From positions 1,302,001 to 1,366,000 of the forward strand of contig JACAAK010000005.1 in assembly GCA_025093985.1 (NCBI GenBank): 64,000 nt of DNA, read 5' to 3'. The notes below the pieces were generated by a model. The model had not been told where the DNA came from and did not search any database. It saw only the letters and a program-made list of their open reading frames with translations. Position 1 is the stretch's first letter. The number at the start of each line of letters is the position of its first letter. Below are positions 1 through 64,000 of this stretch, piece after piece. The position numbers and the translations under genes are program-made. The stretch comes from Calvatia gigantea (lineage: Eukaryota > Basidiomycota > Agaricomycetes > Agaricales > Lycoperdaceae).

Positions 1-3000
1 TCAGGCGCTGTAACTCGGCCTGCCACGCGAGTGATCTCCCGGAGGCACTCCCGCTGGCGGTAGACATGGGCAGACGAAACTGCCTGGAACTTGCCATGGA
101 GCGGCAGACTTGCGTCCGTCGCCATATGGACAATCCCGAGGTCCTCCCTGCACTCCCTAAGGCGCGCGTTGAGAGCATACATATGCTCGGGGTCGGTGTT
201 ACCCTCCGCATTGAGCTTCACCTCCATGAACGACACCTGCTCAGGGTGGCAGTCCATCAGGCGGTATCCGGGTCGATTAATTGAAGCCATAGGCTCAAAT
301 TCCTCGACGAGGTTCACCAGGCTGGCGTCAGCCTGGACTAAGGAGCCCGTAGTCTTCTTGCGAGTCGCAGGAGACATAAGGCCGATAGAGCGAGTGTGCA
401 ATTTAGCAGACCCAGAGTATTCAGGGCTCATAAGGGCCCTGAGAGGATGGTTGGGTGACAGGGTCTTAATCCTGTAGTCCGACCTGACAGCGAGCTTCTG
501 TATGTGAAGCTGGATAGGTATGAGACCCGCGAACGACTCCGCGGCCCCAGTAGGAGCAGTCCGGAAAGCGCCTGTAATCCACAGGGCCGCCCGTCTCTGC
601 ATGACATTCAGACTCTTAAGGGCCGCCTTACAGCGAGAGCCCTTGAAGAACCAGAGTTTGAAGCCATACGTCGCAATGGGAACGACACACGACCGATAAA
701 GGAGGCGCTTCTGCATAGGCCGCAAGCCCCTCGTAGAATTACCAAGCATCTTCATGGCTTTCACCGTGGAGAGTGCTTTAGTAGAATAATAACGAACGTG
801 CTCCTTGAAGGTAAGGGCACGGTCGAAGTAGAAGCCCAAATACCTCCAATAAGGCTTGGGCTGGAGCGGCGTATCACCAGTGAACGGGGCAAAGCCCAGG
901 TCTATTGGTGGATTATCATCCCCGTGCTTACGGGAGAAGTGAAAGACCTCAGACTTGTCATGTTCAAGTACCAAGGCGAAGCGCTCAAAGAGCCTGAATA
1001 TAATACCATACGCCTCCTTAAGAGCCGCAAGGTTAGATTCCCAGTCTTTCGACTGGGCAATGATGGTGCCATCATCGACATATGACAGAAGAGTCGTCCC
1101 CAGACGAGACGCCTCCCTGTCGAAAAGCCACATTAGCGGAGCTATGTATAAGGCTGACAGGACGGGAGAGAGGGCAGATCCCTGCCCTACCCCCACATCC
1201 GATGGAAATGGCTCGGACTTGAAAGAGTCCCAACAGTACTGGGTCTTCCGTCCTACCAGGTAGTGCGCAAAGAACTCAACCAACTCAGGGGCGAATCCTT
1301 GCTTGCGGAGTATTGCCACCAGCATATCATGGTGCAACGATGGAAAGAACTGCACTATGTCAAATGCCACAACACTAGTCCTGAGGCCCTTGGCCCAACC
1401 CGCTCTTACGATGTGGGTCAGCATCAGGCCAGCATCCTCAGTGGATCGTTGGATCACACCTCCGAGCTGATTAGGGTGAAAGACTCCAAATTTGACAGAG
1501 TCAAACTGGAGCCTAGTCGCGATCATTTTCTCAAACAGCTTGCCAAGCGTGTTGAGAAGAACAATAGGCCTAAAGGCCTTGGGTGTAGAGTATGCAGGCT
1601 TACCCGGTTTAGGGATAATAACCGACATAGATTCTTTGAAATACTCTGGCCAGCAACCTAAACGAATACAGGCGCTAGCTAGACGTACGAAGACCGGCAG
1701 GGCATCCCCAAGCACGATCTGTTTGAGCATCCTCCACGTAACGTGGTCGGGGCCCGGCGCTGAAACCTTAGAACAGGCAGACAGAGCGTCCACCAGTTCC
1801 TTGGCTGAGAAGTCCACCCACTCCCGCCGTGTTAGCGTAGGGAGCGGATCAATAACAGGGGTATCACACTCACGCCCGGAAGTAGAGTTGTAAGTACCGT
1901 GAAGGGCCTCCCAGAGGGAGTCCATAGTGTGACAAGGCTCCCCCTGGTAGGAGATAGCCTCGCATGCGGGTAACTTGCGCGCCTTGTGTTAAGCGCAGGT
2001 CACGCAGGTGAGACGACCGGAGTCTAGACGCCCGGAATGATGCGTGGATGTGGACGAAGGTGGACGAAGCGGGCGAACTCGGGAGGACCGTGGCTTCAAC
2101 GTATGTGTTGCGCCCTCCTGCCGACGAGTGGTCCTAACTTCAGAATAAGGGACGAGGGCAGAGTCAGAGGCGGAGACAGAGACAGAGACAGAGGTAAGAT
2201 AGAAGTAGCGTATCGCTAAGTAGATTTCAGACTGAGGATTACAGGCGAAGTAGCTACGGTTTATATACGCGAGGAAGTGTGGTTCTACAAAAGGAAACTA
2301 CTACGACTTCAGGTGCGGGCCAGGTATGGCCGCTAGATAAAAACACCGGGAATGCAGCTAGCTAAAAGGAATAAGGTGAAACAGGAACGATATGAACGGT
2401 AAAAGGGATTGCAAGGGAAATGGGAGTAGGTATGACGACCGGAGAAATGTACAAGGAGGATAATCGGAAATTAACGTCAGACATAATAGTAAGAATGGAG
2501 AGCGGGGGAGACGGGGGAGAGCGGGTGAGAGCGAATGATAAATAAAATATAAAGTATAGTCCGGGTAAGAGCGGGTGAAGCGGGTGAGCGCGTGTACGGG
2601 TTGTGACACCTTGACCCATTCCATAAGGTCCCAAGGGCGCTTGTTGGTTTCAGCAATCTCTTCGATCTTCTCATCAAAGAACTTGCATTTCTTAGACGCC
2701 ACAACGCGTCGAAATGCCTTCCAGTCCGCAGGGTCCGAGGAATCCCTGTGGGCCTGAAGGGCGACACTGCAATCCTCATCCCACCAGGGTTGAGACTTTG
2801 CGGATATGTGCACCTCCACAGTGTGGCGATGCCATGCTGCAGAGAACACCGACCCAATAGCCGATGCCAGGACGTTAACATCCCGCGCTGAGGTAAGGGG
2901 ATGATCCCGAAGACCATACACCCCTTCTCTGATCTCATCCAGGAACTGCAATTCCGCAGTCGCTGCTGAGTTCTTGGGAAATGCCCTTCTGACATTGGTG

Positions 3001-3782
3001 ATGTCTTCAGGGCGGATAGGGATCGTGACAGACAGCGGATGGTGGTCCGATGGGCCTGTCAGATCTGATCTGATCTGGGGACGCACGATGCACCACCTGA
3101 GATCGGAGATAAAGATCAGATCAATCACCGATTGGCGTTTGGTCGGATCTCGAGGTACATGAGTAGAGGCCCTGGAATCTGGCAACCAGATCCCAAGGCC
3201 GAGGTCGTCGGCAGCTTCAAGAAGCTGCTGGGCGGGTCGGTGGTGATGCGGGACGCCATCGTCCCACTCACGCGAATGGCAATTGAAATCGCCCCCCATG
3301 TAGTGAATCTGGGGTAGAGAATCACGCTTCTCGTAGAGAAGTTTGATCGCAGTGTGCTCATCATCAGAATAAACATTCATGAAATGGCGTTCGCGGCCGT
3401 GATTGAAGATGGTGAGAACCATCACATCCCGGTGGTCAATGAGGTCCCGCCTAAGCGAGGGCCTCAGTCTCTTGATCCGTGTGTGGACAAACGCCATGAC
3501 ATGCGGTCGATCTCGCTCCTCCGCAGTGGAGGCCGGCCTCACCATATATAACCACTCAGGGTGCTTAGGTGCTCCGATGACAGGCTCACCCTCGGCGTCG
3601 AGCGTCAAGGGGGCAGACCTAATCGTTCGCCAGGGTGGTTCCTGGACGAAGATGATGTCGAAGTTGTCTTTTTCAGACTCTAGCAATGTGTCCAATAACG
3701 TATAGTTCTTCGCTACGTTAAATGACAAAATACGTAATCTACCCTTCACGAAACGCTTCAACTCATCAGGCTCGGGGTTCAT
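1..3782 (-). pseudogene. LINE ORF2: APE endonuclease, reverse transcriptase, RNase H; split by a solo LTR
   Basis: Starts at the ATG at 3782 (MNPEPDEL). Residues about 15-230 are an exonuclease-endonuclease-phosphatase domain with FVQEPPW, GGDFNCHSREWDD and SDHHPLS motifs, which nick the target DNA. The RT follows, with the catalytic YVDD near 1066-1092, and the RNase H region is just entered at base 1. The frame is open from 3782 to 2609 and from 1986 to 1; the 622-bp LTR between introduces a stop at 2358. Removing the LTR and one copy of its 5-bp duplication restores the frame (WVK to ARKL), matching the empty site in copy 2. The ATG overlaps an older ORF1 stop as ATGA. Without the LTR this copy could be nearly intact. 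Confidence 0.9.
1987..2608 (-). mobile_element. Solo LTR inserted in LINE ORF2 (622 bp, TSD CAAGG)
   Basis: On the minus strand it begins TGTCACAACC and ends CGCTTAACA, with the 5-bp direct repeat CAAGG (CCTTG on the plus strand) at 1982-1986 and 2609-2613. The orthologous stretch of LINE copy 2 (around 9105-9120) lacks it, which proves insertion. A TATATAAACC box near 2260 supports minus orientation. It contains a short GAGACA repeat around 2166-2192. CpG-rich, so recent. The parent element is not in the window. Confidence 0.88.
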
Positions 3783-3811
3783 TGTGCGGATGCTGAATTG
3801 TTATCAGCGGA

Positions 3812-5602
3812 TCATGACGCCATCCTTGAGAGACAACGTTCACTCACCTTTCTATAGTGCTCTTTGATCCACTCGGCCTCATACCGGTGGCGCCAAAGTT
3901 GGCACGAATGGGAGTCGGCGCGGTGTTCACCACCGCAGTTGAGACACTTGAATTTATGGGGACACAGCTGTCCCTCGGGGGTAGCCTTGTTGAGATCCTT
4001 CGGATGACAACAACCGGCGACAGCGCAGTGGTTCTCAGCAGTGTGAGGCCCAGCGCAGATAGGGCATCTGTTCGACCGAGATCGACAGATAGCAGTGGGG
4101 TGGCCCCAGTACCAGCAGCGCTGACACCAGGGGACCCCGGTACGGGCAGACGCCTGCTGCACACGGCAGGAGTGCGTTCCAATCTGGACGGTGCGCCCTA
4201 CGAGACGCTTCATCCGAGTGCCGGTTTTGGAGTCGGCTAGGTCGAGCCAAGCTGTGCAAGTGTCAGAGCTGGCGGAATTGCGCAAGATGCGCGGGGTATG
4301 AGACAGCATGGCGAAGTCCTCGCGATGCAGAGACTTCGACAGATGGCCCAGGAGACGTTCGACAGTCATGGCTTTGCGGCCAAGCTCGTCGATAAAGGGG
4401 ATATCCACGATCCTAATGTAGGACGTGGAATCGGGGACACGGAGCTGGAGCTTAACGCCCTCAGCGACCGCCTTATGAGCCCACTCGTCGATGATGGCGA
4501 CATCCTTTGGGGTGGGGGCGAAATTGGTGAGCAACGACCAGGAATTGGCCGTGCTCGAGCGAACCGACTCGATCCTGCAGCGGATGCGAGCCTGCACAAG
4601 GCCTCTGTTGATAACATCAACAAAGTGGTTAGTTTGAGGGCGGGGGGCACCTTCCGGCACAGCGACCGCAGTCATGAGGAGTTGTCGACGGTTGGGGCCA
4701 GCCGTGACATTGTCGGGGCGCTTGGACTTGCCTTGCGCCGAGGGTTCAGCCTCACGAGCCATAGCTACAACTCGTTTGGGCTCAAGCTCTGGGAAAGACT
4801 GCGCGATGCGCACAGCCGTGACCACAGGGATCTGGGCAGACTTGCCCTTACCAGAGGAGGATAGCGTCTGCGCGTACGAGGACGGCACCGCCTTCTTCTT
4901 CTTGGTGATGTTGAGAGGGCGCACCGGACCAGGTTGGACCGGTGCACTCCTCCGTTGTTGCTGCAGGGCAAGGCGTTTTGCCTCTGCGTTCTTTCGGATC
5001 GACTCGACAAGGTCCCGCTCGCGACGAGCAGGACGGATGGGCTGAAACGGAGGTGGTGGTACGGGAGCTCTAACCGGCTTCGATCTGCCGGATCTAGGCG
5101 TGGAGCCTCCCATATCAGCGTCGACATCGCCCGAGCCAGATGGCTGAGGCGGGGGAGTAGCTCTCCTGTCAGGCAGGGGACGAGCGTAGCGAGAGGCAAT
5201 GTTGGCCACAGCATGACCCCCGAGCCAACTTGGATTAGACTGACCAGTTGGAGACCGATCCAACCAGCCATTGTTAGACAGGGACTGGACAAACGCCAAG
5301 GCAGCGCCCAGTACCACTGTGGTGGATTCCGCACTGAGCGGCATAGCATGCACGGACCTGAACCAGGAGGACAGGTTATGCAGGGATTCGGCTGCGCCTT
5401 GGACGTCCACAGCGAGGTGTTCTTCGTCACCTGCCAACGCCGCTACGGATGGAGCATACTCCAAATCACCAAACGACTCCACTGACATATCTCTGCCAGC
5501 GGAGCTCCCAGGGGGATCGGTGGCGATCGCAGAAGCAGCAGCCCCGGGGGCCATTACCTCGTCCTTGTCATCGTTGAAAGAGTCCGCCATCTCCATTGGC
5601 AC
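3812..5602 (-). CDS. LINE ORF1, gag-like nucleic-acid-binding protein
   Basis: 596 codons without internal stops. The N-terminal ~330 residues are Pro/Ser/Arg-rich and look disordered. The C-terminal part carries three cysteine-histidine knuckles in a row: CQRCWYWGHPTAIC, CPICAGPHTAENHC and CLNCGGEHRADSHSC. ORF1 proteins of this kind coat LINE RNA and form the RNP with ORF2. The present stop is TGA in a TCATGA context where copy 2 has TCACAA, so both probably derive from TCACGA. The ancestral ORF1 would then run eleven codons further to a TGA that overlaps the ORF2 start. The start is the first ATG of the open frame. Confidence 0.88.
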   Translation of the reverse strand: MPMEMADSFNDDKDEVMAPGAAASAIATDPPGSSAGRDMSVESFGDLEYAPSVAALAGDEEHLAVDVQGAAESLHNLSSWFRSVHAMPLSAESTTVVLGAALAFVQSLSNNGWLDRSPTGQSNPSWLGGHAVANIASRYARPLPDRRATPPPQPSGSGDVDADMGGSTPRSGRSKPVRAPVPPPPFQPIRPARRERDLVESIRKNAEAKRLALQQQRRSAPVQPGPVRPLNITKKKKAVPSSYAQTLSSSGKGKSAQIPVVTAVRIAQSFPELEPKRVVAMAREAEPSAQGKSKRPDNVTAGPNRRQLLMTAVAVPEGAPRPQTNHFVDVINRGLVQARIRCRIESVRSSTANSWSLLTNFAPTPKDVAIIDEWAHKAVAEGVKLQLRVPDSTSYIRIVDIPFIDELGRKAMTVERLLGHLSKSLHREDFAMLSHTPRILRNSASSDTCTAWLDLADSKTGTRMKRLVGRTVQIGTHSCRVQQASARTGVPWCQRCWYWGHPTAICRSRSNRCPICAGPHTAENHCAVAGCCHPKDLNKATPEGQLCPHKFKCLNCGGEHRADSHSCQLWRHRYEAEWIKEHYRKVSERCLSRMAS

Positions 5603-6008
5603 AGGAGAGGGGGAGGTAGCACGAGAGGGAGCACGGGACCGAGGTCGGGCGGTTCCACTCGAGGAGGTTGATGATGGCGGCCGTGCCGTAATCGGTACAG
5701 CGGCGTATCATTGGCGCGTGCCCTCCCCAGAGGAAGCCTGGGTCGAGGCGCGGGTTTGGTAGCGGGGTTGTGGCTGCTGGGAGCCCACACCCAGGATACG
5801 AGCGATCGGGTCAGGGGACGATTGCGGCGGGACCGGGTCGTCAGCCCACAGGTCGTTTGATGAGCTGGGTGGCCTGCGGCTCATACCAGCGAGTATATCA
5901 GCAACTAGGGACGTGCCCTAGCCAAGCGTTGGGGTTGTGGTGTATTCGATGCGACTAGACTACAGTAACCGCCCCGTTGATGGTGGTGGTTGCTGTGATG
6001 TGAAGAAG
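5603..6008. other. LINE copy 1 5' UTR/upstream and junction with an opposing LINE tail
   Basis: About 400 bases between the ORF1 start of the minus-strand LINE and the plus-strand LINE tail. It is GC- and CpG-rich, like the LINE. It presumably holds the 5' UTR and internal promoter of copy 1; I find no specific motif. The exact 5' end is unclear. Confidence 0.5.
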
Positions 6009-6488
6009 GGCTACCCTGCCTACTGTGTTGCCCTTGATCGGGGCTGGGCTGATACCCTTTCACTTGGGAAGTTGGGGGTAAGGCGGCTCCAAGTGGGGGC
6101 TCCTTGTGCCGGCTCTCCTGACTACACCTGTCCCCTCTCGGGCACTCGGCTGCTGCTGCCGCTGGGCCCGCCACTTGTGGGATGATCAGGGCACTGCCGC
6201 GGAGCGGCGGTGCGTCACTGGGTGTACACCACAAGACCTGGGCAACTGGGTCTTCTTCAGTGTGATGGGCATTTCGGGGAACCGGGGGATTTGGCAAGTA
6301 AGGGGTGGTCTGGTCTGGTCTGGGTTAGCACTTGGGTTGGGTTGGGCTGCTTCTGAACAGTAGATTACTCTTAACTCATCGGACCTTGTAGTTGGGGCTT
6401 TGTACTTAGCTACACGCGGACTGCGATCGGGCACCGCGTTATAAATTGGCGCAAGCCATGATTTAAAAAAAAAAAAAAAAAAAAAAAA
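6009..6488 (+). mobile_element. 5'-truncated LINE 3' tail with poly(A) (T1)
   Basis: Matches the 3' UTR downstream of LINE copy 3 (14332-14823) over its length and ends in ATTT followed by 24 A residues (6465-6488). No coding part is left; this is the usual product of incomplete target-primed reverse transcription, or a SINE that borrows the LINE tail. It lies head to head with LINE copy 1. It retains many CpGs, so it is fairly recent. Confidence 0.8.
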
Positions 6489-6652
6489 GTTCTATAATCC
6501 AACTACTAGACTCACTAGGATCTCAGAACATGCTGATTTTGATGAAAGGTACTTTCCTGGACTGTCTAGAGGAAAAATGAATGCTATACCTCCATTTTCT
6601 AACCCCTCACCTTCCCCTGAAACTCCTTCACCTTCTATTCCTTCCAACTTGT
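6489..6652 (+). pseudogene. Copia pol fragment trapped between poly(A) and poly(T)
   Basis: Encodes part of the hinge after integrase (FPG, SRG, then a Pro/Ser-rich PSPETPSPS stretch). The right part is nearly the same as 11373-11447 in the larger Copia fragment, so both derive from the same region of one Copia family. It is bounded on the left by the A-run of T1 and on the right by the T-run of T2. Confidence 0.7.
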
Positions 6653-7192
6653 TTTTTTTTTTTTTTTTTTTTTTTAAATTCATGGCTTGCGCCAATTTAT
6701 AATACAGTGCCTGATTGCAGTCCATGTGCAGCCAAGTACAAAGCCCCAACTACAAAGTTCAATGAATTAAGAGTAAGCTATGTTCATGAGCAGCCTAACC
6801 CAGTCCAAGCAGTTGCCCATCCAAACCGACCCAGACCACTCCCTACTTATAAACTACCCTGGTCGCCCAAAATGCCCATCACACTGAAGAAGACCCAGTT
6901 GCCCAGGTCTTGTGGTGTACACCCAGTGATGCACTGTCACGCTGTGATGGTGCCCTGATCATCCCTCAAGAGGCGGACCCAGCAGCAACGGCGGCTGAGT
7001 GCTCTCAGGGGGATAGGTGTAGTTAGGAGAGCCAGCACAAGGAGCCTCCACTTGGAGCCGCCTTACCCCCAACTCCCCAGACAAGAGGGTATCAGCCCAG
7101 TCCAGACCCAGAACAGCCCAGTGAACAGGGTAGCAACTTGAAGCATCGCCTAAACGACACCCAAGAAAATGGATTAGCAGGATGAACCCGCA
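6653..7192 (-). mobile_element. 5'-truncated LINE 3' tail with poly(A) (T2)
   Basis: Reverse-oriented copy of the 3' UTR seen at 14270-14823. The poly(A) appears as a T-run at about 6653-6675. Its 5' limit reaches the sequence equivalent to about 14268, slightly longer than T1. It abuts LINE copy 2 ORF1 directly at about 7192. CpG loss is moderate. Confidence 0.8.
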
Positions 7193-7942
7193 CCATGCAT
7201 GGTCCCTGCTCACTAACTACGCTCCCACTCCGAAGGATGTTGCCATCATCGATGAGTGGGCTCACAAGGCGGTGGCTGAGGGTGTTAAGCTCCAGCTCTG
7301 TGTCCCCAACTCCATGTCCTATATTAGGATTGTGGATATCCCTTTTATCAATGAGCTGGGCCACAAGGCCATGACTGTCAAATGTCTCCTGGGCCACCTC
7401 TCAAAGTCTCCGCACTGTGAGGACTTCGCCATGCTGTCCCATACCCCGCGCAGCTCTGACACGTACATAGCCTGGCTTGACCTAGCCGATTCCAAGACTG
7501 GCACCCGGATGAAGTGCCTGGTAGGGCGCACTGTCCAAATCAGAACCCACTCCTGCCACATACAGCAGGCTTCTGCCTGTACCAGGGTCCCCTGGTGTCA
7601 GCGATGCTGGTACTGGGGCCACCCCACTGCTATCTATTGGTCCTGCTTGAACCAATGCCCTATCTGTGCTGGGCCTCACACTGCTAAGAACCACTGCACT
7701 GTCGCCGGCTGTTGTCATCCTAAGGATCTCAACAAGGCTACCCCAGAGGGACAACCGTGTCCCCACAAATTCAAGTGTCTGAACTGTGGTAGTGACCACC
7801 ATGCAGACTCCCACTCCTGCTAACTTTGGTGTCACCAGTATGAGGCCGAGTGGGTCAAAGAGTATTATAGAAAGGTGAGTGAACGTCATCTCTCAAGGAT
7901 GGCATCACAATCTGCTGATAACACATCAGCATTTGCGCAATG
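7193..7942 (+). pseudogene. LINE copy 2 ORF1, C-terminal half
   Basis: Aligns with the second half of copy 1 ORF1 from WSLLTNYAPT to the ORF2 start. All three zinc knuckles are recognisable. One in-frame TAA (7820-7822) stands where copy 1 has CAG or CAA. Arg residues of copy 1 are replaced here by Cys, His, Trp or Gln in many places, the products of CGN becoming TGN or CAN. ORF1 ends at a TGA that overlaps the ORF2 ATG (ATGA at 7940-7943), which is the probable ancestral arrangement. The N-terminal half is missing. Confidence 0.85.
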
Positions 7943-10900
7943 AACCCCGAGCCTGATGAGTTGAGGCATTTCGTGAAGGGTAAAATACATATATTGTCAT
8001 TTAACATAGCAAAGAATTATGCATTATTGGACATATTGCTAGAATCTGAAAAAGATAACTTCGACATCATTTTTGTCCAGGAACTGCCCTGGTGAACGAT
8101 AAGATCTGCCCCCTCAATGCTTGATGCTGAGGGTGAGCCTGTCATCGGAGCACCTAAGTACCCTGAGTGGTTGTATATGGTGAGGCTGGCCTCCTCTGTG
8201 GAGGAACAAGATTGTCCGTGTGTTATGGCTTATGTCTATATGTGGATTAAGAGACTGAGGCCCTCGCTTAGGTGGGACCTTATTGATCACCAGGATGTGA
8301 TGGTCATCACCATCTTCAACCATGGTCAGGAGTGCTACTTCATGAATGTTTATTCTGATGATAAGCACACTGTGATTGGGCTTCTCTATGAGAAGTGTGA
8401 TTCCTTACCCCAGATGTATTACATGGGAGGCGATTTTAATTGTCATTCGCATGAGTGGGATGACAATGTTCCACATCACCACTGACCTGCTCAGCAGCTC
8501 ATGGAGGCTGCCGATGACCTCAGCCTTGGGATCTGGTTGCCAGATTCCAGGGCTTCTACTCATGTACCTCAAGATCTGACCAAGAACCAATCGGTGATTG
8601 ATCTGATCTTTATCTCCGATCTTAGGTGGTGCATCACGCATCCCCAGATCAGATCAGATCTGACAGGCCCATCAGACCATCATCCGCTGGCTGTCGTAAT
8701 CCCTATCCGCCCTGAAGACATCACAAATGTCAGAAGGGCATTTCCCAAGAACTCGGCAGTGACTGTAGAATTGTGGTTCCTGGATGAGGTCAGAGAAGGG
8801 GTGTATGGTCTTTGGGATCATCCCCTCAATTCAGCACAGGATGTTAATGTCCTGGCATTGGCTATTGGGTCAGTGTTCTCTGCAGCGTGGCACCACCACA
8901 CTGTGGAGATGCACATATCTGCAAAGTCTCAGCCCTGGTGGGATGAGAATTGCAAGGTCACCCTTCAGGCTCACAGGGGTTCCTTGGACTCTGCAGACTG
9001 GAAGGCATTTCGACGTGTTGTCACATCTAAGAAGCGCAAGTTCTTCGATGAAAAGATCGAGGAAATTGCTGAGACCAACAAGCACCCCTGGGACCTAATG
9101 GAGTGGGTCAAGGCACACAAGTTGCCTGTGTGCGAGGCTATCTCTTATCGGGGCGAGCCTTGTCACACTATGGACTCCTTGTGGGAGGCCCTTCACGGTA
9201 CCTACAACTCTGCCTCTGGGCAGGAATGTGATATCCCCATCATTGATCTGCTCCCTACGCTTCTGTGGCAGGAATGGGTAGACTTCTCGGACAAGGAGCT
9301 GGTGGACACGCTGTCTGCCTGCTCCAAAGTCTCTGCACCGGGCCCCGACCACATTACATAGCGGATGTTCAAACAGATTGTGTTAGGGGATGCCCTGCTA
9401 GTCTTTGTACATCTAGCTAGTGCCTGCATTCGCCTAGGCTGCTGGCCAGAGTACTTTAAGGAATCCATGTTGGTTATTATCCCTAAACTGGGTAAGCCTG
9501 CATACTCCACACTCAAGGCCTTTAGGCCCATTGTTCTTCTCAACACACTGGGCAAGCTGTTTGAGAAAATGATCATGACTAGGCTCCAGTTTGACTCTGT
9601 CAAATTTGGGGTCTTTCATCCTAACCAGCTCAGGGGTGTGATCCAGAGGTCTACCGAAGATGCTGGCCTGATGCTAACCCACATTGTCAGAGCGGATTGG
9701 GCTAAAGGCCTCAGGACTAGCATTGTGGCATTTGACATAGCACAGTTCTTCCCTTCATTGCACCACAATATGTTGGTAGTGATACTCCACAAACAAAGAT
9801 TCGCCCCTGAGTTGGTCAGATTCTTTGTGCACTACTTGGTAGGACGGAAGACCCAGTATTGCTGGGATTCTTTCAAGTCTGAGCCTTTGCCATCGGATGT
9901 AGGGGTAGGGCAGGGGTCTGCTCTTTCTCCTGTCCTCTCAGCCTTCTACATAGCCCCGCTTATGTGGCTTTTCAACAGGGAGGCATCACGTCTTGGGATA
10001 ACTCTTCTGTCATATGTTGATGATGGCACCATCATTGCCCAGTCCAAGGACTGGAAATCTAACCTTGTGGCTCTCAAAGAGGCATATGGTATTATATTTT
10101 GGCTCTTTGAGCGTTTCACCTTGGTACTTAAGCACGACAAGTCTGAGGTATTTCACTTCTCCCATAAGCATAGGGATGATAATCCGCCTATTGACCTGGG
10201 CTTTGCCCCATTCATTGGCAATATGCCACTTTGGCCCAAGCCCTATTGGAGGTACTTGGATTTCTATTTTGACCATGCCCTTATATTTAAGGAGCATGTT
10301 CGGTACTACTCTACCAAGGCTCTTTCTACGGTGAAAGCCATGAAGATGCTTGGTAATTCTACAAGGGGCTTGCGGCCTATGCAGAAGCGCCTCCTCTATC
10401 GGTCTTGTGTTGTTCCTATTGCAACATATGGCTTCAAACTTTGGTTCTTCAAGGGGTCCCGCTGCAAGGCGGCCCTCAAAAGCCTCAATGTCATGCAGAG
10501 ACAGGCAGCCCTGTGGATCACAGGTGCCTTCCAGACTGCTCCTACAGGGGCCGCAGAGGCATTCACGGGTCTCATACCCATCCAGCTTCATATACAGAAG
10601 CTTGCTACTAGGTCAGATTACAGGATTAAGACCCTGTCACCTAATCATCCTTTTAGGGCTCTTATGAGCCCTGAGTACTCTGGGTCTGCTAATTTGCATG
10701 CCCGCTCTGTTGGTCTTATGTCTCCTGCTGTTCGCAAGAAGACTAATGGCTCATTGATCCAGGCTGATGCCAACCTGGTGAACCTTGTCAAAGAGTTCAA
10801 GCCTATGGCTTCGATTAATTGGCCCGGGTACTGCCTGATGGATTGCCACCCTGACCAGGTGTCATTCATGGAGGTGAAGCTCAATGCGGAGGGAAATATC

Positions 10901-11365
10901 GACCCTGCACATATGTATGCTCTCGATGTGCACCTTAGGGAGTGCGGGGAGGATCTCAGGATTGTCCATATGGCGACGGACACTAGTCTGCCACTGCATG
11001 GCAAGTTCCAGGCAGTTTCATCTGCCTATATCTATCGCCAACACCAGTCCCTTTGGGAGATTACTCGTGTGGCTGGCCAGGTTACAGCACCGGATGCTGA
11101 ACTTATGGCTATTGTGCTCAGTGTTCATTTTGCTCTTAAGCAGGATGGCATCAGGCTTATATGCGTCTTCACTGATTCTATTGCATCAGCAAAGCTTGCA
11201 GTTGATCCATCCATGCACTCCGGGCAGATACTGTCCCAGGGAGTGTGTGTGGTGCTTAAACAATGGCTCTCTGGGGATTCCTAGAGAGGCATTGAGTTCC
11301 TCGCTGTCCCTTTTTCCGAGAAGTGGGAGTTCCATCATGCTATTCACCGGCATGTCACCTCATTC
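7940..11365 (+). pseudogene. LINE copy 2 ORF2 (APE, RT, start of RNase H)
   Basis: Collinear with copy 1 ORF2. The APE domain (FVQELPW, GGDFNCHSHEWDD, SDHHPL), the whole RT with catalytic YVDD near 10013-10024, and the RNase H start (FTDSIASAKLAVD) are present. Stops: a TGA after FVQELPW, a TGA at 8485, a TAG at 9359, a TAG at 11282. Most are explained by C-to-T or G-to-A. It lacks the solo LTR of copy 1, so it is the empty-site control. It breaks off near 11365 at a junction with Copia sequence. Confidence 0.88.
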
Positions 11366-13008
11366 CCTCATAAATACTATACCTCCATTTTCTGACCTCC
11401 TACCTTCTCCTGAAACTCCTTCACCTTCTATTCCTTCCAACTTGTCACCAGAGCTTCCCTTGCCATTCCTACCTCTGCTAGATGAGGGGGGTGATGTAGA
11501 CTGCACTTCTGAGTGTCCCTGGTCTGTCCCCACTGCTCCTGATGCTCCTGAGACTCCCAGAACACCAGAAGCTGCTCCAGCTCCTCTGCCAGATGATAAA
11601 CTCCAGCCTATCACTCCAGCCCCAGCTGAACTCCCTCAACCTCCAGTCACTCCTCCCAGTGCCCCTCATTCAAATCAGCCTCCACACCTTCCCAGACACT
11701 TTAACTGCCCCACAAGGCCACCAGGAGAGTGGTGGAAGGTTAAGAAGCCTGTCCTCAATGTTTTAAACAACCAGGATGATGAGGAGGCTGCCAATTTCAC
11801 TTTTGATGATGGCTATGATGAAGTAGAGTTTGCTGGAAGTGTTTCTGGGCCTGATCCTCACACCTACAAGATTGCTATGAGGTCCCCTGATGCTGAGGAC
11901 TGGTCTAAAGCCTGTAATGATGAAATCTTTGCCCTAGAGTCTAACAACACTTGGGAAATTGTTGAACTGCCTCCTGGAAAGAAGGTTATTAACTCTGGCT
12001 GGGTATTCAAGGTCAAGCACAACTCTGATGGCTCTGTGGAGCACTACAAAGCTCACTTGGTAGCCAAGGGATGTGCTCAGAGGCCTGGCTATGATTACAC
12101 TGTTAGAAGTGGGTAATCGGACTATTCGGAGTATTCTCACCCTTTTTATCGATGACATCATTTATGACGTCATTACTCCACTGATGTCATATATGACTCA
12201 CTTATGATGTAACCTCATGTTATTTGTTTCATACAGAACTTTGTAGTAAACATTGATAGTGTATATAGTTAGCTACTTGACAAGGATTTTCCTTGTCGAG
12301 TTACACCTCTTATACAATGGCATTTGGTCATCCCAATACCTGCACTAAGCCCATCAGCACTACTCAGGCAACCTCTATGACGTCCCCATTTTATTCTAAC
12401 ATACACTGAGGTTTTTGCCCCTACATTTCGTCCTGCATCCCTCAGACTCATCATAGCTCTTGCTGCCAAAGAGGGTTTCAAAATGTGCTCAGTCGACATC
12501 TCTTCTGCCTTTACCTATGGAGATCCCGAAGAGGAGATCTATATGGCCTAGCCTGGGGGATATCACCAAGGTGGCCCAAACCATGTCTGTAAGCTCACCA
12601 AATCACTCTATGGCCTCAAGCAGGCAGCTAAGCAGTAGAACAAGAAGCTACATAGTGTCATGACTGATATGGGCTACACCAGACTCCTCTCCAACAACTC
12701 CCTTTACATGTACTGCAAGGACTTAGTCAAGGTGATAGTCCCAGTGTTCATTGATGATATCACTCTTGTCTCGAAGAGTGACACTGCCATGGACTTTGCT
12801 GTCCAGGAGCTCTCCAAACACTTCAAACTTTGAGATCTTGGTGCTACAGACTGGTTGTTGGCTGTACAGGTGACTCAGGATGCTCAAAATTGCTCTATTT
12901 CACTTTCCCAAGCCCAGTATGCTAAGGAACTGCTGGAGCACTTCAAAATGGATGACTGCAATGCAGTGAAGACTCCCCTACCTCCAGGACTTGATCTATC
13001 CACTGATA
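11366..13008 (+). pseudogene. Copia pol fragment: integrase hinge and reverse transcriptase
   Basis: Pro-rich hinge, then a typical Ty1/Copia RT start (EIFALESNNTWEIVELP, GWVFKVK, HLVAKG), interrupted by a solo LTR, then FRPASLRLIIALAA, the catalytic FIDDITLVSKSD region and MDDCNAVKTPLPPG near the end. The RNase H part is missing. Stops are scattered. Left end joins LINE copy 2, right end joins an LTR of the same family as the internal solo LTR. No internal promoter or TSD for the whole piece could be seen. Confidence 0.85.
12101..12401 (+). mobile_element. Copia-type solo LTR, 301 bp (TSD TACAC)
   Basis: Begins TGTTAGAAGTGG and ends TTATTCTAACA, flanked by TACAC at 12096-12100 and 12402-12406. 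Removing it restores the RT reading GYDYT to the downstream FAPTFRP motif. Contains short TGACATCA/TGACGTCA-like palindromes at 12140-12190. It shares its termini and much of its body with 13009-13316. Confidence 0.88.
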
Positions 13009-13316
13009 TGTTAGAAGTGGTAAATCAGCGCCTTGAACTATTTTTAGATCCATCTCATACATTGTGTCATATGATGCGTTTACTCCACGATGACATCATT
13101 CATGACATTATCTCTTTTGTTCCAGAACATTCTGTATGTTTTGTTCCAGTACTGATAGTAAATGATGTATGTAGTATATAGTTATGTACTCACTAAGGCC
13201 AATCCCTTGTCGAGTTACACCTCAAATACTACGATCTTCACTTTGTTGTGATCCCTGCTCTAGGCCACTTAGTGCCACTCAGGAGACTTCGTTTGATATC
13301 TTCATTTATTCTAACA
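13009..13316 (+). mobile_element. Second LTR of the same Copia-type family, 308 bp
   Basis: Starts TGTTAGAAGTGG and ends TTCTAACA. The left flank is Copia RT and the right flank is LINE RNase H; no matching target duplication is visible, so this is either a recombinant or a remnant of a longer insertion. Confidence 0.75.
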
Positions 13317-14075
13317 ACAGCACCTGATGCTGAGCTCATGGCCATTGCACTTGGCGTTCTCTTTGCTCTCAAGCAGGATGATGTCAGGCTCATTCGCATC
13401 TTCACTGATTCTATTGCATCAACAAAGCTCGCAGTTGATCCATCCACGCACTCCGGGCAGATGCTGTCCCAGAGAGTGTGTGTGGTGCTTAAGCAGTGGC
13501 TCTCTGGAGATCCCCAGAGGCGCATTGAATTCCTCGCTGTCCCTTCCTCTGAGAAGTGGAAGTTTCACCATGCTGTCCACTGGCATGTCACCTCATTCCC
13601 TCAGGTCACTTATGGCCTGAGGCTGTTCACTTCTATTGCCTGCCTGCATAAAGAGGTGGTCGATGATGCTCTGGAGTCATGGCACCAGCTGTACTCTACC
13701 TCTTCCTACAAGGGGCATAGCAACATGGATCTTGCCTCTAGGGCAAATCCATCTATTCCAGGGAAGCTGACCTACCTTTCTGGTGGGCCCTGGCTCCCCC
13801 ATGTTAGTGGCTCTAACTCACTTTGTGTGAGGGCCATGCATGCCATCACAGGTCATGCTCTGATTAGGTTATACTGCATATGATTCTTTTCTCACAAAAG
13901 CATTGGCTGTCCATGTGGTGCCGCTCTCGAGGGGCGCTACCACATATTTGTCAGGTGTCCCAACCACAAGAGGGAGCTTGATAGACCTCCTCAGACCATT
14001 TGTGAGCTGATTGACTTCCTGAATGCGAATCCTGGGGCATTTGCATTCAGACCAGACGACACTGGGATTGGCTGA
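13317..14075 (+). pseudogene. LINE copy 3 ORF2, RNase H and C-terminal zinc motif
   Basis: Begins inside RNase H (APDAELMAIALGVLF, FTDSIASTKLAVD), overlapping by about 275 bp with the end of copy 2 but differing from it at many sites, so it is a separate copy. It continues into the C-terminal motif seen in many LINE ORF2 proteins (CPCGAALEGRYHIFVRCPNH, a CX1CX8HX4C-type motif). There is one stop at the TGA around 13880. ORF2 ends near 14073. Confidence 0.82.
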
Positions 14076-14790
14076 GCTGGCGTACACGGGGGGTTCCTGT
14101 GGGGTCACTAGTCTTCTAGCCTACTGGAGGGAGAAGTCTTAAGGCAACAGGGGTGGGGTCCCTGGGGGGTGCTTCCAGCCTTGGCTGGTGGTGCTCCTTT
14201 CCTGGGTCTGGTTAGGGGCTTCGCAGGGGGTGAAGGCATAAAATAATGGGGGTGGGGTCCCCGGGTGGTGGTGCAGGTTTGTCCTGCTAAGCTGCTTTCT
14301 TGGATGCTGTCTAGGTGGCACTTCAAGTTGCTACCCTGCCTACTGGGTTGCTCTAGATCGGGACTGGGCTGATACCCTTTCATCTGGGAAGTTGGGGGTA
14401 AGGTGGCTCCAAGCGGGGGGTCCTTGCGCTGGCTCTCCTGACTACACCTGTCCCCTTTCGGATGCTTGGCCGCCATCGCTGCTAGGCCCGCCGCTTGTGG
14501 GATGATCAGGATGCCACTGCTGAGCTTCGCTCAGCTGCAGTGTGTCACTGGGTGTACACCACAAGACCTGGGCAACTGGGTCTTCTACAGTGTGATGGGC
14601 ATTTTGGGAAACTGGGGATCTTATAAGTAGGGAGTGGTCTGGTTCAGTTTGGGTAGGTCACTGCTTGGGCTGGGTTGGGCTGCTTGTGAATGTAGTTTAC
14701 TCTTAACTCATCAGACTTTGTAGTTGGGGCTTTGTACTTAGCTACACGCAGACTGTGATCAGGCACCGCATTATAAATTGGCGCAAGCCA

Positions 14791-14823
<33 letters not shown>
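14076..14823 (+). mobile_element. LINE 3' UTR and poly(A) of copy 3
   Basis: About 720 bases of G-rich UTR followed by ATTT and 27 A residues (14797-14823). This is the reference for the 5'-truncated tails T1 and T2 and shows that those belong to this LINE family. The poly(A) abuts the gag of chromovirus A directly. Confidence 0.85.
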
Positions 14824-14825
<2 letters not shown>

Positions 14826-15875
14826 GAGCAATGATGCTCTTCATGAAATTCAACAAAATAGCCTCAGCAGATGACAAGGCTATAGTAGTCTTAGCCAGGC
14901 TGAGAGGAGGAACAGCAGGAGCCTATGCGGCCATGAAGGCCCTATAAATCTTAGACAGAAAAGATTCAGTAGATTGGAAAGCATTCTCCAAAGACTTTAG
15001 GAAGACCTTCTCTAATGATGCTTTGAACAGCAAAGCAGAATGGCAAATTGAGAAATTTAAACAAGGAAACAAAAACACAGCCAACTACCTAATCAAGTTC
15101 CAAGTCCTAAAGAGCAAAGCAAAAACAGATAACAAACATGCAATGTTCCTGCTCAAAAAGAATGCCAGACAGGACATCATCCACACCATCACAGGCTACC
15201 CACCTAGTGCCAGACCAGACACCTACACAGAATGGACAGAAGCCATTCTTGCTGTAGGGCAGGGGTATGAAGCATCAGAATACCAAGGAGATAAGAAAAC
15301 CAACACTGGAACAACCTGTAAAGAGGTGTGCATGGGGGATGTTGAGATGGTCCTAACAGCAGTGGAATGAAGTCTATTGATTGAGTATTGGAGGAGATAA
15401 TCCACAATTACTGTAGACAACTGTAAGAGACTAAATAATGAAGTTACAATACTTTACTCACCTGTGGACAACTGTAAGAGACTAAAGGCTCTCAAAGTGT
15501 CCACAGGAAGCTACAAGTCCACCTGTCTCATGTGACTCATCACCTGACCAAAACTCCAGCAGTGATAAGTCCAAATCTAGCTATAGGACTAATGAGACCA
15601 CATCTAACACAACCTATGGAGGAATGGGAGAACCAATGGAGATAGGAAGCTGATGCCACATTTTCAATGCTAAAGGAAAACCCAAATGCTATAACTACAG
15701 CATTTTCGGGCATATGGCAAAAGACTGCAAGAAACCCAAAGGGTTAATCTGCTACAATTACAGTAAAACAGGCTATATAGCAAAAGCCTGCACTGTACCC
15801 AAGAAGATACAAGTCTGAGGAGTTGAAGAAGTTGGTGATGAAGAAAAGAAGGATTTTTCCAAAGACTCTGAGTAG
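14824..15875 (+). pseudogene. Chromovirus A gag, N-terminally truncated
   Basis: Starts at the motif equivalent to [12 protein letters not shown] of element E and runs through the capsid-like region ([24 protein letters not shown]). A 293-bp solo LTR is inserted at 15317. The two zinc knuckles after it are damaged: CYNYSIFGHMAKDC and CYNYSKTGYIAKAC have Tyr for the second Cys. Gag ends at TAG 15873-15875; pol is in the -1 frame from 15872. Confidence 0.82.
15317..15609. mobile_element. Solo LTR in chromovirus A gag, 293 bp (TSD CAACC)
   Basis: Begins TGTAAAGAGG and ends CATCTAACA, flanked by CAACC at 15312-15316 and 15610-15614. Removal restores the gag frame (GTT to YGGMGEP). It holds a 20-bp perfect direct repeat at 15416-15435 and 15467-15486. 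No other copy of this LTR was recognised in the window and its orientation is not clear. Confidence 0.85.
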
Positions 15876-18200
15876 GCACTACCTTGCGAGTCAAACAAAC
15901 TGTATCTAGGATATTAGACAAATTTTACATGATTCCTTAGAGAAGAAAGCACAAACTAAACCTAAAAGGAAAAATACAAATGGCAAAAAAAGAGATAATG
16001 GTGGACACAATTGTTGACTTGGGATGCACAACCAGCAGCATCAGCAAGAAACTGGTAGATGAAGAAGGACTCCCTACCTGAAAACTGGAATGACAAATCT
16101 TGGTACCGAACACAGATGGAACACCAAACCAGAGTGGAAAAGTAACAGAAATAGCCACAATTGACATAGATATCCAAGGACACAAAGAGTGGATTGAAGC
16201 TTCAGTTGTACAACTACAAGACCACACAGAAGTCTTTCTGGGACATAACTGGCTGGTCAAACACAATCTAGAAGTAGATTGGAACAACAGAGAAATCAAG
16301 TTCACCCAGTGCCCACCAAACTGCCAATTCCCTCACCAAAACATCCCTATCATGGAAAAAATATGGAGCATGGCCACTACGGAAGACTTATGGGAAGAAG
16401 AAGATGAACCAGACCTGACTAAACTGGAAGATTTACCAGACTATGTACAACCGTTCACACATCTATTTAACAAAACAACATTCAACAAGCTCCCAGAATG
16501 AACTGAATGGGATCACAAAATAGTCCTAATGGAAGACACTCCAAAGGAAATAAGCACAGGAATATACAACATGACAGTCAAAGAGCAGGACGAACTCAAA
16601 GCATTCATCAAAGAAAATCTGGAATCAGGACAAATATGACCATCAAAATCCCCATACACAGCACCAACCTTCTTTATCCCCAAGAAAGATGGATCCAAGA
16701 GGTTAATCCAAGACTATAGACAGTTAAACAATGTAGTAATCAAGGACAAAATGCCACTACCGAGAATTGGTGAAGTAATCGACAAGCTTAGAAAGGCCAA
16801 ATATTTCAATAAACTTGACATCATCTGGGGATATAACAATGTCAGGATCAAGGAAGGAGATGAATGGAAAGTAGCATTCCTCACCAATGAAGGACTTTTT
16901 GAGCCAACAGTCATGTACTTCAGTCTTAGCAACTCGCTGGGGACCTTCTCCAGAATGATGACAAGCATCTTCTATGACCTCTTACAAAATGGAGACATTG
17001 TAAACTACATGGATGACTTCACCATCCCCAGTGATACCAAAGAACAACTAAAAGAATGAACAATACAATTTCTGGAACGTGCAGCACAATACAACCTATG
17101 CTTTAAATGAACCAAATGTATCTTCAATGTAGAAGAAATCCCAATGCTAGGAGTCAAAGTGGGACATGGACAAATTGAAATGGAAGAAGAAAAAGTCAAA
17201 TCAGTACAAGATTGGCCCAAGCCAAAAAGCACAAAAGGGGTAGAAAGATTCCTGGGCTTCACTAATTACTACCAACATTTCATCAAGAACTTCAGCAAGA
17301 TCACAGGGCCATTAAACAAGCTCAAAGGAGTAACTACATGGGAATGGAACCAAGAACACCAGGTGGCTTTTGACCATCTCAAAAAATGCATCACTGAAGA
17401 ACCTGTCTTGACTCTACCACAAAGACAAGGCCAGTTCAGGGTAGAAGTTGACATGTCAGACTATGTATTAGGAGGTGTACTATTGCAGCTACAAGAGGCC
17501 AAATAGCACCTGATCACCTTCACATTATGAACGTTATTGCCAGCAGAACACAATTATGAAATATATGACAAAGAACTACTGGCCATTATCCATGCCCTGA
17601 AGGAATGGAGACACTATTTGCTAGATGCTGAAGAAAAATTTGAAATCTGGACTGACCATGAGAACTTAAAATACTACCAAGAGCTGCAAAAACTGAATGG
17701 ACAACAGGCCCAGTGGTACCTATACTTACAGGACTATGACTTTACACTACAACATGTACCCAGAAAGACAAACATGAAGGCTGACCTATTGTCCTGAATT
17801 CACTAAGTACCAGAAGAACAAGAAGACAAACTAGTTACCATGATCCAAGAAAGCTGGCTACAGACAGAAAACATGGATAATATTGTGCTCTTACAGGCAG
17901 AACTATTCCTTGAGCCAACATTCCTAGAACAGATCCAGAACAAGTCTCAGCGCAAGACAACAGTCCTTACTGAGCTAAGAAAACAGGAGTCCAAACTCAC
18001 TGAGGACTGTGGAATCATCTACAGACAAAATAGCACATACATCCCACCTGACCTGAAGCTACGAGAAGAGATTCTAGCACAATATCACAACATCCCAGAT
18101 GTGGGGCACCCAGGCCAGCATAGAATGATGGAACTAATCAACTGTGACTACTGGTGGCCAACAATGTGAAAAGATGTAAAGAGGTACATTTGAGGGTGCC

Positions 18201-18504
18201 TGTTACAACCTTAGTCTGAGTTAACCTCAGGTTGCAACTTAGGCTAAGACTTGAGGGCGAGTAGGGGGAGAGGAACTAAGTGGTTAAGCATACCGAATAC
18301 AGGAGTGTGTATGTATGCTTAAATACAGCAAGCATCCAGTTGAATGGATGGAGGTACTACATGAAACGTCCGATGATAATGGCACGGTAATACTACAAGT
18401 CAATACTCAGAGATTGCTGGGCTAGAATAGATGAAACAGGCATGAAGTAGGGAAGGAATGTAGATGAGTATGGACAAGACAGGAATAGTCGAAAGTTCAC
18501 AACA
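18201..18504 (-). repeat. 3' LTR of chromovirus B (304 bp)
   Basis: Reads TGTTGTGAACTTTC inward on the minus strand and ends ...GTTGTAACA (TGTTACAACC on the plus strand). It keeps the intact 11-mer ATGCTTAACCA (minus strand, plus-strand TGGTTAAGCAT near 18282-18292) that is complementary to the element's primer-binding site. Confidence 0.92.
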
Positions 18505-18522
18505 TTACCTTTTGCTCAGGCT

Positions 18523-19511
18523 TCATGCCTCAGGAAGCTCGTCAAAGTCTCCATTTACTATGGCAGCGGCAAGTGCTTTCTTGGTGGATGTGATAAGGAA
18601 TTCCCCATTGTTTGATTTTGCAAAGAAAACTGGCAAATGACTGTGACTGTCTTGATGGATAGGGACTGGGATACTGTTGAAGGGGAACTTGGTGGTGGTG
18701 GAGCTCTCCCAGTAACTCTTGACTATTGATTTCCAGTAATGTTGGTCTTTCTCTTGTCCTGGTAGTACAGTGCAGAACCTTGCAGGTGGAAGAAAAACCG
18801 ATGCGAGTTGTGGCGGGGTGATGGTTTTTATGAAGCGTTGGAGGGCGTTGACTTCTTTCTTCATGGAGACCATGACCTCTTCATCCATGGGGTGTCGGCA
18901 CGAGATGGCAGGAAGGGATTAACTGTGTTGTGCAGTTCAGAGAGTGTGATGTGAATTCTGTCAACCAAGGTGTTGATGTCGGGGTCTTTATTTGTTTTAT
19001 CTCTTCCGAGTAACTTCATGGCTACATCTGCAAGTTCGAGGAAGATGTTGGCAATGTCAAGGTGATTGAAGACTTTGAGGCCTAAGTCGATTCAGCTTTG
19101 AAGTCCTTGGACCTGATTCCATTCGCTGGGGGTAAGGGTAGACTGGTCTAGGGCTCGGAAGATAGTGGGGATATGCTGGTTGGTAGAGGAAGATGTGTTG
19201 GTAAACCCTGCATACATGTCGGCGAAGGTAATACATGCGGTGGCAAGGGTGATGTGTTGGTTTACGACTAATCATTGATTTTGGGCAGAGATGTTCTTGA
19301 TTTCACTGTTGGTTGCTTTATCAACATCCTTGAGCAGGGCTTCAAGGAGGCCTTGTGCTGGGGACAGTGTCTTTGCGAGGTTATAGCAGGTTCCTTGGGG
19401 AGCAGGTGCTCAGCTGTTGCCTGGTTCGGGGAATGGGAGGGAGGAGATTCTGGTGGGTGTGGGGTGAACGAGGGAGTCGATGGCAATATGGTTGGATTGG
19501 GAGGCAGGCAT
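18523..19511 (-). pseudogene. Chromovirus B ORF3, unassigned third ORF
   Basis: Begins with ATG at 19511, six bases (19512-19517) after the pol stop. About 329 codons. It has a Pro/Ser-rich start, a helical-looking centre (ITFADMYAGFTN, ALDQSTLTPSE, VFNHLDIANIFLELADVAMK), and a well preserved C-terminus open from 18888 to 18523 (TPPQLASVFLPPARFCTVLPGQ, KDQHYWKSIVKSYW, HSHLPVFFAKSNNGEFLI, NGDFDELPEA). It has a few stops and no signal peptide or membrane segment that I can see. It ends 19 bases before the 3' LTR. Function unknown. Confidence 0.82.
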
Positions 19512-19517
19512 GTCTGT

Positions 19518-22500
19518 TTAGTTTCTCTGTCTGGGTTGTTTGTTCAATGCTTTTTTGTGTTTTCTGCCCCCTCTTTTATGGGTATCCTCTGGATGCCTTT
19601 TTAGGTAGTCTCTTATGGCATCTTTCACATTTTCTAAATTGGACTCCACTGTTCACGTATCTTCTTCATTGCTGTACCCCTTCCAATGGACCAGGAATTG
19701 ATAACCCCTTCCTCGTTTTTGTTGTCCGCAGACCTCTTCTACTTCGTACTCTTCTTTATTGTTGATGATCACCAGGTCGGGCACTGATGGTTGTTTTTGA
19801 CTCAGGAACTCTGCCTGGTGTGCCAGTGTTAGGAGCTGTTTGTTGAATACATCATGGATGGCCCATCCATCTGGTAGTGTCAGCCGATATACTGCTTCTC
19901 CTATCTTTTCCTTAATAAGGAAAGGTCCATACTGTTTTTGGCCTAGCTTCTTTGATGATTGATTGGTATGGATATTGGTGTTCTCCAACCATACTTTATC
20001 TCCTATTTGATATGTGGTGGCATGGGTTCTACTGTGGTCATGTTGCTGTTTCATCTTTTCTTGGTATGTCCGTAGTGCTGATGAGGCATTGTCTTGGGTG
20101 GTCTGTAATTGTTCCAGGAATGCTGTGGCAACGGGATTATTTGTTGTTGGCTTGTTCTTGCCTTTCCATGGATGCCTTCCATAGTTTAGGAAGAATGGTG
20201 TTTCTTGTGTTCCTCTGTATTGCTTGTCATTGTACTGGAACTCTGTAATGGGAAGCCATTCTGCCCAGTTGTCCTGGTCATAGTTGCAGTACAGGTGGAT
20301 GTAGGTTTCCACTTCCCTGTTGATGTGTTCGGTTTGTCCATCCATTTGTGGATGATATGCCATTAATAGGTTTCGTTCGATGCTGAGTCCCTTGAACAAC
20401 TCCTTGGTGAATTCTGATGCGAATTGAGGTCCTCGGTCACTAAGTACTTTCCTCAGTAATCCATGTAGCTTCCATATTTCATCTCGATATATCTTTGTGA
20501 TGTCTTTAGATGAGGCATCCATGGTTGTTGCTGAGAGTTGTATCATTTTTGTGAAGCAGTCCACAATAACTAGTATTGCATCCTTTCTATTAGACTCTGG
20601 CAGTGGTCCAATCATGTCAACACTGATTTCTTCCCAAGGTCCATTTGGTATTGGGAGGGGGTGTAGTGGCAATTTGAGTGGTGTTGTCCTTGATTTGTTT
20701 CTTTGGCAAGCTTGGCATCCTCAGATATATCTTTTTATGTCTTTTCATATTGATGGCCATCAGTAGTCTCAGCTGATTAGTTTTGTCATCCTGTATTGTC
20801 CTGGGTAACCTGTGTCTGGGGAGTCGTGGTATTGTATTAGGATTTCTTCTCACAGTTTCTGGTCGGGTGGGACGTATGCACTATTCTGTTTGTAGATAAC
20901 TCCACCATCTTTGGTGAGTTGGGATCCTTGCTTCTTTAGTTCAGTTAGGACTGTTGTTTCTTGTTGGGTTCGGTTCCGAATTCATTCTAGGAAGTTTGGT
21001 TCGATGAACAGCTCTGCCGGTAAGAGTATCGTGCTATCTGTGCTTTCTGTCTGTAGCCAGCTTTCTCGGATCATAGTGACTAGTTTATCTTCCTGTTCTT
21101 CTGGTATTTGGTGGATTCGGGATAGTAGGTTGGCTTTTGTGTTTGTCTTTCCAGGTACATGTCATAGTGTGAAGTCATAGTCTTGCAGTCGCAGATACCA
21201 CCATGCTTGTCATCTGTTTAGCTTCTGTGGCTCTCAGTTATACTTGAGGTTTTCATGGTCAGTCCAGATCTCAAATCATTCTTCAGCATCTAAAAGGTAG
21301 TGTCTCTATTCCTTCAGGGTGTAGACAATGGCTAGCAACTCTTTGTCATATATTTCATAGTTCCGTTCTGCTGGTGACAGGGTTCATGATGTGAAAGCAA
21401 TGGGGTGCCATTTGTCTTCTTGTAGCTGTGAAAGTACCCCCCCTAATGCATAGTCTGATGCATCGACTTCTACTCTGAATTAGCCATGTCTTTGTGGCAA
21501 TGTCAGGACAGGTTCTTTGGTGATACATTTCTTGAGTTGGTTGAATGAGTCTTGGTGTTCTTGTGTCCATTCCCATGTGGTTGCTCCTTTGAGTTTGTTT
21601 AAGGGTCCCACGATTGTGCTAAAGTTTTTGATGAAATGCTGATAGTAGTTTGCAAAACCCAAGAACCTTTCTACCCCTTTGGTGTTCTTGGGTTCAGGCC
21701 ATTCCTGTACCAATTTTACTTTATTCTCTTCCATTTCGATTTGTCCATGTTCTACCTGAACTCCTAGCATTGGGATCTCTTCTGCATCAAAGATACACTT
21801 GGTTCACTTGAAGCATAAATTGTACTGGGCTGCTCATTCCAGAAATTGTACTGTCCGTTCCTTTAGTTGCTCTTTAGTGTCTTCCAGAATGGCAAAGTCA
21901 TCCATGTAGTTTATGATGTCTCCGTTTTGCAAAAGGTCATGGAAGATGCTTGTCATCATTCTGGAGAACGTTCCTGGTGAGTTGCTTAGGCTGAAGTACA
22001 TGACTGTTGGTTCAAAGAGTCCTTCATTGGTGAGGAAGGCAGCTTTCCATTCGTCTCCTTCTTTGATCCTGACATTGTTGTACCCCCAGATGATGTCCAA
22101 CTTATTGAAGTATTTTGCTTTTCCAAGCTTGTTGATTACTTCACCAATTCTTGGTAATGGTGTTTTGTCTTTGATTACCATGTTGTTTAGTCATCTGTAG
22201 TCTTGGATTAGCCTTTTGGATCTGTCTTTCTTTGGGATGAAGAATGTTGGCACTACATATGGGGATTTTGATGGTCATATTCGTCCCAATTCTAGGTTTT
22301 CCTTGATGAATGACTTGAGCTCATCCTGTTCTTTGACTGTCATGTTGTATGTCCCTGCACTTATTTCTTTTGGGGCATCTTCGGTTAGGACTATCTCGTG
22401 GTCCCATTCAGTTTGTTCTGGGAGTTTGTCAAATGTCGTTTTGTTAAATAAGTGCGTGAATAGTTGTACATAGTCTGGTAGGTCTTCCAGCTTGGTCAGG

Positions 22501-23041
22501 TCTAGTTCATCTTCTTCCTCCCATAGGTCTTCCATAGTGGCTATGCTTCGTATTTTTTTGGTGATAGGAATGTTCTGATGTGGAAATTGGCAGCCTGGAG
22601 GGCATCGAGTGAACTTGATTTCTCTGCTGTTCCAATCTATCTCTGGGTTATGTTTGACTAGCCAATCATGTCCTAGGAAGACTTCTGCCCTGTCTTGTAG
22701 TTGTACGACTGAGGCCTCAATTTGTTTCTTATGTCCCTGGATGTCAATGTTGATTGTGGTGGTCTCCGTTACTCTTCCACCTTGGTTAGGTGTTCCATCT
22801 GCATTTAGTACCAAAATTTGTTGTTCCAATTTCTAGGTATGGAGTCTTTCTTTGTCTACTAGTTTTTTGCTGATGCTGCTGGTTGTGCACCCTGAGTCTA
22901 TGATGGTGTTGACTGTTATCTCCTTCCCTGCCATTTATATTTTTCCTTTTAGATTTAGTTTACACTTTCTTTTCTGAGGAATTGTGTAGAATTTGTCTGA
23001 TATCCTAGATACAAGCTTTTTGACTCTCAAGGTAGCGCCTA
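19518..23041 (-). pseudogene. Chromovirus B pol: PR, RT, RNase H, integrase, chromodomain
   Basis: Frame -1 to gag. Protease IIDSGCTTSSISKKL near 22880; RT with YFNKLDIIWGYNN and INYMDDFA near 21910; RNase H with IYDKELLAI; integrase with HHCC finger (CQACQRNKSRT), core residues in SVDMIGPLPES, VLSDRGPQFASEF and NREVETY (D, D, E all present); chromodomain YQFLVHWKGYSNEEDT at about 19650-19700. The integrase-chromodomain half (19653-20672) is one open frame; the RT and RNase H parts hold roughly twenty stops, mostly TGA at Arg or Trp positions. Pol stop is TAA at 19518-19520. Confidence 0.9.
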
Positions 23042-24154
23042 CTCGGAGTCTTCAGAAAAATCCTTCCCTTCTTCATTGGTGAGTTCTTCTACTCCTTAGA
23101 CTTGGATCTTCTTGGGTACGGTGCAGACTTTGGCTATGTGTCTCTTTTTGCCACAGTTGTAGCATATTAATCCCTTGGGCTTTTTGCAATCTTTGGCAAT
23201 GTGGCCAAAAATGCCACAATTGTAGCATTTCAGTTCTCCTTTGTCGTTAAAGATGTGGTGCCTACTTCCTATCTCCATGGGTTCACCCATTCCTCCATAG
23301 GTGGTACCAGTGTTTGTTTTTCTGTCTCCTCAGTATTTGGATGCTTTATATTCTTGTCCGACAGACAGTATAGCTTCTTTCCATTCCATGTATGTGTCCA
23401 GTCTGGCTGAAGGTGGATAGCCTGTGATCATGTGTATGATATCCTGTTGGACATTCTTCCTAAGTAGGAACATGGTGTATTTGCTATTGGTCTTGGCTTT
23501 GCTTTTTAGCACTTTGAATTCAATTAGGTAGTTGGTGGTGTTTCGGTTTCCTTGTTTGAATTTTTCAATCTGCCATTCTGCTTTGCTGTTTGAGGCATCA
23601 TCTGAGAAGGTCCTTCTAAATTCCTCAGAGAAGACCTTCTAGTCTACTGAATCTTCAGATTCCAGGATGGCTAGTGCTCTCATAGCTGCATATGCTCCTG
23701 CAGTTCCTCCTTGCAGTCTGGCTAGAACTGCTATAGCTTTGTCATCTGCTGAGACTATCTTGTTGAACTTCATGAAGAGTGTCATTGCTCTCCACCAGTC
23801 ATCGAACTTGGTGCAGGTGCCATCGAAAAATCCTGGGTCTGGCACTAGGCCTTTCCCACTGGGCATTGTTGTGGGCACTACTGTGTTGTCGGTCATATTG
23901 GAGTTGGTTTCTGATTCTGTTTTGTCCGAGCTTGATTCATCTGATTTCTCCTGATGGACTATTTCTTTCTCTGCTAGGTCGAGTTTATTTAGAAGTTCTG
24001 ATAATACTTCTTCTTCTGCTGGGTTTACTCTGGGTTCATCATGTGTTTCTTCAGGTACTTCGGGGTTCCCTGTTTCTTCTTCGTCTGATGTCTCAGATTC
24101 GTCGTCAGTGACTTCAAGATTTGGTTCTCTGTATTCATCTGGGTTCGAGCTCAT
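23039..24154 (-). pseudogene. Chromovirus B gag
   Basis: ATG at 24154 ([15 protein letters not shown]). Acidic N-terminal region of ~120 residues rich in Glu/Ser, capsid-like centre, then two CCHC knuckles [14 protein letters not shown] and CYNCGKKRHIAKVC that bind RNA. About 370 codons ending FSEDSE and TAG at 23039-23041. Three in-frame stops (for example after ESEDSVD, after YKASKY). Gag is the structural protein of the retrotransposon particle. Confidence 0.88.
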
Positions 24155-24234
24155 ATACTAGCTCCTGGGTTGCTTCTGTTCAGGCCTGTTTTCAGCCTAC
24201 TCCTTGCAAGGTGAGGTGGGGATGCTTAACCAAA

Positions 24235-24538
24235 TGTTATGACCTTAGTCTGAGTTAACCTCAGGTTGCAACTTAGGCTAAGACTTGAGAGCGAGTAAGG
24301 GGAGAGGAACTAAGTAGTTAAGTGTACTGAATACAGGAGTGTGTATGTATGCTTAAATATGGCGAGCATCCAGTTGAATGGATGGAGGTACTACATGAAA
24401 CATCCGATGATAATGGCGCGGTAATACTACAAGTCAATACTCAGAGATTGCTGGGCTAGAATAGATGAAACAGGCATGAAGTAGGGAAGGAATGTAGATG
24501 AGTATGGACAAGACAGGAATAGTCAAAAGTTCACAACA
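24235..24538 (-). repeat. 5' LTR of chromovirus B (304 bp)
   Basis: Same length as the partner at 18201-18504. Differences to the partner are transitions only, several as TG opposite CA. The putative transcript-start 11-mer is mutated here (read as ACACTTAACTA) but intact in the 3' LTR. Confidence 0.92.
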
Positions 24539-25743
24539 GTGCCAAGCCTGCCAGAAGAATAAAACTAGAATAACGCCACTCAAATCACTGCTTCACCCCC
24601 TCCCTATACCAAATGGACCTTGGGAAGAAATCAGCATCGACATGATTGGACCATTACCAGAGTCAAAAGGGAAAGATGTGATACTAGTCATCATTGATCA
24701 ATTTACAAAAATGATATGACTCATAGTGACAACAATGGATGTCTCATCCAAAGACATCACAAGGGTTTATCGAGATGAAATATGGAAGCTACATGGACTA
24801 CCAAGGAAGGTACTGAGTGACTGAGGGCCCCAATTCATGTCAGAATTCACCAAGGAGTTATTCAAAGAACTCAGCATAGAACAGAATCTATCAATGGCAT
24901 ATCACCCACAAACTGATGGACAAACAGAACACATCAACAGAGAAGTGGAAACATACATCTGCCTATATTGCAATTACAATCAAAACGACTGGGCAGAGTG
25001 GCTTCCCATCACAGAATTCCAGTACAATGATAAATGACACAGAGGAACACAGGAAACACCTTTCTTTCTGAACTATGGAAGGAACCCATGGAAAGGCAAG
25101 AACAAGCCAACAACAAACAACCCCATTGCCACAGAATTCCTGAAACACCTTCAGGCTGCCCAAGACAATGCCACATCAGCACTATGGACATATCAAGAAA
25201 AGATGAAACAACAACACAACCACAGTAAAACCCACACCAAGACACATCAGATAGGTGATGCAGTATGGCTAGAAAACACCAACATCCATACCAATCAATC
25301 ATCAAAGAAACTAGGCCAAAAACAGTATGGGCCTTTCCTTATTAAGGAAAAAATAGGAGAAGTGGCATATTAGCTAGTGTTACCAGAAGGATGGGCCATT
25401 CATGATGTATTCAATGAACAGCTCCTAACACCAGCTCACAAAGCTGAGTTCCTGAGCCAAAGACAACCATCAGCACCTAACCCGGTCATCATCAACAATG
25501 AAGAGGAGTACAAAGTAGAGGAGATCTGTGGATGAAGGAAATGTGGAAGGGGCTATCAATTTCTAGTCCATTGGAAGGGGTATAGTAATGAAGAAGATAT
25601 GTGGACAGTGGAATCCAACTTGGAAAATGCAAAGGATGCCATACAGGACTACCAAAAAAGGCATCCAGAGAATGCCCATAAAAGGGGGGGCAAGAAACAC
25701 AAAAAAGCATCAAATAAACCAACCAAACCAAGAAGTTAAAAAC

Positions 25744-26682
25744 ATGTCTGCCTTTCAATCCAACTGAATTGCCATTGACTCCCTCGTCCACCCCACCCCA
25801 ACCAAAATCTCCTCTTTACCATTCCTAGAACCAGGCAATGGGAAAGTACCTGCCCCCCAGGAAACCCATTACAACCTCACCAATACACCATCCCTGGCAC
25901 AAGAACTTCTCGAAGCATTAATCAAGGATGTTGACCAAGCAACCAACAGCAAACTAGAGACCATTACCACCCAAAACAAATGGCTAGTCATGAACTGCCA
26001 CATCATTCTCGCCACTGCCTGTATCACCTTCACCGACATGTACACAGGATTCACCAATGTGTCCTCTTCTACCAGCCAACACATCCCAGCCATCTTCAGA
26101 GCCCTGGACCAATCCACCCTCACCCCCAGCAAATGATACCATACCCAGAGCCTCCAAAGCCGAATTGATCTAGGACTCGAAGTCTTCAAACATCTTGACC
26201 TTGCCAATATATTACTTACTTGGGAGGAACAAATCGGCCAAAGACCCTAATATCAACACCCTAGTCAATAGGATCCACATCACCCTCTCCGAATTGCATG
26301 ATACAGTCAATCCTGTACTATTCCGTAGCAACACCTCTATGGATAAAGAAACCACTGTCTCCATAAAAAAGGAAGTCAATTCCCTCCAACACTTCATAAA
26401 AACTATCACTCTGCCACAACTCATATCAGTTTTTCTTCCCCCCACATGATTCTGCACTGTACTACCAGGACAAGAGAAAGACCAACACTACTGGAGATCG
26501 ATAGTCAAGAATTACTGGGACAGCTCCACCACTACCAACTTCCCATTCAATGGTGTTCCAGTCCCTATCTGCCAAGATGGCCAAAGCCATTTACCTGTCT
26601 TTTTTGTGCAATCAAACAGTGGAAAATTCCTCATCACAGCCACCAAGAAAGCCCTCACTGCTGCCGTAGTTAATAAGGACTG
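25744..26682 (+). pseudogene. Chromovirus A ORF3 (unassigned third ORF), truncated
   Basis: Starts with ATG at 25744, four bases after the pol stop. Conserved blocks are readable: SLVHPTPTKISSLP, ITTQNKWLV, ACITFTDMYTGFTNVSSSTSQHIPAIF, then after a frameshift near 26208 MDKETTVSIKKEVN, LPGQEKDQHYW and ATKKALTAAVVN (as separate short blocks in shifting frames). It breaks off near 26682, just before the end seen in other copies (NGDFDELPEA). See the finding on ORF3. Confidence 0.8.
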
Positions 26683-27997
26683 TATAGGACCTGCAATTCC
26701 TATTGAACTCTGTGTCCATCATTAGGTCGTAGCTGCTGAATGTTGGATCCAAGTGTAGAATCTTGATGAGTTTGGTCAATTGAGGTCAGGTGATATCTGC
26801 CGAGCGATCTGGATACCTTAAGATTCGCAATCTTAGCGTGATTTCCTTTGCAGGGATGGATTACCCTTCGAATGGCAAATGGACAGAATTGTCAATCGTG
26901 GGATTTGAGATGTCATGATCATAGCGAATGAAGGTCTGAATAGGTGTATGGTTCACAGGGGAAGGATTCGGTATTGATTGTAGATCGACTTTAGATTTCA
27001 TCAGGTATTTCTGCCAAATCTTGTTTGGAGGGAAAGTTCTGCTCAGGGGTGATGAGGTGGTCGGGTAGGGATACTTGGGCCTGTTCGGATGATGACGTCT
27101 CGAATTTCAACATGCATGTGGTCGGTATCATCCGTTTTCTATATGCTTCTGGTGATTTGATATGGTCTGGTTCATGTATTGAATTTGAGATTTTAATTTC
27201 CTAATTCTGAAACGGGATGAATTTGTGGATAATGCTTCCTAGAACATTCTCGGGAAGATATTTGTTGTTTGTGATTCGGGGTATTGGACTAAGGGCAAGG
27301 GGCAGGTTTGGTTCTGGCGTTTATTGGATAATGTCCAACCAGCATCGGCTTCCTTCGGACATTTGGGTTCTCCAAGTGGTCTGGATAATTCGAGGGTTAC
27401 GCGAGTTGGGCCTTAGAATTCCCGTTTCATGCGGATTGGAGGAGTTCTGTGTTTTTCGATTTCGTTGGAGGATTAATTTTGGATAGTATGGTTGTTTCCT
27501 CTGCTTGCTTCAACTCCAAGGCTATTTTAGGCATCGGTTGGATATAGGTTTGTTTGGATGGCACAACGGTCTTCCTATGGATTCTGGCTGAAGGCTTCGT
27601 TTGTTCGTCCATCCAATTCTTTTTGAAGAAGATTAGCGCAGAATTTGCATGCAATTATGATTTTGGTAGATACAATCCCTGTTTTCGATGCGGTGTGCGG
27701 GGAAGGCCATTCTTATTCCAGGAGTTTGGTGTCATTGACTTCTCGGGAGATCATGCCGATCTATGGTTGATCATCGTTTTCTGTTTGGTAGTCTTCTTCA
27801 AGATTGGAGTGCTGCAGTATCCAACATTTGTCCGATTTCGTAGTGGAATGCGCAATAGTTATGTTCCTCTTTCACATTTTTGAATTTCCTTTTGAGGTGG
27901 TGGGGACTTCAAAGAACAGAGTTGGTTAAATCCAATTGGAGTTTATGGGCTTTCCATTGGTCTCTAATTTAATGTCGAGTCCTTTTTGTGATGTTTG
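26683..27997. other. Unassigned CpG-retaining segment S1 inside chromovirus A ORF3
   Basis: About 1.3 kb unlike anything else here. It retains many CpGs in a setting otherwise poor in them. I see no convincing gene; minus-strand frames have stretches of up to about 80 codons with few stops, which is weak evidence. ORF3 sequence lies on its left and a near-identical but shortened repeat of the same ORF3 sequence on its right. It could be an insertion with a large duplication or a chimeric assembly join. Confidence 0.45.
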
Positions 27998-28210
27998 CTC
28001 CGAGTTGCATGATACAGTCAATCCTGTACTATTCCGTAGCAACACCTCTATGGATAAAGAAACCACTGTCTCCATAAAAAAGGAAGTCAATCCCTCCAAC
28101 ACTTCATAAAAACTTCACTCTGCCAAATCATATCAGTTTTTCTTCCCCCCAATGATCTCATGTACTACCGCAAGGAAGCACTTAAGGCATGAAGCCTGAC
28201 TGGGGGGTAT
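27998..28210 (+). pseudogene. Repeat of chromovirus A ORF3 3' part plus polypurine tract
   Basis: Bases 27998-28150 repeat 26278-26440 nearly exactly except for several single-base deletions; then about 280 bases are missing before the ORF3 end and the purine-rich ACTGGGGGGTAT just before the LTR. Single-base losses without substitutions are unlike the transition decay elsewhere in the window. Confidence 0.75.
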
Positions 28211-28519
28211 TGTTGCAAACTTTCACCAATCGTACCAGCTCCATACTTGTCTGCATTCTCAATTGTCCTTTGTATCTGTTTCAGTTATTTACATTCCAGT
28301 GATCTCCGAGTAGTGACTCATAGAACTACTACACCATTGTCATCAGACGTTTCAGGTAGTTAACTCCATCTGTTCAACTGGATGTCTCTTGTATTTAAAT
28401 ATATATACATACTTCTGTATTTGGTATGCTTAACCACCTCTTGTTCTCTTCCCCTTACTTGCCCTCAAGTCTTAGCCCAAAGTTGCAACCTGAGGTAAAC
28501 TCAGACTAAGGTCATAACA
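28211..28519 (+). repeat. 3' LTR of chromovirus A (G1/L1 LTR, 309 bp)
   Basis: TGTTGCAAACTTTC to GGTCATAACA, with TATTTAAATATATA box and the conserved ATGCTTAACCA downstream of it. Preceded by a G-run polypurine tract. Followed at once by chromodomain sequence of fragment C, so A (or its parent) was inserted into C. Confidence 0.85.
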
Positions 28520-29826
28520 GGTACAGCAATGAAGAAGATATGTGGACATTAGAATCTAATCTTGAAAATGCATGAGAAGCAATACAAGACTACCTAAAAA
28601 GGCATTTGGAGGATACCCATAAAAGAGGGGGCAGAAAATCCAAAAATTCATTCAAAAAGTCATTCAACAAGCCTCACAACAGACAAACCAACTGAATAAA
28701 CATGCCTGCCTCTCAATCTAACTATATTGCCATCTCCTCCCTCATCCACCCCAATCCCACTAGAATCTCATCTGTCCCACTGCCTGCTCCAGGCAGCAGT
28801 AAAGCACCCTCTTTGAGTGGTACATAATTCAATATGGCCACAATCCTGTCACCTGCCCAAGGACTCTTGAAAGACCTGCTCAAAGACATCAACAAAGTCA
28901 CTAATAATGAGCTAACTACTATCACTACCCAGAACAAGTGGTTGAACACCAACCAACTGATTATACTCTTCACCACATGCATCACCTTCACTGACATGTA
29001 TGCTGGTTTTGAGAATGTTTCTACTTCCACCAGCCAGCACATCCCCTCCATCTTCCATGCTCTTACCCAGTCCTCCCTTACCCTATCAGAACAAGCCTGT
29101 GTTAATAGCCTGCAAAGCAGGATAGATCTTGCCCTTAAAGTATTCAAGCACCTCAACTGTTATGAACTTAACCACAGACTAACCTTACTCCTCTGCAAAT
29201 ATATTAACCTTCTCTTTAGACTTTTTCTATTCTCCCATATACCCTGGTCCAATCTTTATTTATTTGTCACATGTACTTCTAGTTCACCTTCTTATGACTC
29301 ATTCTGGGTCATGTTTCTATTTATACCTTGTATTGCCATCATCAGACTTCTATCTACTCATCTCTATCTTCTTGTGACTCATATTCCTTCCTTTTTCTAT
29401 TCATTATTTATTCCCTATAACTCCTTAGATTATCAATTAACCTATAGTAGTCTCCCATTGACTCATACCCTCTTACTACATAATTACTCATCTTTTATGC
29501 ATAGCTAGTATATAAACCTTAAGTAGTACACTTGTATTACCTTAGGTTATTCTAGTAACAAGCTTCTTTATCTTTGCTCATCTGCTACAAGGTTAACAAC
29601 CTTAGGGACTGCAGTGACACTTAACTTGGACTTCTCAGACAAATATGAGCTTCTACTTGAGGGAGCAATCTGAAGTCTACACAGAAGTCATTGAGACTTG
29701 TCAAATACTCCTGGGCTATAGCATTGAACCTTTCCCTGAGTGGAGACAATCTGGGCCCAGTTGCAAAGTAAGGTAACACATGTAACATTAACATTGCAGA
29801 AATCTTCTTAGAACTAGGAGACATTA
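28520..29826 (+). pseudogene. Chromovirus C fragment: chromodomain end and ORF3
   Basis: Starts in the chromodomain (YSNEEDMWTLESNLENA), basic pol tail, stop TGA, then ORF3 from ATGCCTGCCTCTC near 28700, six bases after the stop. ORF3 is open for much of 28834-29157 (ITTQNKWLNTNQLIILFT, ITFTDMYAGFENVSTSTSQ, SLQSRIDLALKVFKHLN), is split by an L2 solo LTR at 29158 and resumes IAEIFLELGDI at 29793 before the sequence is lost. G1 family. Confidence 0.82.
29158..29787 (+). mobile_element. L2 solo LTR in chromovirus C ORF3 (630 bp, TSD TCAAC/TTAAC)
   Basis: TGTTATGAAC to CATGTAACA; flanks TCAAC (29153-29157) and TTAAC (29788-29792), one transition apart. Removing it rejoins ORF3. TATATAAACC box near 29510 gives plus orientation. 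CpG-poor, so old. Confidence 0.87.
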
Positions 29827-30480
29827 TGTTACAAACTTACCACATCTCCAGACTCTTCCTGTTATATGCATTACCTTACTTCACAACTGGGCCCAGATTA
29901 TCTCTACCCAGGGAGAGGTTCAACACTATAGTCTAGGAGTATATGACAAGTCTCAATGACTTCTGTGCAGACTTCAGATTGCTCCCTCAAGTAGAAGCTC
30001 ATGCTTGTCTGAAAAGTCTGAGTTAAATGTCACTGCAGTCCCCAAGGTTGTTAACCTTGTAGCAGATGAGTGAAGATAAGAAAGCTTGTTACTAGAATAA
30101 CCTAAGGTAATACAGATGTACTACTTAAGATTTATATACTAGCTACACATAAGGGATGAGTAATTACATAGTAAGAGGGTATAAGTCAATGGGAGACTTC
30201 TATAGGTTAATTGGTAAGTTAAGGAATTATAGGAAATAGAAAAGAAGCAATACAAGTCACAAGAAGATGGAGGCAAGTAGATAGAAGTCTGCTAATGGAA
30301 ATAGAGAAGGTGAAACAGAAACATGACTCAGAATGAGTCATAAGAAGCAGAGGTAAAAGTACATGTGTTAAATAAATAAAGAATGGACCAGGGTATATGG
30401 AAAAGGAAAGAAAAAGAAAAGTCTAATAGAAGGTTAATATGTAGATGGGAAGAGTCTGGGGATGTGGTAAGTTCATAACA
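29827..30480 (-). mobile_element. L2 LTR, minus orientation, with an inverted 33-bp start on its left
   Basis: 29860-30480 is a full L2 LTR on the minus strand. Directly left of it, 29827-29859 is the first 33 bases of an L2 LTR in plus orientation, so the block has 33-bp inverted ends (29827-29859 against 30448-30480). Left flank is C ORF3, right flank is G2 integrase of D; the flanks do not duplicate. Most simply a recombination product between L2 copies. Confidence 0.78.
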
Positions 30481-31394
30481 TACTAACTCTTAGAGATCAA
30501 GATAGCCACTTCAACCACCTGGTATCTACAGACTGATGGACAGACAGAGTGGGTGAACCAGGAACTTGATCAGTACCTCTACCTCTTTGTAAACAAGTGA
30601 TAGAATGACTGGCATGACCTTCTCCTACTTACAGAATTCCAATATAACAACCATGTCCATGCTTCCACCCAACACTCCCCTTTCCTCTTAGACACTGGAT
30701 GTCATCCACACATGGGATTTGAGTTGCATTGGCTACCCTTGAAGATCAAATTGGTTAATGAGTTTACAAAGTGAATGGAGTTGACACTGGAAGAAGTGAA
30801 ATCTGCACTGGTCAAGGTAAAGAATAATATGACCCACTACTATAACCAATGATACACACCCACACCCATATACAAACCAGGTGACAAAGTTTACCTCAAA
30901 GCAGATAACATCCAGACCACCTGCCCATTGAGGAAGCTTTCTTACTAATGCCTTAGACTGTATATTATAAATAAGCAGGTCAATACTAACACCTACTATC
31001 TTCACCTTCTCCGCTCCATACAATGCCTTTATCTGGTCTTCAATGTTGTCAAACTTACACCTGTACCACCCAATCTGATTGAGAACTGCCACACAAAACC
31101 CCCACCCAATCCCATTATTGTCAATAAAGAAGAGGAATGGGAGGTTGAAGAAGTCCTTAACAGCCACATCCATTAAAGATGACTTCAATATCTCATTAAG
31201 TAAAAAGGTTTTGGAATGGAACACAACTTGTGGGAGCTAGCCAATAGAGTCTATGCCCCAGAACTAGTCCAGGACTTCTACCACAAAAATCCTGGTGTCC
31301 TCTGCCTCATCCATGCACTTACCTTCAGCTTACTTCCCTTCCAACCAATCCAGTACCATATATCAAGATGCTGCAATTTTGGAAGGGTGATGGA
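30481..31394 (+). pseudogene. Chromovirus D (family G2) integrase C-terminus and chromodomain
   Basis: Integrase core end (TDGQTEWVNQELDQYLYLF), GPY/F-like region, and a chromodomain with EEEWEVEEVLNS and LQYLIK before GFGMEHNLWEL. Collinear with 40300-41209 in element I. Stops are frequent. Preceded by the inverted L2 LTR; the rest of the element is missing. Confidence 0.82.
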
Positions 31395-32174
31395 TATTAG
31401 GACAACCCCTAATAGTGCTCTCAGACTGTCCCACAATCTCACACTCTCACCTACACTCAGCTGCATAGACATAAACAACAACTGGAGATTCTGAAGGACA
31501 ATGATGGACTTATGTACATAATGAAACAATAGAACAATAGACAGTAAAGTAGTATATATTAACCTGTACACCTGCAGGGAACCCTTATCTAATTCTCTAA
31601 GGATTCCTCCATAGGTATGTAGTTTACACAGTCACTTATAATATATCTAAGGATTCCCCTGCAGTTACCCACTTGTCCACTAAAGAGACAGAAATAGAAT
31701 ACTGGTGTAATAAGTATGTATGGCTTAGATTAAGCTGACAGAATAGATATTTAAAGATTTCTGTACAATGCAAGTTTGTGGGGAGGCAATCTGACAATAT
31801 GAGGGACAATTCCACAAAGTAACATGAAATAATGACATGTAGAGAACACTAGAATAGCTAACTACCTTTGCTAAGAAGAGTAAAGTCAAGTTACTACTGT
31901 AAAAAGTGCAACTCACATCCATTATTTAAGAAGTCAACAAGACATAGAACCTCAGGTACTTCCTAAGATTCACCCTTATCAAGTCAATGACTAGAAGCAC
32001 ACTGTCCTACACTTGTGATACCCCAAGTACCAAGGTATAGTGATGCAATATACTCTTAATCTAAGTTTACTTCACAAGTAAGCCTGAGGTTTTCTTCTTA
32101 GATTAAAAAGGTCTCAACCTTAGCTTAAGTCACTTAATTCCAGTTAATCTTGAAAGAACTTATTACTTTGCTTC

Positions 32175-34292
32175 ACTCAGGCACAATAGATCACTTTTCA
32201 CTGTGCTCTAAAGGCTGGGCAATGGATAGTAGGTTCCTTGCCATGCCTGACACCTCAGAGGGGGTTTATATATTATTTGGGTAGTCATTATGACAAGATA
32301 ATAATTATATAACTAGGAACATATTATCAAGCAAGGTACAAACTAGGCAGATTAGATTACACACCAAGAGAGCTGCAACCTATTAGCTTAGTGAAACATT
32401 GAAAATACATGAAGATTCTGGGTATCTATTTGTTCCAGGCTATATTCTAGCCCATTCTCTAGTTCTGCATTCTTCTCTAAATATGTAGAACATCTAAGAT
32501 TTTGGATGTCACATGAACTGTTCTCCTACATGTCCCCATGGATTGTATGTGAACATGTCCATATGCATCATTTGTGTTAAGTGATGTTTGTTAATCTAAC
32601 AATGGTGGCATTTCCTTGTGAACATGCCAATCATGCCAGGGTTCATTCGAGATAGTTTTTGACTAGCATCCACAGGTTTTAAACGGGGGTTTGTCCTCAG
32701 TTTGGTGGCTTTTGTCCGATTTTGATTCCCATGTTTCCTACAATTATGGCTGGAAGATGTCTTGCGCCTCTCCTTCTCTTCCAATGGAAAAGAGGAGGAT
32801 GAATACCATGGCTGGATTCTAAGAGGAGGGAGGGAGAAGCGCCTTCCTGTCACCATGGGAGGCTTCTCCAGGTTTCTTGTCTCCAATTCCAATTGGAGTT
32901 GTGTCCTGATGGGTCGTGTTGGTCGTTGGTTCATATTTATCATTTCTTTGAGTGGATACCATGCCTTAGATTTCTGGATGAATGTTCTTTGATTCGAACC
33001 TGGGATATCTGGTATTGAGGGTTCTGGAGCGATATAACATGGTTCCTTCTCGATTCAGAATTGGAAGTCAGATGGATTTGGGCAGCTGATGAACGTTCGT
33101 TGTCTTGTTCTAAGGACGATGGTAAGATTGGGGTTTTCGATTCCAATTGGAAGGGGAAGCTGGAGGTGTCTTGCGTGATCTTGAGATGACCTTGTCGGGG
33201 AATCGGTGAAAATATGAACTTCCCTTATGTGGCAGGTGTTCAAGTGACTTCGTGATTTAATGGAAATTCCATATGTAACTACAAATGATAGCATAAAAAT
33301 CAATACAGGAGATAAAAATGAGTAGAAATATAGCTGGAATCAAATTACCATGATCCAATAATAATGGCAAAGCTGGTACAACATGACTTGCAACCAAACT
33401 AGTCAATCAGGGCTAAATTCTTTAATCAAAAAACTAACAACAGGAGTCACAGAATCAACATCAGTATGAGTTGACAAGAACTTGCGGCCCACATCGATTA
33501 CGGTTTGTTAGAAAGAGAGCAATGCTCCCATGCACAATAAGATGAAATCATTCCTTTGATAATAACATGGCATTTCCATAGATTCATCAGTAAGAAAGGA
33601 AAGAAATTTTACAAACAGAACAAGACAGCCACATTCACTGTGCTCTAAAGGCTGGGCAATGGATAGTAGGTTCCTTGCCATGCCTGACACCTCAGAGGGG
33701 GTTTATATATTATTTGGGTAGTCATTATGACAAGATAATAATTATATAACTAGGAACATATTATCAAGCAAGGTACAAACTAGCAGATTAGATTACACAC
33801 CAAGAGAGCTGCAACCTATTAGCTTAGTGAAACATTGAAAATACATGAAGATTCTGGGTATCTATTTGTTCCAGGCTATATTCTAGCCCATTCTCTAGTT
33901 CTGCATTCTTCTCTAAATATGTAGAACATCTAATCACTCAGGCACAATAGATCACTTTTCACTGTGCTCTAAAGGCTGGGCAATGTATTATCAAGCAAGG
34001 TACAAACTGGCAGATTAGATTACACACCAAGAGAGCTGCAACCTATTAGCTTAGTGAAACATTGAAAATACATGAAGATTCTGGGTATCTATTTGTTCCA
34101 GGCTATATTCTAGCCCATTCTCTAGTTCTGCATTCTTCTCTAAATATGTAGAACATCTAAGATTTTGGATGTCACATGAACTGTTCTCCTACATGTCCCC
34201 ATGGATTGTATGTGAACATGTCCATATGCATCATTTGTGTTAAGTGATGTTTGTTAATCTAACAATGGTGGCATTTCCTTGTGAACATGCCA
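32175..34292. repeat. Near-identical direct repeats of an X block in X1
   Basis: The block starting with the motif CACTGTGCTCTAAAGGCTGG occurs at about 32195-32628, 33640-33932 and 33934-34292. The copies differ by single-base indels and by one ~95-bp deletion in the third. X2 has the block once. Confidence 0.8.
32629..33639. other. Unassigned segment S2 inside X1
   Basis: About 1 kb absent from X2. Retains CpGs like S1, and both have CCAATTGGA-type motifs. Weak minus-strand open stretches (32940-33146, 32596-32943) rich in Ser/Arg/Asn, no family recognised. Flanked by near-identical X blocks on both sides, as S1 is flanked by ORF3 repeats. Confidence 0.4.
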
Positions 34293-34717
34293 ATCATCCT
34301 TTTAGATTAAGCATGTCAGACTTATTTCTCAAGTCTAGACTTATTGGAGGGGTCCCATAGCTCTGTATAGATGCATTGGAATGGTTTTACTGCCTGGTCC
34401 AGCTGGAATTATGACTAGTCATATGGTATACTATTAAAATTGCTTTTAGTTAAGTATAGTGGTCATCCCATAGCTGCTGCTATCCATCATCAATGGTCAT
34501 AGTATTCTACAGTGATTGAATACTCTTTTATTATACTGTTGGGCTCTTAGATGAGGTCATACCACTACAGAAAGGTTCAATGTAATTGTTAGATTAGGCT
34601 TGTATGCCTTAGATTAGCAATTTTCAAGCATAAAAATGGTTTTGCCATTACACCACTTCATCTGACTTGTGAGAGCCTCATGTTTCTGAGTCACTCAGAC
34701 TACGGGTTGCCCTTACA

Positions 34718-34874
34718 GTTACTCCATCCATTCAACTGGATGCTTTCTAGTACTTAAGCATACATACAATCACCTGTATTTGGTATGCTTAACCACTTGG
34801 TTCTTTCTTCTTACTTACCCTCAAGACTTAGCCTAAGCTGCAACCTGAGGTCTCATCAGACTAAGGTCATAACA
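34718..34874 (+). repeat. Partial L1 LTR (right half)
   Basis: From GTTACTCCATCC to GGTCATAACA, holding the TACTTAAGC box and ATGCTTAACCA. It follows the D LTR end directly: element D had been inserted into an L1 LTR whose left half is lost. Confidence 0.8.
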
Positions 34875-35170
34875 GTAACTCAGGTTGTAGCTTAGATGGT
34901 AAAACTTGAGAGTGTGTAGAGGAGAAGGCACAAGATAGTTAAGCATACAGAATACAGGTGGTAGTAGGTACACTTATATACTAGGGGATCATCTGGTTGA
35001 ACAGATGGAGGTACATATGAAATGTCCAAGTAGCAAGGTGTACTGATGTACAAGTCATAATATGGAGATTGCTGGGCAGGAATAACTATGAAACAGGTAT
35101 GAAAGAGAACAAGGTAGAAGGAGATAATGGCATATGAAGATAAAGGTGTAATTATGTTGAAATCACAATA
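34875..35170 (-). repeat. 3' LTR of chromovirus F (truncated)
   Basis: Aligns to the L1 LTR from the AACTCAGGTTG block to CACAATA (CACAACA in others). The outermost ~20 bases are missing where the L1 LTR at 34874 ends. Divergent from the B and H LTRs. Confidence 0.78.
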
Positions 35171-36289
35171 TTACCCCCCAATTAAGACTTTATGCCTCAG
35201 GAAGTTTGTTGAAATCTCCATGGACTATGGCAGCAGTGATAGCTTTCTTGGTAGATCTGATGAGGTAGTATCCATTATTTGATCATATAAAGAAGATAGG
35301 AATATGGCTGTAGCCATCTTGGCAGATAGAGACTGGAATGCCTTCAAAGGGGAACTCAATTATATTGGAGTTGTCCCAATATGCTTTGACTATTGTTTTC
35401 CAGTATTGTTGGTCCTTCTCTTGGCCTGGCTGTAAGATGTGGAATTGTATGGAGGACACAAAAACTAAGACTATTTGTGGTAGAGAGATTGTTTTGATAA
35501 ACCTATGGAGTACAGTAACTTCTTCCTTAATAGTAAACATGGAGGTATTGATGGGAGTTGGGACTCAGATGGGTTCTTTGACTGCAAGGGTGGTGGTTAT
35601 GGTCTTGTAGAGTTTCCTAAGTATAGTGTTGACATGAATGATAAGGTGTCAGAACAACTCCCAACAGTTTCCCCAGACCATTCCACAACCTCATGCCTTC
35701 ACCTACACTTAGCTGTGTAGACATGAATAACAACTGGAAATCCTAATGGACAATGATGGACTTATGTACATAATGAAACAATAGGACAATGGACAGTAGA
35801 GTAGTATATATTAACCTATACACCTGCAAGGGACTCTTATCTAATTCTCTAAGAATTTCCCCACAGGTATATAGTTTATACACATGTTTGTAATATAACT
35901 AAGGATTCCCCCACAGTTATCCACTTGTCTGCTTTGTCTACCTTGTGAGAGCTTCATGTTCCTAAGCTGCTTGGACTATAGGTTGCCTTTACAAAAGAAT
36001 CAGATCTCATGAGAGACCTAATCTTCCACTAGGAACAATTCTGAGGAGTTTCTCTTGAACACCCCCTATCAGCCAACCCTGTCTCTACCTGCCTGACCCA
36101 CCCCCCATGTTGGACCAGCCCTAACTACAACTATAGCAGATTCAACTGTAACTAGCATAGAATATGTCTTCTCTGGAACAAATACTCACATAGCTGCAGA
36201 ATAGCCTGCAGGAGGTAATAAATTGTTAGGTGGCATCTGAACTGAGAGTCTATGAAACACTCTCATTCTTACAAGGTTAGATCAGTATA

Positions 36290-37289
36290 GTGGCTGCTGT
36301 AAATGCCCCTATTCCCCATATTCCACAACCTCCCACCAACTATACTCCTGCTCCTATACCTCAGCTATACTCCACATTCACCCAGGCCAAAGTTGCCATC
36401 CCATCTGACTTCAATGGAGACTGCTCCAAAGGTCATGTATTCCTTCACTCCTGCCACATCTACCTTCAGTTGTATAAAGATCAGTTTGAGGGTGAAGATG
36501 CCCAGATCTTGTAGGTATTGTCATACATGAAAAGCAGCTGTACAGCAAAGTGGACTGAGAATATAATGCATTGGGAAGAGCAACACCCAGAGCAAACCTG
36601 CTTTCTTGGTTTGGAAGGATTTTTTCACAGAGTTCCATAAGTACTTCTTCCCTGTGAATGCAGAAGCTGCTGCAGTCAACATCCTGGAAGGCACAGGATA
36701 CCACTAGGGCAACTGGAGTATTGATGACTACCTTGACAACTTCCACAACCTTATTTTGGACTCAGGGTACACTGATCTAAAGGTGGTAATAGTTAAATTC
36801 TACTGTGGACTTTGGCTGATGATCTAGAACATAGTAGCTACTATGATCTTAGGATGTCCCCAGGACAACAACACAGAAGGTTGGTATGCCATGGCTCAAT
36901 ACATCAACCAGGTGAGGACTGCCAATGACACCTTCCAGGCCATCACTTGCTCTGACCCAATGTTTTCAAAACCAAAACCCCTCCATTCCCTCTCACTTCC
37001 ACCAGTCACTGTTCTACCTCCACCTGTTTGACATATACCATCTCTTAGCACCCCTACACCCATGGAAGTAGACACCTCTTGCAAACCTGTTTTACTCCTG
37101 CCCATCTGCTACTATTGCAAGAAGGTTAGGCATGTCAAATCTGAATGCTCCCTCAGACATGATGTCTGTCATCTAACAGCAAACAAAGAGGATGACCTTC
37201 TGATAAGACTCCTAGCCAAGAAGGATGTGAGAGAAGCAGCAGACTTGGCTCAAGTAGCTGAAGAAGTAGAAGAAGTGGATTTTTTGTAG
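36290..37289 (+). pseudogene. Chromovirus I gag
   Basis: N-terminus AAVNAPIPHIPQPPTNYTP, then KVAIPSDFNGDCSKGHVFLHSCHIYLQ-type capsid start, several frameshifts and stops, and one CCHC knuckle CYYCKKVRHVKSEC near 37104-37145. Ends EEVEEVDFL at 37289. The start codon is not clear (GTG at 36290 in an open frame; an ATG was probably lost). Unrelated in sequence to G1 gag, which has two knuckles. Confidence 0.78.
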
Positions 37290-37498
37290 AGTAGCAAGTG
37301 GAAAGTACACCCTTCCTATAAAGTGTAAATAGGTTTAGTGTGCTACCTATAAATAAAATAAATGACCCTTCTCCCTCACCTGAACCTGAACTGAAAGCTG
37401 CACTATAGAAAACCTCAATACCTTACCATTCTAAATAGAAAAGATGCCTTCTACCCAAACTTGTCATAGCTATACTAGACCAATATGGGACTTCACTT

Positions 37499-40400
37499 AT
37501 GCTGCAAGTGGAACTGGAGACTACAGATACAGTAGAATGCCATAGCATATATACTCTTGTAGATAGCGGTACAACCTGCTCCTTTATTAACCAAGACTAT
37601 GTGTGGACCAACAAACTCAATATCCATATACTCTCTTACCTGCTTACAGTCTATAATGTCAATGGATCAGAAAATAAGGCTGGTTGGATAACAAAAGTCA
37701 TAGACATTATTCTCCACTACTGCAACTACTTGGAACACTCTCTGCTTACAGTTACTGGACTTGGCCACCAAGACTTGCTTCTCAGATACACTTGGCTTAA
37801 ACAACATAACCTTGATATCAACTGGCAGACAGGTGAAGTCAAAATGTCCCAATGCCCATCCAAGTGTGAAGAGTGCAAGGTTGAAGCCAAAGCTAAGACC
37901 TATGTCCTCCCACCTCCAGGCCCACTGCATCTGTGCCTGTATCCTGGGCTCCTTTTCTGCCTTAGTAAAGAAGTGGAAGAACAGGACAATTCACCTGCTC
38001 TGCTACCTGCTTCCACAGATTTCTATAAGGACAATGACTGAATCTTTACTTTCAATCTCCTTTCTTGTCTAGAAGAGATTCATGCAATAGGTACCATATT
38101 CCAGTGGCTAGCTGAGGCCTTCCACCACAACTCCCAGTTATTTGACTTATCTACTGGATTTAGAGAAATTATCCCTTTTTACCTCTATAACTTCAAAGCT
38201 GTATTCACCAAGGAGTCCTTTGACTGCACTATCTGAGCATCAACTATGGGATTATGTGATTAAGCTCATCCTAGGTATTAATGCAAAAGGCTGCAAGATT
38301 TACTTACTTTCACCCACTGAGCAGTTGCAGTTGGATGAGTTCATCCAGGAGAACTTCTTATCTAGCTGCATTTGCCCCTCTAAATCCCCTATGGCCTCAT
38401 CTATCTTCTTTATCAAGAAGAAGGATAGATCTCTCCATCTCATTTAAGACTACTGTGCTCTCAATGCCATTATAGTGAAAAACAAGTACCCCCTCCTGCT
38501 TATATCTGAACTCATTGTACAACTTTGTGGGACTAAGTACTTCACTAAATTGGATGTTCACTGGGGATTCAACAACATGCAGATTAAGCTGGGTGATGAG
38601 TGGAAGGCTACATTCCAGACAAATTACAGATTATTTAAACTACTTATCATGTTCTTTAGCCTTACCAATAGCCCTGCCATCTTCCAAACTATAATAAATG
38701 ATATTTTCTGCAAGCTCATCATGGAGGGCATTGTTGTGGTGTACATGGATAACATTCTAATCTTCACTAAAACTAGTTGAAGAGTACCAAGAAGTTACCT
38801 GCTGGGTCTTGCAAATTCTTGAACAGCACTAGCTTTTCCTTAAACCTGAAAAGTGTGAGTTTGAGAAAACCTGCATTGAGTACCTCAGTCTCATCATATT
38901 AGAAAATAGTGTTGAGATAGATCCAGTCAAAGTTACAGGGATATAAGACTGGCCTACTCTAACTGTATGGGAGAAATACAGGCATTCCTGGAGTTTGTTA
39001 ACTTCTACTGCCACTTCATCTGTAACTTCTCCCACATAGCATACCTACTCTTTGACCTTACTAAGGTGGATACCAAGTGGAAATAGAGCACTGTGGAAGA
39101 AACAGCTTTCTAGGCACTTAAGGACACAGTTACCTCCTTCTCTATTTTCCTCTCACCCAACAACTCCACTCCCTTCTATGTCAAAGCAGATAGCTCAGAC
39201 TTTGTGACAGGTGTGGTTCTCTCTCAGAAGGCAATAGGCTTGGACCAATGGCACCTAGTGGTATTTTACTTGAAACTCCTCTCAGTAGTCAAACAAAATT
39301 ACAAGATCCACAACAAGGAAATACTGGCAATCATCCACACACTAGAGAAGTGGAGACACTTCCTCAAAGGCACACACTACCAAATTGAGATCTAGACAGA
39401 CCACAAAAATCTAGAGTACTTCATGTCCACCAAGAAACTTAACCATTACCAAACCCACTGGCCTCTTGTACTCTCCTACTTTGATTTCTGCTTGTGCTAT
39501 TGCCCTGGCCAAACTATGGAGAAACCCAATACACTGTCCTACTGAGCTGACCACAGCATAGGAGCCTACAACAACAAGAACATCACCCTCCTTCCTAACA
39601 GACTTTTTGTCATCTATATATTCAAAGGGATTTTGATGGAAAGAAAGAAGCAGCTCCTATTGAAGGATATCTGCTCCAGAAACTATACAGGTGAACAAGA
39701 GGAGGCAGTTGCTAAAGCCATATGGGAACTCAAGCAGTCATTGACCAAGACTGTGAGGAGTATAGAATGGACAGAGCAAGATGGTCTACTCCTGTTCTGA
39801 GAGAAGATCTATGTCTTAATGGGCTCTGATCTTAGGTGGAGAATAGTGGCTCTCCACCACAACACAAAGATTGTAGGATATGCTGGGTAATGGAAAATGC
39901 TAGAACTCATCTCCTGCAACTACTGATGGTCCCAGATGGCTTGATACATTGGTCAGTACATCTCTACCTGCAACCTTTGCATACACACCAAGCCTATCCA
40001 CCAGCCACCACAAGGAGAACTCCACCTGCTCCCTATCTCTGAAGCCCACTGGGATACATTCAGTATAAATTTTGTGGTTGAACTCCTGGAATCTGCAGGC
40101 TACAATACCATCATGACAGTAGTGGACTTTGTCTCTAAATAAGCCCACTTCATCCCAACCCACACTACTGTTTTAGTTTTAGCTAAGGGTGTAGTATGGC
40201 TCTTCCTTCACAATGTCTGGAAACTCTATAGACTCCCCAACACCATTGTTTTGGACCATGGACTACAGTTCATTGTTATGTTCATGAAAGAGCTCTACCA
40301 ACTCTTAAGGATCAAAATGGCCACCTCAACTGCATAGCACCCACAAATCAATGGACAGACAGAGCAGGTGAACCAGGAACTTGATCAGTACCTCCACCTC

Positions 40401-41150
40401 TTCATAAACAAGCAACAGAATAACTGGCATGATCTCCTCCTACTCACAGAATTCCAACACAATAACTATGTCCACACTTCTATCCAACACTCCCCCTTTC
40501 TTTTAGACACTGGACATTATCCATACATGGGATTCAAGTTATGTCAGCTGCCCTCAATAGTCAAATCAGTTAACAAGTTTACAAAGCAAATGGAGTTGAC
40601 ACTGGAAGAAGTGAAATCTGCACTGATTAAGGCAAAAGATGACATGACTTACTACTATAACCAACAATGCACACCTATACCCATATACAAACCAGGCAAC
40701 AAAATTTACCTTGAAGTGGACAACATCCAGATTATCCACCCATTGAGAAAGCTTTTTCACTAATACCTTAGACCATACATCATAGACAAGCAGGTTAATG
40801 CTAATGTCTACTATCTCTGCCTCTCCTGCTCCATACAATGCCTCTACCTAGTTTTCAATGTCATCAAACTCACACCCACACTATCCAATCTAATTGAGAA
40901 TCACTGTACAAAACCCCCACCCAATCCCATCACTGTCAATAAAGAAGAGGAATGGAAGGTTAAAGAAGTCCTTAACAGCTATGTCCACTGAAGACAACTT
41001 CAATATCTCATCAAGTGGAAAGGCTTCAGAATGGAACACAACTTGTGGGAGCCAGGCAACAGAGTCTACACCCTGGAACTAGTCCAGGACTTCTACCACA
41101 AAAATCCTGGAATCCCTTGCCTTATCTGCACACTAACCTTCAGCTCACTT
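37499..41150 (+). pseudogene. Chromovirus I pol: PR, RT, RNase H, integrase, chromodomain
   Basis: Protease YTLVDSGTTCSFIN in a 180-codon open frame (37499-38041). RT in 38142-38780 with YFTKLDVHWGFNN and YMDN for the catalytic YMDD (G-to-A at the second Asp). RNase H HNKEILAIIHTLEKWRHF at about 39330. Integrase with HHCC remnants (CNLC), first acidic residue read as Asn (DTFSINFVVEL), the second in VLDHGLQF, Glu in QVNQELDQYLHLF; open 40368-40763. Chromodomain EEEWKVKEVLNS to LIKWKGFRMEHNLWEPGN at 40941-41060. Clearly dead. Confidence 0.87.
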
Positions 41151-41209
41151 CCCTTCCAACCAATCCAGTACCATGTATTGAGATGCTGCAATTTTGGAGG
41201 GGGGGTAGA

Positions 41210-41556
41210 TGTCAGGACAACTCCCAATGGTCCTCCTGGACCATTCCATAATCCTACATCCTCATCTGTACTCAGCCACATAGACATGAATAATAACTGG
41301 AGATTCCAACAGATAATAATGGACTTACATATATAATGAAATAATAGGACAATGGACAGTAGAGTAGTATATATCAACCTGTACACCTGCAGGGGACCCT
41401 TATCTGATTCTCTAAGAATTCCCCCACAGGTATGTAGTCTGTACACATGTTTGTAATATAACTAAGGATTCCTCTGCAGTTATCCACTCATCCACTTTGC
41501 CTGCCTCATGAGAGCCTCATGTCTCTGAGCTGCTCAGACTATGGGTTGCCCTTATA
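41210..41556 (+). repeat. 3' LTR of chromovirus I (L3, 347 bp), with TATA box and inferred start
   Basis: TGTCAGGACAACTCC to TTGCCCTTATA (last CA mutated to TA). TATATAT at 41368-41374, and 34 bases on the ATCTGATTCT at 41402-41411 that pairs with the primer-binding site. The partner 5' LTR is 35647-35993, with ATCTAATTCT at 35839-35848. Confidence 0.88.
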
Positions 41557-42053
41557 TAAGATTAGTAAAGGTAGGATCTTCCAGGGTGGGGTTTTAACCA
41601 AGTAGGTTGGCTACTATATTTTCTAATTCTAGAAAGGTTTTGATGATATCTATGCTTCCAAATACTTGTAGAGCCAGGTCAATTCAGCTCTAGAGGTTGT
41701 CAATACAGACTTGTTTATCACTGGTAAGAGATGATTGGTTTAGGGCATGGAAGATGGAAGAGATGTGTTGTTTGGTAGAGGTGGATGTATTGGCAAACTT
41801 TTTATACATGTCAGCAAAGGTAACACAAGCTGTGGTAAGAATGGTAAGTTTATTAATATTAAGTCTTTAGTTCTGGGCAGTGATAGTGGTTAACTTGGTG
41901 TTGGTAGCATTGTCGATGTCCTTGAGTAGAGTCTCAAGTAGTCCTTAGGCTGGCAATGAGGTGGTGGCCATATTGAATCATATGTCTCTTAGAATGGGAG
42001 CTTTGTTGTTTCCTAGTTCTGACATAGGTACTGATAAGGTGGTAGTAGGGTTG

Positions 42054-42358
42054 TGTTATGGTTTTCCACCAATTAAGTCATACTCCATCATCATCTACAT
42101 TCCTGTCTACTAGTACATCTGTTTCAGTTATTCCTGTTAAGTGATCTCCATCTATGACTCATGTTAACTACTATGCCAGCCTGATCAAATGTTTCATGTA
42201 GTTACTCCATCCATTCAACTGGATGGCTTCCTGTATTTAAGCATACATACATCCACTGTATTTGGTATGCTTAACTATCTCTGTTCTCTTCCTCTTATTC
42301 ACCCTCAAGACTTAGCCTAAGCTGCAACCTGAGGTCCTATCTGACTAAGGTCGTAACA
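42054..42358 (+). repeat. 5' LTR of chromovirus E (305 bp)
   Basis: TGTTATGG to GGTCGTAACA. TATTTAAGC box at about 42234, then ATGCTTAACTA (one C-to-T against the primer complement). Followed by TT and TGGTTAAGCAT. Confidence 0.9.
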
Positions 42359-42441
42359 TTTGGTTAAGCATCCCTACCTCACCTTGCAAGGAATAGGCTG
42401 AAATAGGCCTGAACAAGACAAGACAACCTAGAAGCTAGTAT

Positions 42442-43584
42442 ATGAGCTCAAACCCAGATAAATATAGAGAACCAAATCTTGAAGTCACTGATAATGAATC
42501 TGAAACATCAGACAAAGAAGAAACAGGGAACCCCAAAGTACCTGAAGAACCAACTAGAGGAACACATAATGAATCCAGAGCAAACCCAGCAGAAGAAGAA
42601 ATATTATTAGAACTTCTAAACGAACTCGACCTAGTAGAGAAAGAGTTAATCCATCAGGAGAACCCAGAACAGGAGAAATCAGATGAATCAAGCTCGGATG
42701 AAACAGAATCAGAAACCAACTCTGATATGACCAATAATGCAGTGGTATCCACAATGGCACCCAGTGGAAAAGGCTTAGTGCCAGACCTGGGATTTTTTGA
42801 TGGCACCCACACCAAATTCGACAATTGGTGGAGAGCAATGATGCTCTTCATGAAATTCAACAAAATAGTCTCAGCAGATGACAAGGCTATAGCAGTCTTA
42901 GCCAGACTAAGAGGAGGGACAGCAGAAGTCTATGTGGCCATAAAGGCCCCACAAATCTTAGATGGAGAAGACTTGGTAGATTGGAAAGCATTCTCTGAGG
43001 ACTTTAAGAAAACCTTCTCCAACAATGCTTTGAATAGCAAAGCAGAATGGCAAATCAAGAAATTCAAACAAGGGAACAAAAACACAGCTGACTACCTAAT
43101 CGAGTTCCAAGTCCTAAAGAGCAAAGCAAAAACAGACAACAAACATCTAATGTTCCTGCTCAAGAAAAATGCTAGGCAGGACATCATTCATGCCATCATG
43201 GGCTACCCACCTAGTGCCAGACCAGACACCTATGCAGAATGGACAGAAGCCATTCTTGCTATGGGGCAAGGGTACAAGGCATTAGAATACCGAGGAGATA
43301 AGAAAACCAACACTGGAACAACCTATAGAGGAATGGGAGAACCAATGGAGATAGGCAGCAGACATCACATCTTCAATGCAAAAGAGGAACCAAAATGCTA
43401 CAATTGTGGTGTTTTTGGCCACATTGCCAAAGACTGCAAGAAGCCCAAAGGGCTAACCTGTTACAACTGTGGAAAAATGGGTCACATCACCAAAGTTTGC
43501 ACTACACCCAAGAAAGTACAAATCTGAGCAGTAGAGGAAGCCAGCCCAGGAGAACAGAAGGATTTCTCTGAAGACTCTGAGTAG
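42442..43584 (+). CDS. Chromovirus E gag
   Basis: ATG at 42442 ([15 protein letters not shown]). 361 codons open to a TGA at 43525-43527, which other copies lack; the ancestral end is FSEDSE plus TAG at 43582-43584. Acidic N-terminus (~120 residues), capsid-like centre ([39 protein letters not shown]), two CCHC knuckles [14 protein letters not shown] and [14 protein letters not shown]. The best preserved G1 gag in the window. Pol follows in the -1 frame from 43581. Confidence 0.87.
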
Positions 43585-44269
43585 GTGCTACCTCGCGAGT
43601 CAAACAACCTGTATCTAGGATATCAGAAAAATACTACATGATTCCTCAGAAACGAAAGCACAAATTAAACCTAAAGGGGACCATTCAAACTCCAGACAAA
43701 AAAATCACAGTTGACATCATCATTGATTCAGGATGCACCACCAGCAGCATCAGCAAAAAAATTGTAGATGAAGAATGAATCCCCATGAAAAAACTAAAAC
43801 AAGAAATCATGGTCCTCAACACTGATGGGACAACAAATCAAGGAGGAAAAGTTACAGAAACTGCCACTATCGAGATGGAAATCAAGGGACACAAGGAGAC
43901 AATTGAAGTATCAGTAGTTCAACTCCAAGACAGAGCAGAAATATTCCTAGGACACGACTGGCTGAGCAAACATAATCCTGAAGTGGACTGGAAAAAAGGA
44001 GAAATCAAATTCACCCAATGCCCACTGGACTGCCATTTTCTACACCAGAATATCCAGGTCACCCAAAAAATCTGAGGCATGGCTGTCACAGAAGATATAT
44101 GGGAAGAAGAGGATGAACTGGACCTGACTGAACCAGCCAATCTACTAGACTACATTCAGCCATTCACACATCTGTTCAATAAAACAACCTTTGATAAGCT
44201 ACCACAATGAACAGAATGGGACCATGAAATAGTTCTAACTGAAGATGCACCCAAAGAAATAAGTGCCGG

Positions 44270-45593
44270 TAAAGAGGCAGAGATAAAGAGGCAGGAATAG
44301 AATACTAAATGTGATATGGATGTATGGCTTAGATTAAGCTGACAGAATAGATATTTAAAGATTTCTGCACAAGGCAAGTTCATGGGGAGGCAATCTGACA
44401 ATATGAGGGACAATTCCACAAAATAACATGAAACAATGACACATAGAGAACACCAGAATAACTAGCTACCTTCGCTAAGAAGAGTAAGGCCAAGTTGCAC
44501 TTGTAAAAAGCACAACTTGTGTTCCTTATCTAAGAAGTTAACAAGACACAGAACCTCAGGTACTCCCTAAGATTCACCCTTATCAAGTCAATGACTAGAA
44601 GCACACTGTCCTATACTTGTGATACTCCAAGTACCAGGGTGTAGCAATGCAATATGCTCTTAATCTAAGCTCACTTCGCAAGTAAGCTGAGGTCTTCTTC
44701 TTAGATTACAAAGGTCTCAACCTTAGCTCAAGTCACTTAATCCAGTTAATCTTGAAAGAACTTATTACTTTGCTTCGCTCAGGCACAATAAATCGTTTTT
44801 CACTGTGCTCTGAAGGCTGGGCAATGGCTAGTAGGTTCCTTGCCATGTCCGACTACCTCAGAGGGGGTTTATATATTATTTGGGTGCTCGTTATGACAAG
44901 ATAATGATTACACAACTAGGAACATATTATCAAGCAAGGTACAAACTGGTAGATTAGATCGTGCGCCAAGAGAGCCACAACCTGTTAGATTAGTGAAACA
45001 TTGGAAATATAGAAGGATTCCAGGTATCCATTTGTTCCGGGCTGTGTTTTAGCCCATTCTCTGGGTCTGCATTCTTCTCTAAATATGTAGAACATCTAAG
45101 ATTTCAGATGTTGTGTGAACTGTTCTCCTACATGTCCCTGTGGATTGTACTGTGAATGCGTCCATATATGTCATTAGTACTGAGTGATGTTTGTTAATCT
45201 AACAACGGTGGCATTTCCTTGTGAGCACGCCGATCATCCTTTTAGATTAAGCATGTCAGACTTATTTCCCAAGTCTAGGCTCATTGAAGGGGTCCTGTAG
45301 CTCTGTATAGATACATTGGAATGGTTTTACTGCCTGGTCCAGCTGGAATCATGACTGGTCATATGGTACACTATTAGGATTGCTTTTTGTTAAGCACAGT
45401 GGTCATTCCATAGCCGCTGCTATCCTGTCATCAATGGCCATAGTGTTCTACAGTGATTGAGTACTCTTTTATTATACTGTTGGGCTCTTAGATTAGGTCA
45501 TACTACTACAGGAAGATTCAATGCAATCATTAGATTAGGCTTGTATGCCTTAGATTAGTGATTTTCATGTGTAAAAACGGCTTTGCCATTACA
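44270..45593. mobile_element. Unclassified element X, copy X2 (1324 bp, TSD CCGG)
   Basis: TAAAGAGGCAG... to ...TTTGCCATTACA with CCGG at 44266-44269 and 45594-45597. Removing the element and one CCGG restores the E reading frame ISAGTYNM. It starts with a short tandem copy of its own first bases. No ORF of note, no terminal inverted repeat beyond a few bases. More CpGs than X1, so younger. This is the cleanest copy. Confidence 0.85.
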
Positions 45594-46245
45594 CCGGAAC
45601 ATATAACATGACAGTCAAGGAACAGGATGAGCTTAAAGCATTCATCAAGGAAAATCTCGAGTCAGGACATATATGGCCATCAAAATCCCCATATGCAGCC
45701 CCCACCTTCTTCATACCCAAGAAAGATGGTTCGAAACAGTTAATCCAGGACTACAGGTAACTAAACAATGTAGTGGTAAAAGACAAAATGCCACTGCCCA
45801 GAATCAGAGAAGTAATCAACAAGTTGGGAAAGGTGAAATACTTCAACAAACTTGACATCATTTGGGGATATAACAATATTAGAATTAAAGAAGGAGATGA
45901 ATAGAAAGCAGCATTTTTGACCAATGAAGGATTGTTTGAACCAACTGTAATGTATTTCAGACTAAGCAACTCACCTGGGACATTCTCTAGGATGATAACC
46001 AGTATCTTCTGAGACCTGCTGCAAAACAGAGACATTGTGAACTATATGGATGACTTTGCAATCCCAGGAGATACCAAGGAACAGCTAAGAGAAAGAATGG
46101 TATGGTTTTTGACACGAGCAGCTGAGTACAACCTCTACTTTAAATGGACAAAGTGCATATTCAACACTGAAGAAATTCCTATATTGGGAGTAAAAATAGG
46201 ACATGGACACATTGAAATGGAAGAAGAAAAAGTCAAGGCAGTATG

Positions 46246-46873
46246 TGTTACGTGCGTTACCTTACTTCGCAACTGGGCTCGGATCGTCTCCACTCAGGGA
46301 GAGGTTCAACGCTATAGCCCAGGAGTATTCGACAAGTCTCAATGACTTCTGTGCAGGCTCTGGATCGCTCCCTCGAGTAGAAGCTCACGCTTGCCTGAGA
46401 AGTCCGAGTTAAGTGTCACTGCAGTCCCCAAGGTTGTTAGCCTTGTAGCAGACGAGCGAAGATAAGGAAGCTTGTTACTAGAATAACCTGAAGTAATACA
46501 AAGTACTACTTAAGGTTTATATACTAGCTACAAATAAGAGATGGGAGATTACGTAGTAAGTAGATATGAGTCAATGAGAACTACTACGGGTTAATTGGTA
46601 ATCTGAGGAGTCATAGGGATAGGTGAAATGAATACAGAAGAACGAGTATGAGTCATAAGAAGATAGAGCCAGGTAAGGAGAAGTACAATGGCAGGAAAAG
46701 ATGAAGGTGAAACAGGAACATGATTCAGAATGAATCATAAGAAGCAGAGGTAGAAGTACATGTGATAAATAAATAAAGAATGGACTGGGGTATACAGAAG
46801 GAATAATAGAAAGTCCGTTGAGAAGGTTAATACATTAGTTCGGAGAGTTCGGGGATGTGGTAAGTTCATAACA
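46246..46873 (-). mobile_element. L2 solo LTR in chromovirus E pol (628 bp, TSD GTATG)
   Basis: Flanked by GTATG at 46241-46245 and 46874-46878. CpG-rich in its left third (plus coordinates), unlike the L2 copies at 29158, 29860 and 51816, so it is the youngest L2 insertion. Removing it rejoins RNase H. Confidence 0.9.
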
Positions 46874-49078
46874 GTATGAGACTGGCCTGAACCCAAAAAC
46901 AAAAAAGAAGTAGAATGCTTTCTAGGCTTTGCTAATTACTATTACCAATTCATCAAAAACTTCAGTAAAATTGCGGCCCCCCTTAACCAGCTCAAAGGAG
47001 CCACTGAATAGAACTGGGAACAAGAACACCAGTCAGCATTCAACAAACTAAAATGACGAATCACCAAAGAACCCACCTTGATGCTGCCACAAAGGAAGGG
47101 GCAATTTCAAGTAGAAGTTGATGCCTCAAACTATGTACTAGGAGGAGTCCTATTACAGGAACAAGACAAGAAATGGCATTCAATTGCATTCACATCATGA
47201 ACACTTTCCCCAGCAGAACGAAACTACAAAATTTATGACAAAGAATTACTGGCCATTATTCATGCCCTAAAAGAATGGCGACATTACCTACTGGATGCAG
47301 AGGAGAAATTCGAAATCTGGACTGACCACGAAAATCTCAAATACTATAGAGAACTACAAAAACTCAATGGATGACAAGCAAGATAGTACTTAAGATTACA
47401 AGACTATGACTTCATGCTACAACATGTACCAGGCAAGACAAACACAAAAGCAGACCTGCTATCCAGAATTTGCCAAGAGCCAGATGAAGAAAATGACAGA
47501 CTAATCACTATGATCCAAGAAAGTTGGCTACAAGATAAACTGGAAAACGAAGGAAATTCTGAAGAGACCATCCTACTCTGTGCAGAACTATTCATCATGC
47601 CAATATTCATGGACCAGATAAAGACAAACCACCAGAGAGATACAAGCATCACTGCCGGGCTTCTAAACAAAGAGTCCAACATCATAGAACACAATGGAAT
47701 AGTCTACAAGAAAGCTAGCATGTACATACCACTGGACCCCATACTCCACGAAGAAATCCTACAACAATACCATGATGCACCAGATGCAGGACACCTGGGA
47801 CAACATAGGATGGTCGAACTAATCACCAGAGATTACTGGTGGCCATCAATATGAAATGATGCCAGGAAATACATCAAAGGATGTCAGAACTGCCAAAGGA
47901 ACAAACCTCACATAATACTATTAAGGACACCACTACACCCACTCCCAATACCTAATGGGCCATGGGAAGAGATAAGCATCAATCTTATTGGACCACTACC
48001 AGAATCAGAGGGAAAAGATGCCATCTTGGTAGTTGTCAACTGGTTCACAAAAATGATATGACTCATACCAACAAAAACAGACATATCCTCGAAGGGAATC
48101 GCACAACTTTACAGGAACAAAATATGGAAGCTACATGGGGTACCACAGAAAGTCCTTAGTGACTGAGGACCACAGTTCACATCAGAATTCACCAGAGAAT
48201 TGTTCAAGAGATTAGGAATAGAATGAGCCCTATCAATAGCCTATCATCCCCAAACAGACAGACAAACAGAACAAATCAACCAAGAAGTCGAAACATACCT
48301 TTGCCTTTACTGAAACTATGAACAAAACAACTGGGCAAATTGGTTGTCCATGGCCAAATTCCAGTACAATGACAAAAGACACAGCAGAACACAGGAAACA
48401 CTGTTTTACCTCAATTACAGATGACACCCCTGGAAAGGAAAAGACCATAGAGCAACAAACAACCCCAGTAGTACTGAGTTCCTGAAACAACTACAGACTG
48501 CAAGAGACAACTCCACAGCAGCACTACAATCATATCAAGAAAAGATGAAACAAACCTATGATAACAGCAAGCTGCACATAACATAATATCAAGCCAGTGA
48601 TGAAGTATGGCTAGAGAATGCAAACATCCATACCAATCAGCCATCAAAGAAGCTAGGCCAGAAAAGGTATAGGCCTTTCCAAATCAAGGAGAAGATAGGA
48701 GAAGCAGCATATCGGCTCACATTACCAGAAGGATGGGCCATCCATAATGTATTTAATGAACAGCTGCTAACCCTGGTGTGGAAAGTGGCATTTCTGAGGC
48801 AGCAGAAACTGCCAGTGCCTGAGCCAGTGATCATCAATAATGAAGAAGAATACGAGATAGAAGAGATCCAAGGATAATGAAAATGGGAACAGGGATATCA
48901 GTTCCTAGTACACTGGAAAGGATATGACAACAAGAATAATATGTGGATGGTGGAGTCAAACCTGACAAATGCTCAAGATGCAATAGCAGATTACCAAAAG
49001 AGGCATCTGGAGGATACCTATAAAAAGAGGGGCAGAAAAACCAAAAAGTCATCACCCAGCCAAAGAAATTAACCAGAC

Positions 49079-50066
49079 ATACCTTCCTCCCAAGCCAACT
49101 GTGTTACTATCTGCTCCCTCATCCATCCCAACCCAACCACAATCTCCTCCATTCCCCTCCCAGAACCAGGCAGTAGCCAAGCATTTGTACCCCAAGGCAC
49201 TCGCTACAACCTCACCACCACACTGCCCCCAGCACAGGCGCTTCTTGAATCTCTACTAAAAGACGTCAACAAAGCCACCAACAGTGAGATAGAAACCATT
49301 ACTGCCAAAAACAAGCAATTAGGCATCAACTGACACATTGCCCTTGCTACTGCATGCATTACCTTCACTGACATGTACACAGGGTTCACCAATGCATCTT
49401 CATCCACCAATCAGCACATTCCTGCCAGCTTCCGGGCCCTAGACCAATCCACACTCACACCAAGTGAACAAGACCATGTCTACAGCCTCCACAATTACAT
49501 CAACCTCAGACAGACTTGAAGTATTCAAACACCTTGATATTGCTGACATATTCCTAGAGCTTGCCAATGTAGCCATAAATCTACTCAGATGCGACAAGAC
49601 TACCGAGGATCCAGAAATCAATACCCTTGCTGACAGAATCCACAGTACCCTTTCTGAATTACACAATACAATCAACCCCATGCCACTGACCTGAGCTGAC
49701 ACACCTATGGACAAAGAAACTACTGTTTCTATAAAAGAAGAAGTCAACTTCCTCTGCTGTTTCATAAAAACCATTACTCCACCACAACTCATATCAGTTT
49801 TTCTCCTATCTGCAAGGTTCCGCACTGTATTACCAGGCCAAGAAAAGGACCAACACTATTGGAGGATGATAGTTAAGAGCTACTGGGACAACTCCAGCAC
49901 AACTGACTTCCCATTCAATGGCATCCCAGTCCTTATCTACCAGAACAGACAAAGCCACTTACCCGTCTTCTTTGCATGGTTAAACAATGGAAAATATCTC
50001 ATTGGAGCCACCAAGAAAGCCCTCACCTTCACTGTAGTCAATGGTGACTTTGACAAAGCTTCCTGA
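49079..50066 (+). pseudogene. Chromovirus E ORF3, unassigned third ORF
   Basis: Start ATA (49079-49081) where other copies have ATG, six bases after the pol stop. Blocks: ICSLIHPNPTTISSIPLPEPG, LLKDVNKATNSEIETITAKN, ACITFTDMYTGFTNASSSTNQ, frameshift near 49515, then open VFKHLDIADIFLELANVAINLL, ADRIHSTLSELHNTINPM, stop, then a 119-codon open C-terminus (TPPQLISVFLLSARFRTVLPGQ, HYWRMIVKSYWDNSSTTDF, HLPVFFAWLNNGKYLIGA). Ends 25 bases before the 3' LTR. No similarity that I recognise. Confidence 0.82.
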
Positions 50067-50091
50067 GGCATGAAGCCAAATCAGGGGGTAT

Positions 50092-50396
50092 TGTTATAGT
50101 TTTCCACCAATCAAGTCATACTCTGTCATCATCTGCATTCCTTTTTACTAGTATATCTGTTTCAGTTATTCCTGTTGAGTGATCTCCATCTATGACTTGT
50201 ATTAACTACTATGCCAGCCTGATTGGACGTTTCATGTAGTTACTCCATCCATTCAACTGGATGGCTTCCTATATTTAAGCGTACATACATCCACTGTATT
50301 TGGTATGCTTAACCATCTCTGTTCTCTTCCCCTTATTTGTCCTCAAGACTTAGCCTAAGCTGTAACCTGAGGTCCTATCCGACTAAGGTTGTAACA
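50092..50396 (+). repeat. 3' LTR of chromovirus E (305 bp)
   Basis: TGTTATAG to AGGTTGTAACA, preceded by the polypurine tract AGGGGGTAT. Retains ATGCTTAACCA. TSD GGTTG follows. Confidence 0.9.
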
Positions 50397-50454
50397 GGTT
50401 GGGATGGATAAGGGAGGTAATTAAAACACAAGTAGATTGTCTAGTAGTAGGCAT

Positions 50455-51815
50455 ATTGGCTAGTAGATGCTGTCTGGATGCTTTTTCATGATTTTTCTGC
50501 CCCCTCTTTTTATAGGTATCCTCTGGATGCCTTTTTAGGTAGTATTTTATGGCCTGTTTCATGTTTCCTAAGTTGAATTCTGCTGTCCACATATCATCTT
50601 TATTGCTGTAGTCTTTCCAATGAACTAGGAACTGATAGCCCTGTCCTTTTTTTCATTATTCTCAGATTTCCTCAACCTCATACTCTTCTTTATTATTAAT
50701 GATTACTGGCTTGGGTGCTGTGATATCATTCTGACTTGGAAACTCAGGCTTCCATGCTGGAGATAACAATTGTTTGTTGAAGACATCATAGATGGCCCAT
50801 CCTGTTGGCAGGGTAAGCTGATATGCCACTTCTCTTATCTTTTCCTTGATATGGAAAGGTCCATACCTTTTTTGGCCTAGTTTCTTTGATAGTTGATTAG
50901 TGTATATGTTTGTGTTTTCTAACCACACTATATCTCCTATGTTATATATTTTGGAATGCAGCTTGCTATTATTATGTTGTTGCTTCATCTTTTCTTGATA
51001 TAGTTATAATGCTGATGAGGTGTTGTCTTGGGCAGTCTGTAGTTGCTTTGGAAATGTTGTACTGTTCAGGTTGTTCATGGTGGTGCTGTCTTTCCCTTTC
51101 CAGAGATATTATCCATAGTTTAGGAAAAATGGGGTTTTCTACATTTTTCTATATTGTTTGTCATTATATTGAAACTTGGCCATTGGCAACTACTTGGACC
51201 AGTTGTCTTGGTCATAGTTGCAATACAATTGGAGGTAGGTTTCTATTTCTCAGTTGATTTGTTCAGTCTGTTCATCTATTTGGGAGTGATAGGTTGTCAA
51301 TATGGTTCATTCTGTTCCCAGTCCTTTGAACAGTTCCTTTGTGAATTCTGATGTGAATCGTGGTCCTCAGTCACTCAGGACTTTGTGTGGCACTCCATGT
51401 AGCTTCCATATTTCATTACAGTAAGTTTGGGCTACATCTTTTGATAAGATGTCTGTTTTTGTTGCTGTTAGCTGTATTATTTTTGTGAACTGGTCAATGA
51501 TTACAAGAATGGTATCCTTTCCATTGGGACACAGGCAGTAGTCTGATAAGATCAATACTGATTTCTTTCCATGGTCCTTAAGATATGGAAAGGGAGTGTA
51601 AGGGAAATTTGAGTGGCATTACCTATGTTTTGTTCCTTTGACAGGTTTGGCATCCTTGTGTATATCTTTTGGTGTCTTTTGTATGGAGGGCCACCAGTAG
51701 TTTCTTGTGACAAGTTCTATCATTCAGTGTTGGCCTAGGTGTCCTGCATCAGAAGTGTTGTGATATTGTTGTAGGATTTCTTCTCATAGTTTCTTGTCTG
51801 GTGGCATATATATGC
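50455..51815 (-). pseudogene. Chromovirus F integrase and chromodomain
   Basis: On the minus strand: integrase finger region near 51780-51640, core LVIIDQFTKIIQLTATKTD and VLSD (51555-51367), GPF/Y region VWLENTNIYTNQLSKKLGQKRYGPF (part of an open frame 50988-50662), chromodomain YQFLVHWKDYSNKDDMW near 50620-50575, and a basic tail leading into ORF3. Truncated at 51815 by an L2 LTR. Confidence 0.84.
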
Positions 51816-52429
51816 TGTTATATGTATTACTTACTTCACAACTGAGTCTAGATCATTCCCTATTCAGGAAAAAGGTTCAATGCTATAACTCAGGAGAATT
51901 GGCAAGTCTCAATGACTTATGTACTAGACTTTAGATCACTTCTTCAGAAAAGGGCTCATGCTTGTCTAATAAGTCTGAGTTAAAATGCCTCTGTAGTCCC
52001 CAAGGTTGTTATTCTTGTAGCAGATGAGTGAAGATAGGAAGCTTGTTACTAGAATAACCTAAAGTAATACAATATACTCTACTAGAGTTATATACTAGTT
52101 ATAAAGAAGAATGAGTTATTACATAGTAGATAATAAGTAGTCCACATGTAATTCTACTACATGTTAATTGGTAATCTATGGAATTATAGAGATGAAGTAT
52201 AAGTCAATAGAAGTATAATACAAATCATAAGAAGTAGGATATGAGTAAATAAAAGTCCAAGAGTGAGAATACAAGTTAAAATAGGAACATGACTCAAAGT
52301 ATGAGTCATAAGAAGTAGAACTAGAACTATGTGTATTAATAAATAAAAATAGGAAAGAAATAAAGAAAATAAGTCTGAGAAGAAGGTAATTCACTATGAA
52401 AAGAGACAGGAAGGGGTAAATTCATAACA
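51816..52429 (-). mobile_element. L2 LTR, CpG-poor (614 bp)
   Basis: TGTTATATGTATTAC to TTCATAACA on the plus strand; minus orientation by its TATA box. No matching target duplication (TATGC left, TTAGC right), so one side was lost or recombined. Old by CpG content. Confidence 0.82.
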
Positions 52430-53221
52430 TTAGCCCATTTCTAGGTAAATTACTCTGAAATTTACACAGATAAGACTGAATAATCCAGGAATATTCTATT
52501 ATTATAGTATTTATCATTGAAGATATCACAGGAATTTGAATAAGTCTGTTCTTGTCATCTTTTCTTTATTTCTTCAGCTGCTTATACATGTTCAGAGTAT
52601 TTCAGGCAGTCTTCCAGCTTATGCTTCAGATTTAACATTTTGCAGAGTCAGTAAAAATATTAGGGACAGGTCCATCAGTAATGTTCAGATTAGACTTTTC
52701 AACATATGGGACAGATGGTGTTAGGACAGTTATTCACCCAGTGGCCTACAGCAGGGAGGTGTAGTTTGGTACATTTATTACAAAAGGCCTTTGTATTGAA
52801 GTTTGGGTTGATTATAGCTTTAGACTAGGTGGGAATTTATTTTGGATTGAGTTGGAAGGGTTTTCAACTTGGCCCTGGAGTGCTATAAGTCAGTCCAGAT
52901 AGGCCATCAAATTGTACACAGCAGTCTCCAATTATTCTGGAGGGATTTGCTTAGTTGGGGACTTGAGATAAGGCTGAGGGAGGTACTATTTGCTAGGGAG
53001 GGAAGTTGCTTGAGGTGGTGGTGGTTGGTTGGTGTGATTCAGCCTGAGTTGAACCAGTTTGCTAGTGGGATAGAAGAGGCATAACCTGATGCTCTCTAAA
53101 GTATCTGGTGTAAGCCTGAAGTAATCCAAGGCTTTGTGATGCCTAGATAAATAAGGCTGCTCAATTGGCCACATTGTCATAATTCCTATGAAGATGTTCA
53201 AGTTGTTGTATGGTGTTGCAG
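52430..53221 (-). pseudogene. Zinc-knuckle gag-like relic of an unidentified retroelement
   Basis: Minus-strand translation gives CNKCTKLHLPAVGHWVNNC (CX2C...HX4C), then CPIC...SEHY.WTC and LCKM.NLKHKLEDC, spaced like a multi-knuckle nucleic-acid-binding tail, preceded by a Pro/Thr-rich stretch. Several in-frame stops. Not G1, G2 or the LINE ORF1. Could be gag of the L2 parent or ORF1 of another LINE; I cannot tell. Confidence 0.6.
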
Positions 53222-53463
53222 TAAAGAGGCAGAAATAGAATACTAATGTGATAAAAATGTACAGCTTAGATTAAGTAAACAGAATAGATATTTAAGAATT
53301 TCTGTACAATACAAATTTGTGGGGAGGCAATCTAACAATATAAGGGACAGTTCCATGAAGTAACATGAAATAATGATGTGTAGAGAACACTAGAATAGCT
53401 AACTACTTTTGTTAAGAAGAGTAAAGTCAAGTTACACTGTAAAAGCACAACTCATGTCCCTTA
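53222..53463. mobile_element. Element X, copy X3 (left end only)
   Basis: TAAAGAGGCAGAAATAG onward matches the first ~240 bases of X1 and X2. Cut off at 53463 by an LTR. Confidence 0.8.
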
Positions 53464-53897
53464 TGTTGAATCTCAATCCATACTACTATGCTAGTTCATG
53501 CTATTTATAGATGAAATGGATCTAGAGAAGTCCACTTTTGGAGTGAGTTAATAATAGACTATGCTATGCTACAGACCACAGTAAAACAGCTCTCTACTGC
53601 ACTTATTGTAGTTAGTTAGAATGTTCTATTAGATACATGCTGTTTACACATTATGCTCTGTATATGCTATTGGTAGCAAATAGCTTACCCTGTACCCAGG
53701 TTGTAGGGTGTTTCATCCAAGGACTTTATATATAAACCCTATGTAGTATGTGTTTATTCTTTAGATAATTCTAGTCTTCTTCTTTACTCAAACTACTACT
53801 CTTTAGCAATACTTAAATAACCTCAAGTTATATCTTAGTAAATAATGATTCCCCTCCACTACTAGTATAGAGTTACTCCAGTGTACTTGTCTCAACA
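53464..53897 (+). mobile_element. Copia-type 5' LTR, L4 (434 bp)
   Basis: TGTTGAATCTC to GTCTCAACA with TATATATAAACCC at about 53727-53740. Followed by GATTATGGGCCC and then a Copia-like gag, so it is the 5' LTR of a truncated element. It interrupts X3. Confidence 0.75.
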
Positions 53898-54877
53898 GAT
53901 TATGGGCCCTGACTACCACTCTGGTCAGACTGCATTGGCCATGCTAGTAGATTATGAAGAGGCTACAGTTATTTACAACCTGAGAGGCAGTGGTCCTTTA
54001 GTCTATTTAATACCTCTCTCTAGCCTATATTGAGACATGTGCTTATGTACAGCTGCCCTACATAATGCTGATATTGTTATTCCACTTTTCTAAATATGTC
54101 AAACACTACCAATAGAAATTTCATTTAGACTTCTTATAGACAACTGCCCATTCTTAAAGGAACTGCAAATTACACAATTTGGTTGCTTCATCTTTGCTCT
54201 ACCCTTATGACTATTTTCCTCAATGACTGTAAATAAACTGGATGGGATTTTTTGGATGCACTCCATGATCTGTCTTAATACAAACAGTAGTATCAGTAGG
54301 ACTACTCCACTAAACCTGCTATGTCCACTTTGCCAGCCTATCTGTTGTGTCCAGGATCTTCAATCCCAATGACCACAGATGAGCACCACAGTGTTGGACA
54401 GACAAACAACTTGAGGACTTGTGCATTGGGGTTGATTGAGTCAACTCTCCCCAATTTAATGCTAAAACATGTGCATCACAATGCTCACAATCTCTGGAGT
54501 AACCTAGCAATCAACTATGGATTGTCTGGTCCTGCTTAAGTCTACAACAAGTTTATTTGTGGTATCACATTTGAGCTCCTTCTCAGCAGAGACCCCTCAC
54601 TCAAAATTACTAAGCTATAGCAAATATTTAGCCAGCTAGATTCTATGAATGCTAGTATTGCAGCTAAGATTGAAACAATAATTCTCCTGTAATCTTTACA
54701 TTCCTCCATGAGCTATATTATTCAAACCCTTCTTACATCCAACATATCTCTTAATGAGTTAACTTGGGACAAGGCCCATAGTAGTATTATAGCTGCTTAC
54801 TTCAGTAACTAGACCTCCCACATGCAAAGAACACACTTTATACCATGTCAAGGTAGTGAGCAGCAGTAGCAGCAATA
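53898..54877 (+). pseudogene. Copia gag (UBN2-like) relic
   Basis: After ~420 bases of leader, the plus frame from about 54321 reads LWSNLAINYGLSGPA, VYNKFICGITFELL, IFSQLDSMNASIAAKIETI, SYIIQTLLTSNISLNELTWD, the spacing typical of Ty1/Copia gag. Stops at former Gln/Trp/Arg positions. Ends at the L2 fragment near 54878. No knuckle or pol left. Confidence 0.68.
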
Positions 54878-55470
54878 CAGATTATCTCCACTCAGGGAGA
54901 GATTCAATGCTATAGCCCAGGAGTATACAACAAGTCTTGAGGACTTCTGTGCAGACTTCAGATCACTCCCTCAAGTAGAAGCTCACGCTTGTCTGAGAAG
55001 TCCAAGTTAAGTGTCACTGTAGTCCCCAAGGTTGTTAACCTTGTAGCAGACAAGCAAAGATAAGGAAGCTTGTTACTAGAATAACCTAAGGTAATACAAT
55101 GGTACTACTTAGGGTTACATATATACTAGCTACAGATAAGAGATGAGAGAATTACATAGTAAATGGGTATGAGTCAATGGAAGACTACTACGGATTAATT
55201 GGTAAGCTAAGGAATCATAGGGAATAGGAAAGAAGACAATACGAGTCATAGAAAGGTAGAGCCAAGTAGACAGAAGTTTGATGAGGGGAAATAGAGAGGG
55301 TGAAACAGGAACATGACTCAGGATGAGTCATAAAAAGTAAAGGTAGAAATACATGTGATAAATAAATAAAGAATAGACTGGGGTATACAGAAGGGAAAAT
55401 AGGAAAGTCTAAATAAAAGGTTAATATATTTAAGGAGTAATAAGGTTAGTCTGCAGTTAAGTTTATAACA
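54878..55470 (-). mobile_element. L2 LTR, truncated
   Basis: Matches L2 from the ATTATCTCCACTCAGGGAGAG block to GTTTATAACA; the outer ~35 bases on the left are missing. Minus orientation. Confidence 0.8.
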
Positions 55471-57313
55471 AGGGAGATGAATAGTTCATCAGTGTTATGG
55501 TTTTCTATCAATCAAGTTGTATTCTGCCCTTGTCTGCATTCCTGTCCCTAGTATATCTGTTTCAGCTATTTCTATTGAGCGATCTCCATCTATGACTTGT
55601 GCTAACTACTATGCCAGCCTGATCAGACATTTCACATAGTTACTCCATCTATTCAACTGAATGACCTCCTGTATTTAAGTGTACATACATCTACTGTATT
55701 CGGTATGCTTAACCATCTTTGTTCCTCTCCCCTTACTTGCCCTCAAGACTTAGCCCAAGCTGCAACCTGAGGTCCTAACAGACTAGGGTCGTAACAGTCA
55801 GGCAGTACAGTGATTGTTCTGAGGAATATATTCTCTGGAAGAACAACAATGTTCTCATTATCATTATCATCATTGGGGGTGTGGTCTGGTCTTCATGAGA
55901 GTGTATCTGCTACTGGTATTTTTGTTTTAGAAACATGTTCAATTATGAAGTCAAAGTATGCGAGGAATCTGAGCCATTGGACTTGTCTTCTGGAGATATT
56001 TTGGGGCTTCCTCCAAAAGGTGAGGTTCTTGTGATCAGTTCATATGGTTATACAGGTGTTGTGCTCCTTCTAGGTAGTGTCGCCATTCTTCTAAAGCAGT
56101 GATTATGGCAAGGAGCTCCTGATCATGTATTTTGTAGTTATGTTGGGTAGAATTAAATGCTTTGGATAAGAATGCTACTGGGTGATAGTTTCTGTTTGTG
56201 TCCTGCTGAGATAGGACAGCTCCCAGGGCATATTTTGAGGCATCAGTTTCAATGAAGAAGGGTTTAGTTTGGTCCAGCATGAATAAGATGGGTTTCTTGA
56301 GAAACTCCATCTTTAGTTGTTTGAATACTTCATTCACTTTGATTTCCCATTCAAATTTCTTTACTTTTGATAGTAGGGCATTGAGTGGTTGAGAGATATC
56401 AGCATAGTGATGTATGAATTTTTGGTAGAAGTTGCAGAATCCCATAAATTTCCTGACATTGCAGGTAGTGTAGGATAAGGGCCATTCTTCTATTCCACGG
56501 AGTTTGGTATTGTCCATTTCAATTTTGTCAGGGGAGATTATCATGCTGAGATATTCAAGGTGAATTTTGTCAAATTCACATTTCTCTAACTTCAGGTATA
56601 GATCATTATCCTTTAATATTTAGAGGGTTTCTATGGTAAGGCAATCCATTTCTTCCTGAGTTTTGGCATAGATTAGAATATCATCCATATAGATTATGAT
56701 TCCTCCTTTGTCAAGCATTTTGGCAAATATTTATCCATCATTTTCTGAAATGTAGCAGGGGAGTTGTACATTCCAAAGAACATGACATTTGGTTCATAGA
56801 GTCCAATGGGAGTTTTGAAGGCAGCTTTGCATTGATCGCCTTCTCAAATTCAGATGTTATTATATCTGAGTTGGATGTCCATTTTGGTAAAGAGTTTTGC
56901 TCCTTGGAGTTTATCCATGATAGTTGTGATCATAGAAATAGGGTAGGTGTTCTTTTTCATGTGTTTGTTCAGGTACTGGTAGTCTTGGCAAGGGTATAGT
57001 TTCCCATCCTTCTTTCCTACAAAGAAGAATGAGGAGGCCATCAGAGATTTGGATTCTCAGATATATCCTTTTTGGAGGTTTTCATGTATGAACTTCTTGA
57101 GTTCTTCAGTTTCTAGGGGGGATAGGGGGTATGTTTTTCCTAGTTCCAGTTTGAATGTATCTAGGAGTTTGAGATTATAGAGACATGTCAGTGGGAATTG
57201 TTCAGATTTCTTGCTGTCGAATAATACTGCAAACTTCCTGTATTTCCTGGGTAGTTTGACTTGAGTTTTTGGGGTGGATTTTTGTGCTAGACTTGTAGCT
57301 TGAGTGATCTTCA
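55471..57313 (-). pseudogene. Third Gypsy family (G3): RT and RNase H relic
   Basis: On the minus strand from 57313: linker KSEQFPLTCLYNLKL, RT palm FFVGKKDGKLYPCQDYQYLN and LFTKMDIQLRYNN, FFGMYNSPATFQKMM, then an open frame 56544-56035 with FMGFCNFYQKFIHHYADISQPLN, PFFIETDASKYALGAVL and IHDQELLAIITALEEWRHYLEG (RNase H), then VADTLSxRPDH and DNENIVVLPENIF. The last motif pair resembles Gypsy elements of mushroom-forming fungi (my recollection). A G1 solo LTR (55493-55796) sits in it. Upstream parts are missing. Confidence 0.83.
55493..55796 (+). mobile_element. G1/L1 solo LTR in G3 (304 bp, TSD ATCAG/GTCAG)
   Basis: TGTTATGG to GGGTCGTAACA, flanks ATCAG (55488-55492) and GTCAG (55797-55801), one transition apart. 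Carries TATTTAAG and ATGCTTAACCA. Confidence 0.87.
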
Positions 57314-57618
57314 TGTTGTGAACTTTCACCAATCATATCGTGTTCCTTATCCATCTACATTTCCATCCCCTGTGTACCTGTTTCAGCTATTTCCTACCAA
57401 GTGATCTCCAAGTATGACTCCAACTAACTACAATGCCATCCCTACCAGACATTTCATGTAGTTCCCCATCCATTCAACTGGATGTTCCTGTAGTATTTAA
57501 GTGTACATACATACTCCTGTATTCAATATGCTTAACCACTTAGTTCCTCTCCCCTTACTCGCCCTCAAGTCTTAGCCCAAGTTGCAACCTGAGGTTAACT
57601 CAGACTAAGGTCATAACA
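57314..57618 (+). repeat. 5' LTR of chromovirus H (305 bp)
   Basis: TGTTGTGAACTTTC to GGTCATAACA. TATTTAAG at 57494-57501 and ATGCTTAACCA at 57528-57538. Confidence 0.92.
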
Positions 57619-57631
57619 TTTGGTTAAGCAT
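57494..57631 (+). promoter_or_regulatory. TATA box, inferred transcript start and self-priming PBS of H
   Basis: TATTTAAG begins at 57494; 34 bases later lies ATGCTTAACCA (57528-57538), the expected start of the RNA. The LTR ends at 57618, then TT, then TGGTTAAGCAT (57621-57631), the exact reverse complement of that 11-mer. In Tf1-type retrotransposons the first ~11 nt of the RNA pair with the PBS and, after cleavage, prime minus-strand synthesis. Start site and priming are inferred. Confidence 0.72.
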
Positions 57632-57697
57632 CCCCACCTCACCTTGCAAGGAGTAGGCTGAAACAGGCCTGAACAGGAGTAAACCAGGAGCTAGTAT

Positions 57698-58815
57698 ATG
57701 AGCTCGAACCCAGACAAATACAGGGAACCAAATCTCAAAGTCATTGATGATGAGTCTGAAACATCAGACGAAGAAGAAACAGGGAACCCCGAAGTACCTG
57801 AAGAAACACATGACAAACCTGGAGCAAACCCAGCAGAAGAAGAAGTATTATCAGAACTTCTAATGAGCTCGACCTAGCAGAGGAAGAACCAATCCATCAG
57901 AAGAAATCAGACGAATCAAGCTCAGACAAAACAGAATCAGAAACTGGCTCCTGACATGACTGACAATGCAGTAGTACCCGCAACAATGCCCAATGGGAAA
58001 GGCCTAGTGCTGGACCCAGGATTTTTCGATGGCACCCACACCAAGTTCGATGACTGGTGGAGAGCAATGATGCTCTTCATGAAGTTCAACAAGATAGTCT
58101 CAGCAGACGATAAAGCTATAGCAGTCCTAGCCAGACTACAAGGGGGAACTGCAGGAGCATATGCAGCCATGAGAGCACCAGCCATCCTGGAATCTGAAGA
58201 CTCAGTAGACTGGAAGGTCTTCTCCGAGGAATTTAGAAAAACCTTCTCAGACAATGCCTCAAACAGCAAAGCAGAATGGCAGATCGAAAAATTCAGACAA
58301 GGAAACCAAAACACCTGCTGACTACCTAATCGAATTCAAGGTATTGAAAAGCAAAGCCAAGACCGATAGCAAACATGCCATGTTCCTACTTAGGAAGAAC
58401 ACCCGACAAGATATTATACATATGATCACTGGCTATCCACTCTCAGCCAGACCAGACACATATGCAGAATGGAAAGAAGCCATACTTTCCATCAGACAAG
58501 GATATGAAGCATCTGAATACTGAGGAGACAGAAAAACAAACAGTAGTATCCACCTATGGAGGAATGGGTAAACCCATGGAGATAGGAAGTAGGCATCACG
58601 TCTTCAATGACAAAGGAGAACTGAAATGCTACAATTGCGGCATTTTTGGTCATATTGCCAAAGATTGCAAAAAGCCCAAGGGGTTAATATGCTACAACTG
58701 TGGTAAAAAGGAACACATAGCCAAAGCCTGCACCACACCCAAGAAGATCCAAGTCCGAGGAATAGAAGAGGCCACCAATGAAGAAGGGAAGGATTTTTCT
58801 GAAGACTCTGAGTAG
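57698..58815 (+). pseudogene. Chromovirus H gag
   Basis: ATG 57698 ([15 protein letters not shown]). A one-base loss near 57862 and an indel near 58310 shift the frame; a TGA follows EASEY. Two intact CCHC knuckles, [14 protein letters not shown] and [14 protein letters not shown], in the last open frame (58462-58815). Ends FSEDSE, TAG 58813-58815. Confidence 0.85.
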
Positions 58816-61800
58816 GCACTACCTCAAGAGTCAAAAAGCTTGTATCTAGGATATCAGACAAATTCTACATGATTCCTCAGAGAAGAAAGCGCAAACTAAA
58901 TCTAAAAGGGAAAATACAAATGGCAGGAAAAGAGATAACAGTCAACACCATCGTAGACTCAGGATGTACAACCAGCAGCATCAGCAAAAAACTAGTAGAT
59001 GAAGAAAGACTCCCTACCCAGAAATTGGAACAACAAATTTTGGTACTAAATGTGGATGGAACACCTAACCAAGGTGGAAGAGTAATGGAGACCACCACAA
59101 TCAACATCGACATCCAGGGACATAAGGAACAAATTGAGGCCTCAGTCGTACAACTACAAGACAGGGCAGAAGTCTTCCTAGGATATGATTGGCTAGTCAA
59201 ACACAACCCGGAGGTAGATTGGAACAACAGAGAAATCAAGTTCACTCGATGCCCACCAGGCTGCCAATTCCCCCATCAGAACATTCCTATCACTGAAAAA
59301 ATACAAAGCATAGCCACTACTGGAAGACCTATGGAAGGAAGAAGACGAACCAGACCCGACCAAACCAGAAGACCTACCAGACTATGTACAACCGTTCATG
59401 CACTTATTTAACAAAACAACATTCAACAAGCTCCCAGAATGAACCAAATGGGACCATGAGATAGTCCTAACTGAAGATGCCCCAAAAGAAATAAATGCAG
59501 GGACATACAACATGATGGTCAAAGAACAGGATGAACTCAAGTCATTCATCAAGGAGAACCTAGAATCGGGATGAATACGACCATCAAAATCCCCATATGC
59601 AGTACCAACATTCTTCATTCCAAAGAAAGACAGATCCAAAAGGCTAATCCAAGACTACAGATGACTAAACAACATGGTAGTCAAAGACAAAACACCATTA
59701 CCAAGAATTGGTGAAGTAATTGACAAGCTTGGAAAAGCAAAATACTTCAACAAGTTGGACATCATCTGGGGATACAACAATGTCAGGATCAAAGAAGGAG
59801 ACGAATGGAAAGCCGCCTTCCTCACCAATGAAAGACTCTTCGAACCAACAGTCATGTATTTTGGCCTAAGCAACTCACCAGGAACTGTTCTCCAGAATGA
59901 TGACAAGCATCTTCCATGACCTCTTACAAAACGGAGATATTGTAAACTATATGGATGACTTCACCATCCTGGGAGATACCAAAGAGCAACTAAAAGAATG
60001 AACAATACGATTTCTGGAATGAGCAGCCCAGTACAATTTATGCTTCAAGTGAAACCAAGTGTATCTTCAATGTGGAAGAAATCCCAATGCTAGGAGTTCA
60101 AGTAGGACATGGACGAATCGAAATGGAAGAGGATAAAGTAAAATTGGTACAAGAGTGGCCTGAACCCAAGAATACCAAAGGGGTAGAAAGGTTCCTGGAT
60201 TTCGCAAACTACTATCAGTGTTTCATCAAAAACTTTAGTATGATTGTAGGGACCCCTAAACAAACTCAAAGGAGCAGCCACATAGGAATGGACACAAGAG
60301 CACCAAGGCTCGTTCAACCAACTCAAAAAATGTATCACTGAAGAACCTGTCCTGACATTGCCACAAAGGCATGGCCAATTCAGAATAGAAGTCGATGCAT
60401 CAGACTATGCATTAGGAAGGGGTACTCTCACAGCTACAAGAAGGCAAATGGCACCCAATTGCTTTTACATCGCAAATGCTGTCACTGGCAGAATGGAACT
60501 ATGAAATATATAACAAAGAGTTGCTAGCCATCATCCATGCCCTGAAGGAATGGAGACACTACCTCCTAGATGCTGAAGAACTGATTTGAAATCTGGACTG
60601 ACCATGAAAATCTCAAGTATTACCAAGAACCACAGAAGCTAAATGGATGACAAGCACAGTGGTATCTGCGACTGCAAGACTATGACTTCATGCTATGACA
60701 TGTATCTGGAAAGACAAACACGAAAGCTGACCTACTATCCCGAATCCACCAAATGCCTGAAGGACAAGAAGATAAACTAGTCACTATGATCCGAGAAAGC
60801 TGGCTACAGACAGAAGGCACAGACAGCATGGTACTCTTGCAAGCAGAATTGTTCATCAAACCAAACTTTCTAGAATGAATTTGAAGCTGAACCCAATGAG
60901 AAACAACAGTCCTAACTGAACTAAAGAAGCAAGGATCCCAACTCACCGAAGATGGTGGAGTTATCTACAAACAGAATAGCGCATACGTCCTGCCCAACCA
61001 GAAACTACAAGAAGAAATCCTAGTACAATACCATGATACCCCAGATGCAGGACACCTAGGACAATACAGGATGACAGAACTAATCAGCTGAGACTACTGG
61101 TGGCCATCAATACGAAAAGATGTAAAAAGATATATCTGAGGATGCCAAGCCTGCCAAAGAAACAAATCAAGGACAACGCCGCTCAAATTGCCACTACACC
61201 TCCTTCCAATACCAAATGGACCTTGGGAAGAAATCAGTGTCGACATAATCGGACCACTGCCAGAGTCTAAAGGAAAGGAACGCAATACTAGTCATCATAG
61301 ATCACTTCACAAAAATGATACAACTCTCAGCAACAACCATGGATGCCACATCTAAAGACATCGCAAAAATATATTGAGACAAAATATGGAAGTTACAGAT
61401 TACTGAGGAAAGTACTCAGTGACCGAGGACCTCAATTCGCATTAGAATTCACCAAGGAGTTGTTCAAGGGACTCGACATCAAACGAAATCTATCAATGGT
61501 GTATCATCCACAGACAGATGGACAAACCGAATGCATCAACAGGAAGTGGAAACCTACATCCACCTGTACTGCAACTATGACCAGAACGACTGGGCAGAAT
61601 GGCTCCCCATTGCAGAATTCCAGTACAATGACAAGCAACATGGAGGAACACAGGAAACACCATTCTTCCTAAACTATGGAAGGAATCCATGGAAAGGCAA
61701 GCACGAACTGACAACAAACAATCCCATTGCCACAGCATTCCTGGAACAATTACAGGCTGCCTGAGACAATGCCTCATCAGCACTACGGACATACCAAGAA

Positions 61801-62340
61801 AAGATGAAACAGCAACACAACCACAGTAGAACCCATGCCAGTATATATCAAATAGGAGATAAAGTATGGTTGGAGAACACCAACATCCATACCAATCAAT
61901 CATCAAAAAAGCTAGGCCAAAAACAGTATGGACCTTTCCTTATTAAGGAAAAGATAGGAGAAGCAGCATATTGGCTGACACTACCAGATGGATGGGCCAT
62001 CCATGATGTATTCAATGAACAACTCCTGACACTAGCACACCAGGCAGAGTTCCTGAGTCAAAAACAACCATCAGCACCCAACCTGGTGATCATCAACAAT
62101 GAAGAAGAGTATGAAGTGGAAGAAATCTGCAGACAACGAAAATGAGGAAGGGGCTATCAATTCCTGGTCCACTGGAAGGGGTACAGCAATGAAGAAGATA
62201 TGTGGACAGCGGAGTCCAATTTGGAAAATGCAAAAGATGCCATAAGAGACTACCTAAAAAGGCATCCAGAGGATACCCATAAAAGAGGGGGTAGAAAACA
62301 CAAAAAAGCATCAAACAAACAACCCAGACAGAGAAACTAA
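58812..62340 (+). pseudogene. Chromovirus H pol: PR, RT, RNase H, integrase, chromodomain
   Basis: Opens in the -1 frame as gag stops. Protease TIVDSGCTTSSISKKL at about 58950; RT YFNKLDIIWGYNN and VNYMDDFTIL near 59943-59968; RNase H near 60500; integrase finger CQACQRNKSRT, core SVDIIGPLPES, VLSDRGPQFALEF, and the Glu region disturbed by a small deletion at 61540; GPF region and chromodomain YQFLVHWKGYSNEEDMW near 62155-62210. Frameshifts near 59330, 59885, 60055 and others, plus many TGA stops. Stop TAA 62338-62340. Confidence 0.88.
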
Positions 62341-62346
62341 ACAGAT

Positions 62347-63350
62347 ATGCCTGCCTCCCAATCTAACCGTATCGCTATTGACTCCCTTGTCCACCCCACA
62401 CCCACCAGAATCTCCTCCCTCCCATTCCCTGAACCAGGCAACAGCCGAGCACCTGCTCCCCAAGGAACCCACTATAACCTCACAAAGACACTGTCCCCAG
62501 CACAAGGCCTCCTTGAAGTCCCTGCTCAAGGATGTTGATAAAGCAACCAACAGTGAAATCGAGAACATCACCACCCAAAACAGACTGACTAGTTGTAAAC
62601 CGACATATTACCCTTGCCACCACATGCATTACCTTTGCCGACATGTATGCAGGGTTTACCAACGCATCTTCCTCTACCAACCAGCATATCCCTGCACTAT
62701 CTTCCAAGCCCTAGACCAATCTACCCTTACCCCCAGCGAACAGGGATCAGGGTCCAAGGACTTCAAAGCCAAATCGACTTAAGCCTCGAAAGTCTTCAAT
62801 CACCTCGACATTGCCAACATCTTCCTTGAACTTGCAGATGTAGCCATGAAGTTACTCAGAAGAGACAAAACAAATGAAGACCCCAATATCAACACCTTGG
62901 TTGACAGGATTCACATCACCCTCTCCAAACTACGTGACACTGTCAACTCCATGCCACCAACCCAAGCTAATACCCCCATGGACGAAGAAACCACAGTTTC
63001 CATGAAAGAGGAAGTCAACACCCTTCATCATTTCATAAAAACCATCACACCACCACAGCTTGTATCAGTTTTTCTTCCATCCGCAAGATTCCTGCACTGT
63101 ACTGCCAGGACAAGAGAAGGACCAACACTATTGGAACTCGATAGTCAAGAACTACTGGGACAGCTCCACCACCACCGACTTCCCATACAATGGCATCCCA
63201 GTCCCTATCTGACAGGACTGGACGAAGCCACTCGCCCGTCTTCTTAGTGTGTTCCAACGAAAGGAAAGTTCCTCATCAGCCACCACTAAAAAAGCACTCA
63301 GCTGCCTATGGTAGTAAATGGAGACTTCGAATGAGCTTCCTGAGGCATAA
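62347..63350 (+). pseudogene. Chromovirus H ORF3, unassigned third ORF
   Basis: ATG 62347, six bases (ACAGAT) after the pol stop. Starts MPASQSNRIAIDSLVHP. Frameshifts break it near 62515 and later; blocks ACITFADMYAGFTN, ALDQSTLTPSE, VFNHLDIANIFLELADVAMK, VDRIHITLSKL, MDEETTVSMKEEVN, PQLVSVFLPSARF and QHYWNSIVKNYWDSSTTTDFP are readable in shifting frames. Ends ELPEA and TAA at 63348-63350, 18 bases before the 3' LTR. Confidence 0.8.
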
Positions 63351-63368
63351 AGCCTAATCAGGGGGTAT

Positions 63369-63673
63369 TGTTGTGAACTTTCACTGATCATATCGCATTC
63401 CTTATCTGTCTACATTTCTATCCCCTGTGTACCTGTTTCAGCTATTTCCTACTGAGCAATCTCTGAGTATGACTCCAACTAACTACAATGCCATCCCTAC
63501 CAGACGTTTCATGTAGTTCCCCATCCATTCAACTGAATGTTCCTGTAGTATTTAAGCATACATACATACTCCTGTATTTGGTATGCTTAACCACTTAGTT
63601 CCTCTCCCCTTACTCGCCCTTAAGTCTTAGCCCAAGTTGCAACCTGAGGTTAACTCAGACTAAGGTCGTAACA
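63369..63673 (+). repeat. 3' LTR of chromovirus H (305 bp)
   Basis: TGTTGTGAACTTTC to GGTCGTAACA, preceded by AGGGGGTAT (63360-63368). Where it differs from the 5' LTR, CA in one often faces TG in the other. Confidence 0.92.
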
Positions 63674-63977
63674 CATTTATTTCTTTGGGGGTGTCCTCAG
63701 TTAAAATTATCTTGTGGTCCCATTCTGTCCACTCCGGGAGTTTGTCAAAGGTTGTCTTATTGAATAGATGGGTGAATGGTCATACATAATTTGGTAGGTC
63801 TTCTGGTTTGGTTGGGTCTGGTTCTTCCTCTTCTTCCCATAGGTCTTCTATAATGGCCATGCTTCACATTTCATCCGTGATATGGATGGTCTGATGGGAA
63901 ATTTGGCAGTCTAGTGGGCATCAGGTAAACTTGATTTCTCCTATGTTCCAATCCACTTCTGGGTTATGCTTGACTAG
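63674..63977 (-). pseudogene. G1 chromovirus fragment, protease-RT linker
   Basis: Minus-strand reading LVKHNPEVDWN, EIKFT.CPLDC, EDLWEEEEEPDPTKPEDLPNYV, PFTHLFNKTTFDKLPEWTEWDHKIILTEDTPKEIN. Between H and another L1 LTR; a remnant of an element that continues past the window. Confidence 0.82.
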
Positions 63978-64000
63978 TGTTATGATTTTCTACCAATCAA
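63978..64000 (+). repeat. Start of another L1 LTR, cut by window end
   Basis: TGTTATGATTTTCTACCAATC matches the first bases of the E and 55493 LTRs. Probably an insertion into the G1 fragment to its left. Confidence 0.7.

Follow-up and report, generated by a model that had tools for sequence, protein, structure and literature searches.

A third open reading frame (ORF3) in the Calvatia gigantea genome, located between the pol gene and the putative polypurine tract of a Ty3/Gypsy retrotransposon, is probably a real third gene, belonging to a single chromovirus lineage. Judged from its sequence, it would encode a soluble accessory protein, likely translated by reinitiation, with a role in the cycle of the element. 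ORF3 was identified in a 64,000-nt stretch of DNA (the window), and further copies were then compared across the genome assembly.

Location of ORF3 in a chromovirus element

The element that hosts the ORF3 copy under study has the following features, in coordinates of the window:

57314–63673, plus strand: Ty3/Gypsy chromovirus element hosting ORF3, with an LTR pair at both ends
57314–57618, plus strand: 5′ LTR, 92.8% identical to 63369–63673
57695–58812, plus strand: gag region, seen from frames with two CCHC knuckles; the frames are broken in this element
58812–62337, plus strand: pol region with integrase and chromodomain at its end, seen from reading frames and the related locus L065; the frames are broken
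62338–62340, plus strand: pol stop codon TAA in the sequence, in the same frame as the ORF3 start and two codons upstream
62347–63350, plus strand: ORF3, the putative accessory protein gene, from sequence and protein comparison; this copy has indels and stops
63360–63365, plus strand: purine run AGGGGG in the sequence, putative polypurine tract
63369–63673, plus strand: 3′ LTR with TG...CA termini, from sequence and pairing with the 5′ LTR

The element at 57314–63673 is a chromovirus (Ty3/Gypsy, Metaviridae), as it has an LTR pair, a Gag with CCHC knuckles, and an integrase joined to a chromodomain. A related gag copy at 42442–43524 matched the Pfam families Retrotrans_gag (E 2.8e-07) and zf-CCHC (E 1.5e-12), and the related locus L065, whose integrase region is 61.7% identical to that of the window element, matched rve (1.7e-09), SH3_Tf2-1 and Chromo (1.1e-14). 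ORF3 is flanked by the chromodomain on one side and by the purine run at 63360–63365 on the other, in sense orientation to gag-pol, which agrees with the initial annotation, where the ORF had been placed between pol and the polypurine tract. In this element ORF3 is not open: indels and in-frame stops have scattered it over several frames.

Nucleotide and protein searches of the window recovered six more copies or pieces of ORF3, at the places where they had been reported by the initial annotation:

18523–19511, minus strand: ORF3 copy, 84% nucleotide identity
25744–26680, plus strand: ORF3 copy, from sequence search
28002–28144, plus strand: ORF3 fragment, from sequence search
28702–29157, plus strand: ORF3 copy from a diverged subfamily, cut off after its first 152 residues (63% over this length)
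35193–35645, minus strand: C-terminal part of ORF3 of the most diverged subfamily, S5 (47% identity)
41555–42049, minus strand: central part of S5 ORF3 (49% identity)
50401–50454, minus strand: probable N-terminal part of S5 ORF3, weak when taken alone (E 4.5) and adjoining the end of S5 pol
49079–50057, plus strand: ORF3 copy of subfamily S3, in which ATA replaces the ATG start

The three minus-strand segments between 35193 and 50454 together make up one S5 copy in three parts. Beyond the break in the copy at 28702–29157, a 16-residue ORF3 piece at 29787–29834 was weakly matched (E 0.26). The sequence blocks are colinear among the window copies, as had been claimed for about seven copies or pieces. 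The wording of the motifs TFTDMYTGFTN and HLPVFF, described earlier as common to the copies, depends on the subfamily: the copy at 62347–63350 reads TFADMYAGFTN, and its HLPVFF block is garbled.

The window also contains a second, about 30% identical, integrase lineage at 30490–31293 and 40110–41102, with a chromodomain-like stretch noticed by eye; the window search found no ORF3 match directly after these two integrases. Two other regions, 2361–3782 (minus strand) and 9365–12113 (plus strand), contain Exo_endo_phos_2 and RVT_1 domains and have a LINE-like look, and an RVT_2 match is located at 10884–12113.

Distribution of ORF3 in the genome

All ORF3 copies described here come from a single genome (45.95 Mb, 77 contigs). 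When this genome was searched with three ORF3 probes, 662, 679, and 626 candidates were obtained, of which the best 150 were scored for each probe; because each probe gave at least 150 scored matches in the same genome, a chance origin of the similarity is excluded. At least 51 distinct places, chosen by eye from the best-150 lists of the three probes and then checked for distinctness, had an open frame of 324–359 codons around the match, with no stop within it. For 21 of these 51 the full sequence was retrieved and inspected. An open frame does not always mean an intact gene, because among these 21 the L068 copy has ATA in place of ATG, as does the window copy at 49079, L076 is without the usual in-frame start, and the frame of L073 slips locally. 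The locus L063:376-3799 (G000:C34:4122500-4126300) contains two near-identical open ORF3 copies on the same strand, 2.4 kb apart, so arranged that element ends stand in tandem.

The copies fall into at least four subfamilies that were compared: S1, which includes the window copy at 62347, S2 with many open copies, S3 with the copy at 49079, and S5, which consists of the window minus-strand copy at 35193–50454 together with L080 and L081. ORF3 was found in all four. S5 is the most distant of them, with 45%–50% identity to S1 in ORF3 and 63% identity to S2 in the integrase region.

In most copies ORF3 is an additional ORF on the gag-pol strand, in sense orientation, within the interval between pol and the polypurine tract. 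When 87 pol matches obtained with a distant-relative query were compared with an incomplete list of ORF3 matches, irrespective of strand, 71 had a listed ORF3 match at most 4 kb downstream. Five of the other 16 pol loci were fetched: one had an intact-looking ORF3 of 330 codons, two kept the first 164 or 46 residues of ORF3 and then broke off, and ORF3 was absent from the remaining two.

Selection on the ORF3 protein

The dN/dS ratios were calculated by the Nei-Gojobori method for 47 copies and expressed as medians per pair of groups, with S1 treated as two groups and the diverged copy at 28702 left out. Forty-five of the 47 copies were picked because their frames had 240 codons or more, some of these frames having short unrelated ends, while the two S5 copies carried stops, which were masked. 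The data showed medians of 0.111–0.159 within and between S1, S2, and S3, medians of 0.200–0.242 for these subfamilies against S5, and a value of 0.231 for the single S5–S5 pair. When codons affected by CpG were dropped, the respective values were 0.099–0.161, 0.234–0.262, and 0.231. For four between-subfamily pairs and one S2 pair the ratios were 0.101–0.132, with bootstrap limits within 0.067–0.184.

Three controls were compared with these values. The integrase and chromodomain regions of the same elements gave ratios of 0.142–0.245 (1–30 pairs a group). Simulated neutral drift of one ORF3 under varied transition and CpG biases gave medians of 0.53–0.86 (60 runs each), with the lowest single run at 0.25, which touches the values obtained against S5. 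The two shifted (wrong) reading frames gave ratios of 1.22–1.78. Hence, on the evidence of these codon comparisons, selection appears to have maintained ORF3 with a strictness similar to that seen for the adjoining integrase.

Because the 45 long-frame copies favor constraint, the calculation was repeated for 37 copies not picked for openness, each with 1–7 in-frame stops. This set consists of four window copies and 33 loci, with the window copy at 62347 doubled as L001, and is only a partial answer, because the 33 loci are a non-random set from the top matches to that window copy. The median dN/dS ratio was 0.113 (range 0.059–0.437, 665 pairs); it was 0.276 among the 18 closest pairs (dS <0.25) and 0.100 among the 409 far pairs (dS at least 0.6). 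The higher ratio in close pairs is as expected for constraint on the mobile lineage that is relaxed after insertion. A scan along the protein, covering all of ORF3 except the last 30 residues, showed the weakest constraint at the N-terminus (ratio 0.42) and at residues 179–208 (0.50).

These data uphold the proposal of past purifying selection made in the initial annotation, with medians of 0.11–0.16 within S1–S3 and of 0.20–0.26 against S5, with or without CpG masking; ratios near 1, which would have spoken against it, were not observed in either case. They also bear on the explanation that ORF3 is a passenger, that is, a captured host or foreign sequence whose protein is not under selection. 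The lack of a relative outside the element (see below) is compatible with a captured orphan, but the medians between subfamilies (0.10–0.26) are below those of simulated drift (0.53–0.86), and ORF3 is also present in S5, diverged as its integrase region is, which makes capture of a passenger extremely improbable.

As a separate observation, the in-frame stops of the listed ORF3 copies are, by eye, mostly TGA, and 16%–37% of the differences within S1–S3 touch CpG, which suggests CpG decay through methylation or a RIP-like process.

The pol–ORF3 junction

To compare the region upstream of ORF3, 62 distinct pol–ORF3 junctions were gathered by a pattern that permits only M, I, or V as the first residue. 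In 56 of them the last in-frame pol stop is located exactly two codons (6 bases) before the ORF3 start. Five junctions have no stop within the 15 codons inspected, and the last one, with a stop nine codons off, is a chance match of the pattern to the minus strand of the window. The stop is TAA in 35, TAG in 20, and TGA in one of the 56 junctions, and both the base after the stop and the two codons between the stop and the ORF3 start vary. Within the limits of the pattern (M, I, or V), the start is ATG in 59 of the 62 junctions, and by eye 61 have a purine at position –3.

This arrangement could be explained by read-through of the in-frame stop, in which case ORF3 would be a C-terminal extension of Pol, a tail on the integrase/chromodomain protein. 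The fact that the pol stop and ORF3 share one frame, two codons apart, in 56 of the 62 junctions would fit such an extension. On the other hand, the stop alternates between TAA, TAG, and once TGA, the following base is variable, and a switching stop codon with a variable next base is unusual for programmed read-through. The prevalence of ATG starts with a purine at –3, next to two intervening codons that are free to vary, also argues against a continuous Pol–ORF3 protein. Read-through is therefore improbable, even if less so than the other alternatives considered in this work. A spliced ORF3 mRNA would be another route; by eye, the junction rows contain no invariant splice-acceptor AG upstream of the ORF3 start, and an intron of several kilobases is unusual in fungi.

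Reinitiation after pol is preferred over read-through because the spacing is constant while the stop codon changes. Termination-reinitiation calls for a restart codon only a few bases away from the stop, and such a codon is found at a distance of 6 bases in the 56 junctions. In this mechanism the full-length element transcript would serve as the ORF3 mRNA, the ribosomes would terminate pol translation two codons upstream, and a fraction of them would restart at the ORF3 ATG. Judged from the junctions, the chances that this is the route of ORF3 expression are about evenly balanced.

Properties of the ORF3 protein and search for relatives

The ORF3 protein has about 328 residues, a mass of about 36 kDa, and a pI near 6, as calculated for two proteins. 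In both of them residues 1–50 form a basic tail rich in proline, serine, and threonine, which is followed by an acidic middle and by a C-terminal part in which the motifs are most readily recognized. Two AlphaFold2 models had mean pLDDT values of 38.2 and 46.5 and were mainly helical, so that the acidic middle is predicted, with low confidence, to be mainly helical.

In neither of the two proteins did a segment reach the usual membrane-helix level, the highest 19-residue Kyte-Doolittle means being 1.28 and 1.42. This bears on the explanation that ORF3 is an env-like gene with a product acting at the membrane. In favor of it is the location of ORF3, in sense orientation after pol and before the 3′ LTR, where env and env-like ORFs are found, as described in a review of plant elements (PMC7264820). 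The low hydrophobicity, an N-terminus that by eye is polar and rich in proline, serine, and threonine, and the absence by eye of an invariant splice-acceptor AG before the start all point the other way. Hence, the env-like explanation is disfavored on hydrophobicity and is very improbable, consistent with the earlier remark that ORF3 lacks a membrane segment and is not a typical env.

The searches for relatives of ORF3 gave no convincing match in any of the collections used. Pfam gave no convincing match with single proteins and, with 19 members, returned three families at E 0.043–0.14 that were judged to be chance matches, and no dUTPase, RNase H, esterase, or exonuclease domain was among the Pfam matches of the 19 members. 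With three ORF3 proteins, no match was found in NCBIfam, and the best match in PHROGs (E 0.066) was judged to be due to chance. Among PDB sequences the best E value was 1.4 for one protein and 0.038 for a profile, the latter for a designed protein and also judged to be chance. Foldseek with the second model (pLDDT 46.5) found nothing at E 0.001 in the PDB and viral models, so that the predicted fold points to no function.

A search of 5.8 billion proteins, which reaches only relatives sharing short exact words, found no ORF3 relative with one sequence (E up to 0.01) or with eight (E up to 1). None of 82 pattern matches to ORF3 in viral contigs and none of 49 in prokaryote genome contigs was confirmed. 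Most of the material in these collections is of prokaryotic, viral, or metagenomic origin, so that they test absence elsewhere only weakly. In the same 5.8-billion set the integrase region had 2733 relatives, with a best identity of 74%, while it had no viral-contig relative; the few named ones were from Armillaria, Agaricus, and Candolleomyces. The number of integrase relatives means that fungal chromoviruses are represented in the protein set, where short contigs could hide ORF3.

The comparisons also included Gag, as ORF3 could be a diverged duplicate of Gag or of another capsid-like protein and form part of the particle. Its middle is predicted with low confidence to be mainly helical, like capsid domains, but no similarity to the Gag tested was found (best E 1.0), nor a Pfam gag or zinc-knuckle match, nor a fold match with the low-confidence model (pLDDT 46.5). 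A Gag duplicate was thus set aside for lack of sequence similarity to the Gag tested, and is rather improbable, although not to the degree of the env-like explanation.

The view of ORF3 as a novel accessory protein of this lineage, put forward in the initial annotation, gains support from the dN/dS ratios and from the lack of a convincing database match. A known domain, or capture by one subfamily only, would have counted against it; the searches returned no convincing domain match, and ORF3 is present in four subfamilies.

Comparison with other additional ORFs in LTR retrotransposons

Third ORFs are known in LTR retrotransposons, while the ORF3 protein family itself is apparently undescribed, as no description of the protein was found in the open-access subset of the literature. 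An additional ORF, unknown in function, is shown in the drawings of some fungal Gypsy elements (Novikova 2010, PMC2864245); it resembles ORF3 in belonging to such elements, and the passages concerned give neither a sequence nor a selection test nor a description of it. Vicient and Casacuberta (2020, PMC7264820) review plant LTR retrotransposons with sense additional ORFs in the interval from pol to the 3′ LTR. ORF3 shares with them its position and orientation and the fact that most family members carry it, while the sense ORFs described there are env-like and some have membrane segments, of which ORF3 shows none. The fungal example given in the same review, Boty, has an additional ORF in antisense, in contrast to the sense ORF3 (PMC7264820). 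In a Botrytis paper one passage concerns additional ORFs (PMC8365987), and in a Laccaria transposon paper none of the four terms sought was present (PMC3411680).

Two animal systems show that third proteins can have other functions. The CERV protein of Cer1 in C. elegans is a novel extra LTR-retrotransposon protein, which acts in nuclear export of the element RNA (PMC10309623). It is a model for a non-envelope role of ORF3, likened by description and not by sequence, and it differs in being made from a spliced mRNA. In bdelloid rotifers the LTR retrotransposons have a set of ORF3s with diverse functions, several of which are not envelope-like (PMC5408684). These include a GDSL esterase, a DEDDy exonuclease, and one env-like glycoprotein (PMC5408684), while no domain was recognized in the fungal ORF3.

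Possible role and significance of ORF3

The function proposed for ORF3 lies in the element's own cycle, where its product could be a partner of the RNA, of the Gag particle, or of the pre-integration complex; alternatively, it could shield the element against host silencing, and an envelope function is not proposed. The protein may be a soluble cofactor that assists in exporting the RNA, assembling the particle, integrating the element, or evading silencing, although any single one of these classes is unlikely when taken alone. A bolder and rather unlikely possibility is that ORF3 represents an undescribed family of essential chromovirus cofactors, whose translation restarts at a fixed distance of 6 bases from the pol stop and which act, for example, in RNA export or in countering fungal genome defense.

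LTR retrotransposons are usually thought to need gag and pol alone. In this genome a third protein is under constraint similar to that on integrase and has an open frame in dozens of copies, yet none of the collections tried recognized it, which makes ORF3 a direct test case for the function of a non-envelope third gene in a fungal retrotransposon. If ribosomes do restart in this way after the pol stop, polycistronic expression would be a further strategy of fungal retroelements.
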